The notes under the pieces are model-generated. The model was not told the DNA's origin, did no database searches, and saw only the letters and a program-made list of their open reading frames with translations. Position numbers and translations under genes: made by a program. DNA of 64,000 nt from the IMG/VR virus record IMGVR_UViG_3300030503_000315, positions 151,316 through 215,315 of that record; one strand, written 5' to 3'. Shown here in pieces: positions 1 through 64,000 of this stretch; position 1 is the first letter of the stretch, and each line of letters opens with the position of its first letter. Source of the stretch: a virus.

Positions 1-1476
1 GTTCACAAGTATGGTGAACGTCTGGAAAAGGAATACGGAATTCATCGTCGTTACCTGACGAACCTGATCCCTTCGCCATGGGCTCTGAAACGTCTGAAGG
101 AAACTAATGGTGATCTGTCTGATTTCAGCGTGGTCAAGATGTACCCGTCCAAGCTGAACCAGCAGGCAATCATGAAGGTCGAACCGGGGGATGAAAACAA
201 TCAGGACATCTCATCCTTGGTTGGTAAGATCAACCTTCGTCGTATCGATGCGCACGACCAGAACGACAGCGATGCATATCTGTACTCGGGTGGCCTCTGC
301 CGCTCCAATCAGGGCATGCTCGAATTCGTGGAAATGTTCAAGGCACCTATCAAGGTTCTTCACCCGTTGCTGACGGCGACGCAGGAAGGTAACTACGTTG
401 GTACCGAAGCGCTTCCTCCTATTCCGTTCAGTGGTGTAGTAGTTGCGCACTCGAACGAAAGCGAATGGGAAACGTTCAAGAACAACAAGAACAACGAGGC
501 TTTCCTGGATCGTGTGTCCCTTGTGTCTGTACCGTATTGCAAACGCGTTGATGAAGAAATCAACATCTACAAGAAGATGCTTGGTGCTTCGTCATTGGCA
601 CAGTCGCCGATTGCACCGCAGACCTTGAAGTACCTGGCGCAATGGTCGATCTCTACACGGCTGAAGGAGCCGGAGAATTCCCTGCTGTTTTCTAAAGTCC
701 GAGTCTACAACGGTGAGAACCTCAAGGACATCGATCCGCGAGCAAAGTCGACGCGTGAGTATCGCGATCACGCAGGTGTAGCTGAGGGAATGACAGGGAT
801 GTCTACCCGCTTCGCATTCAAGATCCTGTCGAAGACATTCAACAACGATGCGGAAGAAGTTGCAGCTGATCCGCTTCAGCTGATGGTTGTCCTGCAGAAT
901 GAGATCAAGCGCGAGCAGATGTCGAAGGAACAGGAAGAGAAGTACGAGTCGTTCGTCAAGGAAATGTCGCAACGTTACCTTGAGGATCTGACGAAGGACA
1001 TCCAGAAGGCATTCATCGAGAATAGCGAAGACTATTGCCAGAACCTGTTCGAACGTTATATCCAGTTGGCAGATGCCTGGTGCCAGGATTCGACGTTCAA
1101 GGACGATAACACCGGTTCGACAATGAACAAGGCAGAGATGGATCAGGAGCTGTCGAAGATCGAAAAGCCGGCGGGTATCGCGAACCCGAAGGATTTCCGC
1201 CCTGAAGTCGTGCAGTTCGTACTGCGCGTTCAAGCTCGTAATGGTGGCAAGATGCCGCGCTGGAATTCGTATGAAAAGATGAAGCAGGTCATCGAAAGCA
1301 AGATGAGCGCTTCTCTGGACGAACTCCTCCCGGTGATCTCGTTCGAAACGAAGAAGGAAGTGAAGCTGCAGAAGGATCACGACTCGTTCGTGGAGCGTAT
1401 GGAGAAGATCGGCTACACCTCACGTCAAGTTCGTCGTGTAGTCGAATGGTTCAGCCGCGCACGCAAGGCTAACTAA
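1..1476 (+). CDS. prkA: PrkA/YeaG-family serine protein kinase, 3' part
   Basis: The frame is open from base 1, so the start lies outside the window and 491 C-terminal residues are visible. They match bacterial PrkA (E. coli YeaG, about 644 residues) along their whole length, so roughly 150 N-terminal residues with the Walker A loop are missing. Recognisable blocks are GDENNQDISSLVG, LHPLLTATQEGNY, AHSNESEWETF, NNEAFLDRV and STRFAFKIL from the AAA+ part, then the kinase-like C-terminal domain. PrkA proteins are AAA+-type serine/threonine kinases of the bacterial stress and stationary-phase response, normally encoded with YeaH and SpoVR, which follow here. Family assignment is secure; the role in infection is inference. 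Confidence 0.95.
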   Translation, partial: VHKYGERLEKEYGIHRRYLTNLIPSPWALKRLKETNGDLSDFSVVKMYPSKLNQQAIMKVEPGDENNQDISSLVGKINLRRIDAHDQNDSDAYLYSGGLCRSNQGMLEFVEMFKAPIKVLHPLLTATQEGNYVGTEALPPIPFSGVVVAHSNESEWETFKNNKNNEAFLDRVSLVSVPYCKRVDEEINIYKKMLGASSLAQSPIAPQTLKYLAQWSISTRLKEPENSLLFSKVRVYNGENLKDIDPRAKSTREYRDHAGVAEGMTGMSTRFAFKILSKTFNNDAEEVAADPLQLMVVLQNEIKREQMSKEQEEKYESFVKEMSQRYLEDLTKDIQKAFIENSEDYCQNLFERYIQLADAWCQDSTFKDDNTGSTMNKAEMDQELSKIEKPAGIANPKDFRPEVVQFVLRVQARNGGKMPRWNSYEKMKQVIESKMSASLDELLPVISFETKKEVKLQKDHDSFVERMEKIGYTSRQVRRVVEWFSRARKAN

Positions 1477-1550
1477 GATTGTAGTTGCACCGGGTAGTTC
1501 CCCTGTAGTACCGTGTGAAGTGTAGTACGTAGTCTTGTAAGTTGTGAAGG

Positions 1551-1588
1551 GGGCAGCCTGTTTAAGTTAGGCTGCCCTTTTCCTTTTT
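1551..1588 (+). terminator. Rho-independent terminator after prkA
   Basis: GGGCAGCCT (1551-1559) pairs with AGGCTGCCC (1569-1577) around a 9-base loop and is followed by TTTTCCTTTTT. It should end transcripts leaving prkA, so the genes downstream probably need their own promoter. Confidence 0.9.
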
Positions 1589-1595
1589 GTTTTCG

Positions 1596-1603
1596 AATTT
1601 CAT
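1596..1603 (+). promoter_or_regulatory. AATTTCAT motif
   Basis: AATTTCATAGG lies directly behind the prkA terminator and 10 bases before the next start codon. Its position fits a promoter or a transcript start; the function is inferred only from recurrence of the motif. Confidence 0.35.
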
Positions 1604-1613
1604 AGGTACCACC

Positions 1614-1742
1614 ATGGAAACAATTGATAAGATTTTCAATTGGATGAATCAAGACGGGGCAAGATTCGGAGTAGGAATGTGGATCATAGGTGTAGCGTTT
1701 GGTCTCTTCCTGTCCTTGATTATCAAGTGGGTCAATCCATGA
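1614..1742 (+). CDS. Small single-pass membrane protein
   Basis: A 42-residue product with an amphipathic N-terminus (METIDKIFNWMNQD) and one hydrophobic segment at about residues 20-38. It is the first gene after a terminator and its stop overlaps the next start (CCATGAG). I recognise no family. Support comes from the tight overlap and a clean transmembrane segment; the ribosome site is weak. Confidence 0.55.
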   Translation: METIDKIFNWMNQDGARFGVGMWIIGVAFGLFLSLIIKWVNP

Positions 1743-2032
1743 GTGTTCTTCGCAAAGAAATCTCTCGTCTGAACCATGTTATTGAGCGCACCGAGCAAGA
1801 GATGATTAATCTAGAGGAAGATTTCTGGCAGAATGGTGGCATCTGTTGTCCGGGTTGTGGTGTACCTGGATTCTCAGAGATGGAAGAGAAGCAAGAGCGT
1901 AGGAAAAAGCAACTTAGATATCTTATCAAGAAGTACGAGAAGGACAGTGGGAGGAAATATGAAGATCATCCGGAAGCTCGTAGCCTGGCCAGCCGCATAT
2001 TCAATTTTCTTCTTGGGCTTGATCCTGACTAG
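1739..2032 (+). CDS. Small zinc-ribbon-like protein
   Basis: 97 residues starting at the ATG inside the ATGA overlap with the preceding gene; a longer in-frame extension would run through that gene and is unlikely. Residues 1-30 and 50-75 are charged and helical, probably coiled coil, with a CCPGCG knuckle between them that could hold a metal ion. No known family recognised. The end overlaps the next gene in another frame. Confidence 0.6.
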   Translation: MSVLRKEISRLNHVIERTEQEMINLEEDFWQNGGICCPGCGVPGFSEMEEKQERRKKQLRYLIKKYEKDSGRKYEDHPEARSLASRIFNFLLGLDPD

Positions 2033-2174
2033 GTTGGGTTGGTACAAAGGTCAGTGGCATTGGTTTATGGACTTAGCGATGCATATCAGGATTGGGGTGG
2101 TTGCCCGGGTCCATGGCTTCGCACAGAAGATGTTCATAATGCACGAAAGAACAGGTGATGTAGTAAATATTTGA
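1959..2174 (+). CDS. Small membrane protein
   Basis: 71 residues. The ATG follows GGGAGG at a good distance, which decides the start although it lies inside the preceding gene. The N-terminus is basic (MKIIRKLVAWP) and followed by a hydrophobic stretch (YSIFFLGLILT), so it is probably anchored in the inner membrane with a basic, His-containing tail. No homologue recognised. Confidence 0.55.
   Translation: MKIIRKLVAWPAAYSIFFLGLILTRLGWYKGQWHWFMDLAMHIRIGVVARVHGFAQKMFIMHERTGDVVNI
2161..2169 (+). promoter_or_regulatory. TAGTAAATA motif, candidate late promoter
   Basis: TAGTAAATA sits at the end of the small membrane gene, 62 bases before yeaH. It resembles the T4 late promoter core TATAAATA. Confidence 0.4.
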
Positions 2175-2230
2175 TGGGCGGTATAAAACCGGGTGACGGG
2201 TAGATCGTCACCTCAACTGGAGGGTTGAAA

Positions 2231-3502
2231 ATGTTTAGTCGGACTATTGTTGATGCACGACCACAATCGCAGTCTAAGACCTCGGCAGACCGGCAGAGGT
2301 TTGTTCGTCGGGCTAAATCTCAGATTCGTGAAGCAGTTAAGAAGGCAATCTCTACTGGCGATATCAAGTCATTGGAGAAGGGTCGCATTCGTGTTCCAGT
2401 CAAGGACATGAATGAACCCACGTTTGAGAACGACAGGGAATCCGGGTCCCGTGATCGCGTCTACACCGGGAACAAAGAATGGATTCCAGGTGACACGATT
2501 GCACGTCCTGAGGAAGGTGGAGGTAATGGTACTCAAGGATCGGATGATCCAAGCATTGGCAATGATGACTTCGCCTTCATTCTGACTCCAGAGGAATTCT
2601 ACGATATCTTGTTCGAGGATTTGGGTCTTCCTGATCTAATGAAGAAGACGATGAAGGATATCACGAAGGTCACTCGCAAACGCGCGGGCTTCGTTATCAC
2701 GGGTAATCCTTCGCAGCTGGATATTCGCCAGACTTACAAGTTCGCATTCGCACGTCACAAGGCATTGGGTCGTCCTTCGAATGTAGACATCGAAGAAGCT
2801 GAAGAGGATCTCAAGGAAGCACAGGAGTGTGGAACACAATTCGATGCAGAACTAGTTGAAGATGCATTGAAGGAAATGAAAATCGCACAGAAACGTATCC
2901 CGCTCATTGATACAATTGATCTGCGATATCGCAACTATCCACCGCGTCCTGAGCCGATCACCAAGGCAGTGATGATTTGCTGTATGGATGTTTCTGGGTC
3001 GATGGATGAGGATCGAAAGGATCTGGCAAAACGATTCTATCTCTTGCTATATGTCTGGTTGATGAAGCAGTACAATCAAAGGGTTGATATCGTGTTCATC
3101 CGTCATCACACGCGTGCGGAAGAAGTAGACGAACAAAAATTCTTCTACGATCAAGAATCAGGTGGTACAGTCGTAAGTCCAATCTTTGAACTCGCAGCTA
3201 AGATCATCAAAGATCGTTACAATCCTTCTGATTGGAACATCTACATGTGTCATGCATCTGACGGTGACAACTGGACAGATGACAACAAGAAGGTTGTCGA
3301 GGCATTGGATGGTATGGCGTCTACCTTGCAATACTTTGCATATCTTCAGGTTACGGAAGAAGACGAGGACGAAGGAGATACGTTGTGGAACGCCTATCAA
3401 AAGGTGAGTGAACGACACAACCATATTCGTATGGTGTCCGCGGATGAACCTTCGGAAATCTGGCCGGTGTTTAAAGAGTTGTTCACCAAGGATATGGCGT
3501 AA
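2231..3502 (+). CDS. yeaH: YeaH/YhbH family protein with VWA-like domain
   Basis: 423 residues, the length usual for the YeaH/YhbH (UPF0229) family. The ATG at 2231 follows GGAGGG; an in-frame TTG six bases earlier is less likely. The N-terminus (DRQRFVRRAKSQIREAV) and centre (RYRNYPPRPEPITKAVM) match the family. CMDVSGSMDE at about residue 255 is a MIDAS-type DxSGS metal site of a von Willebrand A-like domain, and YIRHHT/GGTVVS blocks follow as in E. coli YeaH. In bacteria YeaH is encoded between PrkA and SpoVR, as here. The biochemical role is not established; an adaptor for the kinase is plausible. Confidence 0.95.
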   Translation: MFSRTIVDARPQSQSKTSADRQRFVRRAKSQIREAVKKAISTGDIKSLEKGRIRVPVKDMNEPTFENDRESGSRDRVYTGNKEWIPGDTIARPEEGGGNGTQGSDDPSIGNDDFAFILTPEEFYDILFEDLGLPDLMKKTMKDITKVTRKRAGFVITGNPSQLDIRQTYKFAFARHKALGRPSNVDIEEAEEDLKEAQECGTQFDAELVEDALKEMKIAQKRIPLIDTIDLRYRNYPPRPEPITKAVMICCMDVSGSMDEDRKDLAKRFYLLLYVWLMKQYNQRVDIVFIRHHTRAEEVDEQKFFYDQESGGTVVSPIFELAAKIIKDRYNPSDWNIYMCHASDGDNWTDDNKKVVEALDGMASTLQYFAYLQVTEEDEDEGDTLWNAYQKVSERHNHIRMVSADEPSEIWPVFKELFTKDMA

Positions 3503-3514
3503 GGAGAATTGGAA

Positions 3515-5032
3515 ATGAAATCCGCTATCAAGACAATCAAGCCCGATTACCTGTTCACCACTTCTGAGTGGACATTCGAGATGCTTGAGAACACCCTTCG
3601 TCTTTGTGAAGACATTGGCAAGGAAGAGCTCGGCCTCAAGCTCATGCGTAATCAGGTTGAGATCATCACCAGCGATCAAATGCTTGAAGCCTACACTTCG
3701 GTAGGAATGCCGATTCACTATCATCACTGGTCGAACGGCAAGTCGTATCTTCAGCAAAAGCAAGCGTACAAGGGCGGTAACATGGGTCTGGCTTATGAGA
3801 TCGTTATCAATAGCGATCCATGCATCGCCTACTGCATGGAAGAGAACAGCTCTGCTATGCAAACTCTCGTATTGGCCCATGCTTCGGTTGGACACAACTC
3901 AGTTTTCAACATGAATTATCTGTTCAAGCACTGGACGGATGCAACGGCTATTGTCGATTACCTGATCTTTGCGCGCAACTACATTCGTCAGTGTGAAGAG
4001 CGTTATGGTCTGGATGAAGTCGAAGAGATTCTCGACTCAGCTCATGCACTTCGCTACATGTCGTTCGATCGCCGCAAACGTCAGTCGACTTTGACGGAAG
4101 ACCAGGAACAAAAGCGTCGCATGGATTTGTTGGAAGCGCTGGAGCGTGAGCGTTCACAGTATGATGATCTCATCCCAGTGGATGAACGGGAGGATGAAGC
4201 TAAGGACAAGGATCGTGGTGATCTCAAAGAGCCGGAAGAGAACCTCCTGTATTTCCTTGAGAAGAACTCTCCTAATCTGAAGGCGTGGCAGCGTGAAATC
4301 CTTCGGATTGTACGGACAATCCAGCAGTACTTCTACCCGCAGATGCAGACGCAGGTGGTGAATGAAGGATGGGCGACATTCACTCACTACTACATTCTCA
4401 ATCGTCTGTATGAGATGGGAAAGATTACGGAAGGTGCGTTGCTTGAATGCATGACTTCGCATTCGCAGGTCCTTTTTCAACAGCCAATGAGTCCCAACCT
4501 GAATCCGTATGCACTTGGATTTTCTATCTACAAGGATATCAAACGGATGTGCGAGGAACCCACAGATGAAGATCGTGAGTGGTTCCCTAATCTGGTTGGT
4601 AAAGATTGGAAGGAAGAATGCCTGTTCGCCATGATGAACTTCAAGGACGAGTCGTTCATTCTTCAGTACCTTAGCCCAAAGGTTATGCGTGACTTCCGCA
4701 TGTTTGCCTTGACGGATGATGCAGACGAGGATCACTATCTGGTGAATAAGATTCACAACGATCCTGGGTATAAAGAGATTCGTTCGATGTTGAGTCAGCA
4801 GTATCGTATGGAAAACCGCATGCCGAACATGATGGTTGTCCGTGCAGACATGAAAGGCAATCGTCTTCTAACCGTACAGAACAAGACGCAGAATAAGATT
4901 CTTCTTAAAGACGATCCCGCGAAAGATTCTGTGCAACATCTGGCGTATCTGTGGGGATACGACGTTAGAGTGGAAACCGTGGATGAGAGTGGTAAGGTCC
5001 TGCAATACTACACAGCTGAGGTGGAGAACTAA
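3515..5032 (+). CDS. spoVR: SpoVR family protein
   Basis: 505 residues against about 510 for E. coli YcgB. AAGGAGAAT lies 6-7 bases ahead of ATG 3515; a TTG two codons upstream is less likely. Long blocks match the family: VEIITSDQMLEAYTSVGMP, GLAYEIVINSDPCIAY, HASVGHNSVF, ENLLYFLEKNSP, QREILRIVRTIQQYFYPQ, NEGWATF, NPYALGF and FKDESFILQYLSPKVMRDF. SpoVR is linked to spore cortex formation in Bacillus, but in Gram-negative bacteria it belongs to the PrkA-YeaH-SpoVR stress module. Conserved His, Glu and Cys residues are all present, so the protein is probably functional. Confidence 0.95.
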   Translation: MKSAIKTIKPDYLFTTSEWTFEMLENTLRLCEDIGKEELGLKLMRNQVEIITSDQMLEAYTSVGMPIHYHHWSNGKSYLQQKQAYKGGNMGLAYEIVINSDPCIAYCMEENSSAMQTLVLAHASVGHNSVFNMNYLFKHWTDATAIVDYLIFARNYIRQCEERYGLDEVEEILDSAHALRYMSFDRRKRQSTLTEDQEQKRRMDLLEALERERSQYDDLIPVDEREDEAKDKDRGDLKEPEENLLYFLEKNSPNLKAWQREILRIVRTIQQYFYPQMQTQVVNEGWATFTHYYILNRLYEMGKITEGALLECMTSHSQVLFQQPMSPNLNPYALGFSIYKDIKRMCEEPTDEDREWFPNLVGKDWKEECLFAMMNFKDESFILQYLSPKVMRDFRMFALTDDADEDHYLVNKIHNDPGYKEIRSMLSQQYRMENRMPNMMVVRADMKGNRLLTVQNKTQNKILLKDDPAKDSVQHLAYLWGYDVRVETVDESGKVLQYYTAEVEN

Positions 5033-5233
5033 ATGGGACAAGAATGCAATGATATCCGATGGTCCTTGGATGATATAAAAAGAACTGTAGTGAGAATTGA
5101 AGAGAGACAAAGAGGACGAAGAGAACAGATGATGGTTAACCTACTAAAGCAGGCTGTGGATAGTAAGGTGGTGCAGGCTGCCCTAGGTGACACTTGGGTT
5201 ACTCTAGTCTGCGATTTGCTTAATACCTATTAG
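5033..5233 (+). CDS. Hypothetical protein, 66 aa
   Basis: Starts on the base after the spoVR stop, so it is translationally coupled to it. The protein is helical and charged in its first half (LDDIKRTVVRIEERQRGRREQ), possibly a short coiled coil. No family recognised. Confidence 0.6.
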   Translation: MGQECNDIRWSLDDIKRTVVRIEERQRGRREQMMVNLLKQAVDSKVVQAALGDTWVTLVCDLLNTY

Positions 5234-5243
5234 GAGTAGAGTG

Positions 5244-5792
5244 ATGGATGACGATTCAGGTGAAAGGAAAATAGTCTGGGGTGCGCTTCCACTAGACGAA
5301 TTCGTAATTGGTATGACCGCGGAAGAACTTGCTATCAGGAACAAGCCGAGTGCGAAGGGTCTTGCTGGTGAGGAAGCTGTGAGGATTGCCTGGCTAACCA
5401 GGGAATCTCGGTCTCAGCATGAATGGGTTGAACTGCAGAGTCCGGATTTCACAGGCAGAGTAACCTTTGATCTACACTCGCACCTGAATCGTCAGTATGA
5501 ATTCTCTCAACGAATCTTTGGTCCTGGCACAAAGACGGCGAGTGTTCTCGATCATATCAGGAAAGAATTGGTAGAGATCGAAAAGGATCCTCTTGATCTT
5601 GAAGAGTGGGTAGACGTAATTATTCTTGCATTGGATGGGGCAATGCGTACTGGTCGGACTTCACTCGAAGTCATCGAAGCATTGATTGCTAAGCAGACCA
5701 AGAACGAGAAGCGCAAGTGGCCTGACTGGAGAACGATTGATCCCGATAAGGCAATCGAGCATGACCGTAGTAAGGACGAGGAGGCTCAGTAA
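5244..5792 (+). CDS. DUF550 / MazG-like dATP/dGTP pyrophosphohydrolase
   Basis: 182 residues. GGAG sits 7 bases before ATG 5244, which is preferred over the GTG three bases earlier. Residues 70-170 match the DUF550 family (FDLHSHLNRQYEFSQRIFG, DHIRKELVEIEKDPLDLEEW, DVIILALDGAMR, KQTKNEKRKWPDWR). The EExE/D helices are the metal site of the all-alpha NTP pyrophosphohydrolase fold. Members are thought to hydrolyse purine dNTPs to dNMP and pyrophosphate, which would shift nucleotide pools during replication. The first 60 residues are not part of the domain. Family assignment is strong; the substrate is inferred. Confidence 0.85.
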   Translation: MDDDSGERKIVWGALPLDEFVIGMTAEELAIRNKPSAKGLAGEEAVRIAWLTRESRSQHEWVELQSPDFTGRVTFDLHSHLNRQYEFSQRIFGPGTKTASVLDHIRKELVEIEKDPLDLEEWVDVIILALDGAMRTGRTSLEVIEALIAKQTKNEKRKWPDWRTIDPDKAIEHDRSKDEEAQ

Positions 5793-5965
5793 TGGATTTC
5801 GATGCGATAATTAAGGATGCCAAGGAGCACATTCGTTCTTTGAAGAAAGTGTCACCTCAAATCTATCCTGAGTATTCGAGATTACGTACTGCACAGATTG
5901 ACTTCGCCAAAGCAAGGTTGGAGTTGCAGGAAGCGGAGGAGGCGTGGGAAAAGTTAGGAAATTGA
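5792..5965 (+). CDS. Hypothetical protein, 57 aa
   Basis: The start overlaps the previous stop (TAATG) and the end overlaps the next gene by 22 bases. The product is a charged helical peptide, likely coiled coil (FAKARLELQEAEEAWEKL). No family recognised; kept because it fills the gap exactly between two genes. Confidence 0.5.
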   Translation: MDFDAIIKDAKEHIRSLKKVSPQIYPEYSRLRTAQIDFAKARLELQEAEEAWEKLGN

Positions 5966-6348
5966 AAGAGAAACGTTTGGCACTACGCCTCCTCGTTACT
6001 GGAGGTCGCGACTATAACGACGAAGAATTCGTTGCGCTAGTGCTTAAGCGTTACAACCGCAAAGCCAAATCCATTGGAAGAGTTCTTGTAGTCATAAATG
6101 GTGGTGCCCGCGGTTTGGATACCTTGGCCAAGAATTGGTGTTTAAAGCATGGAGTTCCTTGTATCACTATGGATGCTTCGTGGGATTACTACAGAAATTC
6201 TGCTGGACCAATTCGCAATGGTTGGATGTTAGAATTCTGTGCTCCAACACACTGCTACGTGTTCCCGGGTGGGACGGGAACAAATGACATGATGAAACAG
6301 GCTAAGGCAGACAATCTTATCATGGCAAGTCATGAAGACGAGGAATAA
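5944..6348 (+). CDS. DUF2493/YspA-like SLOG domain protein
   Basis: 134 residues from GTG 5944, placed by GGAGGA 4 bases upstream. LRLLVTGGRDYND, VVINGGARGLDTLAKNWC, GPIRNGWML and FPGGTGTNDM are the Rossmann-like SLOG motifs of the DUF2493 (YspA/cpYpsA) family. SLOG proteins bind or cleave nucleotide-derived ligands. Small versions are common in phages, but their substrate is unknown. The neighbouring pyrophosphohydrolase is consistent with a nucleotide-related role. Confidence 0.8.
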   Translation: MGKVRKLKEKRLALRLLVTGGRDYNDEEFVALVLKRYNRKAKSIGRVLVVINGGARGLDTLAKNWCLKHGVPCITMDASWDYYRNSAGPIRNGWMLEFCAPTHCYVFPGGTGTNDMMKQAKADNLIMASHEDEE

Positions 6349-6349
6349 G

Positions 6350-6556
6350 ATGAGTATCGGCGTAGTACAGGAACCAGATGGGAAATACACCGTCTACATG
6401 GATGAATGTGACTACCTGCTTGGGGTAAATGCCCACAAAAAGGTGACACTAAAAGATTTGATCGATCTCGAGGGTAAGATTCATTACCTGGTTTTGAAGC
6501 ACGAGATGGGTGATAAGTTTGATACGCCGAAAGAACATGTTCCCAGAACTGATTGA
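6350..6556 (+). CDS. Hypothetical protein, 68 aa
   Basis: The ATG follows the preceding stop closely with GAGGA upstream. An in-frame ATG at 6332 lies inside that gene and is less likely. Acidic small protein of mixed character (GKYTVYMDECDYLLG). No family recognised. Confidence 0.55.
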   Translation: MSIGVVQEPDGKYTVYMDECDYLLGVNAHKKVTLKDLIDLEGKIHYLVLKHEMGDKFDTPKEHVPRTD

Positions 6557-6734
6557 CATCCATTGGTGTATCAGTCCCACCACCGGTTTAGGAAAGGTCA
6601 GAAATACCACCAGTACCTTTGCTCGATGCATATACCAGGTGATCCTCGTTGCTATGATTCCTGAAGACACGTATGAAGAAGTAAAAGCAAGGTTGGAGAA
6701 TCCTCCTGTGAGATTTGGAGAAAGCAATGACTAA
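6537..6734 (+). CDS. Hypothetical protein, 65 aa
   Basis: Overlaps its neighbours at both ends. The start is uncertain, with an in-frame ATG also at 6510. It contains a central hydrophobic stretch (ARCIYQVILVAMIP) too short to call a membrane segment. No family recognised. Confidence 0.45.
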   Translation: MFPELIDIHWCISPTTGLGKVRNTTSTFARCIYQVILVAMIPEDTYEEVKARLENPPVRFGESND

Positions 6735-6933
6735 TAGTCAGGGATTTGCACTCATTTGTTACCTCTTCCTTGTGGCTTCAATCTTAAGCTCTGGCATTGC
6801 CTTAGCCACAATAGTTAGGAACAAAGAGAAGGGGGCCATCCCAGCATCCATTGCAGTACTTTCCTATGGAACCTTCTTCCTATCCATAGCAGTAATGTTT
6901 ATGTTTCTGAAGTTAGCTAAACTTCTTGGGTAA
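6727..6933 (+). CDS. Small two-pass membrane protein
   Basis: 68 residues with GGAG ahead of ATG 6727. Two hydrophobic helices (about residues 6-28 and 42-62) are separated by a short basic loop (RNKEKG). Size and topology would fit a holin-like or inhibitor-like membrane protein, but nothing identifies it and the spanins are 20 kb away. Confidence 0.6.
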   Translation: MTNSQGFALICYLFLVASILSSGIALATIVRNKEKGAIPASIAVLSYGTFFLSIAVMFMFLKLAKLLG

Positions 6934-6949
6934 GATTTGGAGATTCAAA

Positions 6950-7084
6950 ATGAACAATCATAACATTGGCGTATTCTTCATCCCGAACTTCGGAGCCGTT
7001 GGTCCTCCTCGGCGAGTTCGGTTGGAGAATCATCATGCGTCAATCGTCAAGGGCGGAGCGTCGCCATCATGTTCAACGCCTTAA
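6950..7084 (+). CDS. Possible 44-aa peptide overlapping the next gene
   Basis: A good ribosome site (TTGGAGATTCAAA) precedes the ATG, and the frame then overlaps the next gene by 50 bases. The product (MNNHNIGVFF...) has no recognisable features. It may be a leader or a remnant of a longer gene. Confidence 0.3.
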   Translation: MNNHNIGVFFIPNFGAVGPPRRVRLENHHASIVKGGASPSCSTP

Positions 7085-7349
7085 ACATAAACGACGTACT
7101 TATTGGGGCTATCCTAATAATTATCACGTTTCATCTTTGGATCATCCTCCTATTTCTCCCGTTGAGATGGATGCACGTCAACTGGGTCAGGTCGTTTCTA
7201 CGCCTCAGCTATGTTCATGTCTTGGTTGCGGTAATCCGCGCCATAATACTGCTGGGTGGACGCCAACTATTAAAGAGCTTCGGTGGCTCCAACAATATCG
7301 AGAACAGGTCGAAGAGACCGAGGAAGATTTAAAGGAAAAAGATGAGTGA
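7035..7349 (+). CDS. Small CxC..CGNPR motif protein
   Basis: 104 residues from ATG 7035, which has GGAG 8 bases upstream; the frame stays open further 5' but without a better start. A basic N-terminus (RAERRHHVQRLKHKRRTYWG) followed by CSCLGCGNPR is typical of a widespread family of tiny phage and bacterial proteins of unknown function. The Cys residues could form a metal knuckle. A hydrophobic frame at 7069-7332 overlaps it and is probably a shadow. Confidence 0.65.
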   Translation: MRQSSRAERRHHVQRLKHKRRTYWGYPNNYHVSSLDHPPISPVEMDARQLGQVVSTPQLCSCLGCGNPRHNTAGWTPTIKELRWLQQYREQVEETEEDLKEKDE

Positions 7350-7722
7350 GACGGATATCGTGAAAAAGAAAACAATAAGAGGGTATGAAGAATTTCAGAA
7401 CCGTATCATGACTCTTCGCAAGGTTACGTTGATCCTTGGAGATCTTGAAGGGCATGTGGCGAAATTCTTCATCAATGATACGTGGAAGACTGCGTTCCCT
7501 AGAGAGCAATATAAACTCTGCTCAATGGTAGTTGTGGCTGATCCTTATAAGGTCGATGTAGGTGTTCTCCTTCCTCTTGAAGAAGCTACTGCCTTATATG
7601 GTATCTATGAGGGATCTGGCCCATTCGTATCACAGGTCAATTATGTCTCTGCAAAGAATGGCTTCAAGCTTAAAGAGAGTGGTCAAACAACTGGTTTGCA
7701 GGAATTCATCAAAGGTAACTAA
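7342..7722 (+). CDS. Hypothetical protein, 126 aa
   Basis: Overlaps the preceding gene by 8 bases (coupled start). Soluble mixed alpha/beta composition without recognisable motifs; the middle (YKLCSMVVVADPYKVDVGVLL) looks like beta strands. Coding is well supported by length and gene packing. Function unknown. Confidence 0.65.
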   Translation: MSETDIVKKKTIRGYEEFQNRIMTLRKVTLILGDLEGHVAKFFINDTWKTAFPREQYKLCSMVVVADPYKVDVGVLLPLEEATALYGIYEGSGPFVSQVNYVSAKNGFKLKESGQTTGLQEFIKGN

Positions 7723-7723
7723 C

Positions 7724-7945
7724 GTGATCCTCTTCGGTTCAGGACATTGCCGTAGTCCTTCTATAGTATCTCAGTGTCCGATGGTCTTCTGCAATTGTGA
7801 TTGTCATCGAGATGGTTCGGGTATGAAGCATTTCATGCAATGTTGTAGCATTGGTACCTGTCCTGTTTGCAACGAAGTGATGGATAAGGTCAAGTATATT
7901 TTTCCGGTCAACAAGGACGAGAATAATGAGCCTGTGGAAAAGTGA
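7724..7945 (+). CDS. Small Cys-rich zinc-binding protein
   Basis: 73 residues from GTG 7724 with AAAGG 8 bases upstream; the longer open frame would overlap the previous gene by 160 bases. CNCDCH near residue 25 and CC...CPVCNE near residues 45-55 make two Cys-rich knuckles, probably zinc sites. No family recognised. Confidence 0.6.
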   Translation: MILFGSGHCRSPSIVSQCPMVFCNCDCHRDGSGMKHFMQCCSIGTCPVCNEVMDKVKYIFPVNKDENNEPVEK

Positions 7946-8237
7946 TGAAGAGGAACTTGAGTTCGAACGACCCGAACCTTATGGGTGGTTCACCATCGTG
8001 TTCCCAAAGATAGATGACAGGAATACCAACATAGATGTATGGTTCAACACAGCAACAAGTTGGATCAATGGTGAGTGCATGCGTCAAACTTTCTCGTGCT
8101 TCACTCCTTCTGTTAAAAAGAAAAAGGGAATGCCCTTAGCAATCTCTCCCGTGTTCTTCTTCAAAGAATTGATGGACGCCAAGAGGTTTGAGTGGCGCTT
8201 CAGCGGTGAGATTGTCAACAATATAGTTGAACAGTAA
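7926..8237 (+). CDS. Hypothetical protein, 103 aa
   Basis: Starts 20 bases inside the previous gene. Soluble, rich in aromatic residues (GWFTIVFPKIDD, DVWFNTATSWING), with a short basic stretch. No family recognised. Confidence 0.6.
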   Translation: MSLWKSDEEELEFERPEPYGWFTIVFPKIDDRNTNIDVWFNTATSWINGECMRQTFSCFTPSVKKKKGMPLAISPVFFFKELMDAKRFEWRFSGEIVNNIVEQ

Positions 8238-8240
8238 ATA
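8233..8240 (+). promoter_or_regulatory. AGTAAATA motif before the GNAT gene
   Basis: Overlaps the stop codon of the preceding gene (CAGTAAATAAAG) and lies 29 bases before the acetyltransferase start. Confidence 0.4.
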
Positions 8241-8268
8241 AAGTGACACGTATAAGAGTGAGAGACAG

Positions 8269-8700
8269 ATGAGCAATATCAAAATCAGACCCCTGCAAGA
8301 CGACGACAAGCAAGTTTGGACCATGATGCTTCTCGACTACTACCCTCCCCTCAAGGACAAATTGCAGGTGAGTTGGTGGAACGCGATGCAAGGCGACGTG
8401 CAGTGGAACCTTGCCGAGCTAGATAATACGGTAGTCGGTTTCTCCGCAGTAGTCTTGCACTACACCGCGTTCTCGAGCGGAGAAATAGCTTATCTGTCTG
8501 ACCTCTATACGCATCCAAAATATCGAAGGATGGGAGTTGCGCGCGCCCTGCTTGAAGATGTGATTGCCACGTGCCGCACCCTAAAGTTGGAACGTGTTTA
8601 TTGGAACACCGAGCATGACAATCCAGCGCGAAAATTATACGACCAGTACGCTCGAGCAGACTTCACCAGGTATCATCTTGACCTTTTCGGACCAACATGA
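8269..8700 (+). CDS. GNAT family N-acetyltransferase
   Basis: 143 residues, the usual size of a single GNAT domain. IRPLQDDD at the start, the strand LSDLYTHPKYRRMGVARALLED with the acetyl-CoA binding R/Q-x-x-G-x-A loop, and the C-terminal N..A.KLYDQY are the family landmarks. It should transfer an acetyl group from acetyl-CoA to an amine. The acceptor cannot be deduced; phage GNATs can modify host proteins, small molecules or hypermodified bases. Confidence 0.9.
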   Translation: MSNIKIRPLQDDDKQVWTMMLLDYYPPLKDKLQVSWWNAMQGDVQWNLAELDNTVVGFSAVVLHYTAFSSGEIAYLSDLYTHPKYRRMGVARALLEDVIATCRTLKLERVYWNTEHDNPARKLYDQYARADFTRYHLDLFGPT

Positions 8701-9059
8701 AGCTAGACATCGTTGATGCGTTGAACAGGATAGAGCAGTACAGACAGTTGAATCGCCCGGAACTAGAGGATCTTGAGTTTTACCATGATGGGGCGAAGAT
8801 TGAAATTCCGCCAAACCAATTGCGGGAATTTATATTCCTCGGTTTGAACAACACGGATTTTATCCGATGGTATTTTGGCAAGGAAGAGTTCTTTACTTCT
8901 CTTATGATCTACAAGAAAGGTGAAGATCAACCGGGTGATGAATCTATTGATAGCTGGATGGAGAAGAAGCATGGCGGAAAGAATGGAGATGGTGGTGAAG
9001 ATGCAAGTCACAGAAGCACAGGGGCTAGCACTTCAAGCAATGTTCAAGACGTGGAATAG
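8697..9059 (+). CDS. Hypothetical protein, 120 aa
   Basis: ATGA overlap with the GNAT gene. The first 80 residues look folded (LREFIFLGLNNTDFIRWYFGKEEFF). The last 35 are Gly/Ser/Asp-rich and probably disordered, and overlap the next gene. No family recognised. Confidence 0.6.
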   Translation: MKLDIVDALNRIEQYRQLNRPELEDLEFYHDGAKIEIPPNQLREFIFLGLNNTDFIRWYFGKEEFFTSLMIYKKGEDQPGDESIDSWMEKKHGGKNGDGGEDASHRSTGASTSSNVQDVE

Positions 9060-9276
9060 CTTAGCTTCGATGGGATGTTCCCGAATGGTAGCGTTCTATG
9101 TTGATGGTGATGGAAATTTCAAACCGAAGTGTGAGGTGTCGTTTTCAGAACCGGTGCAGGATCTTACACCTGAATTAGAGAAGGCCGCCATGGTTATGAG
9201 TGAGAACGATAACCCAAGGCGTGATATTCAATTTGACTTTGATCCTATTGCGTGGAATATAAACAAGGGAAAGTAA
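8971..9276 (+). CDS. Hypothetical protein, 101 aa
   Basis: GGAG lies 7 bases before ATG 8971; ATG 9001 (91 residues) is an alternative that shortens the overlap with the previous gene. Small soluble protein (VAFYVDGDGNFKPKCEV). No family recognised. Confidence 0.55.
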   Translation: MAERMEMVVKMQVTEAQGLALQAMFKTWNSLASMGCSRMVAFYVDGDGNFKPKCEVSFSEPVQDLTPELEKAAMVMSENDNPRRDIQFDFDPIAWNINKGK

Positions 9277-9473
9277 TGTGGATCCTCATTGTGACAATGA
9301 TGTTCGATACCTCCGGTCCTCGTCCAGACGTGAGGTTTCAGGAATTCAGTACAGAGCAGTCTTGTAAGGACGCAGCGAATTGGATTGCTACGGATATGAA
9401 GTACGAGATTTCGAATTCTAGTTACGCCAGTAGCAGCAATGTGCAATTTCACGTTCAGTGCAAAAAGAAATAG
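9276..9473 (+). CDS. Hypothetical protein, 65 aa
   Basis: TAATG overlap with the preceding stop. A hydrophobic start (MWILIVTMMFD) could be a weak signal or a buried strand. Two Cys residues at the end (SCKDAANW..., VQCKKK) could form a disulfide if exported. Last gene before the first tRNAs. Confidence 0.5.
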   Translation: MWILIVTMMFDTSGPRPDVRFQEFSTEQSCKDAANWIATDMKYEISNSSYASSSNVQFHVQCKKK

Positions 9474-9478
9474 AAGAC

Positions 9479-9554
9479 GGTGAGATAGCTCAGTTGGTAG
9501 AGCACCGTGTTGATAACGCGGTGGTCGCAGGTTCGAGCCCTGCTCTCACTACCA
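9479..9554 (+). tRNA. tRNA-Ile(GAT)
   Basis: Full cloverleaf: acceptor GGTGAGA/TCTCACT with one G.U pair, D-arm GCTC...GAGC, anticodon arm CCGTG-TTGATAA-CGCGG with anticodon GAT, and T-arm GCAGG-TTCGAGC-CCTGC. CCA is encoded at the 3' end. It reads ATC/ATT. Confidence 0.95.
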
Positions 9555-9569
9555 GTTTTATGTTTTATA

Positions 9570-9646
9570 GGGACCGTAGCTCAGTGTGATAGAGTAGTGG
9601 CCTACGAAGCCATTGGTCGGGGGTTCGAATCCCTCCGGTCCCACCA
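9570..9646 (+). tRNA. tRNA-Arg(ACG)
   Basis: Acceptor GGGACCG/CGGTCCC, anticodon arm GTGGC-CTACGAA-GCCAT giving anticodon ACG (A34 normally becomes inosine), T-arm with TTCGAAT, encoded CCA. It lies 15 bases after tRNA-Ile. Confidence 0.92.
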
Positions 9647-9722
9647 AATGTGCAGTTTCCGGATTCTGCCAAGTGTTGATAAAGAACACATAAACAACAC
9701 CGGTTTGATTTAAGGAGATAAG

Positions 9723-9848
9723 ATGAAAAAGATGAGCATGTATGTAACCTCCCGATCGGATAAGATCAATGGAGGTTCGAATGTCCAGAACAAAACGTTG
9801 CAAAAACTATGTCGTGGAAAACAATACGACCTGGGATCGACGGGGTAA
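9723..9848 (+). CDS. Possible 41-aa leader peptide
   Basis: An excellent ribosome site (AAGGAGATAAG) precedes this ATG, but the frame overlaps the next gene by 68 bases. The product begins MKKMSMYVTS. It may be a short leader that feeds ribosomes to the next start. Confidence 0.3.
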   Translation: MKKMSMYVTSRSDKINGGSNVQNKTLQKLCRGKQYDLGSTG

Positions 9849-10233
9849 GAAGGTAGCTTTGGAGTATACGGAAGACGATACACCGTACGAAGAAACAGGG
9901 CGCATGGTCCAGACTACCTTTTACGAAATGGTGATGAGAGGTGGAGTCACCGATTGGGTTCCCAAGGTTGGACCGAAAAGGCCGGAACGTGTTGCCCGGA
10001 CGATCGAGTATCGTCCAATGGATAAGGGTGAACGTTGGTGGAAGGATCGCATGATGCATGGCGAATCTTCAACTGCTAACTCTCGTTCTCCTAGTCATTG
10101 GCATCGTCTCAACCGTCAGAAGCAAAACCGTTCGATCAACAAGCAAGAGATGTTGAAGTGGCTTAAAGCGAACGGTGAGTACGAACCCATGTTCGAAGAT
10201 AATCCCCGTGATTGTTGGTGGGATTGGTCCTGA
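9781..10233 (+). CDS. Hypothetical protein, 150 aa
   Basis: GGAGG at 9772 fixes the start at ATG 9781. The protein is basic and rich in Arg, Lys and Trp (SHWHRLNRQKQNRSINKQ, GERWWKDRMM), so nucleic-acid binding is possible. No family recognised. Confidence 0.65.
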   Translation: MSRTKRCKNYVVENNTTWDRRGKKVALEYTEDDTPYEETGRMVQTTFYEMVMRGGVTDWVPKVGPKRPERVARTIEYRPMDKGERWWKDRMMHGESSTANSRSPSHWHRLNRQKQNRSINKQEMLKWLKANGEYEPMFEDNPRDCWWDWS

Positions 10234-10287
10234 AAATAAGGAGGCTATCATGAGTACAATCTAATCTCTAAAGAAAGGAGATGTACT

Positions 10288-10599
10288 ATGAAAGCAAAAG
10301 CGTTTCACCACAAGGTAATAAGCTATGGTCCGGGCGGGTACAAGTGCCCGTGCTGCGGACCACACCCAAAGAAGCGTCAGGAAGAAAGACGCTTCTTGCG
10401 TCGTGCCTTCAATCGTGTCCTGGACGACATTGAGAAGGACGACGAAAGCAATATTGATTGGTATATGTTCCCGGAGTTCGATCAACATAACTTGTGGATC
10501 GAGGCAGAAGAGAACTATTACCAATGGCTCTTGAAAGAAGGCCTTCTCGAAGACGTGTGGTGGTACAAAGAATGGTTGAAGCAGCAAGAAGAGAAGTGA
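10288..10599 (+). CDS. Small CPCCG-motif protein
   Basis: 103 residues with AAAGGAGATGTACT before the ATG. CPCCGPH at residues 20-26 resembles half of a zinc knuckle. The rest is helical, acidic and Trp-rich (WYKEWLKQQEEK). No family recognised. It is the last gene before a 309-base noncoding stretch. Confidence 0.65.
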   Translation: MKAKAFHHKVISYGPGGYKCPCCGPHPKKRQEERRFLRRAFNRVLDDIEKDDESNIDWYMFPEFDQHNLWIEAEENYYQWLLKEGLLEDVWWYKEWLKQQEEK

Positions 10600-10639
10600 A
10601 CGCCTTCCCTCCATCAATCTGTGTGGAAATCTCGGCCAG

Positions 10640-10858
10640 AGCGGGTTGGTGTCAGGGAAACTCCAAAGTTGACGAGCGTTAAGGAAGGACGCGCCTGATT
10701 CCTCGGTCAGGCAAGTAGCGCTGAGAGGTCCACTCGCGCTAAATCGTCAACAGCTCAACGCTGGGTGGTTACAGCCCTCCCTCTGTTGGCCCAGTGTACA
10801 GCCTGCGCTATCTACCCCCCATCAAGATTAGGTAGCGTGGGCTGTACATTTCTTTTCC
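10640..10858 (+). ncRNA. Structured noncoding RNA of unknown class
   Basis: The 309 bases between two genes hold no convincing reading frame but fold well. GTTGACGA (10668-10675) pairs with TCGTCAAC (10744-10751). Inside it are GGAC/GTCC and the hairpin GCCTGA...TCAGGC (10693-10712). A second domain has CTGGG (10761) with CCCAG (10790) around ACAG/CTGT. It ends in the hairpin TGTACAGCC (10795) / GGCTGTACA (10840) with CGCTA/TAGCG inside and TTTCTTTTCC behind it, which would act as terminator. The motifs of tmRNA and RNase P RNA are absent. The 5' end is not defined. Confidence 0.6.
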
Positions 10859-10867
10859 ATAAGAAAC

Positions 10868-10875
10868 AGTAAATA
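10868..10875 (+). promoter_or_regulatory. AGTAAATA motif after the ncRNA terminator
   Basis: Directly downstream of the hairpin terminator and 34 bases before the next gene, the classic position for a promoter restarting transcription. Confidence 0.45.
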
Positions 10876-10908
10876 TGTGTTGTTGTTCAACTTCATAAAG
10901 GACGTAGA

Positions 10909-11280
10909 ATGAATGCCAAGCAGGTGAAGAAGATTCGCAAAGACCTCTTCAAGGAAGGTATCGACATTGCGAGTATTGTGTACTGCCAAATCGGCGGTAA
11001 GGTTTCGCAAGGTCGCATGATGTACCAGAAGGCAAAGAAAGATGCCAAGGCCTCGCCGACTATACTATCGCCGTATGCTCCTTCTCACGGTGTTGGTGTT
11101 CCTTCGGAAGGTAAGGCCTCGAAGTTCAAGGGTTTCACGAAGAAGGGTGAGAAGTGGCGCGATAACTACGGCGACACTCACCTAATGTACGAGGAACGTC
11201 CTTACCGCCGCCTTGTCCGCGAACTCGAAGAATCGCAACGTGTAGCTAATAAGGCATTCTTGCCTAAGCAAGGAGACTAA
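10909..11280 (+). CDS. Hypothetical basic protein, 123 aa
   Basis: AAAGGACGTAGA precedes the ATG. The protein is Lys-rich (KKIRKDLFKEG, YQKAKKDAKASP), with a central Gly/Ser/Pro-rich part and a helical end. One base separates it from the GroES gene. No family recognised. Confidence 0.65.
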   Translation: MNAKQVKKIRKDLFKEGIDIASIVYCQIGGKVSQGRMMYQKAKKDAKASPTILSPYAPSHGVGVPSEGKASKFKGFTKKGEKWRDNYGDTHLMYEERPYRRLVRELEESQRVANKAFLPKQGD

Positions 11281-11281
11281 G

Positions 11282-11650
11282 ATGCCCATTATCGCACTGT
11301 ATGACAACGTAATTATTCGTCGGATAGAATCCCCGAACACGACTGCGTCTGGTCTTATCATTTCTTCTACGTCATCCCCGGATCAATGGACAGGTGAAGT
11401 AGTTGCAACTGGTGAAGGAAAGATCCTTCAGGACGGATGTTTGTTCCCTCTAACCGTCAAAGAAGGTGATAAGGTTATCATCAGCACTAAGTCAGAGTAC
11501 CGTGCTCCTATATCGGTCGACGGTGAAGAACTTTACGCGTTCAAGGAACATGAACTAGTTGGTATCATCTATCCATATGGAACGGAATTGAATAATAGTT
11601 TCGGGATCGATGAAGAACTGGAAGACGAAGGGGAAGAGGAGGAAGAATGA
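11282..11650 (+). CDS. groES: GroES-like co-chaperonin (Cpn10)
   Basis: 122 residues against about 97 for bacterial GroES, with an acidic tail (EELEDEGEEEEE) accounting for most of the extra length. The fold is recognisable: ALYDNVIIRRIE at the start, TASGLIIS where the mobile loop lies, GEVVATGEGK, VKEGDKVIIS and GEELYAFKEHELVGII. Phage co-chaperonins such as T4 gp31 replace host GroES as the lid of host GroEL, usually to enlarge the chamber for the major capsid protein. No GroEL is in the window. Confidence 0.88.
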   Translation: MPIIALYDNVIIRRIESPNTTASGLIISSTSSPDQWTGEVVATGEGKILQDGCLFPLTVKEGDKVIISTKSEYRAPISVDGEELYAFKEHELVGIIYPYGTELNNSFGIDEELEDEGEEEEE

Positions 11651-11865
11651 CTACTACACAGGTAGTTTGTGATCTGCTAGAAATTCGTCGATCGCTGTTT
11701 ATGTGGAAGATGAACCTGGCAGCTGTGGATCGTTTGCTTCGTCACGTCGACTACGATACGACTACACTAGAGCAATACGACTTCAGCAAAGTCAACTACG
11801 AAGGCCAATCTGCGGGTTATCAGCGGGTAATCAAAGTTGACTTACTTGCTTTGTTGACCAAGTAA
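11647..11865 (+). CDS. Hypothetical protein, 72 aa
   Basis: ATGA overlap with groES. A small helical protein (LLEIRRSLFMWKMNLAAVDRLL) followed directly by tRNA-Met. No family recognised. Confidence 0.6.
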   Translation: MTTTQVVCDLLEIRRSLFMWKMNLAAVDRLLRHVDYDTTTLEQYDFSKVNYEGQSAGYQRVIKVDLLALLTK

Positions 11866-11872
11866 GTAGTAA

Positions 11873-11948
11873 GGGCCGTTAGCTCATTGGTTAAGAGCCG
11901 GGTACTCATAATACTCAGGTGAAGGTTCGATTCCTTCACGGCCCACCA
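11873..11948 (+). tRNA. tRNA-Met(CAT), elongator type
   Basis: Acceptor GGGCCGT/ACGGCCC, D-arm GCTC...GAGC, anticodon arm GGGTA-CTCATAA-TACTC with anticodon CAT, T-arm GAAGG-TTCGATT-CCTTC, encoded CCA. It lacks the three G-C pairs of initiators. A lysidine-modified Ile tRNA with the same anticodon cannot be excluded. Confidence 0.92.
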
Positions 11949-11961
11949 ACGAAGGATTGCT

Positions 11962-12288
11962 ATGCCTTGGATACAAGAACCCTACGCTCCTCCTGCAACA
12001 CAGAAAGTCATATTCAACACCTACGATATAGATCAAGCGAACGTTTGGATGAGAATAATCCAGATGCATATCTGTGATGAGAAGTTAAGGAATAAGCCAG
12101 GAACTTTCGAGTTCGGACATATAACGTTGCACGACGTCATCCTTGTCTCATGCTGTACGGATCAGGAACCTTCTTATTTGGTTTCCAGATCTCCCAAGAC
12201 AGAGATTGAACTCGCGTTCATCCACTTCCCGGAAGAAAAGAAGGTTGAGAAGACAAACTTGCTGAGGTTGATCCATGAACCACGATAG
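11962..12288 (+). CDS. Hypothetical protein, 108 aa
   Basis: Starts 13 bases after tRNA-Met and overlaps the next gene by 14 bases. Soluble mixed alpha/beta protein (GTFEFGHITLHDVILVSCC). No family recognised. Confidence 0.6.
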   Translation: MPWIQEPYAPPATQKVIFNTYDIDQANVWMRIIQMHICDEKLRNKPGTFEFGHITLHDVILVSCCTDQEPSYLVSRSPKTEIELAFIHFPEEKKVEKTNLLRLIHEPR

Positions 12289-12511
12289 ACATCCTGTTCT
12301 TGTTTGGATCGGTGCCTACGCGGTTTGCGTGGTCTTTGCCATAGTAATGATATTCATTCTTGCGGTCATCCGTGGAGATTTTCCTTTTAAGGATAGGAGG
12401 CAGATGAGTATTCTTGCAGGATTTGTATTCACGCCGGGTTTGAATGTTCTGTACGGTATAGCTTGCATCCCATATATGTTCCTGGCCTTTGACAAGAAGA
12501 TCAAATCATGA
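12275..12511 (+). CDS. Small two-pass membrane protein
   Basis: 78 residues with two hydrophobic helices (about residues 8-32 and 45-70) and a basic loop (FPFKDRRQ) between them. It sits between two coupled genes. No family recognised. Confidence 0.6.
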   Translation: MNHDRHPVLVWIGAYAVCVVFAIVMIFILAVIRGDFPFKDRRQMSILAGFVFTPGLNVLYGIACIPYMFLAFDKKIKS

Positions 12512-12726
12512 TCCCGGTAGAAATTCGATGGAACCATCGAAGGAATATAAACGGTTTGATCTGGGATGGGGAAATTCATACTCTACCACTTATCGACCAT
12601 TTCATCTCAATTGAAGATGATGGTATAACTAAGAGGTATATAGTAGTTGATGTTGAGCATCAGTTGAAGCATGTAGCATTGCACGAAGAACAGAACGTTT
12701 ACATTTTTGTCAAATCTCATCCTTAG
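12508..12726 (+). CDS. Hypothetical protein, 72 aa
   Basis: ATGA overlap with the membrane protein. Predominantly beta composition (YIVVDVEHQLKHVALHEEQNVYIF), which could be a small barrel. It ends just before tRNA-Leu. Confidence 0.6.
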   Translation: MIPVEIRWNHRRNINGLIWDGEIHTLPLIDHFISIEDDGITKRYIVVDVEHQLKHVALHEEQNVYIFVKSHP

Positions 12727-12736
12727 TAAAACCAAT

Positions 12737-12824
12737 GCCCGGGTGGCGAAAACTGGTAGACGCATCTGGCTTAAGATCAGACGGATGAATATCCATGAGG
12801 GTTCAAGTCCCTCCTCGGGCACCA
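12737..12824 (+). tRNA. tRNA-Leu(TAA)
   Basis: 88 bases with the long variable arm of class II tRNAs. Acceptor GCCCGGG/CTCGGGC, anticodon arm TCTGG-CTTAAGA-TCAGA with anticodon TAA, T-arm GAGGG-TTCAAGT-CCCTC, encoded CCA. No intron, unlike many bacterial tRNA-Leu(TAA) genes. Confidence 0.95.
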
Positions 12825-12846
12825 CCTTACCTAACAGGAATTTCAA

Positions 12847-13260
12847 ATGAGCCTTAGCCTTCATTCTCAAACAATCAACATGAAGCGAACCGAGTTGATC
12901 CGTATTCTTGAGACCAACCTGGAGAAACACGTAGAAGAGTATAAGGAGGCGGTCATCAATTACCGTAAGGCATTGATGGTTGACCTGACGGAAGCTCTTC
13001 GCCAGGCTCAAGATGAGTCGTTCAATCTTAAAAAGATAAAGGTGGATTTTGTTCACCCGCAGTCACATGAATCGGATTACACTCGTGTTCTGAAGATGAT
13101 GCGCCTTTCGATTGACGACACTATCGAAATAGATAATCAAGCATACGACGCATACATCGAAGATGAATGGCAATGGAAGTCGCAATTCCGTCTGATGAAC
13201 TCAACCTACGCAACTAAGGCTGCAGTGTTTGAGTCAAGCGTAGGTGGAATGATTGAGTAA
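12847..13260 (+). CDS. Hypothetical coiled-coil protein, 137 aa
   Basis: The ATG follows CAGGAATTTCAA. The middle is a long amphipathic helix (ETNLEKHVEEYKEAVINYRK...) and the rest is acidic. No family recognised; it is probably soluble and oligomeric. Confidence 0.65.
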   Translation: MSLSLHSQTINMKRTELIRILETNLEKHVEEYKEAVINYRKALMVDLTEALRQAQDESFNLKKIKVDFVHPQSHESDYTRVLKMMRLSIDDTIEIDNQAYDAYIEDEWQWKSQFRLMNSTYATKAAVFESSVGGMIE

Positions 13261-13316
13261 GTAGCAAAAACATAATTATCATTTGTGACCCTTCGTTATA
13301 CCTAATAGGAAAAATC

Positions 13317-14114
13317 ATGGCAAAGCTACATGAAGTGCTGGCATCGGAAAAGACAGTTACAGCCGCACGCGATCATCTGCATGAAGACACTCAGACAAAG
13401 TTTAAGAAAGCCGATCAATACTTTACAGGTATGATTAAATCCCTTAAGATGATCGAAGACTCTCCGGAAGCGGAGGCTATTGAACAGGCAGCGAAGCAAG
13501 AGAAGGAACTCCCGACTACTCTAGTCACCACGATGGATTATTACCTTAGCTTCTGGGCTAAGGCAGAGAACCTCCTGTTTCAAAAGAACGTGACGAACAC
13601 CCAAGCAGTGACCAGTCTATTATTCCGAGGCTCACTGGTTGCTGATAATGTTCCGGTTGATGAGTTGATGGGACTAGAAGTACGCATTGGTGAATTGCGC
13701 AAACTAATTTTGGAAATGCCAACACTTGATGCTTCTAAGAATTGGGAGTTGGATTTGACTGCGCCGCAGGCTGGCACATGGAAAGCAACAAGCAATCAGG
13801 TAACGACCAAGACGGAGAAGGATGAAGTGACCGCAATTATTGTACCGGCAAATGATAAACATCCGGCACAGGTAAAGACGACCATCAAAGACAAGGTAGT
13901 TGGTAAGTTCACATTGCAGACTTCGTCAGGCGCGACCACTGCAATTCAGAAGGCAAACATGATTGCTGCGATGGACGATTTCCTTATCGAAGTCAAGACG
14001 GCTCGTACCCGGGCTAACTCTGTTGAGGTTGTTCCAGTTGACCCCATTGGGAATATCATCAAGGACATCCTCATGGCGTCACTGCTAGACGCACCCTCGA
14101 ACAATCAGGTGTGA
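13317..14114 (+). CDS. Hypothetical protein, 265 aa
   Basis: A sizeable soluble protein starting MAKLHEVLASEKTVTAARD. The first 160 residues are largely helical and the following part beta-rich (TGTWKATSNQVTTKTEKDE). The opening resembles a family of phage and bacterial proteins of unknown function that start with AKL.E.LA.EK. I do not know its function. Confidence 0.7.
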   Translation: MAKLHEVLASEKTVTAARDHLHEDTQTKFKKADQYFTGMIKSLKMIEDSPEAEAIEQAAKQEKELPTTLVTTMDYYLSFWAKAENLLFQKNVTNTQAVTSLLFRGSLVADNVPVDELMGLEVRIGELRKLILEMPTLDASKNWELDLTAPQAGTWKATSNQVTTKTEKDEVTAIIVPANDKHPAQVKTTIKDKVVGKFTLQTSSGATTAIQKANMIAAMDDFLIEVKTARTRANSVEVVPVDPIGNIIKDILMASLLDAPSNNQV

Positions 14115-14115
14115 C

Positions 14116-14232
14116 ATGAACTGGCCGATGGCTTTTGCAATTGTTGGAGTAGTAGCTGCAGTGATGTTTGGCTCAGCAGCAAACGATTATGTGGATAGCC
14201 CAAAGATAGCATGTACGCCGAATAGTAAATAA
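14116..14232 (+). CDS. Small membrane peptide, 38 aa
   Basis: ATG two bases after the previous stop, with AGGTG upstream. The product is one hydrophobic helix (MAFAIVGVVAAVMFGSAA) with a short polar tail ending NSK. Its last codons overlap an AGTAAATA motif. Confidence 0.5.
   Translation: MNWPMAFAIVGVVAAVMFGSAANDYVDSPKIACTPNSK
14224..14231 (+). promoter_or_regulatory. AGTAAATA motif ahead of the permuted tRNA unit
   Basis: Overlaps the end of the 38-aa gene and is the only promoter-like motif between it and the permuted tRNAs; the next terminator is at 15350. Confidence 0.4.
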
Positions 14233-14233
14233 G

Positions 14234-14260
14234 TGTTGAAGGATTGTTGAAGGATTGTTG
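14234..14260 (+). repeat. Short tandem repeat, 11-base unit
   Basis: TGTTGAAGGAT occurs twice in tandem, followed by a partial third copy (TGTTG). A similar short duplication, GTTATCATCCTC/GTTAGCATCCTC, lies at 14288-14310. Both flank the first permuted tRNA and may be slippage products or RNA spacer. Confidence 0.7.
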
Positions 14261-14310
14261 TAGCAAAACATACAGGAACAGGAAGCGTTATCATCCTCGT
14301 TAGCATCCTC

Positions 14311-14538
14311 GCCTTACGTTGGTTCGAATCCAGCCAGGCGCGCCAAGAGTTCTGCTGTATGTATACTTCATAAGATTGACATTATCTGATTGAAGGAGAG
14401 GGCCGACGACTTCCGACAGCTCGCCCCTCATAATCCAGAAAACCTATTATGTTTCATAGCGAGTATGGAGTATGGTAGAATTCTTGACGCGCCTGTGACC
14501 CGAGAGGATAGGGCCCAGATTTCTAATCTGGTGTAGGC
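14311..14538 (+). tRNA. Circularly permuted tRNA-Arg(TCT)
   Basis: The 3' half comes first: T-arm GTTGG-TTCGAAT-CCAGC (14318-14334), acceptor strand CAGGCGC (14335-14341), discriminator G and encoded CCA (14343-14345). The 5' half follows 143 bases later: acceptor strand GCGCCTG (14489-14495), a D-arm with GG in its loop, and the anticodon arm CCAGA-TTTCTAA-TCTGG (14515-14531), anticodon TCT. The acceptor strands pair perfectly (7 bp), and acceptor plus G73 match bacterial tRNA-Arg(TCT). Variable-region ends GTAGGC (14533) and GCCTTAC (14311) are complementary apart from one bulge. No normally ordered partner for either half exists in the window. Whether the ends are ligated or the tRNA works as two pieces is unknown. 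Confidence 0.8.
14346..14488 (+). ncRNA. Intervening segment of the permuted tRNA-Arg
   Basis: The 143 bases between the 3' and 5' halves have no gene. Their ends extend the acceptor stem: 14344-14360 pairs with 14470-14486 over 17 bp (five G.U pairs), one mismatch from the acceptor helix. The long helix would be a natural substrate for RNase III or for RNase P and 3' processing. Confidence 0.6.
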
Positions 14539-14576
14539 AATTATCGTTCTTGTATTACCTGTATGAGTTATCATAA

Positions 14577-14632
14577 GCAACTGCAGTATGAATCCCGTCG
14601 AGTTGCTGGCACACCCTACTGAATAGAGTGCC
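14577..14632 (+). ncRNA. Two hairpins between the permuted tRNAs
   Basis: GCAACT (14577) pairs with AGTTGC (14601) and GGCAC (14608) with GTGCC (14628), forming two adjacent hairpins between the 5' half of the first permuted tRNA and the 3' half of the second. They may be spacer structure or part of the processing signal. Confidence 0.5.
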
Positions 14633-14635
14633 TAG

Positions 14636-15205
14636 CTAAAAATCAGAAGTCACGGGTTCGAATCCCGTCTCCGCCTCACTGTGTATTATGGTATGACAAG
14701 AAAAGAGAAACGAAACTTTATCCGAGCCAATATCCAGAAAATTGGTGAATGCTGGATCTGGCAATTGAAGACGGATAGAGATGGTTACGGTTGGTATTCC
14801 TACAAAGGAAAATTGCGCCGGGCTCATAGATCCTCGTTTCACGCTTTCAAGGGAAAGATTCCAAAAGGTCTTTCTGTCTGTCATACCTGCGACAATCCAA
14901 GCTGTGTGAGACCAAAACATCTGTTTGCGGGTACTCACAAACAAAACATGGAAGACATGGCAAAGAAGGGAAGATCTAATAAAGGCCGCCATGTTAATAC
15001 CGGAGAGGCTCACGGTTATTCCGTTCTGACTGAAGAACTAGTTCTGTACATAAGAAAGGTATGTGCGGGAGGTAAATCACAGAACTCTGTTGAAAGAGAA
15101 CTTGGTTTATCCTCTGGACTTGTTAACAAGGTGGTCAGAAGAAAGCTTTGGACGCACATTTAGTATACAGTGAGGCGGAGTATCTCAGTGGTAGAGGTCT
15201 GATTC
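14636..15205 (+). tRNA. Circularly permuted tRNA, identity uncertain, with HNH gene between halves
   Basis: 3' half: anticodon-stem strand TCAGA (14643-14647), short variable loop, T-arm ACGGG-TTCGAAT-CCCGT (14652-14668), acceptor strand CTCCGCC (14669-14675), discriminator T, no encoded CCA. 5' half: acceptor strand GGCGGAG (15174-15180), D-arm TCTC-AGTGGTA-GAGG, anticodon-stem strand TCTGA (15198-15202). Acceptor and anticodon stems both pair perfectly across the permutation. The break lies in the anticodon loop (TTCTA... on one side, ...CTAAAAA on the other), so the anticodon depends on the junction: CTA, CAA or AAA. GGCG...CGCC with U73 resembles bacterial tRNA-Cys, but GCA cannot be formed by a simple join. 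Confidence 0.72.
14693..15163 (+). CDS. HNH homing endonuclease
   Basis: 156 residues from ATG 14693 (a GTG at 14681 is in frame but inside the tRNA helix). CWIW...DGYGWY, AHRSSFHAFKGKIP, LSVCHTCDNPSCVRPKHLFAGT and NMEDMAKKGR are the signature of phage HNH homing endonucleases. The C-terminal 45 residues (LTEELVLYIRKVCAGG, NSVERELGLSSGLVNKV) form a helix-turn-helix DNA-binding tail. The gene fills the space between the halves of a permuted tRNA. Its TAG stop lies inside the strand that pairs with the region just upstream of its start. AT content is higher than in neighbours, as expected for a mobile gene. Confidence 0.9.
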   Translation: MTRKEKRNFIRANIQKIGECWIWQLKTDRDGYGWYSYKGKLRRAHRSSFHAFKGKIPKGLSVCHTCDNPSCVRPKHLFAGTHKQNMEDMAKKGRSNKGRHVNTGEAHGYSVLTEELVLYIRKVCAGGKSQNSVERELGLSSGLVNKVVRRKLWTHI

Positions 15206-15210
15206 TATTC

Positions 15211-15340
15211 CTTATCGTAACTAACTCGAATGTGGTGGAAAGTGTGGTTGGGATTAATATCCAAAGTTCCAGGCAGGAGTCGGATAAGACAAATGTTCTG
15301 GAACTTCCTAAAGAGTTTTCCACGAGAGCTCTTTAGAAAG
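15211..15340 (+). ncRNA. Structured RNA tail behind the permuted tRNAs
   Basis: About 150 bases without a gene between the 5' half of the second permuted tRNA and the terminator. AAGTTCCAG (15264-15272) pairs with CTGGAACTT (15298-15306), and CTAAAGAG (15308-15315) with CTCTTTAG (15329-15336). GGAT/ATCC forms a small hairpin at 15251-15262. It could be a 3' stabiliser or part of a splicing or processing structure; I do not see a group I core in it. Confidence 0.5.
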
Positions 15341-15349
15341 ACAAACAAG

Positions 15350-15382
15350 AAGGCTACCAATTTCGGTTGGTAGCCTTTTTCT
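15350..15382 (+). terminator. Rho-independent terminator of the permuted tRNA unit
   Basis: AAGGCTACCAA (15350-15360) pairs with TTGGTAGCCTT (15367-15377) around TTTCGG, followed by a T run. It closes the RNA unit that begins near 14224. Confidence 0.93.
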
Positions 15383-15407
15383 ATCTTCGCCTACAGGGTT
15401 TTGAGCA

Positions 15408-15415
15408 AATTTCAT
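15408..15415 (+). promoter_or_regulatory. AATTTCAT motif
   Basis: AAATTTCATGGGG, 26 bases behind the terminator and 45 bases before the glycosyltransferase start, so a promoter is expected about here. Confidence 0.4.
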
Positions 15416-15460
15416 GGGGATTGTGTCGAGGACACGACACTGAAACCTAAGGAGCTTTCC

Positions 15461-16705
15461 ATGGCGTTACTCACACGTCTTTGCTCAACCTTGCTCACCC
15501 TGTACAGGAAGATCATGCATCGCTTTGAAACACCTAGCAACAATGCGCCCGTAGTCAAGAGGGACTATCCGCGCGTCCTTTTCGTACTTAAGTATCGAGA
15601 TGGATACAGTCCGTATTCTTACTCTGAGTCATCGGGATCGGGAGACTCCACCGGCTCTGGAGATTGGGGAGACGGCGGACCTAAACGTCCTCTTTCATCT
15701 GGCTTGTTCAACTCTGCCCGCATGGTTGTTGAAATGCTCGAGCAGAATCGCGTGCCGGTTAAGTTGGTTCATGTTATCGACAACAACTTCATCCACCGTG
15801 AGATCGTTGCGTTCAAACCTGACATTGTAGTCATCGAAGCCTTCTGGGTTGTTCCGGATAAGTTTGATGAGCTGCGTCGCGTTTGCCCGAATGTTACCTT
15901 CATTATCCGCAACCACTCTGAAGTCCCATTCCTGGCTCAGGAAGGCATCGCATTTGATTGGATGCTTCGCTATATCAAGAAGCCGAATGTAATCATGAGT
16001 GCCAATTCGCAGAGGATGAACAGAGAAACCCGCGAGCTCGCACTAGTTGCTAATCCGGACATGGACATCCTCGAAGTGACGAGGAAGACTCCGTACCTTC
16101 CTAACTACTATCAGATGCCGCAAGCATTGATGGGTGACGGTGGGTGCATTGATCCGGATAGTGACACTATAGATATCGGTTGCTTCGGTGCAGTTCGCCC
16201 CTTGAAGAATCAGTTGCTGCAAGCTATCGCAGCAATCGAATTCGCAAATCATTTGGGTAAGAAATTGCGTTTCCATATAAACGGCAAACGTATCGAGATG
16301 AATGGTGGACAGGTTATCAAGAATCTTGTTTCCCTGTTCTCACACTATCCACAGTATGAATTGGTTAACCACGCATGGATGCAACACTCGGAGTTCAAGG
16401 AGCTGATTGCCTCAATGGATATAGTGATGCAGGTGTCTTTCAGTGAGACGTTCAATATCGTTGCTGCGGATGCAATCAGCAATGGTGTTGTTACTATCAC
16501 TAGTCCTGAGATTCGTTGGAGCTCGCCACAACTTCAGGCGGATCCCACGAGTTCGGAAAGTATATTCGATACACTGGTCAAGGCTTGGTTACGTAAGGTC
16601 GAAAATCCTGATTGGAATCCTAATCTCGCGGGCTTGGTTCATTACAATAGTAAGTCGGTTGAAGTGTGGCTAGACTACCTGACAAATTTTCGAAAATCAA
16701 AGTAA
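15461..16705 (+). CDS. Glycosyltransferase, GT-B fold (GT4-like)
   Basis: 414 residues. AAGGAG places the start at ATG 15461; the open frame from TTG 15401 is less likely. After a basic N-terminus and a Ser/Gly-rich insert (about residues 50-75), the protein has the two-domain layout of GT-B enzymes: FKPDIVVIEAFWVVP and VTFIIRNHSE in the first half, then DIGCFGAVRPLKNQLLQAIAA and FSETFNIVAADAISNG, the equivalent of the nucleotide-sugar E-x7-E region, in the second. It probably transfers a sugar from an NDP-sugar. The acceptor (virion protein, host glycan or modified DNA) cannot be told. Confidence 0.75.
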   Translation: MALLTRLCSTLLTLYRKIMHRFETPSNNAPVVKRDYPRVLFVLKYRDGYSPYSYSESSGSGDSTGSGDWGDGGPKRPLSSGLFNSARMVVEMLEQNRVPVKLVHVIDNNFIHREIVAFKPDIVVIEAFWVVPDKFDELRRVCPNVTFIIRNHSEVPFLAQEGIAFDWMLRYIKKPNVIMSANSQRMNRETRELALVANPDMDILEVTRKTPYLPNYYQMPQALMGDGGCIDPDSDTIDIGCFGAVRPLKNQLLQAIAAIEFANHLGKKLRFHINGKRIEMNGGQVIKNLVSLFSHYPQYELVNHAWMQHSEFKELIASMDIVMQVSFSETFNIVAADAISNGVVTITSPEIRWSSPQLQADPTSSESIFDTLVKAWLRKVENPDWNPNLAGLVHYNSKSVEVWLDYLTNFRKSK

Positions 16706-16726
16706 GGCATAGTAGGGGCAACCGAG

Positions 16727-17743
16727 ATGAAAACAAATTCCAGTACTCGACTTCAGGCTTCAGAAGGTTGGTGGGACGCCTTAACTTCCGAACAAAAGAA
16801 ACTGTACATAAAACAGCACCCGAACTCCAAGTATGCGAAAGATCCTATTGGTGAGGATGAAGAAGCACCGGAAGAAAAAGCTCCTGAGGAACACGAGGAA
16901 AGTCCGACTGAAGATACCCATGAGGAATCGGAAGAGAGTCATGAAGTCGAAGAGGTAAAGGACGAGCATCGCAAATCGGTTGCGGATACACTGCGTAAGC
17001 TGGGCCCGAAGGTCGCTAAAACCATCAAGCATAAGTTTGCTAAAATCGGTATAGCGGGCGCAGCACTCAAACGCATTGCAGCAGGACAAGAGCTAGAAGA
17101 GGAACACAAGGAGACACTACGTGAACTAGGTTCCTTCACCCTCAAAACATTGAGCTCTCACGTAACGGGTTCTCCAGAGTTAAGCAAGGTCATTGCTCGC
17201 GTGGGTACTACCGCGGTAGAGCATGCGATTGAGAAGTTCAAAGAACATAAAGAAAAGAGCGGCAAGGATGATATCGATACCTTCGTGGATGGTGTTGCGG
17301 AAGGGCTCGAGAAAGCAGAGGTAAAGAAGGACGACAAGGAAGAGACTTCGATCAAATCGATCGGCAACCATATCAAGAAATCAACGAACCATATCGTTGA
17401 TGTTTTAAACAAGTCGTTCCAACATATAAAACCTGCAACGGAAGGTCTGAAGAACCTGGTGCAGGGTAAGCCACTGGATGATGAGCATAAGGCCGCAATG
17501 AAAGGCTTAGGAAAAATTGCCCTAGCTACATCTGTCGCTACGCTGCCTGGTGGTCTTGCGGTACATATAACAGCTAGCATAGGTGGTGCCGCACTCATTC
17601 ATGCATTCAAGAAAATGAAGGCGTTCAAGTCTCAAGGGCATGAGCATGGTATCCTCCACCACTTTGTCGAGTCTATAGGTGAAGGCCTGGAAGATGCATT
17701 ACTTGAGCACGCAGCAGAAGGTCCTGAACACCTGCACGAATAG
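16727..17743 (+). CDS. Internally duplicated virion-type protein
   Basis: 338 residues. Residues 13-35 (GWWDALTSEQKKLYIKQHPN) are a short motif seen at the start of various phage proteins. It is followed by a Glu-rich linker and two copies of a roughly 110-residue helical unit; copy 1 contains AGQELEEEHKETLRELG, copy 2 QGKPLDDEHKAAMKGLG, each ending in a ...VEGLE/IGEGLED segment. The second copy has a hydrophobic stretch (ALATSVATLPGGLAVHITASIGG). An internal head or ejected protein is a possible guess; the function is unknown. Confidence 0.65.
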   Translation: MKTNSSTRLQASEGWWDALTSEQKKLYIKQHPNSKYAKDPIGEDEEAPEEKAPEEHEESPTEDTHEESEESHEVEEVKDEHRKSVADTLRKLGPKVAKTIKHKFAKIGIAGAALKRIAAGQELEEEHKETLRELGSFTLKTLSSHVTGSPELSKVIARVGTTAVEHAIEKFKEHKEKSGKDDIDTFVDGVAEGLEKAEVKKDDKEETSIKSIGNHIKKSTNHIVDVLNKSFQHIKPATEGLKNLVQGKPLDDEHKAAMKGLGKIALATSVATLPGGLAVHITASIGGAALIHAFKKMKAFKSQGHEHGILHHFVESIGEGLEDALLEHAAEGPEHLHE

Positions 17744-17749
17744 TAAATA
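17742..17749 (+). promoter_or_regulatory. AGTAAATA motif
   Basis: Begins inside the stop codon of the duplicated protein and is followed 24 bases later by a gene with a very strong ribosome site (AAAAAGGAGG). Confidence 0.4.
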
Positions 17750-17772
17750 CATAAAAAGGAGGGCCTACCTAC

Positions 17773-18387
17773 ATGACATTTTCTTCAGAGAAATTACCGG
17801 ATACGATTTTGGTGTTGATTGATATCGACGATCCGATCACTTATGACAAAGAGTTTCAACGTCAGCTAAGGTATAGCCCTTACATAGCTGGCGGATCAGA
17901 GATGTCACCTCGCAGTCGAAAGATGATTCGAAGCCGAAAGGAATCACCTGACGAGTTGTTCGTCCATAAGTTCATTGTCGAAGTGATGGTTGATAAGCTG
18001 GGAGACTTTGCAGTATTCTTTCTCGCCAATCCAATGACCCAACGATCATTGATCTTCCGTAAGCTGCATTGGTCTGGTCCTGACATCGAGGATATTCCCG
18101 ATGAAGTCTTGAAAGAGATGGAAGAACATGGTGCGGACCCAGAAGAATATCTCATGGAAGAACAGGAGTTGACGCATATCTATGAGTTCACTTCAGGCGC
18201 TGCATTGATGCTTCACGACTCAGATGATCTTGATGACTACTCTGGCGATCCGGATGATGAAGATGGTGGATCAGGTCCTGTCAAGGTTGCAAGAAATAGA
18301 AATGTGGATATAGTAGAGTCCGATGAGAACAAAGAAGAGGACGAAGACGATGCATTCGTAGTCCCTACAAACAAAACGGTTCATTAA
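17773..18387 (+). CDS. Hypothetical protein with acidic tail, 204 aa
   Basis: Strong ribosome site upstream. Residues 1-130 look folded (ILVLIDIDDPITYDKEFQRQ, LGDFAVFFLANPMTQRS). From about residue 145 the chain is an Asp/Glu-rich tail. It is followed by a terminator, so it may be transcribed alone from the motif just upstream, which suggests high expression. No family recognised. Confidence 0.7.
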   Translation: MTFSSEKLPDTILVLIDIDDPITYDKEFQRQLRYSPYIAGGSEMSPRSRKMIRSRKESPDELFVHKFIVEVMVDKLGDFAVFFLANPMTQRSLIFRKLHWSGPDIEDIPDEVLKEMEEHGADPEEYLMEEQELTHIYEFTSGAALMLHDSDDLDDYSGDPDDEDGGSGPVKVARNRNVDIVESDENKEEDEDDAFVVPTNKTVH

Positions 18388-18395
18388 GTACTATA

Positions 18396-18431
18396 GGGTA
18401 CGACATAGTAAATAATGTCGTACCCTTTTCT
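18396..18431 (+). terminator. Terminator whose loop is AGTAAATA
   Basis: GGGTACGACAT (18396-18406) pairs with ATGTCGTACCC (18415-18425), 11 bp, and TTTTCTTTCTT follows. The 8-base loop is exactly the candidate promoter core AGTAAATA, which would serve the next gene. Confidence 0.93.
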
Positions 18432-18446
18432 TTCTTCGGAGACGTG

Positions 18447-19019
18447 ATGCGAACCTGGTGTGCAATCGATTTAGAAACTCTAAGCCTTAAGCAATCTACA
18501 TGTCCGATTCTTAGCCTTGGCGCTGTTTCCTATAGTTTTGAGGAAGGGATAACTGCAGAGTTCCATGAATTCTTTAATGTAGACGAGCAGTTCAAGTTAG
18601 GTCGTCTACCTCAGTGGAAGACCATCCAATGGTGGCTAAAGCAATCGGATGATGCACGCACGCCCATGTCTGGGGAACGGAAAGATACGCTTACTGTGGA
18701 TGAGATGACGGATGAATTCTATGAGTGGTGGGATGAGGAGGTAGGAACTCCAGCCCAACATTGGGCGGAAGATTTCGATTACAAGCTAGGAGCCCGAGCC
18801 ATATCGAATGGCTCAAACTTCGACATCGCTATACTCGAATCCCTGTTCGATGAAGTGCCTTGGCATTTCAGGAATACACGTTGCTATCGTTCAATGATTG
18901 ATTGGTTCCCCGCACCAGTTCAACCACGTCAGACAATCAAACACGATGCCTTGCAAGATGCAATATACCAGGCGAAGGTCCATTTGAATTTAATGGTTTC
19001 GAATGAAAATCTGAGGTGA
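18447..19019 (+). CDS. DnaQ-like 3'-5' exonuclease (DEDDh)
   Basis: 190 residues from ATG 18447 (GGAG 5 bases upstream). IDLETLSL holds the first D-x-E pair, ISNGSNFDIAIL supplies the second Asp, and HDALQDAIYQA the His and last Asp of the DEDDh site. Similar small phage enzymes are related to the Rv2179c-type exoribonucleases. It should remove nucleotides from 3' ends of RNA or DNA. The ISNGSNFD spacing is typical of this subfamily. Confidence 0.85.
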   Translation: MRTWCAIDLETLSLKQSTCPILSLGAVSYSFEEGITAEFHEFFNVDEQFKLGRLPQWKTIQWWLKQSDDARTPMSGERKDTLTVDEMTDEFYEWWDEEVGTPAQHWAEDFDYKLGARAISNGSNFDIAILESLFDEVPWHFRNTRCYRSMIDWFPAPVQPRQTIKHDALQDAIYQAKVHLNLMVSNENLR

Positions 19020-19023
19020 TATT

Positions 19024-19314
19024 ATGGAAGAGCTTGCTGTATCGGTCTTGGTTCTTATTCTCCTTCTTGTTCTAGGTCGTTACGTACACTATAGACATGA
19101 GAAGTGGAAGATAGATGTCTATACCGAAGGTTGGAAGTACGCCAGCTCTTCCCTCAAGAATCACACAGAGACCTATGACTCTCTTGAAACCAATGTTAAG
19201 CTTGCCAAGGGCATTGGAATTTTCGGAGAGTATCATAGAGGGATAGAGAATTACCTGTCCATCACCCCACCATTCAAGAGGCTTCAAGACTTCGATGAAC
19301 AACACAATGAGTAA
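19024..19314 (+). CDS. Membrane-anchored hypothetical protein, 96 aa
   Basis: Residues 4-20 form one hydrophobic helix (LAVSVLVLILLLVLG); the rest is a soluble charged domain, presumably cytoplasmic. It starts four bases after the exonuclease stop. No family recognised. Confidence 0.6.
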   Translation: MEELAVSVLVLILLLVLGRYVHYRHEKWKIDVYTEGWKYASSSLKNHTETYDSLETNVKLAKGIGIFGEYHRGIENYLSITPPFKRLQDFDEQHNE

Positions 19315-19831
19315 GATCCTATTCATGGATATCGATGGAGTACTTAACTCCAGACGATCCGAGATCGCGCACGCGGCTGGCTTCCTACCCAGCCCAAACT
19401 CTCCTTGGCAGGAACAACTTCCTCGCGCATTCCAGGATATCGATTGGATTGCCGTTGGGATGATTCATGTTCTCTGCACCAGGCTAGACGCAAAGATTGT
19501 CATAAGCTCAAGCTGGCGCGCAAACTACAAGCCGGAACAGTTGGCTAAGTACTTCAACTTACCAATGATTATCGATGCCACGGATCAGTTGGAAAGTAAT
19601 CGTGGTGGCCAGATTCAGCGATGGCTGAATGCCCATCCTGAAGTCACCCAGTATGCAATCGTGGATGACAACTCAGGGATGCTTGAATCACAGGCAGATC
19701 ATTTTGTGCAGGTGGATTGGGACGAGGGTTTGACATATAAAGACTGTTCTCGTCTGCGTGATATCCTTCAGGGCATCTTTGCACCTCAACCTCGTAATCC
19801 TGCACGGTTCATTCTCTTTGACGAGATCTAA
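19307..19831 (+). CDS. HAD-like phosphatase domain protein
   Basis: 174 residues. ATG 19307 overlaps the preceding stop; ATG 19295 is possible. LFMDIDGVLNSRR gives the DxDG nucleophile loop, VISSSWR the Ser/Arg motif and AIVDDNSGM the acidic motif of HAD phosphatases. The DIDGVL...SSSWR variant is also found as a repair-associated HAD domain in RNA end-processing proteins. It may remove phosphates from nucleic-acid ends or nucleotides. Confidence 0.8.
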   Translation: MSKILFMDIDGVLNSRRSEIAHAAGFLPSPNSPWQEQLPRAFQDIDWIAVGMIHVLCTRLDAKIVISSSWRANYKPEQLAKYFNLPMIIDATDQLESNRGGQIQRWLNAHPEVTQYAIVDDNSGMLESQADHFVQVDWDEGLTYKDCSRLRDILQGIFAPQPRNPARFILFDEI

Positions 19832-19833
19832 TA

Positions 19834-20187
19834 ATGAATATGAATAAAGGTTCTTGGATAGGCGTAGATTTTGACGGGACGCTTGCCTATTACGACCATT
19901 GGCGTGGTAAAGATCATCTAGGAAAACCAATCCCTTTGATGGTCGCCAGAGTAAAACGACTATTAGAAAAAGGTCTAACCGTAAAGATTTTCACTGCTCG
20001 TGCCTACATGGCAACACAAGAAGAGATTGATGCAATCAAGGCGTGGTGTCTAGAGCATATTGGCCAGGAACTTGAAGTAACGTGCATCAAAGATATGGGC
20101 ATGGTTCAACTTTACGATGACCGTGCAACTCAGGTTGTTCTCAACACCGGAAAGATTGTCTACCTAAAGAAGGACAAAGTAAAATGA
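19834..20187 (+). CDS. Small HAD-like hydrolase
   Basis: 117 residues. IGVDFDGTLAYYD is a canonical DxDGT loop, KIFTARAYM the Thr motif and MVQLYDDRATQVV the acidic end motif. It lacks a cap domain, like other tiny phage HAD proteins. The substrate is unknown. Coupled to the HD-domain gene by ATGA. Confidence 0.8.
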   Translation: MNMNKGSWIGVDFDGTLAYYDHWRGKDHLGKPIPLMVARVKRLLEKGLTVKIFTARAYMATQEEIDAIKAWCLEHIGQELEVTCIKDMGMVQLYDDRATQVVLNTGKIVYLKKDKVK

Positions 20188-20930
20188 ATGACTTACATCG
20201 ATCCCTGAATACCGAAGTGGAGTTCCTGCCTGACGAAGAATTCCGACCTTCAGTTGAAGCACTCAATATTTTGCTTGAGACTTTTGGTGACACCACCAGA
20301 ACGGTGCTTAGACTTGCATCGTCGGGTTTCCATCGCCTTAACCCTTACCACAATATTAAACATGAGTTGCAGCATGTGTACTGGTCTCATGCATGTTTGA
20401 TGAATGAACCGTACATATCTGCGGATGGTCTTACCCAGGCAGATCAATATCATCTTGCTATAGCATCTATTTTCCACGACCACAATCATTCTGGTGGTAA
20501 GAAATCGGATGCTGAGAATATTCAAATAGCACTTCAGATCCTTCCGGTGGTGGCTAATGAACTAGCCTTTCTCGATGGCAGCATCCTCCTAAATCAGGAT
20601 GTGGTAACGCGATTGATCCAGGTCACTCAATATAACAAGCGTGATGGGTTTGAAAAGGAACCCACGACGTGCCTTGAGCAATGTATGCGCGACGCCGATC
20701 TCATGTCAATCTACACAGAGGAAGGACGGGATCTTCTCATAGGTCTTTACTCAGAGCTGGGTATGGATCTTCAAGAAATGAAGACGAGCGAACTCAATGC
20801 AGCTCTTGACGCGAATGCGGAGTTCCTTCGTAATGCCAAAATGTATACTTTCTATGGCATCAAGATGAAGGAGTACTACCTAGATGATTGCCTGAAATTC
20901 TTCGCAGATCAGGTTCGCGCTTCATTGTAA
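20184..20930 (+). CDS. HD-domain phosphohydrolase
   Basis: 248 residues. NPYHNIKHELQHVYWSH, ASIFHDHNHSGGKKSDAEN and MRDADLMS carry the H...HD...D metal ligands of the HD superfamily in the arrangement seen in cyclic-nucleotide phosphodiesterase-like and nucleotidase-like members. It could destroy signalling nucleotides or dNTP/NMP pools. It forms a group with two HAD proteins and an exonuclease just before the DNA polymerase. Confidence 0.8.
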   Translation: MNDLHRSLNTEVEFLPDEEFRPSVEALNILLETFGDTTRTVLRLASSGFHRLNPYHNIKHELQHVYWSHACLMNEPYISADGLTQADQYHLAIASIFHDHNHSGGKKSDAENIQIALQILPVVANELAFLDGSILLNQDVVTRLIQVTQYNKRDGFEKEPTTCLEQCMRDADLMSIYTEEGRDLLIGLYSELGMDLQEMKTSELNAALDANAEFLRNAKMYTFYGIKMKEYYLDDCLKFFADQVRASL

Positions 20931-20962
20931 ATAAGGGTATGTAGTTCATAGAAGGATAAGCA

Positions 20963-23287
20963 ATGCTCGAGAGTCAGTTTTCCTTTAATCCTTCCTACAT
21001 TTCAGATGATAAGAATCCCTATAATCTGAAGCTCAAGAGGGACGTCAATTGGTCAACATCTAATCGGCGTCTTCTTGTCATCTTCCAAACCATTGATGGA
21101 CGAGACCTAAAGTCAGGGGAATTACTGACGGGCGATGTAGGAAAAACATTCCAACGCGTCTATAAGTATGCAAGAAAGATAGCCAACAACTACCTAGACA
21201 ATCAGACGCCTTTGTATTCTGTAGCTGTAGCGAATTTCGGCGCGTATCGTCATCTACACCTTAAGGGTAGCAGGCGTTCGGACGCAGAAGCGCAATTCGC
21301 CGAGCGTGTCCATGATCTCATAAAGAAGATCAAGCCAACGCACATCCTGGTCGCTGGCGACAACGCAATGATCGCACTATACCCTAAGATAAAGGATCCT
21401 CAATATAAGAAGGGTTGGGTCCACAAGATCAAGGTAGATGATGAAGTAGTGAAAGTAGTCTCTACCGTAGACTACTCCCGTCTTCTCGAGAAGCATGGAG
21501 TTTATGCAAATCTTCTTGGACTGTTTAGCCGCCATCTAGCGTTCTTGATGATGGGCCGCAATCCACATAATCTTTCGCAGATCAAGTTGGATGCGAGGTA
21601 CATCAAAACGATTGCAGAGTTCGATCAGTTGATGCACAAGTTCGATACGGCGACTGAGGTTGCAATCGATACGGAGACTCGCAATCTCTCTGTGCTACAC
21701 AACAAGATCTATACGATTCAGTTTGCAACAAATCACAACAAGGAAGTCGGATATGTCCTTGTTCTCGATCACCCTCAGGCGCATTGGGATTCGAAAGAAC
21801 GAAAGTATATCAAGTCGGAGTTGAGGAAACGATTCGGAGCGAAGACGGGACCAACTCTAATCACCTTCAATGGTTTCATGTTTGACCTGCACGTTATCCG
21901 GGTGGCTTTGAAGCTTCCCATCATCTGGCTAAAGGTGTGGGAGATCATGTTCGCAGAGCATTTGTTGGATGAGAACGTATCCTTGCAGAACGATATCTCA
22001 TCTACTGTGGATCAACGTTCAGGTAAGATGTCAAAGTATGGGGGCTTGAACCCCATCTTCTGCTCATATGGCAACTCGCATTATCTTGATGCAGTCTTTG
22101 GTAAGGAAGAGCGGGGATCTATCGGCGCTATCGATCCCTCGCGCAAGGATGCAGTAGAGTATATGGCAATGGATACGGTGTCTATCCTTAACATGCGGGA
22201 TCAGGAAATTGCCAGAGCAGAGCATATGGATATCGAAGGGAAGAACTACAAGCCTTTCTTTATTCGACATATGAAGCATCAGATGTCAGATGCAGCGCAT
22301 GCGATGTCACAAATGCGTCAGGATGGATCCTTCATAGATATCAAATATCTGAGCTATCTGTTGTCGAAGCAATCTCCATTGCGTCAGGAACTAAAACGCG
22401 TTGAGAAGCAGATGTTTGAGTGGAAAGAAGTGCAGCAAGCCAATAAAGAACTTCTAGGAACAACGGGGTTCAAGGCAGGGTCACTATTCTCCAGAGCTAT
22501 TGGGACGGCAACGAATTGGATCTTCAAGCTGAGTAAGCCAGACCATAAGAAGAAGTTGTTTATAGATATCATGGAACTTGAACCCGTCAACAAGACGGCG
22601 ACAGGTGAAGATGCAATTGACAAAGACTTCATCGCCCACTACAAGGACACGAACAAAATTGTCGCTCTGTACGGGGATCACCAGGGTTTATCAAAACTTA
22701 TCTCGACCTATGTTAAGGGATGGCGTAGGATACTAACAAACAATGTCGATGCTATCACTGATCTCTGTTTACGTGCAGCGTATTTCATAGTTGATACAGG
22801 TCGACTGGGATCCAATAAGCCGAACCTTCAACAGATTCCATCGCGTGGAAAGTCAGCCAAGTCTATAAAACGTTCATTCGTAGCTGAGCCCGGTCGCATT
22901 CCAATCCAGTTCGACTATTCAGCACACGAAGTGCGAATGTGGTCTGTTGCATCAAACGATTTGAATCTTGCAGCGGTGTTCAAGATAGGCCAGAAGCTAA
23001 GGAAGATGTATGTTAAAAATCCTACAGACGAACTCAAGGCGCGTATCAAAACGGAAGGAGACGTACACATTCTTAACGTTAAACGAATCTTCGGTAAGAT
23101 CGTTGACAAGGCGCACCCGCTCCGATACGCGATCAAGGCGGTTATCTTTGGCCTTATCTACGGAAAAAGTGCGAAGTCGCTAGGTGAAGATACAAAGCAG
23201 GCAGAGATCGAAGAAGTTAGAGAGAAGCTCTCGGAACTATACAACGAGAAGCTAGATCTTCAGGCAGCTCTAAAGAAGGCAGCATGA
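20963..23287 (+). CDS. polA: Family A DNA polymerase, N-terminal polypeptide
   Basis: 774 residues. The first 200 resemble a uracil-glycosylase-fold domain (HILVAGDNAMIALYPK), as in some other phage family A polymerases. The 3'-5' exonuclease follows: VAIDTETRNL (about residue 235), TFNGFMFDLHV and YMAMDTVS give the DEDD site. Polymerase motif A is QFDYSAHEVRMWS (about residue 648) and motif B RYAIKAVIFGLIYGKS (about residue 715). The protein stops soon after motif B in a charged helical segment. Motif C lies in the next gene, so the enzyme is made as two chains that must assemble. Confidence 0.9.
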   Translation: MLESQFSFNPSYISDDKNPYNLKLKRDVNWSTSNRRLLVIFQTIDGRDLKSGELLTGDVGKTFQRVYKYARKIANNYLDNQTPLYSVAVANFGAYRHLHLKGSRRSDAEAQFAERVHDLIKKIKPTHILVAGDNAMIALYPKIKDPQYKKGWVHKIKVDDEVVKVVSTVDYSRLLEKHGVYANLLGLFSRHLAFLMMGRNPHNLSQIKLDARYIKTIAEFDQLMHKFDTATEVAIDTETRNLSVLHNKIYTIQFATNHNKEVGYVLVLDHPQAHWDSKERKYIKSELRKRFGAKTGPTLITFNGFMFDLHVIRVALKLPIIWLKVWEIMFAEHLLDENVSLQNDISSTVDQRSGKMSKYGGLNPIFCSYGNSHYLDAVFGKEERGSIGAIDPSRKDAVEYMAMDTVSILNMRDQEIARAEHMDIEGKNYKPFFIRHMKHQMSDAAHAMSQMRQDGSFIDIKYLSYLLSKQSPLRQELKRVEKQMFEWKEVQQANKELLGTTGFKAGSLFSRAIGTATNWIFKLSKPDHKKKLFIDIMELEPVNKTATGEDAIDKDFIAHYKDTNKIVALYGDHQGLSKLISTYVKGWRRILTNNVDAITDLCLRAAYFIVDTGRLGSNKPNLQQIPSRGKSAKSIKRSFVAEPGRIPIQFDYSAHEVRMWSVASNDLNLAAVFKIGQKLRKMYVKNPTDELKARIKTEGDVHILNVKRIFGKIVDKAHPLRYAIKAVIFGLIYGKSAKSLGEDTKQAEIEEVREKLSELYNEKLDLQAALKKAA

Positions 23288-23288
23288 T

Positions 23289-24206
23289 ATGGCTGAAGTA
23301 AAAGAACGCGAATTACCGAAAACGAGAATAGACATAAAGAAGAGGATCGCACATATCGATGCAGAGATGCATAAACTGGACTCAAGGCTGAACGTATTGT
23401 ATGGAGAGAACAGATCTGACTATGCTCAAGGCATAATGGACAAAATCTTCAAAGAGTTTGGCAAGGGAAAAAGTTGGCTGGATAGGATGCGTTCGAATGT
23501 AGCTGAGCATCTTCATTCCTACTCACCGAATGGTCGCGTTCGACATCTCTATGGTTATCTCTATACAGACAGAGAGTGTCAAGGTACGCAGGAACGTCGA
23601 GGCATCAATGCACCTATTCAGGGTTTTGCATCTGAGGTAGGCGTTAAGGCTGACAGGTTGATTGTCGAGTCTTACTATCGTGAGCTTCCAAAGTTGAAGA
23701 AGATGTTGGGTATCGTAGAATCTACGTGGGCCAAGTTTCGATTGAAATGTAGTCGCGCAGTTCACGATGCACTGTACAAACAAATCCCGTATGAATTTGT
23801 TATCCCATTCATCCACATTCTTCAGTATCAGGCAACGTACGGTGTCGCTCGAGCGTACGAGAAAGCGTTTGGAATTAGATTTACAGTGGAACCTGAAATA
23901 GAAATAGGTATTGGTGCATCTTCTGACAATGAATCAGATTGGGATTGGTCGATGTCAGATCTTGTTCGCATCATTGTCAAGACAGTAGAGGATATCGACA
24001 AGGTTGGTCAGTTGGTAGGTACTAAGAAGGAAGTGTTGGATAAGATCTTCGAGCCTTGGAGGAACAAGGAAGTACGGGACTACCTTCAAGCAAAATACCC
24101 AATTCTGGGAGTCAAGGATCTGGACGATCAGATTGAGATTGCGCTCAAGGTTCTGAAAAAGATGCAAATTGAAATGAAGAAGAAAGATGCAACCGATTCC
24201 AATTGA
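23289..24206 (+). CDS. Family A DNA polymerase, C-terminal polypeptide
   Basis: 305 residues starting one base after the first subunit stops. The first 45 residues are a charged helix (LPKTRIDIKKRIAHIDAEMH) that could pair with the end of the other chain. Then come YAQGIMDKIFKEFGKGKSW, the palm/fingers block RRGINAPIQGFASEVGVKADR and motif C SRAVHDALYKQ (about residue 158). The order of motifs continues exactly from the first gene. No intron or endonuclease lies between them, so this is a true split gene. Residues 210-305 are an extension of unknown role. Confidence 0.88.
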   Translation: MAEVKERELPKTRIDIKKRIAHIDAEMHKLDSRLNVLYGENRSDYAQGIMDKIFKEFGKGKSWLDRMRSNVAEHLHSYSPNGRVRHLYGYLYTDRECQGTQERRGINAPIQGFASEVGVKADRLIVESYYRELPKLKKMLGIVESTWAKFRLKCSRAVHDALYKQIPYEFVIPFIHILQYQATYGVARAYEKAFGIRFTVEPEIEIGIGASSDNESDWDWSMSDLVRIIVKTVEDIDKVGQLVGTKKEVLDKIFEPWRNKEVRDYLQAKYPILGVKDLDDQIEIALKVLKKMQIEMKKKDATDSN

Positions 24207-24663
24207 TCTGGTTATCGACCCAGACGAAGATGAGGACGATGAGTACGAGGAACCTCAGCAGATAGAAAGTGGAGAAAATGTTGTCTCCAAGAGGTTCGAC
24301 ATAAATAAAATCGGTCCACTTGATTACCTGCTATTAGACTTGCAGGCCGAAGGTGGTCCACTGGTGCATTGGCTATACCTGGTTGCTATCGAGAACAAAT
24401 GGTGCAATTGGCAAGTCATTTTGTCTGCATTTGATCCTTCATTGCAGACAGGTAGCATACCGATGCTTGGTCGAGAGATATGGAGTACATTCCTCTACTC
24501 CGACATGGAAGGGTTGGTTCGTCTTTGTCCACGTATAATTTCATTGCTCGAATCACTCGACGTGAATTATCCGGTCGAGTTGACATATACGTTCGGCGGA
24601 CAAGCCAACCCTCCACCTTTTCAGGCAAGCAAAAAGAAACAGGTGGAGGCTACAAACCCCTAG
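24187..24663 (+). CDS. Hypothetical protein, 158 aa
   Basis: Overlaps the polymerase gene by 20 bases. A very acidic opening (IDPDEDEDDEYEEPQQ) precedes a helical, Trp/Leu-rich domain. The 3' third overlaps an open frame of the next gene that is probably not translated. Position suggests a replication accessory factor; no family recognised. Confidence 0.65.
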   Translation: MQPIPIDLVIDPDEDEDDEYEEPQQIESGENVVSKRFDINKIGPLDYLLLDLQAEGGPLVHWLYLVAIENKWCNWQVILSAFDPSLQTGSIPMLGREIWSTFLYSDMEGLVRLCPRIISLLESLDVNYPVELTYTFGGQANPPPFQASKKKQVEATNP

Positions 24664-24671
24664 AGGTTACA

Positions 24672-25406
24672 GTGTCTCACATCTACGGCTCCTTGTGCAT
24701 CTCAGCAACAACGCCTCAGCAACAATTCCCACAGTTCAATGATATTGGTACGCGCTATAACGGTTCCCATACGCCTCATCGCTTTAGAGGTCAGTATCAT
24801 ATAGCTCGAGAAGGTGAGGATCATGTGGTCAGCACAACACATATCCCTCAGCGCTCAAAGTCTTTTCTTATCACTACATCGTCTGTTACCGACTTTGCTG
24901 AAAAGGCAAACCAGAAAATGATCGAATGGCTACCAGTCATGGAATCTGAGTACGAAGATGCACGTCAGCTGTACAAGTTTAACGAGATACAGAAGCGCCT
25001 GAAGGATTTGCCCGGCGCTCAACCCTTTACAGCCACAATCGTAAATACAGGTGAGCACGGACACTTTGGAATTCTCTCACAGTGGAAGGACGTCTATACG
25101 TACGGAGTTTACGACACACAAAACTTCGGCGTTCGATTTGTCTGGACCACGGATGAATGGTTCATGAATGATGTCAAGGCTGTTGACTTTACGCGGTATG
25201 TGTTTTATCGGTTCCCTACATTGCAGGATCGTCCCTTGTTTATCTATAGTCAAGCCGTGTGTTCTAAATGGTTTGGCTGGATGAAGATCTTCAAGGGGCA
25301 GCCCGATTGCATTCTTCGGGCATTTTGTAGTCTGGAGAATTATCTTTTCAAAGAAGCTGAGTTGAGGAATCTTCAGGTTAGCCATGCCAATCGACCCGCT
25401 TACTAA
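24672..25406 (+). CDS. Hypothetical protein, 244 aa
   Basis: GTG 24672 is chosen because it follows the previous stop and AGAGG; the frame extends upstream through the previous gene, which is unlikely to be used. The middle is a helical segment (FAEKANQKMIEWLPVMESEY), the second half beta-rich with many aromatic residues (WKDVYTYGVYDTQNFGVRF). It overlaps the primase start. No family recognised. Confidence 0.6.
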   Translation: MSHIYGSLCISATTPQQQFPQFNDIGTRYNGSHTPHRFRGQYHIAREGEDHVVSTTHIPQRSKSFLITTSSVTDFAEKANQKMIEWLPVMESEYEDARQLYKFNEIQKRLKDLPGAQPFTATIVNTGEHGHFGILSQWKDVYTYGVYDTQNFGVRFVWTTDEWFMNDVKAVDFTRYVFYRFPTLQDRPLFIYSQAVCSKWFGWMKIFKGQPDCILRAFCSLENYLFKEAELRNLQVSHANRPAY

Positions 25407-26421
25407 CGCATCGAATTTGGATTTTGTACTTGGTCAGTTATCGCAGTACGCAGGTAAGAAGATAGAGAGCAACGGTCGGGTCATGGTGATCTGCCCATTC
25501 CATTCAGAAAACACACCGTCGGGTGCGATCAACACCGGACCACAATATGCACCTGGGTACTTTACATGCTTTGCATGTGGACACAAAGCATCTTGGAATG
25601 AAGTAGCACCAAAGCTTAGCCTTTTACCTTATGGTAAAATCAAACCTTCCGAACAGAGCTCCATGGATTTGTTGATGGAGAGAATGGAAGATGACATGAT
25701 GGCAGAGCAGCGTTATAAACCTTTCCAAGGTAAACGCTGGGCAGTACCCAAGAATAAGAAGTGGCGTCAAATACCGACCAACCTTATGATCGAACTCGAC
25801 GCCCAAATGTGTCGGAGGAAATTCGATAATGGTTGGGATACTGAGAAGATGTTGTACCTACCTGTCATGGTCAACGGTGAGCAGGAAGGATATTTCCTCG
25901 CGCGGTTGAGGAAGAGTGATGATCCCAATGTACCATCATACCTTTTGGCAAAGAAGACGACAAGTCGTGGATGGTCGAGGACGCACGGGCTATGGCCTTT
26001 CGATCATAGTATTAAGATGATGCGGGAACTAGAGGTGTCATCGATCGTCCTTGTGGAAGGTCAGAGAGATGCCCTTCGATTGATAATGAATGGAATCCCT
26101 GCAATGTGTATCTTCGGAACACAAAGCTGGTCAGACTCCAAAGCGCAATTGTTAGAGACTGCTGGGGTCGAACAAATCATTCTATTCTTCGATGGTGATG
26201 GTGCGGGCATCGGAGCTACAAAGAAGATAAGACCACAGCTGACAAAGTGGTTTGACACACGGGTTTATAAATTGTGGAAGGCTAAAGGCTCGCCTTACCT
26301 CAAGTTTGCGCATCTACCAGAACCCACCAAGGCTGCCAAGAAAGCTGGCGTGCAATTGTGGGACCCTTTCAACTGTCCTCTGCACATTATTGATGGAATT
26401 CAACAAGAGTATTTCCTCTAG
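25384..26421 (+). CDS. DnaG-type DNA primase
   Basis: 345 residues. The zinc-binding domain reads CPFHSENTPSGA...FTCFACGHKASW (residues 37-70), the CHC2 zinc ribbon of DnaG. The catalytic Toprim domain shows SIVLVEGQRDALRLIMNG (Glu) and ILFFDGDGAGIGA (DxD). No helicase domain is fused, unlike T7 gp4. It should make RNA primers for lagging-strand synthesis and sits in the replication block behind the polymerase. Confidence 0.92.
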   Translation: MPIDPLTNASNLDFVLGQLSQYAGKKIESNGRVMVICPFHSENTPSGAINTGPQYAPGYFTCFACGHKASWNEVAPKLSLLPYGKIKPSEQSSMDLLMERMEDDMMAEQRYKPFQGKRWAVPKNKKWRQIPTNLMIELDAQMCRRKFDNGWDTEKMLYLPVMVNGEQEGYFLARLRKSDDPNVPSYLLAKKTTSRGWSRTHGLWPFDHSIKMMRELEVSSIVLVEGQRDALRLIMNGIPAMCIFGTQSWSDSKAQLLETAGVEQIILFFDGDGAGIGATKKIRPQLTKWFDTRVYKLWKAKGSPYLKFAHLPEPTKAAKKAGVQLWDPFNCPLHIIDGIQQEYFL

Positions 26422-26430
26422 GAGTTTAGA

Positions 26431-26850
26431 ATGCCCACTGCCTTACTAGGTATAATCTTAAAGTACGTCGTTCCTGTACTTGGAGTCGTAGCGATTCTTT
26501 TTGGTGCGTATGAGTATGGACGCACTGCAGGGTATAATGCAGGCCATCTTGCTGCATGGAATACTCAGCAAGAGACGATCAACAAGATGGTCACTGCGGA
26601 AAACGCACAAGCCGATGCGAACAACAAACAGATAGCCTCGATTGAGCAAGATTCATTTAACGACGCTTTCGCTGCAAAGGCCGCCCAAGCTAAACTTGAT
26701 GCCACGCGCACCGATATTGTTCAATCTTATACGAAAGCCAATCCGCAGACCTCACAAACCTGTGGATTCGATATCCCGATGGTTCAGGCAATCAATGCAA
26801 TCATTCAAGCCGACCCGTCTAATGCTCAACCTTCAGGAGACACCAAATGA
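26431..26850 (+). CDS. Inner-membrane spanin (Rz-like)
   Basis: 139 residues with one N-terminal transmembrane helix (residues 8-27) and a long periplasmic helix (NTQQETINKMVTAENAQADANN...), the layout of i-spanins. A single Cys near the end (TSQTCGFDIP) could form the inter-subunit disulfide. The overlapping lipoprotein gene downstream makes the call strong. It should span the periplasm with its partner and fuse inner and outer membranes in the last step of lysis. Confidence 0.85.
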   Translation: MPTALLGIILKYVVPVLGVVAILFGAYEYGRTAGYNAGHLAAWNTQQETINKMVTAENAQADANNKQIASIEQDSFNDAFAAKAAQAKLDATRTDIVQSYTKANPQTSQTCGFDIPMVQAINAIIQADPSNAQPSGDTK

Positions 26851-27194
26851 AGATGAGACCTATAAATGTTCTTTGCATTCTTGTTGTTGCATTTGCAATA
26901 TGCGCTTGTGCGACTAAGCCTGTTGTACCAGTCGCACCGCAGCCGACGGTCGAGACGAAACAAACGGTAGACATTGATCCATCCCTGATTCAAGATTGTC
27001 CAAGTCTTAATTCCCTAGACGTACGTAATTACTCTAAGGCGGAGACCCTGCAGGTTATGAATGAGTGGGCTAATCAGTACTCTGTATGTAAGCGTAATCA
27101 TCATAGCCTTTCGGGAATAGTAATTAAAGCCTTTAACATAGATCCCGCATCAGCTCCCGTGGCTGCCTCAACACCGACAACGAATAGTAAATAA
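26847..27194 (+). CDS. Outer-membrane spanin lipoprotein (Rz1-like)
   Basis: 115 residues. A signal peptide ends in a lipobox (VVAFAIC followed by AC, lipidated Cys at about residue 20), then a Pro/Val/Thr-rich stretch and a short domain with two further Cys. ATGA overlap with the i-spanin. It is longer than lambda Rz1 but of the same plan. Anchored in the outer membrane, it indicates a Gram-negative host. No endolysin or holin is recognised beside it. Confidence 0.82.
   Translation: MKMRPINVLCILVVAFAICACATKPVVPVAPQPTVETKQTVDIDPSLIQDCPSLNSLDVRNYSKAETLQVMNEWANQYSVCKRNHHSLSGIVIKAFNIDPASAPVAASTPTTNSK
27186..27193 (+). promoter_or_regulatory. AGTAAATA motif
   Basis: Overlaps the last codons of the o-spanin (NSK stop), 52 bases before the next gene; same context as at 14224. 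Confidence 0.4.
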
Positions 27195-27244
27195 TACGCA
27201 CGGTTGCGCAAACCTGTTAATAAAACACTTCCTAGGAAATGAAG

Positions 27245-28435
27245 ATGAACAACGAAGCTTTTGAACTCTTGACCCCGGCTTCTGTGTGGATCAAAGAGGA
27301 TGGTAAGCAGGCTAAAGTCCTGTTTGTAACCAACACGACACTGCCGGAACGCCATCAACAAAAACATCCGGTGCAAGTGGTGTATCTGAATGAAGAAGCG
27401 AATATCTATAGCCGCACTTTGGATTCGTTCTTCAAGATTTATCAGTTCTTTAACATCGATCCTGAACTCGAAGAGCGTCTCGTTAATCTAGTCACCTTCT
27501 CGGAAGATGATTACGATAATGAAGACGAAGATCAAGAGAACTTGCAGAAGGAAGAAAGTACTGAAGATGATGAGAGCGATGGTCCTCTGCTTCTGCCTCT
27601 AGGTTCTGTAGAAGAAACTGCGGCACAGATTACCGCCGCGGCTCTTAAGATCACGGAAGAAGATACTACCAAGCTGACCAAGCCGTTGGCGGATTACCTG
27701 GCTGAAGAGATTAGCGATGAAACACAATATCCGTATGAAGATGAAGTAGATGATCCGGATGATGAGGTACCCGCGGTTACCTTCATCATGTCGCAAGGTT
27801 CAGAAGCTGCCGTACCTCTGAAAACTCTTCAGGACAATCTGGTATCGTATGTTCAAGAGCCTAACAAACAGTTGAACCTAACGCACCATAAGCTGACTTT
27901 CCTGTTGGGTGGCGGTCTGAATATTCCTGCATTGAAGGATTCGTTTATCCCCGACGACATTAGGTCAATTGTTGACGCGTTCCTCATCAAGAATGATTAC
28001 CACGAAGAGCTCGTAGCTTGGACGGATTACATCGGTACTTTCCCTGAGATCGTCTATGGTCGAGCATTTGCATCGGTGATCGTTGCTACGGAAAATTCCC
28101 CGTTGATTAGTGAGGAAGAAGCTCAGGCTCACATCCACGGCACCGCGGTAGAAGCTGTGGAAGATACTGAATTCGAAGAAGTTGACTATGCATCCTTGGT
28201 AGAGACTATGGAACAGGCTCAGGAAGGATTCTCTGATTTGCCGGATATGCCCGCTGAGTTGTTCATCCCGCAATTGAGTACCCAGGAAGTTGTTGCCCAA
28301 CAGATAGAAGAGTTGAATCGACAACAGGCTGGTCCGTTGAACCTCATTGGGAATGAACTTAATTCTGGATTTAGCGTTGTTATGATAGACGGCGTTCCTC
28401 ATGTAATCCAGAACGAGACTCCACAAGCACAGTAA
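27245..28435 (+). CDS. Hypothetical acidic protein, 396 aa
   Basis: AGGA lies 7 bases before ATG 27245, preferred over ATG 27239. Residues 1-75 look folded, residues 80-190 are extremely acidic (EDDYDNEDEDQENLQKEEST) and the rest is mixed. Long acidic proteins in phages can be scaffolds or DNA mimics, but nothing specific is visible. Confidence 0.65.
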   Translation: MNNEAFELLTPASVWIKEDGKQAKVLFVTNTTLPERHQQKHPVQVVYLNEEANIYSRTLDSFFKIYQFFNIDPELEERLVNLVTFSEDDYDNEDEDQENLQKEESTEDDESDGPLLLPLGSVEETAAQITAAALKITEEDTTKLTKPLADYLAEEISDETQYPYEDEVDDPDDEVPAVTFIMSQGSEAAVPLKTLQDNLVSYVQEPNKQLNLTHHKLTFLLGGGLNIPALKDSFIPDDIRSIVDAFLIKNDYHEELVAWTDYIGTFPEIVYGRAFASVIVATENSPLISEEEAQAHIHGTAVEAVEDTEFEEVDYASLVETMEQAQEGFSDLPDMPAELFIPQLSTQEVVAQQIEELNRQQAGPLNLIGNELNSGFSVVMIDGVPHVIQNETPQAQ

Positions 28436-28514
28436 GGATCACAACAAATAAAAGGAGCCTACAGGAGCGAATCCCGTGGGCTCTATCCATATTGGTGGTA
28501 GAAGGAGTCTGGTA

Positions 28515-29543
28515 ATGCAGAGTGTATCTCGTGGTGATTACGTCGTGGCACACGACGGATCAGGAAACAAAAAGAAGTCATTTCTTTTCAAGGTAGAGTC
28601 GATTAGCAAAGGTATAGCGGAGGGGACGATAGAGAAGGATTCACATATCAAGTCGCGGAGATTCACAATAGAGGCACCAGTCAAGAATGTGATAGTCAAC
28701 CTGGGTGCGGATCCTTATCCGGGAAAAGCATATGGACATGACCTATCCACAATCTATCGTGGACGGAAGACTCATGATTTCTTTGGCCCAACCTATTGGA
28801 TGTACTCTCCTAGCAACGAGATTAAAACCGAGTTGTTCAAAGCGATGGATAGGGCGGCGAAGGTATTGAAGACCCATCAGCTAGAGTTCGTCGTGAATCC
28901 CAATACATGCATCTGGGAAATCCAACCGAACAACGGTGAGCTTTATGCGGGAATGTATAAGCGCATGAAGAACCCGGAGAAGAGCCCGCATCGTTTGCAG
29001 ATTCGCCCGGAGGTCCTTCCCTCAACCGAGTTCCCCTATGTTATCTACCATGAGCTTGGGCATCATCTTCACTATGAACATGTCACTGGTAAGAAATTGA
29101 ATGCGCAATGGATTGAATTGTTCAACACTACCATTGCAGTCACTTCGATAAAGAAAGAGAAAAGTCAGGAACTTCTTGATGCCCTTCTAGCGCAGCAGGA
29201 CGATCTACCGTCTACCTTCAAGTCCAATTTGAGCGAAGAGGATACGTTGGTCTATAAGACTATCCTGAAGACTATAACAACGCAACACTCAGTGACCGTC
29301 AAGGAATTGGATATCCTGTTCGAAGCAGACTACAAGGATGAGATCAAAGGCGTGTGGCCAGTTCGTGGATTCTCTAAGAAGGATCTTGCACCTGTTGTTT
29401 CGGACTACGCCTGCAAGAACTATAGAGAGTTATTCGCTGAATCCTTCGCGTTCCGTATGTCAGGAAAGAAGCTGCCAAAGGCAGTAGATGCTCTTCTAGA
29501 TAAATCCATTAGCTATGCCAAAGCAAATAGGGAGAGGAATTGA
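28515..29543 (+). CDS. Zincin-type metalloprotease domain protein
   Basis: 342 residues from ATG 28515 (GGAG 7 bases upstream); GTG 28476 also has GGAG and is an alternative. YHELGHHLHYEH at about residue 180 is an HExxH zinc site with additional His residues, and ELFAESFAFR near the C-terminus supplies the downstream Glu typical of these folds. The first 100 residues are a separate beta-rich part. It may cut a virion or host protein; no signal peptide is seen, so it acts in the cytoplasm or inside particles. Confidence 0.75.
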   Translation: MQSVSRGDYVVAHDGSGNKKKSFLFKVESISKGIAEGTIEKDSHIKSRRFTIEAPVKNVIVNLGADPYPGKAYGHDLSTIYRGRKTHDFFGPTYWMYSPSNEIKTELFKAMDRAAKVLKTHQLEFVVNPNTCIWEIQPNNGELYAGMYKRMKNPEKSPHRLQIRPEVLPSTEFPYVIYHELGHHLHYEHVTGKKLNAQWIELFNTTIAVTSIKKEKSQELLDALLAQQDDLPSTFKSNLSEEDTLVYKTILKTITTQHSVTVKELDILFEADYKDEIKGVWPVRGFSKKDLAPVVSDYACKNYRELFAESFAFRMSGKKLPKAVDALLDKSISYAKANRERN

Positions 29544-29740
29544 TGACTAAACAAGGTGCACCCAATATCTTTACCGCTGAAGATCTACGCGAATGGAATA
29601 CTTCTCGGAAGAATGCAAATAACAGGTGGGTCCAAGCACGTCCACTAGGGTGGCAGGGTTGGAAACTTTGGTATCGCCTGAAGTTAGCGTGGGGTGTATT
29701 CACTGCTAAATACGATGTAGTCAAATGGGATGAATCATGA
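29543..29740 (+). CDS. Hypothetical protein, 65 aa
   Basis: TGATG overlap with the protease gene; ATGA overlap with the next. Basic and Trp-rich (WVQARPLGWQGWKLWYRLKLAW), possibly membrane-associated or nucleic-acid binding. No family recognised. Confidence 0.55.
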   Translation: MTKQGAPNIFTAEDLREWNTSRKNANNRWVQARPLGWQGWKLWYRLKLAWGVFTAKYDVVKWDES

Positions 29741-29973
29741 GAGCCAATGTCAAAGTATCAAGCAATAAAGATAACGTTATCAAAGAATTAGATTTCGATG
29801 CAATCATCGAGAATTTCAGGAAGGCTCACATTCCAATCCCACTAAAGCTGTATATGGCAGCCGGTGGCATAGATTTTCAATACCTTGAACATTCTCTTCT
29901 GCAGGAAAAGAATATTAAGGACGTAGCAACGAAAGAAGACCTTTCCTTCTTCGCAACACAGTACAACGGATAA
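29737..29973 (+). CDS. Small protein, MRxxVKV family, 78 aa
   Basis: Begins MRANVKVSSNKDN, the same opening strand as the products starting at 29977, 33512 and 52698. The remainder (IPIPLKLYMAAGGIDFQYLE) is unlike the others. It could be part of a small fast-evolving family. Confidence 0.6.
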   Translation: MRANVKVSSNKDNVIKELDFDAIIENFRKAHIPIPLKLYMAAGGIDFQYLEHSLLQEKNIKDVATKEDLSFFATQYNG

Positions 29974-29976
29974 ACC

Positions 29977-30237
29977 ATGCGCCCCACAGTTAGAGTAACA
30001 AGTCACGGTCACCCAAAGAATCAGATTGCTACTACCTCCTTTGTCCACACTGCACTTCGAGGTGAAACAAGGTATTTTGCACATATAGATGAGCTAGCAT
30101 TCTTCCCTACAGCGGAGTCGAAAAGTTTTTGGAAAATGGCTGATCTAGATCTCACAGCACGGAAACTTAGATTGCTCGGGATAAGTCCTTGTTTTCTTTC
30201 CAATGAACCCGAAACCGAAGCACCGCATTACTGGTGA
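29977..30237 (+). CDS. Small protein, MRxxVKV family, 86 aa
   Basis: Begins MRPTVRVTSHGHP, then a mixed domain with an FFPTAESKSFWKMADLDL segment. Three bases after the preceding stop, so coupled. No known family. Confidence 0.6.
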   Translation: MRPTVRVTSHGHPKNQIATTSFVHTALRGETRYFAHIDELAFFPTAESKSFWKMADLDLTARKLRLLGISPCFLSNEPETEAPHYW

Positions 30238-30240
30238 AAA

Positions 30241-30450
30241 ATGAGTAAAGAGATTCGACGCGCATTGAAAGTTAAGTTGGTTGGTACGTCGACCACCCTA
30301 GAGCTGACCAAGTTTGCCACACCCGCGGTTGAAAAGCAGTTCATTCACTTTGACGAATTGCCAGATGGAACGTGGCGACTCCTCTTCAACTTGGAGGGGC
30401 ATGACGTCCAGGACATTGAATCTTTTGAGTTCCTTAGAGATGACGATTGA
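30241..30450 (+). CDS. Hypothetical protein, 69 aa
   Basis: Follows the preceding gene after three bases and overlaps the HAD-type gene by 11. All-beta in appearance (LKVKLVGTSTTLELTKFA). No family recognised. Confidence 0.55.
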   Translation: MSKEIRRALKVKLVGTSTTLELTKFATPAVEKQFIHFDELPDGTWRLLFNLEGHDVQDIESFEFLRDDD

Positions 30451-32482
30451 TCTTAATATCGAAGCAGTACCTCGCCTCGTTGAAGATTCATTCCTGAATG
30501 CTTTGATGATAATGGCTGATACCAAGGGCGTAGTGTCGATAGACATGTTCGATACCTTGGTGACTCGCCGAGTGACTAGTCCGGTAGATGTATTCGCTGA
30601 GGTGGAGAAGCGCCTAGGTCTAAAGTATGGTTCCAAGGTAGAAGGGTTTGCCAAAGAGCGTGAGACTGTTGAACGCCAACTCTACTCTGAACGTGGGGAT
30701 ACTGGCCATGAAGACGTCACGCTTGACATGATCTATTCTAGACTTACCTCTTACCCTTTAGAGGCTAAGCAGGTTGAGATGGATGCCGAGTTGGATGTCC
30801 TTGTTGCCTCGAAAGATCTTCTTAAGTTCACTCGACAACTCAACGCCCTCGATAAGCCATGGATAGTCGTGTCAGATATGTATCTGCCTGGCGAATTCCT
30901 AGCCAAGGCGCTGACCAAGTGTGGGTTCTCCGGATGGAAAAAGATTTATGTATCTGGAGACCTAGGAGCTACTAAGAATTCAGGATCGATTTGGAAGTTG
31001 CATATTGGATGGTCCTATCCGTTAAATACTATTCTTCATGTCGGAGATAATGCACACTCTGATCTGAATATCCCATTGAGCTTAGGTATCGCAGTTCTTC
31101 CGTATAATCGGTTGAGGACAGTTACCCGAACTGGAGCACAGTTAGATCCCCATCTTCTTCCTTACTCTTATCTCAACCGTGATCTAGAGTTGAACATGAT
31201 AGAGGACGCGACTGAGGATGACCAATGGCAACACCTCGGGCGTACGATGGGCGCGATCTTCATCAGTGCATTTATCAAGTGGATCGTCGAGAGGGCTAAG
31301 GCTACTGGGATAAAGCGTCTATACTTTTGCGCACGAGACGGTCACCTGTTGCACCGGGTGTGGAATTTACCTGGATCGGCTATAAGGTTCCCAGGTATAG
31401 AAGCCCGTTACCTAGATATCTCCCGGGCTCCACTGCAAATAGCGCGCGGGTACCTTGAATCGAATCCGAATTGGTTGTGTCCGCAGTTGATTGACTTCCT
31501 CATCATGGTGGATGAGAAAACTACGGTGGAGACTATCCAACGAAGAATTTCATCGGAGACGAATTCATATCTCGATCAGGATCTTCGAAAGGAATTCCCG
31601 ACCATTATAATGGATAGACCTTATGGTGAGGCGATGGCAGCCTTGAGGGTAATCCTAAGTCGTTACTCTGAATGGATTTACGAGGCTATAAGACCCCTGG
31701 CTGAACGAACAAAATCTTATCTTCTCCAGGAAGGACTCGGAGAAGATATCAAGAGTGCTATCGTTGATACCGGATGGCATGCCAATCAACAACGCTGCAT
31801 AAGTACGATTGTTGATCGCCAGATCTCCGGCCTGTACCTTGGACTGTGGCGTAAAGCTTTGGGTGCAATTCCTAAAGCAGGATTCGCAGAGGGTGCGTAC
31901 TCATCTCCTTTTGCGCACCAAGGAAAGGAAGAAGTGTCAGAGCTAATGATGTCAGTCAACATTATCGAATCATTGTTCACCTCATGTGAAGGTTCGACAT
32001 TTGACTACAAGCTTGACACCCGTTCCCGATGGATAGCAGTAACGAGAACGAACGATCTTGAGTATCAACAATACTGTACGAAGGTAAAGTGGTTCCAGCA
32101 GGGTGTGATGGATGTCGTTAGTGAGATTTTCAATGGGAGGAAGTATGCTACACTCTCACTTGAAGACTGCACCATCGAGGCAGGACGATCGGCATTGAGT
32201 TATGTTTGCATGGGACCAACCTGGGATCAGCTACAGTTGATAGGAGGTCTGAATCATGCGTTCCTCTCAGATCACGATAACACTCAGACTCTAATAGATC
32301 AACAGTGGCCAGTAACAGACGATCAAGCAAACGCAGTATTGGCAACAAAGGGATGGGTGTTTGGAGTTCTCCTTAACTGGTATGCGATGGCTCCGATTCC
32401 GCAGAAGGGATGGATTCGTCGCATGGTCAATGAGAGGCTTGGCAACCTTAACGAAAGACGACTACGACCATTTTGGAAATGA
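30440..32482 (+). CDS. Large HAD-superfamily protein (COG5610-like)
   Basis: 680 residues from ATG 30440; the frame extends upstream but inside the previous gene. SIDMFDTLVTRRV near residue 35 is a DxFDTL HAD nucleophile loop, VVSDMYLPG the second motif and LHVGDNAHSDLN the acidic motif. A long C-terminal part (KRLYFCARDGHLLHRV, IVDTGWHANQQR) follows. This architecture matches predicted HAD hydrolases found beside polysaccharide glycosyltransferases, and a GT2 enzyme is encoded next. The pair probably modifies a glycan or attaches one. Confidence 0.75.
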   Translation: MTIDLNIEAVPRLVEDSFLNALMIMADTKGVVSIDMFDTLVTRRVTSPVDVFAEVEKRLGLKYGSKVEGFAKERETVERQLYSERGDTGHEDVTLDMIYSRLTSYPLEAKQVEMDAELDVLVASKDLLKFTRQLNALDKPWIVVSDMYLPGEFLAKALTKCGFSGWKKIYVSGDLGATKNSGSIWKLHIGWSYPLNTILHVGDNAHSDLNIPLSLGIAVLPYNRLRTVTRTGAQLDPHLLPYSYLNRDLELNMIEDATEDDQWQHLGRTMGAIFISAFIKWIVERAKATGIKRLYFCARDGHLLHRVWNLPGSAIRFPGIEARYLDISRAPLQIARGYLESNPNWLCPQLIDFLIMVDEKTTVETIQRRISSETNSYLDQDLRKEFPTIIMDRPYGEAMAALRVILSRYSEWIYEAIRPLAERTKSYLLQEGLGEDIKSAIVDTGWHANQQRCISTIVDRQISGLYLGLWRKALGAIPKAGFAEGAYSSPFAHQGKEEVSELMMSVNIIESLFTSCEGSTFDYKLDTRSRWIAVTRTNDLEYQQYCTKVKWFQQGVMDVVSEIFNGRKYATLSLEDCTIEAGRSALSYVCMGPTWDQLQLIGGLNHAFLSDHDNTQTLIDQQWPVTDDQANAVLATKGWVFGVLLNWYAMAPIPQKGWIRRMVNERLGNLNERRLRPFWK

Positions 32483-33510
32483 CAATGGAACTTTATCCGA
32501 CCTCAATGAGGAAGGTCTCGCCAGATGGCATGGATGGTGGAAAGGTTGGCATCATAATGCGAACGCAGAATCGCCCTATCCTGTTATCTCGCGCACTGGC
32601 TTCAGTGTTGCATCAGAAGTACACCAACTGGAATCTCTTCCTCATCAACGATGGTGGCTCTATAGGTGATCTGGAAGCCGTAGTCGATCCCGTACGTTCT
32701 TCCTTGACCAATCGTTTGACGGTGATTCATCACGGAACGGCTAAGGGAATGGAAGCGGCAAGCAACGCAGGGCTGCAGAAAGCTTTTGATAGTCAGTGTC
32801 AATACATTTGCGTACATGATGACGACGATGCCTGGGACCCTGACTTCCTTTTCGAGACGGTGAAGTTCCTCGAAGATGATCCGACGATGGCTGCTGTGGT
32901 GACAGAGAAGGTGATCATTAGGGAACGTATAGAAGGCGAATACGTCATCGAAGAAGGACAGGAACCAGGATTCGTCCCACCTCGTATCACCTTCGCCAAT
33001 CTGTGTGAGGCTAATCAGTTCCCACCTATCTGTTTGCTATTTCGTTCTTCCGTTGCCAAAAAGATAGGGATGTTCAATGCATCCCTGCCTGTACTTGGAG
33101 ACTGGGACTATCACCTGAGAATTTTATTGGAAGGCGATATCGGAGTTATCCCGAAGAAGTTAGCTTACTATCATCACCGTCGTGCATCAACTGATGCATA
33201 CGGCAACACAGTAACTGCAGGTGCTGAAAGGCATGAGACGTATGGTGGATTGTTCATCAACTCTATGGTGCGACAACTAGCTCAGGAAAATCCTGGCTAC
33301 ATTGGGATACTCCATATCGTCCTGAAACGTCAGGCAGATTTGCATGTCAAGATGCGCGAACGGATCGATTACTATGAGAAGGCGCTACTTGATCTGCGTC
33401 CTATCATCCAGGATCAGAACAAGAAGGTGACGGATCTCACACAGAAGATTGACGCTCTACTGGGTTCACAACCTTGGTGGAAATTTTGGGACAAGAACAA
33501 AGGGAATTGA
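32479..33510 (+). CDS. Glycosyltransferase family 2 (GT-A)
   Basis: 343 residues, ATGA overlap with the HAD gene. VGIIMRTQNRPILLSRALAS, LFLINDGG, and ICVHDDDDAWDP, which carries the DxD metal/nucleotide-sugar site, define a GT-A family 2 enzyme. PVLGDWDYHLRILLEGD holds the ED/WD catalytic region. A C-terminal coiled coil (residues 280-335) ends in a basic, Trp-rich tail. It should transfer a sugar from an NDP-sugar; its tight coupling to the HAD protein suggests a joint pathway. Confidence 0.85.
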   Translation: MTMELYPTSMRKVSPDGMDGGKVGIIMRTQNRPILLSRALASVLHQKYTNWNLFLINDGGSIGDLEAVVDPVRSSLTNRLTVIHHGTAKGMEAASNAGLQKAFDSQCQYICVHDDDDAWDPDFLFETVKFLEDDPTMAAVVTEKVIIRERIEGEYVIEEGQEPGFVPPRITFANLCEANQFPPICLLFRSSVAKKIGMFNASLPVLGDWDYHLRILLEGDIGVIPKKLAYYHHRRASTDAYGNTVTAGAERHETYGGLFINSMVRQLAQENPGYIGILHIVLKRQADLHVKMRERIDYYEKALLDLRPIIQDQNKKVTDLTQKIDALLGSQPWWKFWDKNKGN

Positions 33511-33511
33511 A

Positions 33512-33706
33512 ATGCGAGCTAAAGTTAAGGTAACAAGTAGTATCAAAACAAATCCAATGGACATTCTTGGGATGTATCCCGGTGCAACAGAAAAGTTCAC
33601 CATCACGTTCCCCGCATCCCTGTGGCCTAACGTTACCGTACTGAAAGTCTACATGCCAGACGGAACTATCCTATCTCTTGATAATGCACAAGTCTCAATG
33701 CAGTAA
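33512..33706 (+). CDS. Small protein, MRxxVKV family, 64 aa
   Basis: Begins MRAKVKVTSSIKTNP; the following FTITFPASLWPNVTVLKVYM is all beta. One base after the glycosyltransferase stop. Its stop overlaps an AGTAAATA motif. Confidence 0.6.
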   Translation: MRAKVKVTSSIKTNPMDILGMYPGATEKFTITFPASLWPNVTVLKVYMPDGTILSLDNAQVSMQ

Positions 33707-33709
33707 ATA
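33702..33709 (+). promoter_or_regulatory. AGTAAATA motif before the 7-deazaguanine genes
   Basis: CAGTAAATAAG, 30 bases before queD, whose start has a strong AAAGGAGG site. It is placed to drive the queD-dpdA-queC run. Confidence 0.42.
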
Positions 33710-33731
33710 AGAGTTACATAAAGGAGGATTT

Positions 33732-34214
33732 ATGCCTTGGCAATCAACAAAAACTTTCGGGCATGAGCTTGGCATCTCATGTGCCTTCCGACAATGGAGA
33801 GCCACTCATTCTCATTGTCGCTTCCTCCATGGGTACGCACTAAGCTTCAAGTTTACATTCGAAGCTGATACACTGGACGATAAGAATTGGGTCCAGGATT
33901 TTGGTTCCATGAAGCGCATCAAGGAAGAACTGCAGTATGACTTTGACCACAAGACAGTAGTGGCTCACGACGATCCGGAGTTTCATTGGTTCGAAGAAGC
34001 GGCTGCTGCAGGGATTCTTGAGCTTACGGTTCTTCCTGCAGTAGGATGTGAGAAGTTTGCAGAGCACGCATATAATCTGGCCTATAAACACCTGATCCAG
34101 GAAAAGCTAGATCACCGCATCCGAATTATTTCATGTGAAGTAGCGGAGCATGGTGCTAATTCTGCAATCTATACTCCTCGGCGTGAGTATAAAGACGCAA
34201 TGACACAACCATAA
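33732..34214 (+). CDS. queD: QueD-like 6-carboxytetrahydropterin synthase
   Basis: 160 residues. ATHSHCRFLHGYALSF holds the metal-binding His residues of the 6-pyruvoyltetrahydropterin synthase fold, DFGSMKRIKEEL and FDHKT match the family core, and SCEVAEHGANSAIY the C-terminal Glu block. QueD converts dihydroneopterin triphosphate to 6-carboxytetrahydropterin, the second step to preQ0. Neighbours encode the other steps, so this is the likely pathway enzyme. Confidence 0.85.
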   Translation: MPWQSTKTFGHELGISCAFRQWRATHSHCRFLHGYALSFKFTFEADTLDDKNWVQDFGSMKRIKEELQYDFDHKTVVAHDDPEFHWFEEAAAAGILELTVLPAVGCEKFAEHAYNLAYKHLIQEKLDHRIRIISCEVAEHGANSAIYTPRREYKDAMTQP

Positions 34215-34226
34215 CAAGGATAGTAC

Positions 34227-35540
34227 ATGCCCGCTTACATCTGGGTTCCTGCCGGGTTTGATACCATGGGGCAGTTGAAGAAAGTAGGCATCAAGAAAGT
34301 CCCAAGGAAAAATGGTCGGTTCCAGATGAGTAAGAATGGGCTGACCGTTCAGGTAGAGGACAGAATCATAACGACGGACAAGGCGCAATTAAAGAAGTGC
34401 GACAAGGTTCTGAAGTATGGTCTATGGACTCCAGAGTTGATCGAGGAACATAACCTGAAGTTGGTCATGTTCAATTCAGCAACCGCAAGTCCAAGGATGC
34501 GTCCTCAAGATTTCGGAGTGGATGTCCTGACGGACTCCGGTGGGTATCAGCTAAAGACCGGGGTGAAGAAGTTCCTCGATCCAGCTGAAGTTGCACAGAA
34601 GCATAACAAGATGGGTTCTATAGGAATTTCATTGGACCTCCCGGTGACACCCGGTGAGCAGACGATTCTTCTTGATCGTCTGGCTCAGATGCAGCGCCGT
34701 AATAATGAGGTCTTCAAGAAAGAGTTGACGATCTCAGGGATGAATGTCAGTCACGGGTTCGACCTTATCAATCGTCAAAGATACATCGAGCAAGTGTTTG
34801 ACCCACACTTTGAGCGCATGGCCGTTGCTGGTTTGATTGGTCACCCACCAATTGACATCGTAGCACACCTTATCTGGATGCACGACAAATATGGTAAAGG
34901 CGGTAAGATCAAGCACTACCATTTCCTTGGTATCTCCGGGTACGGAATCTTCTTCACCTTGTCGTACCTGGCTAAGCTATTGGGTCCTGAAGTAACGATT
35001 AGCTCAGATTCAACAACGTATCTGATGCATTCGAAGAATGTTCTTTTCTTCGACCCATTACGTTATTCAGGTTCACTGGATGTGTCGTCACGCAAGGTCA
35101 TTCTGACACCCTCGACCCGTCTCCCCTGTACCTGCAGGCATTGTCGAGATCTCGAATATCTTAAGCCTATTGTTGATGGTCCAAAGGGGTTGACTATTTG
35201 CGTAGCTCACCACAACATGCTTGAGGCGACACGTCGAGTTCGTTCAGTAAATGATATGGTAGATGCTAATGATGCAGCAGGTCTGGCAAACATTATCAAG
35301 TTCATTAACCCCGTTAAAGCAGACGAGATAAATCGCGCACTACGTTTCGCAGACTCATTGATGCAGGCAGGACCTAAAGAGCGGCAGAGGATGTTGAGGC
35401 CTTGGGTTAAGACTAAATCGTTGTTCCAGATAAAGGCACATACGAAGAAAGATGTCGTACCCAAGACGAAGAGTGGGCAGCGATTCGTAAATATACTGGA
35501 CGCATACGATGCCTACCATAACGAACATGGAATAAAGTGA
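34227..35540 (+). CDS. dpdA: DpdA, DNA guanine transglycosylase (TGT-like)
   Basis: 437 residues with the TIM-barrel motifs of tRNA-guanine transglycosylases: VLTDSGGYQLKTG, GISLDLPVTPG (probable nucleophile Asp), HFLGISGYGIFF, and SSDSTTYL. The zinc site is PCTCRHCRDLEY followed by a His about 25 residues later (CxCxxC...H). The sequence is diverged from bacterial Tgt and fits phage DpdA proteins, which exchange guanine in DNA for a 7-deazaguanine base. preQ0 synthesis genes on both sides support this. The derivative inserted depends on the accessory enzymes. Confidence 0.88.
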   Translation: MPAYIWVPAGFDTMGQLKKVGIKKVPRKNGRFQMSKNGLTVQVEDRIITTDKAQLKKCDKVLKYGLWTPELIEEHNLKLVMFNSATASPRMRPQDFGVDVLTDSGGYQLKTGVKKFLDPAEVAQKHNKMGSIGISLDLPVTPGEQTILLDRLAQMQRRNNEVFKKELTISGMNVSHGFDLINRQRYIEQVFDPHFERMAVAGLIGHPPIDIVAHLIWMHDKYGKGGKIKHYHFLGISGYGIFFTLSYLAKLLGPEVTISSDSTTYLMHSKNVLFFDPLRYSGSLDVSSRKVILTPSTRLPCTCRHCRDLEYLKPIVDGPKGLTICVAHHNMLEATRRVRSVNDMVDANDAAGLANIIKFINPVKADEINRALRFADSLMQAGPKERQRMLRPWVKTKSLFQIKAHTKKDVVPKTKSGQRFVNILDAYDAYHNEHGIK

Positions 35541-35547
35541 GAACACA

Positions 35548-36414
35548 ATGACTATCAATGTAGAGCAAGAGTATCTGAAGGTCGAAGGGCGTTATGAAGA
35601 CCAGTATGGCCACTACTTGAAGTTCTTCCAACGGTTGGCTGAAGCTAATTTCAAAGAGCATCTGGCGTTCTGTCCTGCTTCATGGAAGCCGTTCGCAGAG
35701 TACATGGGTCACATGGTTACATCGGTCATTCATCACTTTGATTCCTGCAAAGTAATCGAAGCAATGTATCCGCACTATCATGAGTTCCCTGACCAACGTC
35801 ATTTCATCGAAGTAGTATCTACGTTCCGGCCAGAGCTAGTTGATGCTCTGTGGAAATTTGACATGCAATGGGAAGTTCCCGATCACATTCTTCTGGAACA
35901 ACCGAGAGTACCGGCAGGTGAGGAAATCATTATCTCGAACAATGGTTCGTATCACCGCCGAGAGATTCTTGAGTACTTCCCCAAGCTTGATGACTACGTC
36001 CCACAGAAGGATAAGGTAGTACTGGTACCGTGCGCCGCAGATAAGCCTTATCCGGCTCCGCTGCACAAGGCAGTTCTCGAACGCATGCCTTCGGATTTTT
36101 ATCTAGCCAATATTACCGGAGTGATCGGTGTAGTTCCACAAGATCTGTGGTCAGAGATGCCCATGTATGATTCGGGCATCCCGAATGAATGGCGTCTGGT
36201 GAATGTAGCTACAGAGTATTTCAAGAAGCACCGTCATACGAAGATCATTGTGTACCTTGACTTCTATTCGATTCCACTTAAGACAGCGTTCGAAAAGGCG
36301 GGTGTCGATCTTGATATGGTGACTTGGGTTAACCCTGTAGAATTTTATGCAGACTACCTGGACCTCCTCGATCCGTATCGCCTCCACCAACTAGAGCAAG
36401 CATTCAAGAACTGA
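35548..36414 (+). CDS. ArcS-like / DUF5591-domain protein
   Basis: 288 residues. The second half, VVLVPCAADKPYPAPLHKAV, ITGVIGVVPQDLW and YDSGIPNEWR, closely resembles the DUF5591 domain of archaeosine synthase ArcS (PCS.TKPY...H, GVVPREL). The first 120 residues are helical and unfamiliar. In archaea ArcS adds a side chain to the preQ0 nitrile in tRNA. Here, next to DpdA, it may convert preQ0 in DNA into an amidine or a related side chain. The domain match is fairly clear; the reaction is inferred. Confidence 0.7.
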   Translation: MTINVEQEYLKVEGRYEDQYGHYLKFFQRLAEANFKEHLAFCPASWKPFAEYMGHMVTSVIHHFDSCKVIEAMYPHYHEFPDQRHFIEVVSTFRPELVDALWKFDMQWEVPDHILLEQPRVPAGEEIIISNNGSYHRREILEYFPKLDDYVPQKDKVVLVPCAADKPYPAPLHKAVLERMPSDFYLANITGVIGVVPQDLWSEMPMYDSGIPNEWRLVNVATEYFKKHRHTKIIVYLDFYSIPLKTAFEKAGVDLDMVTWVNPVEFYADYLDLLDPYRLHQLEQAFKN

Positions 36415-36416
36415 CC

Positions 36417-36914
36417 ATGTATATCCAGTACAAACGAACTCACGAATTCCAAGCGTCGCATTTCAACGAAACAAACTATGGTCGTTTTGAAGATACCGTA
36501 AATTTTCAAAACATCAATGTTGAAAAACGCGTAGCCTGGACTTATGACAACTCCGTAGAATACTACTTGAGTGCAGAACTCCTCATTGGTTTGTTACGTG
36601 ATATCCATGGGCACAACTTCAAAGCTGAAGTCGTGTTGCTGGCGGAAGTGGACGATAGTTACTCATCCTACATCCTAGCAGACGAAGTAATCGTAAGTGT
36701 TATAAATGAGTGGGCTGGTATCAATCTCAGTGTTCACCCAGATTTTCTGGTTACAGGAGTCCGGGCAACCACCGAGAACATGGCACAGAAGCTTTGCAAG
36801 AAGATTTTCGACAAAGTAGAAGGTCGTAAGTCTGTCACCAACATTGTAGTAAATGTAACCATACACGAGTCGGACGACATTTCATCAACAGCAGTACGTA
36901 CCTCAAATGATTAA
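36417..36914 (+). CDS. Second QueD/PTPS-like protein
   Basis: 165 residues, again of the 6-pyruvoyltetrahydropterin synthase fold but quite different from the product of 33732: HEFQASHF, DIHGHNFKAEVVLLAE, NLSVHPDFLVTGVRATTENMAQ and VNVTIHESDDISSTA. The HGH metal motif and the Glu/Asp pairs are kept. Two QueD paralogues in one pathway suggest that one has another role, for example acting on 7-carboxy-7-deazaguanine. Which paralogue does the standard step is undecided. Confidence 0.75.
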   Translation: MYIQYKRTHEFQASHFNETNYGRFEDTVNFQNINVEKRVAWTYDNSVEYYLSAELLIGLLRDIHGHNFKAEVVLLAEVDDSYSSYILADEVIVSVINEWAGINLSVHPDFLVTGVRATTENMAQKLCKKIFDKVEGRKSVTNIVVNVTIHESDDISSTAVRTSND

Positions 36915-36944
36915 TCAACTCATCAACACTCAAGGAGAGTAAAC

Positions 36945-37721
36945 ATGAGTAAAGCACTGGTAATTTTGTCAGGTGGTCAGGATTCGACGACATGTCTTTT
37001 CTGGGCCAAGAAGAACTTCGATGAAGTGCATGCAGTGACTTTCGACTATGGACAACGTCACCGTCTAGAGATCGAAGCCGCAAAGATAGTGGCGAACATG
37101 GCTGGATGCCCGACACATGAGATTGTGGAAGTTCCCGGCATCCTGCGTTCTACATCCCCGTTGACTTCATCTGCAGAGTTGGAGAAATATGACAACTACG
37201 AACAGATGGATTCGATCATTCAGGATCGGGTAGAGCTCACGTTCGTACCGATGCGTAACACACTGTTCTTCACGTTGGCAATGAACCGCGCAGTTGATCT
37301 TGGATGTGACAACCTGGTCACTGGAATTTGCCAGGAAGACAATGCAAACTATCCGGATTGCACAGAGTACTATCGTCAAGCATTTGAGATGATGGCTAAC
37401 CTGTCGCTTGGTACCTGGAGCAATAGTCATGGTGCACGATTCAAGATCCTCGCACCGCTTATGAACCTCAGCAAGGCAGAGACAGTTAAGCTCAGCCATG
37501 ACCTGCCGGGCTGCTGGGACGCCCTAGCGTATTCGCATACAAGCTATGATGGCAAGTACCCTCCGACGGATAATAACCATTCGAATGTCCTGCGTGCTCA
37601 TGGCTTCGAAGTAGCTGGTCTTCCTGATCCTCTGGTTGTTCGTGCATGGCGTGAAGGGTTGATGGATCTCCCGACAACTCCTAACTATGAAGGCGTAAAG
37701 AACCCTCTGGTTACAGAGTAA
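36945..37721 (+). CDS. queC: QueC, 7-cyano-7-deazaguanine synthase
   Basis: 258 residues. ALVILSGGQDSTTCLFWA is the PP-loop, VTFDYGQRHRLEIEAAK and VPMRNTLFFTLAMN are family blocks, and LRAHGFEVAGLPDPL is the C-terminal block. QueC converts 7-carboxy-7-deazaguanine to preQ0 with ATP and ammonia. In bacterial QueC the segment before LRA.GF carries four zinc Cys residues. Here that segment reads YSHTSYDGKYPPTDNNHSNV and has none, so the zinc site is lost or replaced by His/Asp. Followed by a terminator. Confidence 0.9.
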   Translation: MSKALVILSGGQDSTTCLFWAKKNFDEVHAVTFDYGQRHRLEIEAAKIVANMAGCPTHEIVEVPGILRSTSPLTSSAELEKYDNYEQMDSIIQDRVELTFVPMRNTLFFTLAMNRAVDLGCDNLVTGICQEDNANYPDCTEYYRQAFEMMANLSLGTWSNSHGARFKILAPLMNLSKAETVKLSHDLPGCWDALAYSHTSYDGKYPPTDNNHSNVLRAHGFEVAGLPDPLVVRAWREGLMDLPTTPNYEGVKNPLVTE

Positions 37722-37727
37722 GAGATT

Positions 37728-37755
37728 GGGTCGGCTAAACCCGACCCCTTTTCCA
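37728..37755 (+). terminator. Terminator after queC
   Basis: GGGTCGG (37728-37734) pairs with CCGACCC (37741-37747) and CTTTTCC follows. It separates the queD-queC run from queE. Confidence 0.85.
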
Positions 37756-37778
37756 TCTAGTTGAGTCAGGAGATTTAA

Positions 37779-38627
37779 ATGAAAACAATTCCAATCGTAG
37801 TTCAAAACGTAGATAGAAATGTTCGTCGTCACGACTACGACCAGTTCGAAGATAAATTGCTAGTCACTTCGTACTTTAGGACACTACAAGGCGAAGGAAT
37901 GTATAGCGGACAGCCTGCAGTGTTCCTCCGTCTAGCGGGATGTAACCTGGGTTCCAAACAGGATCTTTGTTCCTGGTGTGATACTTCCTTCCAGTTCGAT
38001 AAAGGTCGTGCATTCGAATTCACCGAACTTCTTTTTGAACTTATGTCCCTACCTGGGTACAGCGAGAGTGATATCCTGGTGATCACTGGTGGTGAGCCAA
38101 CGCTTCAGGATAACCTTTTGGGGTTCATCCAGTGTATAGATGATGAATCATTCCGTCGAGTGCAGATTGAAACTAATGGAACACAAGCCGCATTCTTTAA
38201 ACAGCTAGAGGACCATGAGGATAACCTCCTAGAGGAAGGGATGGAAGAAATAGCTGCTAGTTGGGTTCGTCCTTCGATTGTCGTAAGCCCAAAAGGGTCA
38301 ACAGTTGCTAGCCGTATCCCAGAACCTTCGCCTTTAGTTCTTCGGTATGCGTCGTGTCTGAAGTTTGTAGTTACCGCAGATGAGAGTGACCCACACCACA
38401 CTGTACCAGAGTGGGCACAAGCCTATCGCGAAAACGGAGGAAGAGTCTATGTTTCCCCTATGTGTCACTATTCCCGCGCCTACGAGGGTGAAGTATCCAG
38501 TATCTGGGAAGATGGTTTGATTAATAGAGAAGCGACGGCGGCGAATTATTCATACGCAGCGAAGTACGCGATGGATAACAACTTCTATCTTAGTTTGCAA
38601 ACTCACCTCTTTTGCGCACTGCCATGA
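37779..38627 (+). CDS. queE: QueE, 7-carboxy-7-deazaguanine synthase (radical SAM)
   Basis: 282 residues. SYFRTLQGEGMYSGQPAVFL, LVITGGEPTLQ and VQIETNGTQ are QueE landmarks. The iron-sulfur motif is GCNLGSKQDLCSWCDT, a CX8CX2C spacing in place of the common CX3CX2C; other QueE enzymes also have expanded loops here. The enzyme converts 6-carboxytetrahydropterin to 7-carboxy-7-deazaguanine. A Glu-rich insert (about residues 150-165) is unusual. Confidence 0.9.
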   Translation: MKTIPIVVQNVDRNVRRHDYDQFEDKLLVTSYFRTLQGEGMYSGQPAVFLRLAGCNLGSKQDLCSWCDTSFQFDKGRAFEFTELLFELMSLPGYSESDILVITGGEPTLQDNLLGFIQCIDDESFRRVQIETNGTQAAFFKQLEDHEDNLLEEGMEEIAASWVRPSIVVSPKGSTVASRIPEPSPLVLRYASCLKFVVTADESDPHHTVPEWAQAYRENGGRVYVSPMCHYSRAYEGEVSSIWEDGLINREATAANYSYAAKYAMDNNFYLSLQTHLFCALP

Positions 38628-38836
38628 ACCTTTCTCTACTCAACCACGCGAGGCAACTCATAAGGGAAGCACGTGACTATAGCTATGATGATCTCACACC
38701 TGAGGATCATAAATATCTAGATGTCCACGCAGCTGATGGAAGGATGAGTTTTGCTCGAGATCTGATAGAGAAAAGGCGAACACAACTTCTTGACGATGCC
38801 TTGCAGATGTTATCCTACATAGATGTGGAGGACTAA
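38624..38836 (+). CDS. Hypothetical protein, 70 aa
   Basis: ATGA overlap with queE and a shared A with the next start (TAATG). Helical and charged (LLNHARQLIREARDYSYDD, ARDLIEKRRTQLLDDALQ). No family recognised. Confidence 0.55.
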   Translation: MNLSLLNHARQLIREARDYSYDDLTPEDHKYLDVHAADGRMSFARDLIEKRRTQLLDDALQMLSYIDVED

Positions 38837-39039
38837 TGTACAACTCGTTTTGGAAAACTACAGAGGCAGTAGCGGTGTCCAAGGACTTCGATTACTCTGA
38901 GTACGTTAAGATGTGCCATGAGGAACGTGTCCCTGTTCTGTGTAGCGAATCATACAGCTTCATTCGTATGGCCTTCAACGCACAAATGGCTCAGAACTTC
39001 AGAAAAGGTAACGATGGCTTCGATAAACAAGAGGCTTAA
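38836..39039 (+). CDS. Hypothetical protein, 67 aa
   Basis: Coupled to its neighbour by TAATG. Small soluble protein with two Cys (VKMCHEERVPVLCSES). It overlaps the next gene by 26 bases. No family recognised. Confidence 0.5.
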   Translation: MYNSFWKTTEAVAVSKDFDYSEYVKMCHEERVPVLCSESYSFIRMAFNAQMAQNFRKGNDGFDKQEA

Positions 39040-39286
39040 CAGACAGAAGTCTAGGTTAGCGCACAGACCAAAGGACGATAGAAATTGTGTAATCTATCTA
39101 GGATTATGCGTCCAGGACATCGAGAGACACATAGAAAGGTGTAAAGAGAAGGAGAGGATGAATGATCCAATGCGCGAGCTGCAGTACAACGATGAAGCTC
39201 AGGACTGGAAAGTTCGGGATGTTCTACTATTGTCCGAAGTCCAGTCAGAGAGTACCTCACGGGACGATCAGCAAGGACTTGGTTGA
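39014..39286 (+). CDS. Hypothetical protein, 90 aa
   Basis: AAAAGG lies just before ATG 39014; the frame extends further 5' without support. Basic N-terminus (ASINKRLNRQKSRLAHRPK), then a helix with Cys residues. The last 42 codons overlap the next gene in another frame, so the C-terminus may be poorly constrained. Confidence 0.45.
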   Translation: MASINKRLNRQKSRLAHRPKDDRNCVIYLGLCVQDIERHIERCKEKERMNDPMRELQYNDEAQDWKVRDVLLLSEVQSESTSRDDQQGLG

Positions 39287-39485
39287 TAGATACCTCGCTG
39301 CAAACCTTAAGAATATTGCCAAGGTGTCTCAGAAAGATGATCGCACCCTCCTAAAGTACCTAGAAGATTTGGATAACAATTTTGAAGCTACTCCAAAGAC
39401 GATCCTCGATTTCTTTAATGACTATTCCATGAAAGAAGACATGGAAGAAGATTTATTTTGGGCTGACGTAATTCCAAGAGGATAA
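39162..39485 (+). CDS. Small zinc-finger protein
   Basis: 107 residues, GGAGAGG before the ATG. CASC...GMFYYCPKSSQRVPHGT at the start resembles the C4-type zinc finger of topoisomerase I tails, with one Cys replaced by His. The rest is helical and acidic (KYLEDLDNNFEATPKTILDF). It might bind DNA or RNA. Confidence 0.55.
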   Translation: MIQCASCSTTMKLRTGKFGMFYYCPKSSQRVPHGTISKDLVDRYLAANLKNIAKVSQKDDRTLLKYLEDLDNNFEATPKTILDFFNDYSMKEDMEEDLFWADVIPRG

Positions 39486-39486
39486 T

Positions 39487-39795
39487 ATGAGTTCAATTCC
39501 AGGCTACACCTTGGAAGATTGGCTTGAGAAAGAGTACTGGCTTACGGTTCTAGACGACGAGTGTGCCATAGGCATCTGGCCCGGTCAGTGGCTGCGCCAC
39601 GCCAAGCCCGTACAGTTCCAAGAACTAGTCAACCTGTTCGAACCCCATAGAGAATATGTTGAGGATATGCTTCTTGACTTTGACGAAGAGAATCAATCCT
39701 GGCGTGCATACAACCGTGCGGTATTTGAAGATTACTTTCCACAAGAGTTAGAAATAAAAGCCAAAGATTTAGTTCGTTTGTGGTGTACTAAATAA
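39487..39795 (+). CDS. Hypothetical protein, 102 aa
   Basis: One base after the preceding stop and 14 bases before folE. Acidic and Trp-rich (YTLEDWLEKEYWLTVLDDE, GIWPGQWLRH). No family recognised. Confidence 0.6.
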   Translation: MSSIPGYTLEDWLEKEYWLTVLDDECAIGIWPGQWLRHAKPVQFQELVNLFEPHREYVEDMLLDFDEENQSWRAYNRAVFEDYFPQELEIKAKDLVRLWCTK

Positions 39796-39809
39796 CGAGG
39801 AATAAGCAT

Positions 39810-40469
39810 ATGTCGTATAGCAAAGATATCAGTGAAGGCAATAACATTAGGCAATACCTGGTTGACAAGGGTGTGGAGACCCCCTACAAATTCAAGGCAG
39901 CTAGTCATGCCAGAATCGAAGAGTTGACGAAAGAGTTTATGCAGGAATTCGGACTTAATCTTGAGGACGACTCTCTCATGGAGACACCGCGTCGGATTGC
40001 GAAACTCTATGTCGATGAATACTTCTATGGGCTTAACTACGCCAACTGGCCAAAGGCCACGGTAGTTGAGAACAAGATGAATGTTGATGAGATGGTTGTC
40101 GAACGCAATATCATTGTCAATTCTCTTTGTGAACACCACCTACTTCCGATAGTAGGCAAGGCATATGTTGCCTACATCCCTTCCCGCAAGGTACTCGGGT
40201 TGTCGAAGCTTAACCGTATAGTGGATTTCTTCTCTCGCCGCCCTCAAATCCAAGAACGTTTGACCTTGCAAATCTACTATGCACTGTCAAAACTTCTTGA
40301 GACGGATAACGTTGCCGTCATGATCGAAGCGGAGCATCTCTGTGTAAAAACTAGAGGTGTTATGGATGCCTGCTCAGATACCATTACCAGTAAGCTTGGT
40401 GGAAGCTTCAAGGATGGTACAGTCCGTGCAGAGTTTATAGATCTATCGAAGGGGCTCGCGTCGAAGTAA
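39810..40469 (+). CDS. folE: GTP cyclohydrolase I
   Basis: 219 residues, the normal FolE length. METPRRIAKLYVDEYFYG, NSLCEHHLLPIVGKAYVAY (zinc Cys and catalytic His pair), LGLSKLNRIVDFFSRRPQIQ and EAEHLCVKTRGV (second zinc Cys) are all intact. It makes 7,8-dihydroneopterin triphosphate from GTP, the entry step of both folate and preQ0 synthesis, and supplies QueD here. Confidence 0.95.
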   Translation: MSYSKDISEGNNIRQYLVDKGVETPYKFKAASHARIEELTKEFMQEFGLNLEDDSLMETPRRIAKLYVDEYFYGLNYANWPKATVVENKMNVDEMVVERNIIVNSLCEHHLLPIVGKAYVAYIPSRKVLGLSKLNRIVDFFSRRPQIQERLTLQIYYALSKLLETDNVAVMIEAEHLCVKTRGVMDACSDTITSKLGGSFKDGTVRAEFIDLSKGLASK

Positions 40470-40475
40470 TTTCAT
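40468..40475 (+). promoter_or_regulatory. AATTTCAT motif before the ClpP gene
   Basis: Overlaps the folE stop codon (GTAATTTCATTC) and lies 27 bases before the ClpP-like start. Confidence 0.35.
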
Positions 40476-40501
40476 TCTTTATGACGTGCGGGGTCTCTCC
40501 T

Positions 40502-41053
40502 ATGGCTTCTGATTCTGATAGCAAAGAAATCTCTCTACGAGATCGTGGTATCTATTTCATGTCGAAAGACTTTGATGAGGATTCCGCGAAAGATGTAGTC
40601 ACCTGGATTTTGGAATCCAACTTCAGGAAAGACCCAGAATACAAACACCTGACGTTGATAATCAATAGCAATGGTGGAGATACAGGTGCCGCATTCTCAA
40701 TGATTGATATTCTACGAGGGTCAAAGATTCCCGTACATACGTTGGGGTTGGGTACGATCGCAAGTTGTGGCCTGTTGTTATTCATGGCGGGCAAGCATCG
40801 TATCCTGACTCCCAACACTTCTATCCTGAGTCATCAGTATGCATGGGGATCGGCTGGTAAACATCACGAACTTTTGGCGACAACGAAAGAGATGGATAAC
40901 ACCAGCAAGAGAATAATCGAACACTATCGAAAGTGCACGAAGCTACCGATCAAGGTAATCAAGGAAGAATTACTTCCTGCCTCGGACGTGTGGCTAACTG
41001 CAGAAGAAGCCAAGGCCTACAACCTTGTTGATGAAATCCGTACAACCGTTTAA
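40502..41053 (+). CDS. ClpP-like serine protease
   Basis: 183 residues from ATG 40502, which follows CGGGG; ATG 40481 would add seven residues. RGIYFMSKDFDED, LTLIINSNGGDTGAAFSMID, GTIASCGLLLFMAGKHR (nucleophile Ser) and NTSILSHQYAWG (catalytic His) follow the ClpP order, and LTAEEAKAYNLVDEI ends the domain. It is smaller and more diverged than bacterial ClpP. Phage ClpP-like enzymes can be prohead proteases or act with host ATPases. Distance from the head genes leaves the role open. Confidence 0.85.
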   Translation: MASDSDSKEISLRDRGIYFMSKDFDEDSAKDVVTWILESNFRKDPEYKHLTLIINSNGGDTGAAFSMIDILRGSKIPVHTLGLGTIASCGLLLFMAGKHRILTPNTSILSHQYAWGSAGKHHELLATTKEMDNTSKRIIEHYRKCTKLPIKVIKEELLPASDVWLTAEEAKAYNLVDEIRTTV

Positions 41054-41066
41054 CTGATAAAAGCAA

Positions 41067-41966
41067 ATGAACCTACATACCTTCCAAGGCGGCCAATGTG
41101 AAGTCGCCGTCGTAGAGCATACGTTGAACCAACACACTGGTAAGGAAATTGTTACGTATCAATTGAAATACCCACGCTTCATTCACTCTGAGTTCATGAC
41201 CCACCGGGTATTTTCTCGAAATGCAGGTTCATCCCGTGCTATCCCCGCCAATAAATTAATTGAGCAGGTACGGGATGAACCTGCTTTCTTCGTCTGGGTC
41301 GGCAAGAACCAATCAGGCATGCAAGCCAATGAAGAAGTGGATGATGCGACCAAACTTGCATTCTACACAGAGTGGAAGGAACTTGCAGGCCTCTGTGCAG
41401 ATTACGTAGAACGTTGGTCGACCAAGTACAACATTCATAAGCAGAATGTGAATCGGGTACTGGAACCATTCCTTTACATCTCTGTGGTCGTTACCGCTAC
41501 GGAGTGGACTAACTTCTTTGAACTACGGGATCATGAAGACGCGCAGCCAGAGATTCGTGATCTGGCAATGACCATGCGCAAAGCTGTAGATGCCTCAACG
41601 CCTCGTAAAGTTCGTGAGTGTGCTCTATCCGATGCACGTGGTTGGCATTTGCCTTATGTAACGATGGAAGAGCGCAAGAATCATCCTATGAAGGATCTAC
41701 TTGCAATGTCCGCTGCGCGCTGCGCACGAGTCTCTTACCTGACGCACAACAAAGAGAATCCTAAACTCGAAGATGACTACGTCCTGTATCAACGTCTTGT
41801 TGAGTCTAAGCCATTGCATGCATCTCCTCTTGAGCATCAAGCCAGTGTGGTTCAGAATGACTTGGCCTTCGCTAACTTGAAGGGTGGTTTTGTCCAACAT
41901 CGTTTAATGCTCGAGCAAGCTGGCTCTTTAGATAATCTTCAACAGATGTTTGTGGAAATTCAGTGA
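41067..41966 (+). CDS. thyX: Flavin-dependent thymidylate synthase
   Basis: 299 residues. THRVFSRNAGSSRAIP is the ThyX signature RHRxxSxNxxSxR in slightly altered form. HASPLEHQAS and GGFVQHRLMLEQ are further FAD/dUMP site blocks. A long helical insert (about residues 85-125) is common in phage ThyX. It methylates dUMP to dTMP using methylenetetrahydrofolate and NADPH, giving thymidylate independent of the host enzyme. Confidence 0.93.
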   Translation: MNLHTFQGGQCEVAVVEHTLNQHTGKEIVTYQLKYPRFIHSEFMTHRVFSRNAGSSRAIPANKLIEQVRDEPAFFVWVGKNQSGMQANEEVDDATKLAFYTEWKELAGLCADYVERWSTKYNIHKQNVNRVLEPFLYISVVVTATEWTNFFELRDHEDAQPEIRDLAMTMRKAVDASTPRKVRECALSDARGWHLPYVTMEERKNHPMKDLLAMSAARCARVSYLTHNKENPKLEDDYVLYQRLVESKPLHASPLEHQASVVQNDLAFANLKGGFVQHRLMLEQAGSLDNLQQMFVEIQ

Positions 41967-42139
41967 TGGGCACTCCTGTTTGGAGTAGAGAAAAGGGATG
42001 GACCTGTCCCGAAGGTTGGGCTTGGCCAAAGTGTTATGGGTGCGGCCATACTTACCATGATGGTCCACCCCGTCTAATGGTGAATGGCAAAGCCGAAGAT
42101 GGTGGCCGGTGTCGTTGGTGTGAGGAGGAAAGTGTATGA
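41966..42139 (+). CDS. Small zinc-ribbon protein, 57 aa
   Basis: TGATG overlap with thyX and ATGA overlap with the next gene. CPEGWAWPKCYGCGHTYHD and GRCRWCEEES give two CxxC pairs, a compact zinc ribbon. The Trp/Gly-rich N-terminus is unusual. Similar tiny zinc proteins occur throughout phage genomes without known function. Confidence 0.6.
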   Translation: MGTPVWSREKGWTCPEGWAWPKCYGCGHTYHDGPPRLMVNGKAEDGGRCRWCEEESV

Positions 42140-42327
42140 CAATCAAATACTATTCTCTCGAAGTAATCAAGGATGCTTATTGGAAACAGTTCCATAGATC
42201 AGGCGAACACTTCTTTTCTTACGGTGACGAGGAAAGTGCTCAGGCTAATACAGAAAGTTCTTGGGATGATTTCATTTATGAGCTTGCGCAACTAACAGCG
42301 AAGATGAGCAACGATGGACCAATCTGA
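42136..42327 (+). CDS. Hypothetical protein, 63 aa
   Basis: Coupled to both neighbours by overlaps. Acidic, soluble (FFSYGDEESAQANTESSWDD). No family recognised. Confidence 0.55.
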   Translation: MTIKYYSLEVIKDAYWKQFHRSGEHFFSYGDEESAQANTESSWDDFIYELAQLTAKMSNDGPI

Positions 42328-42523
42328 TAGTCATTGGACTAACAAGGACGAGGAAGGCAATAGTACAAACATCGGACGTCCAAGATTAAATCCGGATCAG
42401 AAACAAAAGTCATATGCGGTACGCCTGGATGCTGACACGTATGCAGTTTTCCTCAAGCTAGGGGAAGGCAAATTCGCTAACGGGGTGCGTAAAGCTGCCA
42501 GGCTTTTGAAGGATAGTGGATAA
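42314..42523 (+). CDS. Putative ribbon-helix-helix DNA-binding protein
   Basis: 69 residues. After a GRPRL motif comes KSYAVRLDADTYAVFLKLGEGKFANGVRKAARLL, a strand followed by two helices as in Arc/MetJ-type repressors (the longer run occupies about residues 33-66). A DNA-binding regulator is plausible; the fold is inferred from pattern only. Confidence 0.55.
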   Translation: MDQSDSHWTNKDEEGNSTNIGRPRLNPDQKQKSYAVRLDADTYAVFLKLGEGKFANGVRKAARLLKDSG

Positions 42524-42529
42524 TTTCAT
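42522..42529 (+). promoter_or_regulatory. AATTTCAT motif before the SWIM/sigma genes
   Basis: TAATTTCATAGC overlaps the previous stop and lies 24 bases before the SWIM-protein start. Confidence 0.38.
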
Positions 42530-42553
42530 AGCCACTGTGTGGAGTTTATTATC

Positions 42554-43030
42554 ATGCTTAATGTCCATCAAATCGCTAAACGCGTAAATGGTTTTAGACG
42601 ATCGGGTTCTAAGTTCGTACGCTTTACCGATCTTAAGAAGGGATACCTCACCAATGGTAACGGTTACATCGCGGGTGCTTCCTATTCAACTCATGTCATA
42701 GATTCTTCGGGTAAAGTTCACAAAAATGAAGATCCCAGTAAATACGTGACACTTATCGAGTTTATTGACTCTGAGCTGCATGTCAATATTAGCTGCTCTT
42801 GCTCGGACTTTACTTATAGGTGGGAATGGGCATTGTGGAATCGTGGTGCAGCTCAGATTGAATACTCTAATGGTGATTCTCCAGACGTTAGAAATCCTAC
42901 CTACAAACCGGCAGGGTGTAAACATTTTTTCGCCCTATACGAAAAAATAAAATCTAAGATCCCCGCACCAGTAGCTGTGACGCCTAACAAGAAGAAGGAA
43001 GTTGAACAGAAGTCCAAGAAGAAAAAGTGA
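42554..43030 (+). CDS. SWIM-type zinc-finger protein
   Basis: 158 residues from ATG 42554 (GGAG about 10 bases upstream). CSCSDFTYRWEW and, 30 residues later, GCKHFFALYE make the CxC...CxH signature of a SWIM zinc finger, with a long insert between the pairs. The C-terminus is Lys-rich (NKKKEVEQKSKKKK). It directly precedes the sigma-like gene and may act with it in late transcription. Confidence 0.72.
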   Translation: MLNVHQIAKRVNGFRRSGSKFVRFTDLKKGYLTNGNGYIAGASYSTHVIDSSGKVHKNEDPSKYVTLIEFIDSELHVNISCSCSDFTYRWEWALWNRGAAQIEYSNGDSPDVRNPTYKPAGCKHFFALYEKIKSKIPAPVAVTPNKKKEVEQKSKKKK

Positions 43031-43033
43031 CCT

Positions 43034-43041
43034 AGTAAATA
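43034..43041 (+). promoter_or_regulatory. AGTAAATA motif before the sigma-like gene
   Basis: CCTAGTAAATATAGG, 35 bases before the TTG start of the sigma-like factor. Confidence 0.4.
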
Positions 43042-43075
43042 TAGGTTATCGAAACATGTTGTATAGGTATTGCAA

Positions 43076-44077
43076 TTGAAAACGTACACCCACTCTAAAG
43101 TTTTTGAAGTACTGAAGGCTACCGATGAAGTCATCTCTGACAACCTGACCAGTCTTCAGTACTTGCAGACGCTTGACCTTTTTCTTTGGCGCGCTCTCGA
43201 GCCTATTCATGCAGAGTGCCCTTCCCTATTCAACAACTATCTAGCTAAGATAGTTGCCATGCAGACCTTAAAACCAAGCACGAAGTTCACGTCCCTGATG
43301 TCAGAAGAAAGGCCAAAGCTACCAGTCCTTCTCTTCAATGCCTTGACATCTAATGAACCTCGCAAAGCTCATGAGTACGTTCGTGGTATGTTTATAAACC
43401 GTGGACTACTTTTCGGTTTCCTGTCTTTGTTCCTGAATTACCTTAAACCCTATGAGCAGTTGCATCAACCTCTGCATAATCTCAATCCTATTGTCCGACG
43501 TTCCAAACTGTTTCAGATAGAGCAGTCTGTTGGACTACGCACAGGATCAAGTCTCTACGCAGTAATTCAACAGGTACGATATTGGTACGACAAAGCAAGA
43601 TGGTTCAAAGAGTTGGTGATGCAGAAGTACATTCGACTAGCATTGAATCACGCTAGGTCTACTTATAAGGATTACAACCATTTTGTATCCCTAGACGATA
43701 TCGCACAGACGTATCTCTTGACTGTCTCTCGAGCAATCGATAGAGCTGATGCGCGTCAGGGCGTTCTCACTACGTTCATTACGAATTGGTTCAAGTCCGC
43801 GCGTTCGGAAGTAGCTAAGATGGCTTCAGGTCAGCAGGATCAATCCTTTGATTCTATGACGGATGAGAATGGAGATTCGATATCAGATATTGTAGGATTC
43901 TCAATGCCGGATACTTCCACTGAGACTATCGAGCACATTGCATATGTGGCTAAGAAGATGGATAAGAAGGGATACATCCGAGCTTCGTTGGGAATTCCAG
44001 AATTTTTGACCGACGCACAAAAGAAGATTCTTAATACTTTTGTCCTTGAATCTAAACTAGAGTCAGCATATGCCTAG
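43076..44077 (+). CDS. Phage sigma-like transcription factor
   Basis: 333 residues; no ATG is available, so a TTG start is used (43076 with AGG 9 bases upstream; 43070 is the alternative). Residues 170-240 resemble sigma region 2: YIRLALNHARSTYKDY, FVSLDDIAQTYLLTVSRAID and FITNWFKSARSEVAKM, the A-helices and core-binding region seen in T4 gp55-like and jumbo-phage sigma factors. It probably redirects host RNA polymerase to late promoters. AGTAAATA is the best candidate for its target. Confidence 0.72.
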   Translation: MKTYTHSKVFEVLKATDEVISDNLTSLQYLQTLDLFLWRALEPIHAECPSLFNNYLAKIVAMQTLKPSTKFTSLMSEERPKLPVLLFNALTSNEPRKAHEYVRGMFINRGLLFGFLSLFLNYLKPYEQLHQPLHNLNPIVRRSKLFQIEQSVGLRTGSSLYAVIQQVRYWYDKARWFKELVMQKYIRLALNHARSTYKDYNHFVSLDDIAQTYLLTVSRAIDRADARQGVLTTFITNWFKSARSEVAKMASGQQDQSFDSMTDENGDSISDIVGFSMPDTSTETIEHIAYVAKKMDKKGYIRASLGIPEFLTDAQKKILNTFVLESKLESAYA

Positions 44078-44471
44078 ACTTGATGAAGACAAACAGAAGG
44101 TAGCGATGCTATCAATGACGTTAGCCTCCCTGCAATCCAATCTATCGGAATATGCACAGAGGGCACGTCAAGCTGAAGAGATGGTTGGACTCTTATCGGC
44201 TAATTGGGATCATGATAAGGTAGGGATGATTCTCGCCAAACACATTGAAGAGCGCGCACAAGAACGAGCCATCCATCAACAGAATCTTATTCAGACGACT
44301 ATCACAGCTTTAACATCCGCACTAAAGTCAGATGATTACGATCAGATGCGTCAAATAGTAAATACAGTCGCAAAGGAATTGACAACTGCGACAATGAACC
44401 TGCATCAACTTTTAATCAAAGAAGAGAAATTGAAACAAAGGAGCCAGAATGGCACGCCAGCAAGGCACTGA
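44070..44471 (+). CDS. Hypothetical coiled-coil protein, 133 aa
   Basis: Overlaps the sigma-like gene by 8 bases and the next gene by 23. Almost entirely helical (LASLQSNLSEYAQRARQAEE), probably coiled coil. An AGTAAATA lies inside it (44357), 84 bases before the next start, possibly an internal promoter. Confidence 0.6.
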   Translation: MPRLDEDKQKVAMLSMTLASLQSNLSEYAQRARQAEEMVGLLSANWDHDKVGMILAKHIEERAQERAIHQQNLIQTTITALTSALKSDDYDQMRQIVNTVAKELTTATMNLHQLLIKEEKLKQRSQNGTPARH

Positions 44472-45936
44472 CCTAGACGAAGTAAAGACGTCGCGGGGCG
44501 GAAACAAAACGCGAATCGATGAAAAGATCGAAGTGCATACGTTGAAGCCAAACGTCTATGAGCAGCATCGTATCTTCGGTCCAACCTATACGTATTCTCA
44601 GTATTGGGTTGTTGGAAAGAAGAAGGATGGAAGCCCAACGAAGTTCCCAGTTGATAGTCCTTCTTGGGACCCTGTGAAACAGGAATATGATCGTAGCATC
44701 TACGATCCATGGTATGATTATCACATTTGGGAAGTAGAGAATGATGTAGATGAGAAGAAGCGTCTAATCCAGGTAGGTGTTAGTTATTGGACACTATCTA
44801 TCTCTCGCAAGAAACAGAAGGATGAACCTGCGCACCGTCCGAAACCTACGAAGGAAGAACTCAAGACTGGGTTCAAGGAAAAGAATTCAGACTCATACAC
44901 GCCAGTAGTTGCTTTGCGTCTGCCTTCGACTCCGGTTAAGAAGATTCAGGGTTTCAAAAGTATGAATGTGGTGGAGTCGAAGTCTGGAAGCACCAAGGCA
45001 TATCCAGTTTCGCATGAAAAGTATGGCCACGATGTTAGGATCAAGTTCGATAACGCCAAGGAAACTGCAGCAGGCAATCGATACGACGTCCAATACGTGG
45101 AGCGTAAGTCGCCTCTTACCGAGGAAGAACAGACAGAACTCAAATGGGATCTGTCTAATTTGGCAAACGAAGCTACCGAAGCACAAGTACGTAGCGATTT
45201 TGAAGGATGGGCAAAGAGAATGGGTATCAAGACTTCGAAGAAACGCAAGCACGACGTTGAAGAACTCGATGACGAACTCGAAGAAGATGAAGTAGACGAG
45301 GACGAAGATGAGGATGAAGACGAGAAGCCTGCTCGTGGTAAGAAGAAGCCTGCAAAGAAGGTAGCGGCGAAAAAGACATCCAAGCGTAAAGTTGTAGAAG
45401 AAGACGAGGAAGAAGACGAGGAAGATGAGGACGAAGATGAGGACGATCTGGATGAAGATCTAGACGAGGATGAAGATGAAGATGAACCCCCGAAACGTTC
45501 CAAAAAGAAAGCACCAGCTAAGAAGGTAGCCAAGAAGACTTCCAGGAAGTCCCGTGATGAGGACGAAGAAGACGAGGAAGATGAGGAAGATGAGGACGAA
45601 GAAGACGAAGATGAGGACGATCTGGATGAAGATCTAGACGAGGATGAAGATGAAGATGAACCCCCGAAACGTTCCAAAAAGAAACCCGCTGCGAAGAAGG
45701 TAGCCGCAAAGAAAACGTCCAAACGTAAGGTCGTCGAGGAAGAAGACGAAGATGAGGACGAGGACGAGGACGAAGAAGATGAGGATGATCTCGAGGAAGA
45801 CGAAGAAGAGGAAGATGAACCTCCGAAACGTACCAAGAAGAAAGCCCCGGCTAAGAAAGTAGCAGCCAAGAAGACTGCAAAGAAGAAGCCTGCTCGTCGC
45901 TCGAGGGATGAGGACGAAGAAGATGAGGACGATTGA
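44449..45936 (+). CDS. Putative ssDNA-binding protein with acidic/basic repeat tail
   Basis: 495 residues; AAAGGAGCC before the ATG. Residues 1-265 are a folded basic/aromatic domain (FGPTYTYSQYWVVGKKKDG, WYDYHIWEVENDVDEKK) that I take as a T4 gp32-like single-strand DNA-binding domain. The call rests on position before the recombinase and on the acidic tail, not on a clear motif. From residue 265 the chain alternates Asp/Glu runs of 20-40 residues with basic blocks (KKPAKKVAAKKTSKRK) four times. Acidic tails are normal in SSBs; the alternating basic, histone-H1-like blocks are not. The DNA of this part has long direct repeats. Confidence 0.6.
   Translation: MARQQGTDLDEVKTSRGGNKTRIDEKIEVHTLKPNVYEQHRIFGPTYTYSQYWVVGKKKDGSPTKFPVDSPSWDPVKQEYDRSIYDPWYDYHIWEVENDVDEKKRLIQVGVSYWTLSISRKKQKDEPAHRPKPTKEELKTGFKEKNSDSYTPVVALRLPSTPVKKIQGFKSMNVVESKSGSTKAYPVSHEKYGHDVRIKFDNAKETAAGNRYDVQYVERKSPLTEEEQTELKWDLSNLANEATEAQVRSDFEGWAKRMGIKTSKKRKHDVEELDDELEEDEVDEDEDEDEDEKPARGKKKPAKKVAAKKTSKRKVVEEDEEEDEEDEDEDEDDLDEDLDEDEDEDEPPKRSKKKAPAKKVAKKTSRKSRDEDEEDEEDEEDEDEEDEDEDDLDEDLDEDEDEDEPPKRSKKKPAAKKVAAKKTSKRKVVEEEDEDEDEDEDEEDEDDLEEDEEEEDEPPKRTKKKAPAKKVAAKKTAKKKPARRSRDEDEEDEDD
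45431..45510 (+). repeat. 80-bp direct repeat, copy 1
   Basis: Identical to 45605-45684, 174 bases later. Both encode a DE-rich block followed by PPKRSKKK in the tail of the putative ssDNA-binding protein. Recent duplication is likely because even third codon positions are identical. Confidence 0.85.
45605..45684 (+). repeat. 80-bp direct repeat, copy 2
   Basis: Second copy of the repeat at 45431. Recombination between the copies would delete 174 bases (58 codons) in frame, so tail length may vary between isolates. Confidence 0.85.
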
Positions 45937-45976
45937 GTCTTCTGATCCACAAGTAGCAATGTAGTCTATCTAAATT

Positions 45977-46015
45977 AAGCCAGCCCGGACACCATGCTCT
46001 TGGCTGGCTTTTCTC
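45977..46015 (+). terminator. Terminator after the ssDNA-binding protein gene
   Basis: AAGCCAGCC (45977-45985) pairs with GGCTGGCTT (46002-46010), 9 bp, followed by TTCTC; the T run is short. Confidence 0.8.
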
Positions 46016-46028
46016 GTTGGTGAGCGGA

Positions 46029-46407
46029 ATGTCCAACATAAGACTGAATCGTTGTTTGCTTGGAGAGCACCTTGAGGATCTTACCAACCATTTTGGCACA
46101 AGTAAGATTATCCAAGCTCGGCTTTGGTGGGATAAATATCTTGAAGGTTCTACAGGTCACCATAAGGTATAGTATAAACCTGCAGTCAAGAAAGAATTCC
46201 CAGATTTTAGCGATACGAAAAAATGCAGATAAGCGTTTAATCGAAGTTAAGAGTGAGTATACGATTAAGAAGGCAAGAGAAAAACTACAAGCTGCATACA
46301 ACTGGGGGTTGGATAGAGATATTCCATTTGAAGTGTGGCTTTACCTGGGTAAGAATAAAGATTTGCATAGATTGACTTCTCCGGATCAATGGGAATCTTT
46401 TCTTTAA
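46029..46407 (+). pseudogene. Broken or recoded gene (amber stop plus frame change)
   Basis: Frame 1 from ATG 46029 reads MSNIRLNRCLLGEHL... to a TAG at 46170, and past the TAG continues sensibly (YKPAVKKEFPDFSDTKK) to the run AAAAAA near 46220. From there a different frame carries on (NADKRLIEVKSEYTIKKARE... to SPDQWESFL) and ends at 46407. That frame has no ATG of its own upstream, only a TTG at 46060. The simplest reading is a decayed gene with a nonsense mutation and a frameshift. Readthrough plus slippage on the A run cannot be excluded. No family recognised. Confidence 0.45.
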
Positions 46408-46420
46408 GATGAGGAATTTA

Positions 46421-47908
46421 ATGGCAACTAAGAAAGTAGCGGCTAAGAAAACAAGTCGCAAAGCAAGAAATGCAGAAGTTGATAAAGCTATAGATGACGA
46501 AGTTGGAGAATCAAAATCTAGTAAAAGTTTTAATGCTCTATCCTTCTATGCGGAGTCTTTGGATGAAGTAGCTCGTCGTCAAGATTTTGATTCTGATCTT
46601 ATGGAAGATATGCCACCAATGAGTACTGGTATTCTTGCACTAGATCTTTTGATGGGTGGTGGGATACGACCAGCGTGGTTTACCATGTTTGGCCCGGAGC
46701 AGAGCTGTAAGACAACGGGTGCTATCACCATCATGGCGGCTGCACTTAAGAATAAAGTGCCCATAGTGGCTCTTGCCGACTATGAGGGATCAACTCGAAA
46801 TTCTCGCCCTTATGTATCAAGTATTCTTAAACACTCTGGACTCAAGTTGTCCGCGAAAGATATTTTTGGTAAGAAAGATCCTACCACAGGTAAGTGGCAA
46901 ACAGCACCCTTAGTGCGCTACAGAGCAGAAACAATAGGGGAAAAATTCTTTGACTACCTAGCTGATCTGCTACGTACCCTACCAGATAAAAAATTCATAG
47001 CAGGAAAGTGGTGGCTGGTGTTTGATGATACAAAACAGAATAAAGCTAAGATAGGATCACATGCTAATCCATCCATGGCTAAAAAATATGGAAAGGGATT
47101 ATGGGTAGAAGCTGAAGATGGAACTATGCAAGCTTTGGTTTTGGTAGATTCTTATCCAGCAATGAATCCCTCATCTAACGATGAAGACGACGCCAATAAT
47201 TCTTTAGCTTTGCAGGCCAGAATGTTTAGCAAACATTTGCCTAGAGTAAAAGGTAGGATGGCATCAAAGATGGTAGCTGTAGTTGGTATCAATCAACTAC
47301 GGGCAGTACCCATGGCTATGTATGGTCCTAAAGAGGCCGAACCGGGCGGGGTAGCACTCAGATTTAATTCTGATGTACGAATAAAGTGGACTCCTATGAA
47401 GACTGGTGTTCCTTTCAATCCTAAATTTGACACGGAAGATTACCTGGAACAGGAACGTTCAGTTGTTGCTGAGGGTAAGGACAGATATCGTTATATCCGT
47501 ATTGCTGCGATAAAGAATAAACTTTGGAACCCTGGCCGCAAAGCGTGGATACGCTTATGGGTAACAGATGCCACAGGATCCGCAAATGGTTTCGATCCAT
47601 TCTTCGATACCGTGCATTATCTCAAAGAGACTGGGCAGCTAACTAACAAGAATCGCAAAGTCATGCTCCTTAATCTAGATGAGATGGGTAAGGCAAAGAA
47701 AACATGTGATTGGTTGACTCTCAAAACCTGGGTACTTGGTACTACAGAAGAGAAGAAGGCTATCTGCAAGACATTAGGTTTCGAGAAGGCATTTGATCTA
47801 CGCCGATTCTGTTTCTCTCAGATGGCTAAGGGTAGAGGTGAAGATCTCTACAACATGCAGAAGAACAAAGGTAAAGTTTCAGATGATGAATCGGAGAGTA
47901 AAGAATGA
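46421..47908 (+). CDS. RecA/UvsX-like recombinase
   Basis: 495 residues from ATG 46421 (AGGA upstream). STGILALDLLMGGGIRPAW and the Walker A loop FGPEQSCKTTGAI match the RecA/UvsX core. ALVLVDSYPAMNP gives Walker B and MVAVVGINQLRAVP the strand near the DNA-binding loop. The protein is longer than UvsX (about 390), with inserts between Walker A and B. It should form filaments on single-stranded DNA for recombination-dependent replication. Its N-terminus, MATKKVAAKKTSRKARN, copies the basic block found in the tail of the neighbouring ssDNA-binding protein. Base composition is more AT-rich than its neighbours. Confidence 0.9.
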   Translation: MATKKVAAKKTSRKARNAEVDKAIDDEVGESKSSKSFNALSFYAESLDEVARRQDFDSDLMEDMPPMSTGILALDLLMGGGIRPAWFTMFGPEQSCKTTGAITIMAAALKNKVPIVALADYEGSTRNSRPYVSSILKHSGLKLSAKDIFGKKDPTTGKWQTAPLVRYRAETIGEKFFDYLADLLRTLPDKKFIAGKWWLVFDDTKQNKAKIGSHANPSMAKKYGKGLWVEAEDGTMQALVLVDSYPAMNPSSNDEDDANNSLALQARMFSKHLPRVKGRMASKMVAVVGINQLRAVPMAMYGPKEAEPGGVALRFNSDVRIKWTPMKTGVPFNPKFDTEDYLEQERSVVAEGKDRYRYIRIAAIKNKLWNPGRKAWIRLWVTDATGSANGFDPFFDTVHYLKETGQLTNKNRKVMLLNLDEMGKAKKTCDWLTLKTWVLGTTEEKKAICKTLGFEKAFDLRRFCFSQMAKGRGEDLYNMQKNKGKVSDDESESKE

Positions 47909-48279
47909 TACCGCTTAACGTTGAGAAGTCGATGCATAATGAACATGTACCCAATACTTTAAGGATAGTAAAAGATGGTCCAACTTTTGCTGCCGGAGTT
48001 CCTTGGGTTTCGGATAATGCCCTATGTTTCTGGAAAGTAATTGAGGAAGATGAACAGATTTTCATCCAAAGAGTTCAGGATTACATAGAAAGTATGGTGG
48101 GTCACGCACAGCAATTCAAGACACACCTACCACTTATCCTCATGGATTTAAAGAATGGGCTATTCAAGTCTGGCGTTGATCTTATCATAGGTACTAGCGC
48201 TGAATTTGTGGAAAAGTGCAAAGCTTTTGTTGAACGCCCTATAGAAACAAAGATCAAAGTGACGAAAGTAATAAGGTGA
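47905..48279 (+). CDS. Hypothetical protein, 124 aa
   Basis: ATGA overlap with the recombinase gene. Soluble mixed protein (HLPLILMDLKNGLFKSGVDL). Its position suggests an accessory recombination factor; no family recognised. Confidence 0.65.
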   Translation: MIPLNVEKSMHNEHVPNTLRIVKDGPTFAAGVPWVSDNALCFWKVIEEDEQIFIQRVQDYIESMVGHAQQFKTHLPLILMDLKNGLFKSGVDLIIGTSAEFVEKCKAFVERPIETKIKVTKVIR

Positions 48280-48283
48280 ACCT

Positions 48284-48964
48284 ATGGCAAGCACCGTTAT
48301 GACGAAGAAGGATGAGGACGCGGCAGACTCTCTGCTCGCTGCCGTGATGACCATAGGTAGACCACTAAAGGAAACTCCAAAGAAGGAAAAGATACTTGTC
48401 CATCAGCAATGGAAAACCCAGACAGGTAGGCAGTCACGCTTCTTCTACAGGCCGACTATCTCTTTGGATTCAGAACTAGAGCACAGGAAAAAGATAGCTG
48501 AGCCTAAAGAGTTGGATCTCGTTGATTCTCAGGTAGCAGAGCGCGCAGAGTCGTATTCTAGGGAATTGCCATCGAAGTTAGATAGAAATATTGATAAGGT
48601 GAGAGAGTTTTGGTTGAAGAATGTTGCTCCACTGACACTAGCCGCTCAGGCAGGTAGCGCTCAAGCTAAAGATGTTGTTCAACGTACCTTGGGTGCTCCT
48701 ATAGATCAGGATCCTTTCCTTAAGTTCCAGAGGATGCTCGAGCAAGGTCTGACAATCAAGATGGCGAACTATCTTGTTACCTATCTGGGTATTCCTAAAA
48801 CCAAGGTATCGGAATTGATCGATGCCATAACACCCAAAAAGGAGGTTATGGTTTTCGGTCCAAATCATGGAGCTCCTCCACCGCAGCAAATGGATAACAG
48901 ACGTTCTCGTCAAGAGAAGCCTGAACCACCCAAGTCGAGGATCGATGATCCCGATCTAGACTAA
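48284..48964 (+). CDS. Hypothetical protein, 226 aa
   Basis: A basic first third (TPKKEKILVHQQWKTQTGRQ), a helical middle and a Pro/Gln/Arg-rich tail. Last gene before the terminator ahead of the terminase, so it ends the recombination run. It could be a head or terminase-associated protein; unknown. Confidence 0.65.
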   Translation: MASTVMTKKDEDAADSLLAAVMTIGRPLKETPKKEKILVHQQWKTQTGRQSRFFYRPTISLDSELEHRKKIAEPKELDLVDSQVAERAESYSRELPSKLDRNIDKVREFWLKNVAPLTLAAQAGSAQAKDVVQRTLGAPIDQDPFLKFQRMLEQGLTIKMANYLVTYLGIPKTKVSELIDAITPKKEVMVFGPNHGAPPPQQMDNRRSRQEKPEPPKSRIDDPDLD

Positions 48965-48966
48965 AC

Positions 48967-48996
48967 AAAGCCACCTGCAGTTTGGGTGGCTTTTCC
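48967..48996 (+). terminator. Terminator before the packaging genes
   Basis: AAAGCCACC (48967-48975) pairs with GGTGGCTTT (48985-48993), 9 bp, followed by TCC. Marks the boundary between the recombination and packaging blocks. Confidence 0.85.
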
Positions 48997-49010
48997 ATCT
49001 TTTGATCTCC

Positions 49011-49018
49011 AATTTCAC
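49011..49018 (+). promoter_or_regulatory. AATTTCAC motif before terL
   Basis: CCAATTTCACCC, 15 bases behind the terminator and 53 bases before terL; one base differs from the other copies. Confidence 0.3.
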
Positions 49019-49070
49019 CCTGCAGTAACGGAAGGTTGTATAACACCGATGAACTCTGCATGGTGATAAC

Positions 49071-51290
49071 ATGGAAGATATAGATAAACTACTGAAATTC
49101 AACGCCGACTCTCTCTTTCCTTCGCTCTTAACAGACGACCAGAAAGAACTGATCCACCGTGCCCGTAAAAAGAAAGCAGAAATTAAAAAGAAAAAGACGG
49201 GCATAAAGGTTAGATCCTACGAGTTGGACGTCAAGTCTGATGAATATGTATTGAAGGGTTGTGGATTAGATGACTTCGGTCAAGTAATCGACGACTTCAA
49301 TATTGAAAAATACATGGCGGACATGGAAGACCCTGAAACGGGAACTCTCCATGATCTTAAGATCGATACTCGCGATCTTCCTCTAGCCAAAAACTTCTAC
49401 GACTATTGCTTTAACCTGACAGGACGGAAGGTACACAAACCTTGGTCTCGCCAGTTATGGATCGGTGCCATGCTTCATGGCGAGATCTGCCCCTGCTGCT
49501 CCAAGAAAGAGTGGCTGGATATCAGCAACGTCCCCAAAGATTTTCCCAGCAAAGATCTGCCACAGTACCTTCAGTTCCTAGAGAATGGAAAATGTCCCAA
49601 ATGTAAGAGGACAAAGTGGGAACTGATTAAGGATCACGGTCTCCGCGACTACATCCAACTCGTATCAGTGTTGGGTCAGCGTTCGGGTAAGTCAAGTTCC
49701 GCTGCAATGTATGCGTCCTATCACTTACACCGGATGCTAAAGTTCCCCACCTATGCAACTCTAACGAACTCGATGCAGAGCTCAACGGAGTTGACAGGCA
49801 CCATGGTTAGCCTTTCTTTCGCCAAGGCAATCGGTGTTATGTGGACTCCGTTTCGTAAGTTGGTGACTGAAGAATCCGAATGGTACTCTGAGTACTTCCG
49901 GATGATGGATCACTATAAGAGCATGTACGGTAAAGAGCTGTATAGAACGTCTACCATGTACATGAACTTCGGCCTGAAGAACATCAAGATGTATCCTTCA
50001 GGTCCAAAGAGTTCAACGCTTCGTGGTGATACGCGCTTCCTGGCAATGCTGGACGAGTTGGGGTTGTTCAAACTTCCTTCGGGCAATGAAGAGGAGGATG
50101 AAAACTCCGAAATTGCAAACGCGGACGAGGCACATAAGTCGCTCTACAACAGCTTGACTACGGTCAACATGGCCTATAACGAGTTGCTGATGAAGGGGTA
50201 CAACACAGCACCACCGGCAATCCTCATGTCAGTGTCATCCCCGATGTCGATCCGTGACAAGGTGATGCGTCTCTATCGTGAGTCAAAGACGGAAGAAGGA
50301 TCCAAGTATATCCTAGGAGTGAATCTTCCTACGTGGGAAGTCAACCCACATATGACGCGCAACTCTCCTGTTATTGCAGCAGCGTACGCGTCCAATCCTG
50401 AAAAGGCAGAACGTGACTTTGGTGCTAACCCGCCTATTGTTCACTCACGTTTTCTCTCAGCGCAGTCCGTTAATGAAACGGTGTTCTCAGGTCAAGCAAA
50501 TAGCCATAGCCTGATCTATCAATTCGATCAACCTGAGATGATATACGGTAAGCTGGACAAGTCACGTCCTCTTCCGTATATGCCTTCGGTTGTCGCTCTT
50601 GATGCTGGGTCTACTAACAACTCGTTCTCAATCGCTGCAGGCTATTACGACTTCGACTCGGGTAAGACGATAGTCACAACATTACTTGAGTGTATGCCTC
50701 AACAGGGACGAAGGATCGACTTCAACTCACTGTACACCCACGTCATTCTTCCGCTTGTCAAGGCAACCAACGCGGTATGGATTGCTGCCGACCAATGGCA
50801 GTCGATTGATTTGTTGCATCGTACTAAAGCTGACATGGGAAATAATCCTCTGCAGAAGCCTCGCACCATGGCAACACAGTACTCACCGAAGCGCAAAGAC
50901 TTTGAGTCGTTTCGAGGTATGTTGGAATCCGGTAACATCATACTTCCACGTGCCAATGAAAAAGATGCACAGCGCGTCATGAACGGGGATATCGCCAACT
51001 ATAGAACAGAGATGATCGGCAAACCTGTAGAGCATTTGATGCTGCAGATGTTGACGGTGAAGGATGTAGGGGCTGCACGCTGCCCGGAGAAAGGTGAAGG
51101 CTATACCGATGACCTGTTCCGTGCGACTGTCCTCCTGGTCAATGCTATCCACAAACCAAAGTGTATGGAACGTCTTGTCGAAGCTCGAAATTTCAACTAT
51201 TCTGGTGAGCGGTCACGTATGCCTGATCCGATTTTTGTGTCCAGAGGATCACCAGTTAACATGGCTTTAGCCCGCGTGCTGCATCGTTAA
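49071..51290 (+). CDS. terL: Terminase large subunit
   Basis: 739 residues. A zinc-ribbon insert is seen at ICPCCSKKEWL and KCPKCKRTKW. Walker A is LGQRSGKSSSA (about residue 205), Walker B LAMLDELGLF (about residue 325), and the RNase H-like nuclease domain starts at VALDAGSTNNSFSIAAG (about residue 505), with WIAADQWQS and TDDLFRATVLL giving further acidic residues. TerL pumps DNA into the prohead and cuts it. It is larger than most TerL (about 500-600) because of its N-terminal extension and zinc insert. Confidence 0.9.
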   Translation: MEDIDKLLKFNADSLFPSLLTDDQKELIHRARKKKAEIKKKKTGIKVRSYELDVKSDEYVLKGCGLDDFGQVIDDFNIEKYMADMEDPETGTLHDLKIDTRDLPLAKNFYDYCFNLTGRKVHKPWSRQLWIGAMLHGEICPCCSKKEWLDISNVPKDFPSKDLPQYLQFLENGKCPKCKRTKWELIKDHGLRDYIQLVSVLGQRSGKSSSAAMYASYHLHRMLKFPTYATLTNSMQSSTELTGTMVSLSFAKAIGVMWTPFRKLVTEESEWYSEYFRMMDHYKSMYGKELYRTSTMYMNFGLKNIKMYPSGPKSSTLRGDTRFLAMLDELGLFKLPSGNEEEDENSEIANADEAHKSLYNSLTTVNMAYNELLMKGYNTAPPAILMSVSSPMSIRDKVMRLYRESKTEEGSKYILGVNLPTWEVNPHMTRNSPVIAAAYASNPEKAERDFGANPPIVHSRFLSAQSVNETVFSGQANSHSLIYQFDQPEMIYGKLDKSRPLPYMPSVVALDAGSTNNSFSIAAGYYDFDSGKTIVTTLLECMPQQGRRIDFNSLYTHVILPLVKATNAVWIAADQWQSIDLLHRTKADMGNNPLQKPRTMATQYSPKRKDFESFRGMLESGNIILPRANEKDAQRVMNGDIANYRTEMIGKPVEHLMLQMLTVKDVGAARCPEKGEGYTDDLFRATVLLVNAIHKPKCMERLVEARNFNYSGERSRMPDPIFVSRGSPVNMALARVLHR

Positions 51291-51296
51291 ACAGAA

Positions 51297-51304
51297 AATT
51301 TCAT
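51297..51304 (+). promoter_or_regulatory. AATTTCAT motif before the RuvC gene
   Basis: AAATTTCATCG between the terL stop and the next gene, 24 bases before ATG 51328. Confidence 0.33.
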
Positions 51305-51327
51305 CGTATTAAGTGAATGAGAACAGC

Positions 51328-52692
51328 ATGAAACGACCTAATGCTAGTGGTTCCAATAATCATCGCTTTGTAACACAAGGAACCTTTGAATCACAACTGT
51401 CCAAGAAGTTTGGTAACCACCGTTTAGAAATTCTTGAGTACAACGGTTCTCAATCTCTGCTTCGCTATAGATGCAAAAGCTGCAAGAAGATTTCTACACT
51501 AAGGATAGCCGCGGATCTTTTGAAAAGGAAATTCCCATGCTTCTGTGCTATGAGGCGCGAGAATGATCCCATCACCTGTTGGGAAGAAGAGATAATCGAA
51601 TATCTTCATGTGGATTTGAACTTTACTACCGCACAGATAGCTCAGCTGATTGGAATAGATCAGAATAGGATAGTCAAATATCTTCGTCGCGTCGAACTCG
51701 TTCAAGACGGCGACGAGCTGAACTCTAAGCGTACTGCACTGGAATATAAGAAAAATCAACCTAGTGTATCCCGCCAAGAATATGGATCATCCGCACATCT
51801 AGTGACTAGCAAGATCTACAATAGATACAGGCATATTGTAGATCCAAAAGGAAAGAGAGGTACTCGTTACCACCTAGATCATATTCTATCCATCTCAGAC
51901 GGTTACTCGAAGTTCGATGCGCCGCTCTCTCTCAGAGAACTTTGCCATCCTGCTAATCTCGCAATTATAACGGCGACTAAAAATTGTAGTAAAAGTAAGA
52001 AGAGTGGTCATACCATACTACAACTTCGAAGAAAAATTCAGCAGTTTGAGAAGTGCTATGGAATTGTAGAATTTCCCGAGTACTGGTCTTTGGATTTTTC
52101 GAATCTTAAAAGTAATAAGGTTAGTGATGGCATAAATATTCTGAGTATGGATCCTGGGACGTCAAACTTCGGAGTGTTTGGTGGCGTACTGTATGGGGCT
52201 AAAAGTTTGCACAGGGTCAAAGCAAGCGTCAGCACTATGCTAAGGAACCCCATCAAGGATCTTCGAGATAGTGAAGTTGCTCAGGAAAAATTCAGAAAGG
52301 AAATCAAAGACCTATGCCTTATGACAAGTCCTGATTTTATAGTCATGGAACGTTTTCAAGCGCGTGGTCTTAGAGGCACAACCGGTGAGCTTGTGTCATT
52401 TATGATAGGTCTCATAGCTGGTATGTTACCAAGTTTGCGTGAGTTACTTGGCAAACATATTACTCTAGTGACTCCTATAGCCAGTCAATGGAAGAATGCG
52501 GTGAACCGTGTCATAACACTGGACGACCTGTATTCACAGCTGAAACCAAAGCAGTACCATAGGTTGGATGCAGCATTACTTGGTATGAGTATTTTTCCGG
52601 TCAAGAATCCTTATGAAGGATTTTCAAAACAAAGGCAGCAGAAGTTGGTGAATTTGATCCAACGAGGGGACTTGTTCCCGGAAGGATGGTGA
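51328..52692 (+). CDS. HNH - RuvC-like nuclease fusion
   Basis: 454 residues (GTG 51313 would add five). Residues 45-90 hold a zinc-ribbon-like part (YRCKSCKK, FPCFC), residues 95-125 a helix-turn-helix (TTAQIAQLIGIDQNRIVKYL), residues 178-230 an HNH nuclease (YHLDHILSISDGYSKF, HPANLAIITATKNCSKSKKS). From residue 270 a complete RuvC-type RNase H fold follows, with catalytic MDPGTSNFG, FIVMERFQARG and HRLDAALLG. RuvC-like resolvases are usual near phage terminases, where they cut branched DNA before packaging. The fused zinc-HTH-HNH part looks like a homing endonuclease joined in frame. Confidence 0.82.
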   Translation: MKRPNASGSNNHRFVTQGTFESQLSKKFGNHRLEILEYNGSQSLLRYRCKSCKKISTLRIAADLLKRKFPCFCAMRRENDPITCWEEEIIEYLHVDLNFTTAQIAQLIGIDQNRIVKYLRRVELVQDGDELNSKRTALEYKKNQPSVSRQEYGSSAHLVTSKIYNRYRHIVDPKGKRGTRYHLDHILSISDGYSKFDAPLSLRELCHPANLAIITATKNCSKSKKSGHTILQLRRKIQQFEKCYGIVEFPEYWSLDFSNLKSNKVSDGINILSMDPGTSNFGVFGGVLYGAKSLHRVKASVSTMLRNPIKDLRDSEVAQEKFRKEIKDLCLMTSPDFIVMERFQARGLRGTTGELVSFMIGLIAGMLPSLRELLGKHITLVTPIASQWKNAVNRVITLDDLYSQLKPKQYHRLDAALLGMSIFPVKNPYEGFSKQRQQKLVNLIQRGDLFPEGW

Positions 52693-52697
52693 GAGTC

Positions 52698-53081
52698 ATG
52701 AGACCGAAAGTAAAGATCACGGGGTTTGTTAAGCAGGAGACGTACGTCGACCTGCTCTTGTACCAGGTACCTTCCGCGTTGGGATATCACATCAAATATC
52801 TCAAGTTGGGAGATGGTCCGGCTAAGTGGGATGCAGGAGGTGGACGAAGTTTTACTCCGCCAGAGATTCCAGTCACCTACGAGATGAGCTATCCTTTCGA
52901 TCTTGAACAGAACGCGCAAGAGATTGCTGATTGGGTGAGGAACACCCTCTCTGCCTTGAACTCATCCATTCGAATGATTATCTCAAATGGTGATTCGCAT
53001 GTAACGTTTCGTCCGGTGCATATTCAGTACGATCAGCACAAGGTGAAGTTATCGACACGCGTAAGTGTATGTGTTTTCTGA
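52698..53081 (+). CDS. Hypothetical protein, MRxxVKV opening, 127 aa
   Basis: ATG 52698 follows GGTGAGAG; ATG 52686 would overlap the previous gene. It begins MRPKVKITGFVKQ like the small proteins at 29737, 29977 and 33512. The rest is beta-rich (VTYEMSYPFDLEQNAQEIAD). Lies between packaging genes; possibly a small structural protein. Confidence 0.6.
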   Translation: MRPKVKITGFVKQETYVDLLLYQVPSALGYHIKYLKLGDGPAKWDAGGGRSFTPPEIPVTYEMSYPFDLEQNAQEIADWVRNTLSALNSSIRMIISNGDSHVTFRPVHIQYDQHKVKLSTRVSVCVF

Positions 53082-53091
53082 GAGGTCGGAT

Positions 53092-53376
53092 ATGAAGTTG
53101 AAACTACCACAGGCATTTTTGGAAGCTTCTGCAACAGTTAGTGAAGTGCAGGCCAAGGTCCAACCAGCGGCACCAAAAGAAGAAGTTAAGGTGCACGCTC
53201 GAATTGATATGAGTGCAGAAGTTGCAGGAGCTGGACTATGTCCCGAATGCCGTCAACCTATGCAGCAATCGATCGCCAATGGCATTCCTGTTTTGATTTG
53301 TCTCGAACACCGTATAGCCATTCCTACCCCAGACGCACCGGAGGTTACAAATGTTGAAGAAGAAAGTAAGAAGTGA
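53092..53376 (+). CDS. Small zinc-knuckle protein, 94 aa
   Basis: GAGG precedes ATG 53092. GLCPECRQPMQQ and, 20 residues on, LICLEHRIA give a CxxC...CxxH zinc knuckle. Ala/Val/Pro-rich linkers flank it. Overlaps the next gene by 26 bases. Function unknown. Confidence 0.6.
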   Translation: MKLKLPQAFLEASATVSEVQAKVQPAAPKEEVKVHARIDMSAEVAGAGLCPECRQPMQQSIANGIPVLICLEHRIAIPTPDAPEVTNVEEESKK

Positions 53377-54157
53377 GATGTCTTTCACTATCGACCCTGT
53401 AGATCATCCTGTCAGAGTCAAGAAGAAAAAAGTTAGAGAGTCCTTGAGTTCACCTCAGCGTGAAGATCAGGAATCGGTTGACGCTGCAAAGAAGTTGATG
53501 CGCAAGAAGCAGTTCAAGAACAAAAAGGCGCCTAGAGCTCCTTCCTCTGTAGAAGAAGCAGAGATTGTAGAAGCGGTTGTGAAGAAGAAAAAGAAGTCGA
53601 CCTCGTTGGTTCCCCACCAACATCCTCCGACTGATCTTGTAGTGATGGGCAGGAAGCGCATTTCGAAGCTAGTTAAGAAGGACATGAACTCCATTATCGG
53701 TGACGATGCGGAGGAAATGCAAAATCTGTTCGAAGATGGCTCGACAGACCAGGCGACGCAGATGTTGAACCGTCGTCTTATCCAAATGTGTATCGACATC
53801 ATACCTTCATTAGAGACCGGAGTACGGAACTCTAATGGGCGTTACTCTGTGCATGCATTGAACAACACGATCCAGACCATACGGGAGTTAATGATCGATC
53901 TACAATCTGCACAGGATAGAGGTGCGATAGGCATGTCGATTGTAGATCAGATTATTCGTCCCACCGTTCTCGACATTGCAACGAAGATAGTTGAAGAGCA
54001 GGCGACGGTGTTGTCTGAGGTGAAAGATTTGATACCTACGGAAGTCTATACAAGATTCCGTCAAGCACAGATCGATAGCCGTAACCGGTTGGGTTCCATG
54101 ATGAATCAAAAGTTCGAAGCGATTAAGGAACAGACGGTAAATTTCCTCCAAAGATGA
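53351..54157 (+). CDS. Hypothetical helical protein, 268 aa
   Basis: GGAGG at 53341 fixes the start at ATG 53351. A Lys-rich first 85 residues (RVKKKKVRESLSS, KKKKKSTSLVP) are probably disordered and nucleic-acid binding. The remaining 180 are helical (IQTIRELMIDLQSAQDRG). Position between terminase and portal would suit a small-terminase or head-completion protein, but no motif proves it. Confidence 0.65.
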   Translation: MLKKKVRSEMSFTIDPVDHPVRVKKKKVRESLSSPQREDQESVDAAKKLMRKKQFKNKKAPRAPSSVEEAEIVEAVVKKKKKSTSLVPHQHPPTDLVVMGRKRISKLVKKDMNSIIGDDAEEMQNLFEDGSTDQATQMLNRRLIQMCIDIIPSLETGVRNSNGRYSVHALNNTIQTIRELMIDLQSAQDRGAIGMSIVDQIIRPTVLDIATKIVEEQATVLSEVKDLIPTEVYTRFRQAQIDSRNRLGSMMNQKFEAIKEQTVNFLQR

Positions 54158-55080
54158 CGATGACGAAGATTTCTATTTGGTCGCCATGTAAAAATGAAGA
54201 TGAGTACGAACAAATAGTTCAGGATCTATTCTTCTTAAAACTAGCGCCTACACTTCTCAAATCTAAAAACTCTAGATTTGAGAGTACTGTATTGCAGAGA
54301 GCTTGGAACCTTCAGGTAGAGAGTCAGGAAAGAGCTAGGAATATTAGAAGACGAAAGCCCTATTCATTAGAGGAGATATTTTATGTTTACGTACTGATGG
54401 ATCCTCGCAAGCCCGGCCTATATGAATACCGATTCAAAGATAAATTACTCGTGCTACCATTTGAACCTTTCTACGTGGGCAAGGGGAAAAATGACAGAAT
54501 ATATGTTCATAATCTTGAGGTTCAGAAAGATCATGCCCATAGATTTCAAAGGCATAAACATAATCTCATCCGCAAGTTACATAGTCTTGGACTAAATCCA
54601 GTGGAGAAGAAATTATCTAAGTTGGAAATAGAAAGCATCGCCTATGCGAAAGAAATTTGGTTGATAAAAGTCATAGGAAGATCTAATCTATCCAGAGGTC
54701 CATTGACTAATGAGACTGATGGTAAAGAAGGTAGTACTGGACTCATCCAAAGTAGCCTTACCATAGCAAAAAGAGTCGAAAAGCTTATTGGTCAGAAAAG
54801 AACAGAAGAAACAAAAGCTAAGATGGCTATGGCGGCTCGCGGTAGGACTCATGTGACTTCGGAAGAAACCAAAGCAAAGATTAGGGCTTCAGTCACAGGA
54901 TTTAAACATACGGAAGAAGCTAAAGCTAGAATAGCTAAGGCCGCAGGAAATAGACCCCATAGACCAATGTCAGAAGAAACAAAAGCTAAATTGAGGGCGG
55001 CGTTCTTGGGGAAGAAGAAGTCAGCAGAACATATTGAGAATATGCGCAAGGCATGGCAAGTTCGAAAGGTAGTAGGATAG
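54154..55080 (+). CDS. GIY-YIG homing endonuclease with NUMOD3 repeats
   Basis: 308 residues, ATGA overlap with the previous gene. FYVYVLMDP and PFYVGKGKNDR (about residues 76-115) are the GIY-YIG motifs, with RKLHSLG and ESIAYAKEIWLIKVIGR completing the domain. The C-terminal third has three to four NUMOD3-type DNA-binding repeats (SEETKAKIRASVTGFKHTEE). No intron signs surround it, so it is free-standing. High AT content marks it as an immigrant. Confidence 0.9.
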   Translation: MTMTKISIWSPCKNEDEYEQIVQDLFFLKLAPTLLKSKNSRFESTVLQRAWNLQVESQERARNIRRRKPYSLEEIFYVYVLMDPRKPGLYEYRFKDKLLVLPFEPFYVGKGKNDRIYVHNLEVQKDHAHRFQRHKHNLIRKLHSLGLNPVEKKLSKLEIESIAYAKEIWLIKVIGRSNLSRGPLTNETDGKEGSTGLIQSSLTIAKRVEKLIGQKRTEETKAKMAMAARGRTHVTSEETKAKIRASVTGFKHTEEAKARIAKAAGNRPHRPMSEETKAKLRAAFLGKKKSAEHIENMRKAWQVRKVVG

Positions 55081-55106
55081 GTAGTAGCTAATAAGGGGAA
55101 TTAGCA

Positions 55107-55535
55107 ATGGACGACGAAGAACATGGGAAAGTACAGTGGTTGAAAACTCCTGAGATGCTTGGATTTTTGAAGGCATACTTCATGGATACACGACCCGAAG
55201 TCCACGTAGAGTTAGTTGAAGCCAAAAGAGAAGTTACGTGGATGGCAATACCCAAGGAAGTAGACAAAAGACCAAAGATTATTGATACCCCGTTTGAGTT
55301 CTTTCTCAACGCTCAAATACACGCCTCACAAGATCCAGAAATATTGGTTGAAGACATCTGTGTCACTCTATCCGATATGTGCAGATCGTGGAAACTTGTG
55401 GACGATCCAAGGCATTACATAACGCTAAGGATTCCTCAGACAGTTATCCTCACTCCCTCGGGTTCAATTCAGTTAACCATAGTTGCTTCTATGTTCACTG
55501 AAACTCTAGGCCGTGATTTATTCCTCCGAGCCTGA
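55107..55535 (+). CDS. Hypothetical protein, 142 aa
   Basis: Starts 26 bases after the endonuclease. Soluble mixed protein (LKAYFMDTRPEVHVELVEAK, TVILTPSGSIQLTIVASMF). No family recognised. Confidence 0.65.
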   Translation: MDDEEHGKVQWLKTPEMLGFLKAYFMDTRPEVHVELVEAKREVTWMAIPKEVDKRPKIIDTPFEFFLNAQIHASQDPEILVEDICVTLSDMCRSWKLVDDPRHYITLRIPQTVILTPSGSIQLTIVASMFTETLGRDLFLRA

Positions 55536-55536
55536 C

Positions 55537-55692
55537 ATGGAAATGCAACCTTGTTTATTCTGTATAGCAAAGTTTGGATTTGTCCTGATTATGTTTTCCT
55601 ACCTGGCAATGGAGCTCATAGAGATCTGTGCCCCAGGTGAGACGTGGTACGATCTACTGGCGAACCATAGAAAACGCCGAGGCTACGAATGA
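55537..55692 (+). CDS. Small membrane protein, 51 aa
   Basis: One base after the previous stop and ATGA overlap with the next gene. CLFCIAKFGFVLIMFSYLAM is one hydrophobic helix with a CxxC at its start; the tail is basic (NHRKRRGYE). No family recognised. Confidence 0.5.
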   Translation: MEMQPCLFCIAKFGFVLIMFSYLAMELIEICAPGETWYDLLANHRKRRGYE

Positions 55693-56165
55693 TCCTGGAT
55701 GCACAAGAGATCAAGCTAGCGGTAGCACAGTATCTGACGAGAAAGAGACGTATGGCAGTCACTTTCGAAGTAGGTGTAGTCAAAGGTGGCAGTCTTAGGG
55801 CGGACGTCTTTGGAGTCAACCTTCGTCGTAATGTCGTTATCGCAGAAGTGAAAAGTAGTATGGCAGATTTTCGTTCGGACAAGAAGTGGCGAAAGTACAT
55901 TCCATTCTGTTCGCAGTTCTACTTCGCTTTCGAAGAGTCAGTATACCAAAAGCTTAAGAAGGAATTGCCAAAAGACGTGGGCATCATAGTTGTCCGTCCC
56001 AAACCTGAAGGCAAAAGGTTATACCCAATCAGAGTTGTTCGTCGAGCTAAATCTCAAGAGATAGATCCCGAAGTACTACTTGACCTAGCACTTCGTATGG
56101 TGTATCGAACATCTGATTTCAATGGGTATAGGAAGATAGTAAACGGTAAGGTTTATAAGCCATGA
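55689..56165 (+). CDS. MmcB-like PD-(D/E)XK nuclease
   Basis: 158 residues. SLRADVFGVNLRRNVVIAEVKSS holds the D...ExK core of a PD-(D/E)XK nuclease (about residues 37-59), and MADFRSDKKWRKYIPFCSQF matches the MmcB (DUF2161-like) family of small DNA-repair nucleases. It may act in DNA repair or processing of packaged DNA. Coupled to genes on both sides. Confidence 0.8.
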   Translation: MILDAQEIKLAVAQYLTRKRRMAVTFEVGVVKGGSLRADVFGVNLRRNVVIAEVKSSMADFRSDKKWRKYIPFCSQFYFAFEESVYQKLKKELPKDVGIIVVRPKPEGKRLYPIRVVRRAKSQEIDPEVLLDLALRMVYRTSDFNGYRKIVNGKVYKP

Positions 56166-57004
56166 TTCGTACTTTGTTCACTAGTGTCAACCTTTTGGGA
56201 GACACTCTGGTTCAGACACCAGCACTGCGAATATACAAGCAACAGCATCCTCAGGAAGAGATACATTGGCTTGTTCAGGATCAACCACATACCAGAGAAG
56301 TCTGCACGGGCATGGTTGAAGCGGGTGTAGTGGACAGATTAATGTTTGAGATTGATTGGGATATCTTACTTAAGACGAATTATGAAGGCTACGACAGAGT
56401 TCATAGGATGAACGTCGAAGAGCTTTGGAGACATAGACGGAACAATGGTCATATGTCTCAGGCCTTTGGTTCGGTCATAGGCGTAGAGATTCCAGACGAT
56501 CAAATACTTCCGATAGTACCGGTGCCTGCTCTCGACTCTAGATACGAAGTTTCAAAGAACACACTGGTCGTATCTCCTTTATCCTTCAGTAAGATTACTT
56601 CGAAAGATGCAGGAGCAGATGGAGAGAAATCGATCTCTTGGGAATGTTGGCAGGGATTGATCGACAGATTTATCCAATCGGGTAGAGTCGACAAATGCGT
56701 AATGTTGATGGCACCGAATGATGAGGATCCTCCACTGGACATCCAGGTACTAAGGCTACCGCTTGGTCAAGCTCTGGCATACACCAAGGCAAGTTCAGAG
56801 AATGGTGGTGCTTATGCAGGCGTCGAAAATGGTTTCACTCACGCCGCTGCAGGTTTAAAACTTCCTACGTTTTGTGTCCACCCTAAAGCTCCGGATCCTG
56901 GGTGGGCTTCCTATCACAAGTTCCAACACTACAGAGTTGCAGTGACGGAATGTCCTAAGAACAACGTAGAACAAATATGGTCCTGCTGGAAAGACAGGCT
57001 CTAA
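56162..57004 (+). CDS. Glycosyltransferase family 9-like protein
   Basis: 280 residues. VNLLGDTLVQTPALRIYKQ at the start and YAGVENGFTHAAAGLKLPTF near the end are the donor-binding landmarks of heptosyltransferase-type GT9 enzymes. The central part is shorter than in bacterial enzymes (about 350 residues). The product could decorate virion proteins or host LPS. ATGA overlap with the nuclease gene. Confidence 0.75.
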   Translation: MIRTLFTSVNLLGDTLVQTPALRIYKQQHPQEEIHWLVQDQPHTREVCTGMVEAGVVDRLMFEIDWDILLKTNYEGYDRVHRMNVEELWRHRRNNGHMSQAFGSVIGVEIPDDQILPIVPVPALDSRYEVSKNTLVVSPLSFSKITSKDAGADGEKSISWECWQGLIDRFIQSGRVDKCVMLMAPNDEDPPLDIQVLRLPLGQALAYTKASSENGGAYAGVENGFTHAAAGLKLPTFCVHPKAPDPGWASYHKFQHYRVAVTECPKNNVEQIWSCWKDRL

Positions 57005-57017
57005 AAAGGAATCAAAA

Positions 57018-58958
57018 ATGTTTTCCAAAAGTCGCATCCTAGGAGTGAACGGAAAGTCAATCAACGTTCAATCTCATTATCCTGGTCAAAGTCTTATAGC
57101 CTCCAAGGCACGTGCATACAACGCGGGTGAATCTCACCAGGTTACTGCAGGCTTAGGTTCGGGTTCTATTGGACCAGCTAGTGCATCCGTCCAAGGTTTC
57201 TGGGCATCGTCCTACCAGTATTGGACGACGGGTATCATTCCAGCAGATCCACATCTAATTGATACTTCGACACTAGCATTATTTTACCGTGATATATATT
57301 TCTTTGACAACGTGGCCGGTGCCTGCGTTGATATCAAGGCACGTTTCCCTTATTCCAAGTTCGACTTGCGTGGCTTGGAAGACAAGGAGATGCAACCGTT
57401 CCACGATGCTATTGAACAGTTGAACCTTGGACAGATGATGCCGCTGATTGCCACGGCACATATGGTCGATGGATTCTTCTGCGGTTCACTTGTGTTCGAC
57501 TCTAGGACAAAGCGATTCCTGGATGTTCTGTTGCATGATGCATTGTCTTGCGCAGTTATCCCATCACCGTTCTACAACATTGATCCGACCATCAATGTTC
57601 GCGTGGGCCAGGCGACTCAGCAGTTTATGCATGATACTTCAGAATATGCACGTCGCTACCTGAACTCGATGCCTTCGCAGTTTATCGATATGTTGCGGTC
57701 GGGTGCGTTCACCCTCGATCCGGTTACGACGATGTTTGTCCCTCGCAGGTCGACGACAGATCGTGCTTATACATCTTATCTGCATCGTATCCTCCCGTCT
57801 TACCTGATTGAGAAGACATTGTTCCGAGGTACACTCGTTGAGGCTCAGCGTCGTCAGCGTGCCATGACTCACCTGACAGCAGGTGATGATACGTGGACAC
57901 CTACAGGGGAAGAATTGCTTGCCCTAGTTGAACAGTTCCAGGCAGCCGAATACGATCCTCTTGGTGGTTGGGTCTCGACCCGTAATGCAGTGCAAGCTGT
58001 TGACCTTCGTCCGGGTGGCGATTTCTGGAAGTGGACAGACATGTCCGATATCCTAACTCCGTACAAACTTCGGGCATTGGGTGTATCGGAAGCCCTGCTT
58101 TCCGGTGATGCATCTTTCGCCTCAGCTGAATCTGCATACTCGACATTCCTTGAAACCTGTAATGCAGATCGCGAGGACATGACTGAACGCGTATTCGATT
58201 GGAAGATATTCCCACTAGTCGCAGTGACGAACAACCTCTATAAGGATGCCTCTAAGCGTTCTAATCACAATGACATCGTGGATTTCCTGTTCAACCGTAA
58301 CAATCGGGCGAACCTGAAGATGCCTACTCTCCATTGGCGTAAGTCATTGGAAGCGAAGGGTGAAGAGAACATGGCTGAGCTCCTTCAGATGGCTTCGGAT
58401 CACAACATCCCTATCCCAATAAAGATGTGGCTCGCTGCTACTCACATTGAACCTGAGGAGCTCCTGCGTGACCTGGAGGAAGACAAGCGTCTGCGTGAAA
58501 AGCTGGAAGCATTCACTGGTAAGGATATGTCCTATGAGGCAGAGCAGGAAGCCCAAGAGCGTATGCAAGGTGCTGGTGGCGAAGCAGGAGGTGGCGGAGA
58601 AGACACTGAATTTAATGATGAAGATAGTTATAGTGAGGATCGTGGAACAACTGGCGAGCCCGAACGTAGGGAAGCTGGTGTAATCAATGGTCCGATCACT
58701 ACGCAAGCTATGAAGAACATGATTCAGGGCCGTAGGGTTCCTCTTCTTGCGCGCGAATTTGGTGACACTTCAGATAGTTTTGAGTTAACCAAAACGGGTA
58801 AGATTCGCCACGTACCATCTATCGTAGCCGCAGGTCGTCGTCAACGTATGGATGATATGACTATGAAGATTGCACGCAAAGCAGATAAGGATCCGCATTA
58901 CAGGGAATCTCTGAAACGCAGGAACGCAGAGAAGTTGGGGAAGACACGAATAAAGTAA
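57018..58958 (+). CDS. Portal protein
   Basis: 646 residues starting just after the GT9 gene. A long mixed domain with DIYFFDNVAGACVDIKARFP, an arginine-rich helical region and DILTPYKLRALGVSEALLSG with ASAESAYSTF (the wing/stem region typical of large phage portals). The C-terminal 150 residues are Glu/Gly-rich and then basic. The portal forms the 12-subunit DNA gate at one head vertex and docks with TerL. The call rests on these patterns plus position and size. Confidence 0.8.
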   Translation: MFSKSRILGVNGKSINVQSHYPGQSLIASKARAYNAGESHQVTAGLGSGSIGPASASVQGFWASSYQYWTTGIIPADPHLIDTSTLALFYRDIYFFDNVAGACVDIKARFPYSKFDLRGLEDKEMQPFHDAIEQLNLGQMMPLIATAHMVDGFFCGSLVFDSRTKRFLDVLLHDALSCAVIPSPFYNIDPTINVRVGQATQQFMHDTSEYARRYLNSMPSQFIDMLRSGAFTLDPVTTMFVPRRSTTDRAYTSYLHRILPSYLIEKTLFRGTLVEAQRRQRAMTHLTAGDDTWTPTGEELLALVEQFQAAEYDPLGGWVSTRNAVQAVDLRPGGDFWKWTDMSDILTPYKLRALGVSEALLSGDASFASAESAYSTFLETCNADREDMTERVFDWKIFPLVAVTNNLYKDASKRSNHNDIVDFLFNRNNRANLKMPTLHWRKSLEAKGEENMAELLQMASDHNIPIPIKMWLAATHIEPEELLRDLEEDKRLREKLEAFTGKDMSYEAEQEAQERMQGAGGEAGGGGEDTEFNDEDSYSEDRGTTGEPERREAGVINGPITTQAMKNMIQGRRVPLLAREFGDTSDSFELTKTGKIRHVPSIVAAGRRQRMDDMTMKIARKADKDPHYRESLKRRNAEKLGKTRIK

Positions 58959-58969
58959 AAGGTAACACT

Positions 58970-59302
58970 ATGTTTAGCTTTTTGGTCAAGAGTAAGAATG
59001 TACTAGATTACTTGACGCCGGGTACTGTTGACAAGAACCCGATTCAACACACCGTCCATAATTCTGTTGAAGAGGACGCAGCGATCAAGCCTGAAGAGAA
59101 CTACGATTTCTTTACCTACCGTGGGTCCAAACCAGTGACGGTCGACTTTCGTGGCCACCCCATTAAGATAGAGAAGGGCACAAAGTTCGGCGTTCGTAAG
59201 TCCGCAAACGGTAAGAACATTCGATTGATCTTCCCCGGTGACAAGACTCGAGTTATCACTCTTAGCCAAGAGCAAGCCAACCAATTAGCTAAGGGGGTTT
59301 AA
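58970..59302 (+). CDS. Hypothetical protein, 110 aa
   Basis: Follows the portal gene and shares its last base with the start of the next gene (TAATG). Largely beta (DFFTYRGSKPVTVDFRGHP). A head-associated role is suggested by position only. Confidence 0.65.
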   Translation: MFSFLVKSKNVLDYLTPGTVDKNPIQHTVHNSVEEDAAIKPEENYDFFTYRGSKPVTVDFRGHPIKIEKGTKFGVRKSANGKNIRLIFPGDKTRVITLSQEQANQLAKGV

Positions 59303-60123
59303 TGCCTACGGTATCCTACCCAAAAGGTACTGACGCTAAACGGAGGACGTACATCGGGATTCTCTTCGATGAGTACACTCCTCAGGTTGAATCGCAGATC
59401 CTTCGAGACTGTATGGCGATGCAGCATATCACGGACCGGGACGAAGAGGTTGTTCTGGTCACTGATTCTGACAAGCCGGATCGTGTCCTCGAAGCGCTGG
59501 GTATGCGTTCAGTACCAACGCTAAAGTTAGCCAAGACGTGGATCATCTACAAGACGAAAGAGATGTGGCCTGAGGCCCCGGAGTGGGCGCAGACAGAGAT
59601 TCAACGCGACCTCTGGCAGTCTAAAAAGGAGATGAAGCTGCTGCAGGTGGATGAGGCTGAGGCGAATGGTTACTACCTACCGCCTCAAGGAAGATTAAGT
59701 CCTCGACTGTTAAAAGACAGGGACCCTTCACCGAAAGGTGATTGAAGAAACATCCTGAATTGCTGGAAACTCCTTAGAGCTCTGCAAACTACAACGTAGT
59801 TGGAAACGACAGGCGTGAAGGTTTGAAAATTGTAGAGATTGGACAATCAGCAGCCAAGACCCGTCCAGGGTAAGGTTCAACGACTAGCCGTGAGGCGTAC
59901 ACTCAAGTGAGTGGAAGTGGGATGCCCCTAATAGTGAAAGCTAGAGGGTGAAGATATAGTCTATTCTGCAATGAAAGTTGCAGCGGTTCTTAATAGAACG
60001 CTCAGGTACTAACGATATCTGGGGAATTAAAAGGATACTTTAAGTTTAGAACGACCTGCACCAAATGGTTACATCCCTGTGGATCCGGCCATGTTCGCGG
60101 TGTGGAATCCCAACTTTGGGTGA
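59302..60123 (+). CDS. Intron-interrupted hypothetical protein
   Basis: Exon 1 runs from ATG 59302 to about 59727; without splicing its frame would end at TGA 59743-59745. Exon 2 starts at or after 60031 in the same reading phase and ends at TGA 60121-60123. One frame-consistent joint after U 59727 and G 60033 gives ...LLKDRDP-DTLSLERPAPNGYIPVDP... and a protein of about 171 residues. The first 90 residues have a thioredoxin-like pattern (LVTDSDKPDRVLEAL, MRSVPTLKL) but no CxxC. It lies among head genes; the function is unknown. Exact splice sites are uncertain. Confidence 0.65.
59728..60033 (+). ncRNA. Group I intron, no internal ORF
   Basis: The core elements appear in the right order: P3/P4 strand AATTGCTGGAAACTCC (from 59758), the returning strand AATCAGCAGCCAAGACC (from 59845), GGTTCAACGACTA holding the 5' strand of P7 (59882-59886) and GAAGATATAGTC its partner (59957-59961), so GACTA/TAGTC pair. 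Two P9-like hairpins follow (TGCAA...TTGCA and GTTCT...AGAAC). The RNA should splice itself out of the message. It carries no endonuclease gene; a GIY-YIG gene lies 200 bases downstream. Ends are approximate. Confidence 0.85.
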
Positions 60124-60139
60124 GTTCTAAGTCGCAAGT

Positions 60140-60208
60140 TATAGGGGTAAGTGTGAAAAGGCCGGCCAGCCCTGACATGCCGTATCATGTCTAGTACTTA
60201 CCTCTATA
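60140..60208 (+). ncRNA. Long RNA hairpin before the GIY-YIG gene
   Basis: TATAGGGGTAAGT (60140-60152) pairs with ACTTACCTCTATA (60196-60208): 13 bp with one G.U. The loop contains the palindrome GGCCGGCC (60160) and the hairpin GACATG...CATGTC (60174-60191). No T run follows, so it is not an ordinary terminator. It may be a processing site or translational control for the endonuclease, or its DNA target. Confidence 0.55.
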
Positions 60209-60235
60209 TCTCTATGATACTATACGGAGTTACCA

Positions 60236-61387
60236 ATGAAGAAATTTTATGTGTATGTCTTACTCGACCCTATGAGGCCAGGTAAGTATATGTTTATTCT
60301 ATCGGATGGTACCAAACTTTTCTTCGAATTCGAACCCTTTTACGTAGGTAAGGGTACAGGAAATCGGATGCACCAACATGTTTCTAGTGTAAAGAAAGGT
60401 ATAAAGGATAAGAACAAGCACAAGGTGAATAGGATAAAGAAAATTCTTGAAGCTGATTTGGTGCCGATTGAAAAAGCATTAAAGAAAAATCTAGACGAAG
60501 TTGCTGCATTCGACCTAGAAAAAGAATGTATAAATCTAATAGGACGTAGAGATCTTAAGTTAGGTACCTTAGTCAACTGGACTGATGGGGGCGAGGGATT
60601 AGCTAATCCCTCGAAGATAACTCGGCAGCGAAAAAGTAGGACACAGAAGAAAATAAGAGCTGGTGAATCGCTAGCAGATAGTATAGTGAGAGATTCCAAG
60701 ATTAAGGAAGGCGTCTTCGCTTATTGGAACTCTCTGTCAGATGAGCAGAAAAAGGTGTGGTCAGACAGGGTTAAGAAGAAATTTGCAGAAATGTCTATAG
60801 ATGAAAAGAAGTTGCGAACGGAAAAAGGTCGTGCTGCCTATCTCAAAATTCTGGAAGACATGCCAGATTTCCTTAGAAAAGAACTTTTGGGTTCAGGCTC
60901 AAAGAAATGGTGGGCTGAACTGAAAGAAAATAAAACTTCCTACAAAAATTTCAATAAGAAAACTGGGGAAGCTTTAAGACAATCTCTTAAGAAACGTCCT
61001 TTAGACAAAAAGATTAATCACCAAGAAAATCTAGCCGAAGCTCAAATAAGACGGTTGCAGATGATGACACCTCAGCAACGATGGGAAGAGAGCCAACGAA
61101 AGGCGGAAGCTTCAAATAGATTTATAAAAAATCTCTCAGAGAAAGAATGGAAGCAACAATGTAAATCAGCTAAAGAGGGCCAGCGTGCTAAATATATCCA
61201 ATGCCCACACTGCCCCGTCTTTCACTTTGAGTGGGTAGTCAGAAAGCATCACTTTGATAGATGTAAATATGCGGAACCCGTTGAATTTGGAAGATGGCCA
61301 TCCTATGACGAATGGTTAACTATCCCAGATGGTCAAGAAATCCGGACTAGTGAGGAACTCCTAAAGAGAGGTCCAGTACAACTGTAG
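60236..61387 (+). CDS. GIY-YIG homing endonuclease with C-terminal zinc finger
   Basis: 383 residues; ATACGGAG precedes the ATG. FYVYVLLDPMRPG and FEPFYVGKGTG (residues 4-42) are the GIY-YIG motifs, VNRIKKILEADL and FDLEKECINLIGRRD complete the domain. The middle is a long basic linker with repeats resembling NUMOD modules. Near the end, IQCPHCPVFHFEWVVRKHH with a following Cys forms a zinc finger. It lies downstream of the intron-bearing gene rather than inside the intron and may drive mobility of that intron in trans. Confidence 0.9.
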   Translation: MKKFYVYVLLDPMRPGKYMFILSDGTKLFFEFEPFYVGKGTGNRMHQHVSSVKKGIKDKNKHKVNRIKKILEADLVPIEKALKKNLDEVAAFDLEKECINLIGRRDLKLGTLVNWTDGGEGLANPSKITRQRKSRTQKKIRAGESLADSIVRDSKIKEGVFAYWNSLSDEQKKVWSDRVKKKFAEMSIDEKKLRTEKGRAAYLKILEDMPDFLRKELLGSGSKKWWAELKENKTSYKNFNKKTGEALRQSLKKRPLDKKINHQENLAEAQIRRLQMMTPQQRWEESQRKAEASNRFIKNLSEKEWKQQCKSAKEGQRAKYIQCPHCPVFHFEWVVRKHHFDRCKYAEPVEFGRWPSYDEWLTIPDGQEIRTSEELLKRGPVQL

Positions 61388-61391
61388 AGTT

Positions 61392-61399
61392 AATTTCAT
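61392..61399 (+). promoter_or_regulatory. AATTTCAT motif before the structured RNA
   Basis: TTAATTTCATAGC just after the endonuclease stop and 23 bases before the branched RNA structure, consistent with a transcript start for the RNA and the tube gene. Confidence 0.4.
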
Positions 61400-61416
61400 A
61401 GCATCAGTTACATGGG

Positions 61417-61575
61417 CGCATACTGAACGCGTTCCGAATAGTTTGCAGGTGTGTTAGGTCATCTGCATTCAAAGGCTATTCGGTTGTTGGTCCCGGCCAA
61501 CAGGAAGGGGCGCTGTTCAGTTGTTAAGGGTTTAGTCCATAAGGTCCGCCCACCTTGACGACCCTATTTTATTCA
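61417..61575 (+). ncRNA. Branched structured RNA with terminator-like end
   Basis: ACTGAAC (61422-61428) pairs with GTTCAGT (61515-61521), plus GCG/CGC. Inside, CCGAATAG (61434) pairs with CTATTCGG (61476) and encloses TGCAGGTG/CATCTGCA. A second arm is TGTTGG-TCCCGG-CCAACA (61485-61502). This makes a three-way junction. AGGGT (61527) / ACCCT (61561) with GTC/GAC and AAGGT/ACCTT inside follows and is trailed by ATTTTATT, like a terminator. No known RNA class recognised. Confidence 0.6.
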
Positions 61576-61582
61576 TATACCC

Positions 61583-61642
61583 GGGAGCACTGCTCCGTTG
61601 AGGTTCTTATCTTACGGCCTTTGTGCTCCCCTCTGCAGGGAG
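61583..61642 (+). promoter_or_regulatory. Possible start-site switch before the tube gene
   Basis: GGGAGCAC (61583-61590) pairs with GTGCTCCC (61623-61630). The CTCCC at 61626-61630 is also exactly complementary to GGGAG at 61638-61642, the ribosome site of the next gene. The two pairings exclude each other: the upstream hairpin frees the ribosome site, its absence masks it. Confidence 0.5.
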
Positions 61643-61649
61643 TTCCCGT

Positions 61650-62663
61650 GTGCCTTTCGTCCAAAGTATAGTAGGTCAGTCTTCCTCCCAGATCAGCAAT
61701 AATATCACTGGCGTAACCAACTCAGTACAGAATCAGATTGGCGTTGAGACGAATAACATAAAGAACACTTTGTCCAACTCCGTATCGAATCTGACAACAC
61801 CTCAAGGTATTGCCGCAGCATTGGCCCAGATTGGTGGCTCCTCGAGTTCTCTTTCGTTAACTGGTCCAGGAAATATACCGGGATACTCCTCAACGGTTTC
61901 ATCTTCTGGTGGCATAACTCCGGGCGATGCATTACTTGGAGCTCAATCAAGACCTGATCCCTTGCTTTCATTCCTTTGGTACTGTCAATTGCCTGTTATA
62001 GGTTCTGCGGCAGGTACCGGTGGAGCAGCCCCCGGCGTTTCCAATCTGTCCAACTCATTGACTTCAGCTTTAACGGGAATTGTTGGTGCTCTTGGTTCAT
62101 CCATGGGTGGTATTCTCCCGTTATCGAATGCGGCCCAGCTACCTTGGTATTACATCGAGGAAGCGACCTGCCCATTCAGACAGTTTCAAACAATCTCCAT
62201 ATTTAGAGATGGTCGGGAACGTCATTACCCAAGCAAGTACACCATGGGTAACTTGCGTCTTGGTCTTTATGCAGACGTTCAGAGTACAAGTCTCACGTAT
62301 CTTCAGAACTGGAACAACACGATACTTCAACCGTTCGACGCTTCCAACTTGAGTCTTGCCGGTGGATACGGAACACCTCAGAAGTACAAATACCCAATCT
62401 ACATCTACCTGTTGGATCCCATGAAGAATGAGTTAGCTATTCTTGAGTACGTAGAATGCTGGCCCACCAATATTGCAGACTATGGTTTGACAAGTAATAC
62501 TTCAGAACGAATAATCAACCACGTGGATTTTTCCGTAGGTGACATGTTCGTATCAACGATATCCCTTTCCGCTGAACTGACATCACTCTTCACCAGTGCA
62601 ACGGGTACTACCTTACCTAGCGTACAGAACGCTATAGGTTCCGCCATCAGCTCTATCTTTTAA
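61650..62663 (+). CDS. Tail tube-like virion protein (T4 gp19/gp54 type)
   Basis: 337 residues from GTG 61650, placed by GGGAG 7 bases upstream; the frame is open further 5' through the hairpin. Residues 1-140 are Ser/Gly/Asn-rich and probably extended. From about residue 155 the sequence has the tube-protein pattern: PWYYIEEATCPFRQFQT, SKYTMGNLRLGLYADV, YPIYIYLLDPMKNELAILEY and CWPTNIADYGL, ending in VDFSVGDMFVST. Tube or tube-initiator proteins of contractile tails have this plan. The long N-terminal part suggests an initiator or baseplate member rather than the main tube subunit. Confidence 0.65.
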   Translation: MPFVQSIVGQSSSQISNNITGVTNSVQNQIGVETNNIKNTLSNSVSNLTTPQGIAAALAQIGGSSSSLSLTGPGNIPGYSSTVSSSGGITPGDALLGAQSRPDPLLSFLWYCQLPVIGSAAGTGGAAPGVSNLSNSLTSALTGIVGALGSSMGGILPLSNAAQLPWYYIEEATCPFRQFQTISIFRDGRERHYPSKYTMGNLRLGLYADVQSTSLTYLQNWNNTILQPFDASNLSLAGGYGTPQKYKYPIYIYLLDPMKNELAILEYVECWPTNIADYGLTSNTSERIINHVDFSVGDMFVSTISLSAELTSLFTSATGTTLPSVQNAIGSAISSIF

Positions 62664-62678
62664 CCCATAGAGGTTTCA

Positions 62679-63851
62679 ATGTCTCAATCCAAAGTACACT
62701 CAACAACTAATATGGAATTCCCTGCTGAAGTACAACAGAGAATCCATAATGCTCAAGCGCGTAGGGCTGCCCATTCACCACAAGGACCTCGTGCTGTACA
62801 GACCCAGCCAGGTCAAAATAAACCGCAGCAGACTCAACCTAATCGAGCTGTGGCAAAGCCAGCGATTCAGAATCAAACGAATGCGACTCTTCAGGGTGGA
62901 TCGAATCCTCCTATTGATCCGGCACTAGTTGCTGCGATGTCAGGACGTCCTCCGGGTCATGCATCGATATCAGTAGATCCCAATCAACAATGGTATCAGC
63001 CACCGAAGCCCGCGGCGGCTCCCATAGATACTCAAGGTTTGACGGTTAAGAATCCTACACCCGGATTCGTTGTAGCCAAAGCAGACTCAGAAGGCACTTC
63101 GGTGATGCTTCCTTCCCGATTCGCATTCTATGAATTCGAAGACCTGTACGTAGTACCATTCCGCTCTGCACACCTGGCTAAGCTAAGTCGTGCGCATGCA
63201 GAGAGGTCACTGCAACAGGTTGTGGAAACAGTGTCTACTGTCATCTACACGTCCACCCCAGGTTACGACAATCTTGCATCTGAGTTGACGATGCAAGACT
63301 TCTACTTCATCCTCTATTGGCTACGGCAGAATTCGTTTACCAAAGCGCAGTATGTGCATCGCGATGTCTGTGTTAATCCGAAGCACCTGCACCAGGTAGA
63401 GACTGGTGAATTGGAAGTGGATAGCTTGAAGCTGACGCAGATCATTAGCAATACGACGAAGCGTACTCTCGAGTTGGAAGAGATTCCTGATCCTGCAATC
63501 TTCTGCTTCCCCGAGGACTCTCCACTACGGTTCGATCCACCGAGAATGCGAGATGTCCTGGAGTTCATGGATGATCCGCTAATGCAGGATGCGAATACCC
63601 GTACGGAATTCTCGTACCTGGCACAGCAAGCATCGCACGTTGATGGCAAGTTTGAACATCTGACATTGGGTCAGCGTATTTCGTTGTGTGAGACACTGGA
63701 TCTGGATACGGTAATGCTTATCAAGAAATATGAGAAGCTTATGCAATCGTACGGTGTTCAAGAAAAAGTTAAACTTCAATGCAAGGTGTGTGGCGCATCC
63801 AAGGACAGCACTTTGTCCTTGGATGCGTCGACGTTTCTTTCCGTTGACTAG
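62679..63851 (+). CDS. Baseplate hub-type protein (T4 gp26-like)
   Basis: 390 residues. The first 130 are Pro/Gln/Ala-rich and disordered. The rest is helical (FYFILYWLRQNSFTKAQYVH) and ends in KLQCKVCGASKDSTLSLDAS, a CxxC knuckle plus acidic tail typical of T4 baseplate protein gp26 relatives. It should be part of baseplate hub assembly. It follows the tube-like gene, supporting a tail morphogenesis block. Confidence 0.55.
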   Translation: MSQSKVHSTTNMEFPAEVQQRIHNAQARRAAHSPQGPRAVQTQPGQNKPQQTQPNRAVAKPAIQNQTNATLQGGSNPPIDPALVAAMSGRPPGHASISVDPNQQWYQPPKPAAAPIDTQGLTVKNPTPGFVVAKADSEGTSVMLPSRFAFYEFEDLYVVPFRSAHLAKLSRAHAERSLQQVVETVSTVIYTSTPGYDNLASELTMQDFYFILYWLRQNSFTKAQYVHRDVCVNPKHLHQVETGELEVDSLKLTQIISNTTKRTLELEEIPDPAIFCFPEDSPLRFDPPRMRDVLEFMDDPLMQDANTRTEFSYLAQQASHVDGKFEHLTLGQRISLCETLDLDTVMLIKKYEKLMQSYGVQEKVKLQCKVCGASKDSTLSLDASTFLSVD

Positions 63852-63864
63852 TCAGAAAGAACAG

Positions 63865-64000
63865 ATGGACTGCCACATCCTCATAGCGGCCGAACTGCAT
63901 ATCGCCGTCTCAGATGAAATGCCAGTTTACCGCTTCCAGCAGCTAGCGGGATTCGCGCAGAAGAGGCGTAATGATCGCATAAAAGCAGCAGAAGAGGGCA
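63865..64000 (+). CDS. Hypothetical protein, 5' part
   Basis: Open from ATG 63865 to the window edge (45 codons). Begins MDCHILIAAELHIAVSDEM and becomes basic (FAQKRRNDRIKAAEE). A weak AGAAAGA lies upstream. Too little is visible to identify it; position suggests a tail gene. Confidence 0.55.
   Translation, partial: MDCHILIAAELHIAVSDEMPVYRFQQLAGFAQKRRNDRIKAAEEG

What the first reader, a model, noticed from the sequence alone, without database searches (positions are those of the whole stretch)
51328..52692. Zinc/HTH-HNH module fused to a RuvC-like resolvase next to the terminase
All three RuvC acidic motifs are intact and the HNH part also looks complete, so one chain may carry two different nucleases. 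Known HNH plus RuvC proteins (IscB, Cas9) insert HNH inside RuvC; here HNH lies wholly upstream. It may be a homing endonuclease that captured its own target gene, and it could make the resolvase site-specific.
Basis: partly seen in the sequence, partly recalled or inferred. Interest (0 to 1): 0.68.

Follow-up and report, generated by a model that had tools for sequence, protein, structure and literature searches.

The report
Homing endonuclease fused to phage resolvase
A giant-phage gene joins a selfish DNA-cutting enzyme (a homing endonuclease) head-to-tail with the phage's own RuvC-type DNA-junction resolvase; a related phage carries the same fusion with both active sites kept, and other phages carry a different homing-type module on the same resolvase, so resolvase genes look like a recurrent landing and capture site for such selfish enzymes.

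Summary
Window 51328-52692 (+) is one intact ORF: putative zinc knuckle, helix-turn-helix, complete HNH nuclease, short linker, complete RuvC-like resolvase, directly after the large terminase of a Sarumanvirus-like jumbo phage. It is not an assembly error: two other IMG/VR contigs are 100% identical, and a divergent relative (L039, 42% identity) has the same HTH-HNH-RuvC fusion. Between them HNH is as conserved (51%) as RuvC (54%), while flanking segments fall to 18-24%; all HNH and RuvC active-site residues are kept. Nine unfused relatives share a CAATTT leader before ruvC; the fused ORFs start right behind that leader, and L039 has no start codon in the linker, so RuvC is probably made only as a fusion. 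The closest named HNH relative, BcepSaruman gp171, shows the process: it sits inside the 5' end of gyrB and is absent from BcepSauron. An unrelated homing-type module (zinc ribbons plus DUF7487) is fused to RuvC in L041; a degenerate version persists in isolated Xanthomonas/Erwinia phages. Best reading: a homing endonuclease captured in frame at the 5' end of ruvC, both nucleases probably active. Site-specific resolution is untested.

The parts
49071..51290 (+). large terminase subunit (upstream neighbour)
   Evidence: phrog_17415 E 5e-242; 58-60% identical to the TerL just upstream of unfused ruvC in BcepSaruman/Sauron, L088, L093, L094, L098
51297..51309 (+). AATTTCATCGTAT, retained ruvC leader element (promoter-like, role unknown)
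   Evidence: the only AATTTYANNRTAY match in the window, 0.39 expected; CAATTT precedes ruvC in 9/9 unfused Saruman-type relatives against 17/362 control ORF starts; L088 has CAATTTCATCGTAT
51328..52692 (+). fused ORF, 454 aa from ATG (459 aa from GTG 51313)
   Evidence: 100% identical in L002
51472..51546 (+). putative zinc knuckle/ribbon CxxC...CxC (C54, C57, C76, C78, numbered from GTG)
   Evidence: sequence; low model confidence; absent in L039
51577..51690 (+). helix-turn-helix-like three helices
   Evidence: AlphaFold helices 84-96, 101-108, 112-121, pLDDT about 80-88; weak HTH family hits
51772..52059 (+). HNH (His-Me finger) nuclease domain; D-H at 51877-51882, N at 51955, N at 51982, K at 51991
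   Evidence: invariant residues over 14 homologues; pLDDT about 95; 51% identity to L039
52060..52131 (+). inter-domain linker, partly conserved in L039
   Evidence: 44% identity over 27 aa; in-frame starts here are a TTG without good SD, none in the L039 linker
52132..52689 (+). RuvC-like Holliday junction resolvase domain; D 52150, E 52348, H 52558, D 52567
   Evidence: phrog_18317 E 1e-28; PDB RuvC fold matches; catalytic residues invariant

Best explanation
A homing endonuclease of a phage HNH family inserted at the extreme 5' end of the ruvC resolvase gene, just behind its leader and terL, in an ancestor of this jumbo phage and of the L039 phage, and its reading frame became continuous with ruvC. 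The product is one chain: zinc/HTH parts bind a target, HNH nicks or cuts endonuclease-free alleles (most likely the terL-ruvC junction or ruvC 5' end of co-infecting relatives) so that the fused gene is copied in by recombination, and the C-terminal RuvC resolves branched DNA during replication, recombination and packaging. Because the insertion supplies the N-terminus of the phage's only detected RuvC of this family, it is hard to delete and shares its expression. Shown by sequence: the architecture, intact active sites, shared ancestry of the fusion with L039, unfused relatives at the same site, retained leader, and mobility of a same-family HNH gene. Inferred: nuclease activity, target site, continued homing.
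For: Single ORF and domains; not an assembly artefact; independent diverged fusion L039 behind its own TerL, with HNH 51% and RuvC 54% identical against 18-24% in HTH, first linker and C-terminus, which argues for constraint on HNH; window+L039 clade 100/99; only one RuvC of this family found in the 215-kb record; same terL-ruvC order without fusion in BcepSaruman, BcepSauron, L088, L093, L094, L098; ruvC leader directly before the fused ORFs; no start codon in the L039 linker; closest named HNH relative gp171 inserted into the gyrB 5' end in BcepSaruman and absent from BcepSauron with 96-98% identical flanks; the phage carries other homing endonucleases (GIY-YIG at 54154 and 60236, HNH_3 at 14681); low GC3 of the N-terminal part (0.36-0.41), like the GIY-YIG genes.
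Against: No cleavage, target site or homing event is shown for this locus; no remnant of an older ruvC 5' end is visible in the 37-bp gap before ATG 51328. Zn knuckle and HTH are poorly conserved or missing in L039, so DNA targeting may be degraded or changed. Only two diverged HNH-RuvC fusions are known, so constraint rests on one comparison. The best ATG has no strong Shine-Dalgarno site. Proteolytic separation of the domains cannot be excluded.
Confidence: 0.66

Rival explanations
1. Domesticated enzyme: the former homing endonuclease no longer homes; its DNA-binding and HNH parts now serve the phage, for example guiding the resolvase or helping terminase in packaging, as the HK97 HNH protein next to terminase does.
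For: Adjacent to TerL in a packaging/recombination gene block; HNH conserved like RuvC; HK97 HNH near terminase helps cos cleavage (PMC10448857); a degenerate N-module kept in PhiXhv/Ep032 suggests retained non-homing use.
Against: Nearly all relatives, including those with the same gene order, do without it; the closest named HNH relative behaves as a mobile gene.
Confidence: 0.2
2. Neutral remnant: the HNH part is an inactive passenger that only happens to be in frame; only RuvC matters.
For: HTH and Zn parts diverge fast; in PhiXhv/Ep032 an analogous module has lost its apparent catalytic motif.
Against: HNH 51% against RuvC 54% identity between window and L039, with every invariant HNH residue kept.
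Confidence: 0.09
3. Two junction resolvases in one chain: the HNH part is an endonuclease VII-like junction nuclease working together with RuvC.
For: phrog_1035 'endonuclease VII' hits the HNH part weakly, E 4e-5; endonuclease VII is also a His-Me finger enzyme (own knowledge).
Against: No zinc cysteine quartet around the HNH core; the HNH profile finds no endonuclease VII structure in the PDB; clear relatives are free-standing HNH proteins.
Confidence: 0.04
4. Artefact: misassembly or frameshift error merges two adjacent genes.
For: The two halves exist separately elsewhere.
Against: Two further identical contigs and the diverged fusion L039 with its own ribosome-binding site before the HNH part.
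Confidence: 0.01

Closest known systems
Free-standing phage HNH homing endonucleases (BcepSaruman gp171; phrog_5104/phrog_23051-like proteins)
   Same: Same HNH core (D-H, N, N, K invariant), N-terminal DNA-binding parts; gp171 inserted at the 5' end of an essential gene
   Different: Here the reading frame runs into the host gene instead of ending at a recreated start codon
Unfused RuvC-like resolvases of jumbo phages (phrog_18317; BcepSaruman gp245, PaBG, Erwinia Alexandravirus phages)
   Same: Same catalytic residues and, in Sarumanvirus-like phages, same place after terL
   Different: About 180-250 aa with no nuclease module
DUF7487/zinc-ribbon-RuvC fusions: L041, and a degenerate form in Xanthomonas PhiXhv-12/-15/-16 and Erwinia Ep032
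   Same: Homing-endonuclease-like module joined N-terminally to the same resolvase family
   Different: Unrelated nuclease-like domain (PF24308, with a YPD...EVK motif that looks PD-(D/E)XK-like) instead of HNH; that motif is lost in the isolated phages
HNH domains fused N-terminally to Rnl2 RNA ligases in phages (described in PMC7824862)
   Same: HNH at the N-terminus of a nucleic-acid enzyme in one chain
   Different: Partner is a ligase, not a junction resolvase
IscB/Cas9
   Same: HNH and RuvC in one protein
   Different: There HNH is inserted within RuvC and an RNA guides it; here HNH is wholly upstream, RuvC is contiguous, and no Rfam family was found nearby

Membership tests
RuvC-like Holliday junction resolvase (phage type) | RNase H-like fold with DPG...E...HxxD catalytic set | tested here: met
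RuvC-like Holliday junction resolvase (phage type) | cuts four-way junctions as a dimer | not testable with these tools
   needs biochemistry
HNH homing endonuclease | complete HNH (His-Me finger) core homologous to mobile phage HNH proteins | tested here: met
HNH homing endonuclease | presence/absence of the gene at the same site in relatives | tested here: met
   terL-ruvC without insert in Saruman, Sauron, L088, L093, L094, L098; same-family gp171 present/absent in gyrB
HNH homing endonuclease | cuts the insert-free allele and is copied into it | not testable with these tools
   needs cleavage and mixed-infection assays
IscB/Cas9 (RNA-guided RuvC-HNH) | HNH inserted between RuvC motifs | tested here: not met
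   HNH 51772-52059 lies wholly before RuvC 52132-52689
IscB/Cas9 (RNA-guided RuvC-HNH) | associated guide RNA | tested here: not met
   no Rfam family at gathering threshold in 46000-58000; an undescribed RNA would be missed
T4 endonuclease VII | zinc cysteine quartet around the HNH core | tested here: not met
   no such cysteines conserved in the HNH segment
T4 endonuclease VII | sequence relationship of the HNH core | tested here: inconclusive
   phrog_1035 hit E 4e-5; no PDB profile hit
HK97-type packaging HNH next to terminase | conserved part of the packaging module across relatives | tested here: not met
   absent from nearly all relatives, including those with the same gene order

The most novel reading that the evidence does not exclude
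The fusion is a working cut-and-resolve enzyme: HNH makes the site-specific break that starts homing and the attached RuvC resolves the resulting recombination junctions near the same site, so homing efficiency or crossover outcome is raised in cis, and the phage's general resolvase becomes partly site-directed.
Probability: 0.18. Interest if true: 0.8.

Novelty: new variant of a known kind. Interest (0 to 1): 0.58.

Why it matters
Homing endonucleases normally sit beside, or inside introns or inteins of, essential genes; capture as a permanent domain of the essential enzyme is a rarely documented end state. Here it occurs in the resolvase gene with at least two unrelated homing-type modules, in intact and degenerate forms, which gives a series from mobile gene to fused gene to leftover domain. 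It also pairs the enzyme that starts homing recombination with one that can finish it, which makes cis-coupling of cutting and junction resolution directly testable.

Tried and rejected
IscB/Cas9-like reading: rejected by domain order and no guide RNA family found. Endonuclease VII double-resolvase reading: weak profile hit only, no zinc quartet, no PDB hit. Assembly error: rejected. Intein: no splicing-domain hit in the family searches and HNH lies N-terminal to RuvC. Pfam, NCBIfam and PDB sequence searches with the whole protein gave nothing significant. tblastn against plasmids: none; scans of bacterial/archaeal genomes with the RuvC and HNH alignments: none. The structure model of L041 had too low confidence in its nuclease-like region to confirm a PD-(D/E)XK fold, so that label rests on the DUF7487 match and the visible motif only. 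A possible native ruvC N-terminal tail (xYxLP) kept as linker in the fused proteins is suggestive but too short to rely on. The CAATTT leader is not a window-wide motif.

Full report
What is there. The window lies in a 215-kb virus record. ORF 51328-52692 (+), with an alternative GTG start at 51313, encodes 454 (459) aa. From N to C: a CxxC...CxC putative zinc knuckle, a three-helix HTH, an HNH domain, a linker of roughly 25 residues and a RuvC domain. Residue numbers below start at GTG 51313. The AlphaFold model made from an alignment of window and locus proteins has mean pLDDT 79, about 95 in the HNH core and mostly 90-96 in RuvC, low in the zinc part, and pTM 0.50, so the relative placement of the domains is not known. 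Foldseek finds bacterial RuvC structures in the PDB and, in the viral library, phage resolvases and the BcepSaruman HNH protein.

Both active sites are complete. D280, E346, H416 and D419 are invariant in 15 RuvC homologues. D189, H190, S193, G197, N215, N224 and K227 are invariant in 14 HNH homologues, nearly all free-standing phage proteins.

It is real. Contigs L002 and L022 from two other IMG metagenome records are 100% identical over 5320 and 4197 bp; L002 spans the whole ORF. More telling, L039 (a contig from a third metagenome) has a 415-aa HTH-HNH-RuvC protein, 42% identical, starting some 40 bases after its TerL stop, with a GGAG ribosome-binding site. Region by region the identity is HTH 23%, first linker 18%, HNH 51%, second linker 44%, RuvC 54%, C-terminus 24%. 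A dead HNH passenger should not be as constrained as the resolvase; this is one pairwise comparison, so it is evidence rather than proof.

Where it came from. In BcepSaruman and BcepSauron the order is RecA, hypothetical, TerL, RuvC... portal, with an unfused 208-aa RuvC. Their TerL and those upstream of unfused ruvC in L088, L093, L094 and L098 are 58-60% identical to the window TerL. Among the roughly 65 IMG/VR loci inspected only the window phage, L039 and L041 have an N-terminal extension above 200 aa. A CAATTT element lies 29-53 bases before ruvC in all nine unfused Saruman-type loci examined, against 17 of 362 control ORF starts; L039 keeps it and the window has AAATTTCATCGTAT, matching CAATTTCATCGTAT of L088. 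These loci are related, so they are not nine independent observations. The fused ORF therefore begins directly behind the ruvC leader, which places the insertion at the 5' end of ruvC. L039 has no ATG/GTG/TTG in the linker; the window has a TTG without a good Shine-Dalgarno sequence and an ATG that would remove the first RuvC strand, so separate RuvC synthesis is unlikely, though proteolysis is not excluded.

How such an insertion works is visible in the closest named HNH relative. BcepSaruman gp171 (24% identity over 189 aa, E 9e-13) is absent from BcepSauron although the flanks are 96-98% identical. In Saruman the original gyrB start (MAEVKKQSKKYDSADINTLRFPE...) survives as a remnant upstream of gp171, and a diverged but equivalent start (MATKKKYDSTDITTLRFPDNIIANPGMYIGG) overlaps the gp171 stop by 11 nt, after which gyrB is again nearly identical to Sauron. 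This is the pattern expected from homing into the 5' end of an essential gene with co-conversion. The window lineage looks like the same process with the frame left open into the host gene; that last step is inference.

Recurrence. L041 carries zinc-ribbon modules (DUF4379) and a DUF7487 segment (PF24308, E 9e-16) with a YPD...EVK motif in front of RuvC. Xanthomonas phages PhiXhv-12/-15/-16 and Erwinia phage Ep032 carry a zinc-ribbon module that aligns to the L041 protein through this region, but with the motif lost (VPS...AVS) and RuvC intact (PhiXhv-16 and Ep032 were read in full, PhiXhv-12 and -15 only matched in the search). In the RuvC tree window+L039 group at 100/99, PhiXhv groups with an unfused protein (89/85) and L041 is separate; the label needs three changes, though the strongly supported branches alone do not exclude one origin. 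The unrelated nuclease types argue for at least two captures.

Function. Jumbo phages commonly carry a RuvC-like resolvase without RuvB (PMC7824862). Homing in T4 uses phage recombination functions including resolvase (PMC2988022), and homing endonucleases are enriched near terminase and other essential genes (PMC10448857). The best-supported view is a homing endonuclease captured by ruvC, both nucleases probably active. Domestication as a packaging or targeting aid is the main rival.

Novelty. In eight searches of the held open-access library I found no description of a homing endonuclease fused to a RuvC resolvase; the library is limited. HNH fusion to phage Rnl2 ligases is described. I therefore class it as a new variant of a known kind.

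Noticed in passing
L007 2586-3840 (BcepSaruman gp171/gyrB) and L110 (BcepSauron): HNH gene inserted into the 5' end of gyrB, leaving a gyrB remnant upstream and a recoded gyrB start downstream; empty in BcepSauron. A clean natural homing case with a probable target around the PGMYIGG codons.
   Followed up: yes
window 20963-23287 and 23289-24206: Family A DNA polymerase split into two adjacent ORFs (DNA_pol_A profile positions 29-232 and 233-308) with no endonuclease gene between.
   Followed up: partly
window 36417-40469: Cluster of 7-deazaguanine pathway-like genes: QueC, PTPS/QueD-like, radical SAM/QueE-like and GTP cyclohydrolase I; suggests modified phage DNA.
   Followed up: partly
window 54154-55080, 60236-61387, 14681-15163: Further homing-endonuclease-like genes: two LEM-3-like GIY-YIG (one with NUMOD3) and one HNH_3.
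   Followed up: partly
L039 3-80 and 4160-6520: TerL of the L039 phage is preceded by an intein-like C-terminal stretch (VITHNC) and its DNA methylase-like ORF contains an intein-like insert.
   Followed up: no
window 51297-51309 and upstream of ruvC in relatives: Conserved CAATTT leader before ruvC in Saruman-type phages, role unknown.
   Followed up: partly
window 44449-45936: ORF with a long repeated acidic (Asp/Glu) and Lys-rich tail.
   Followed up: no
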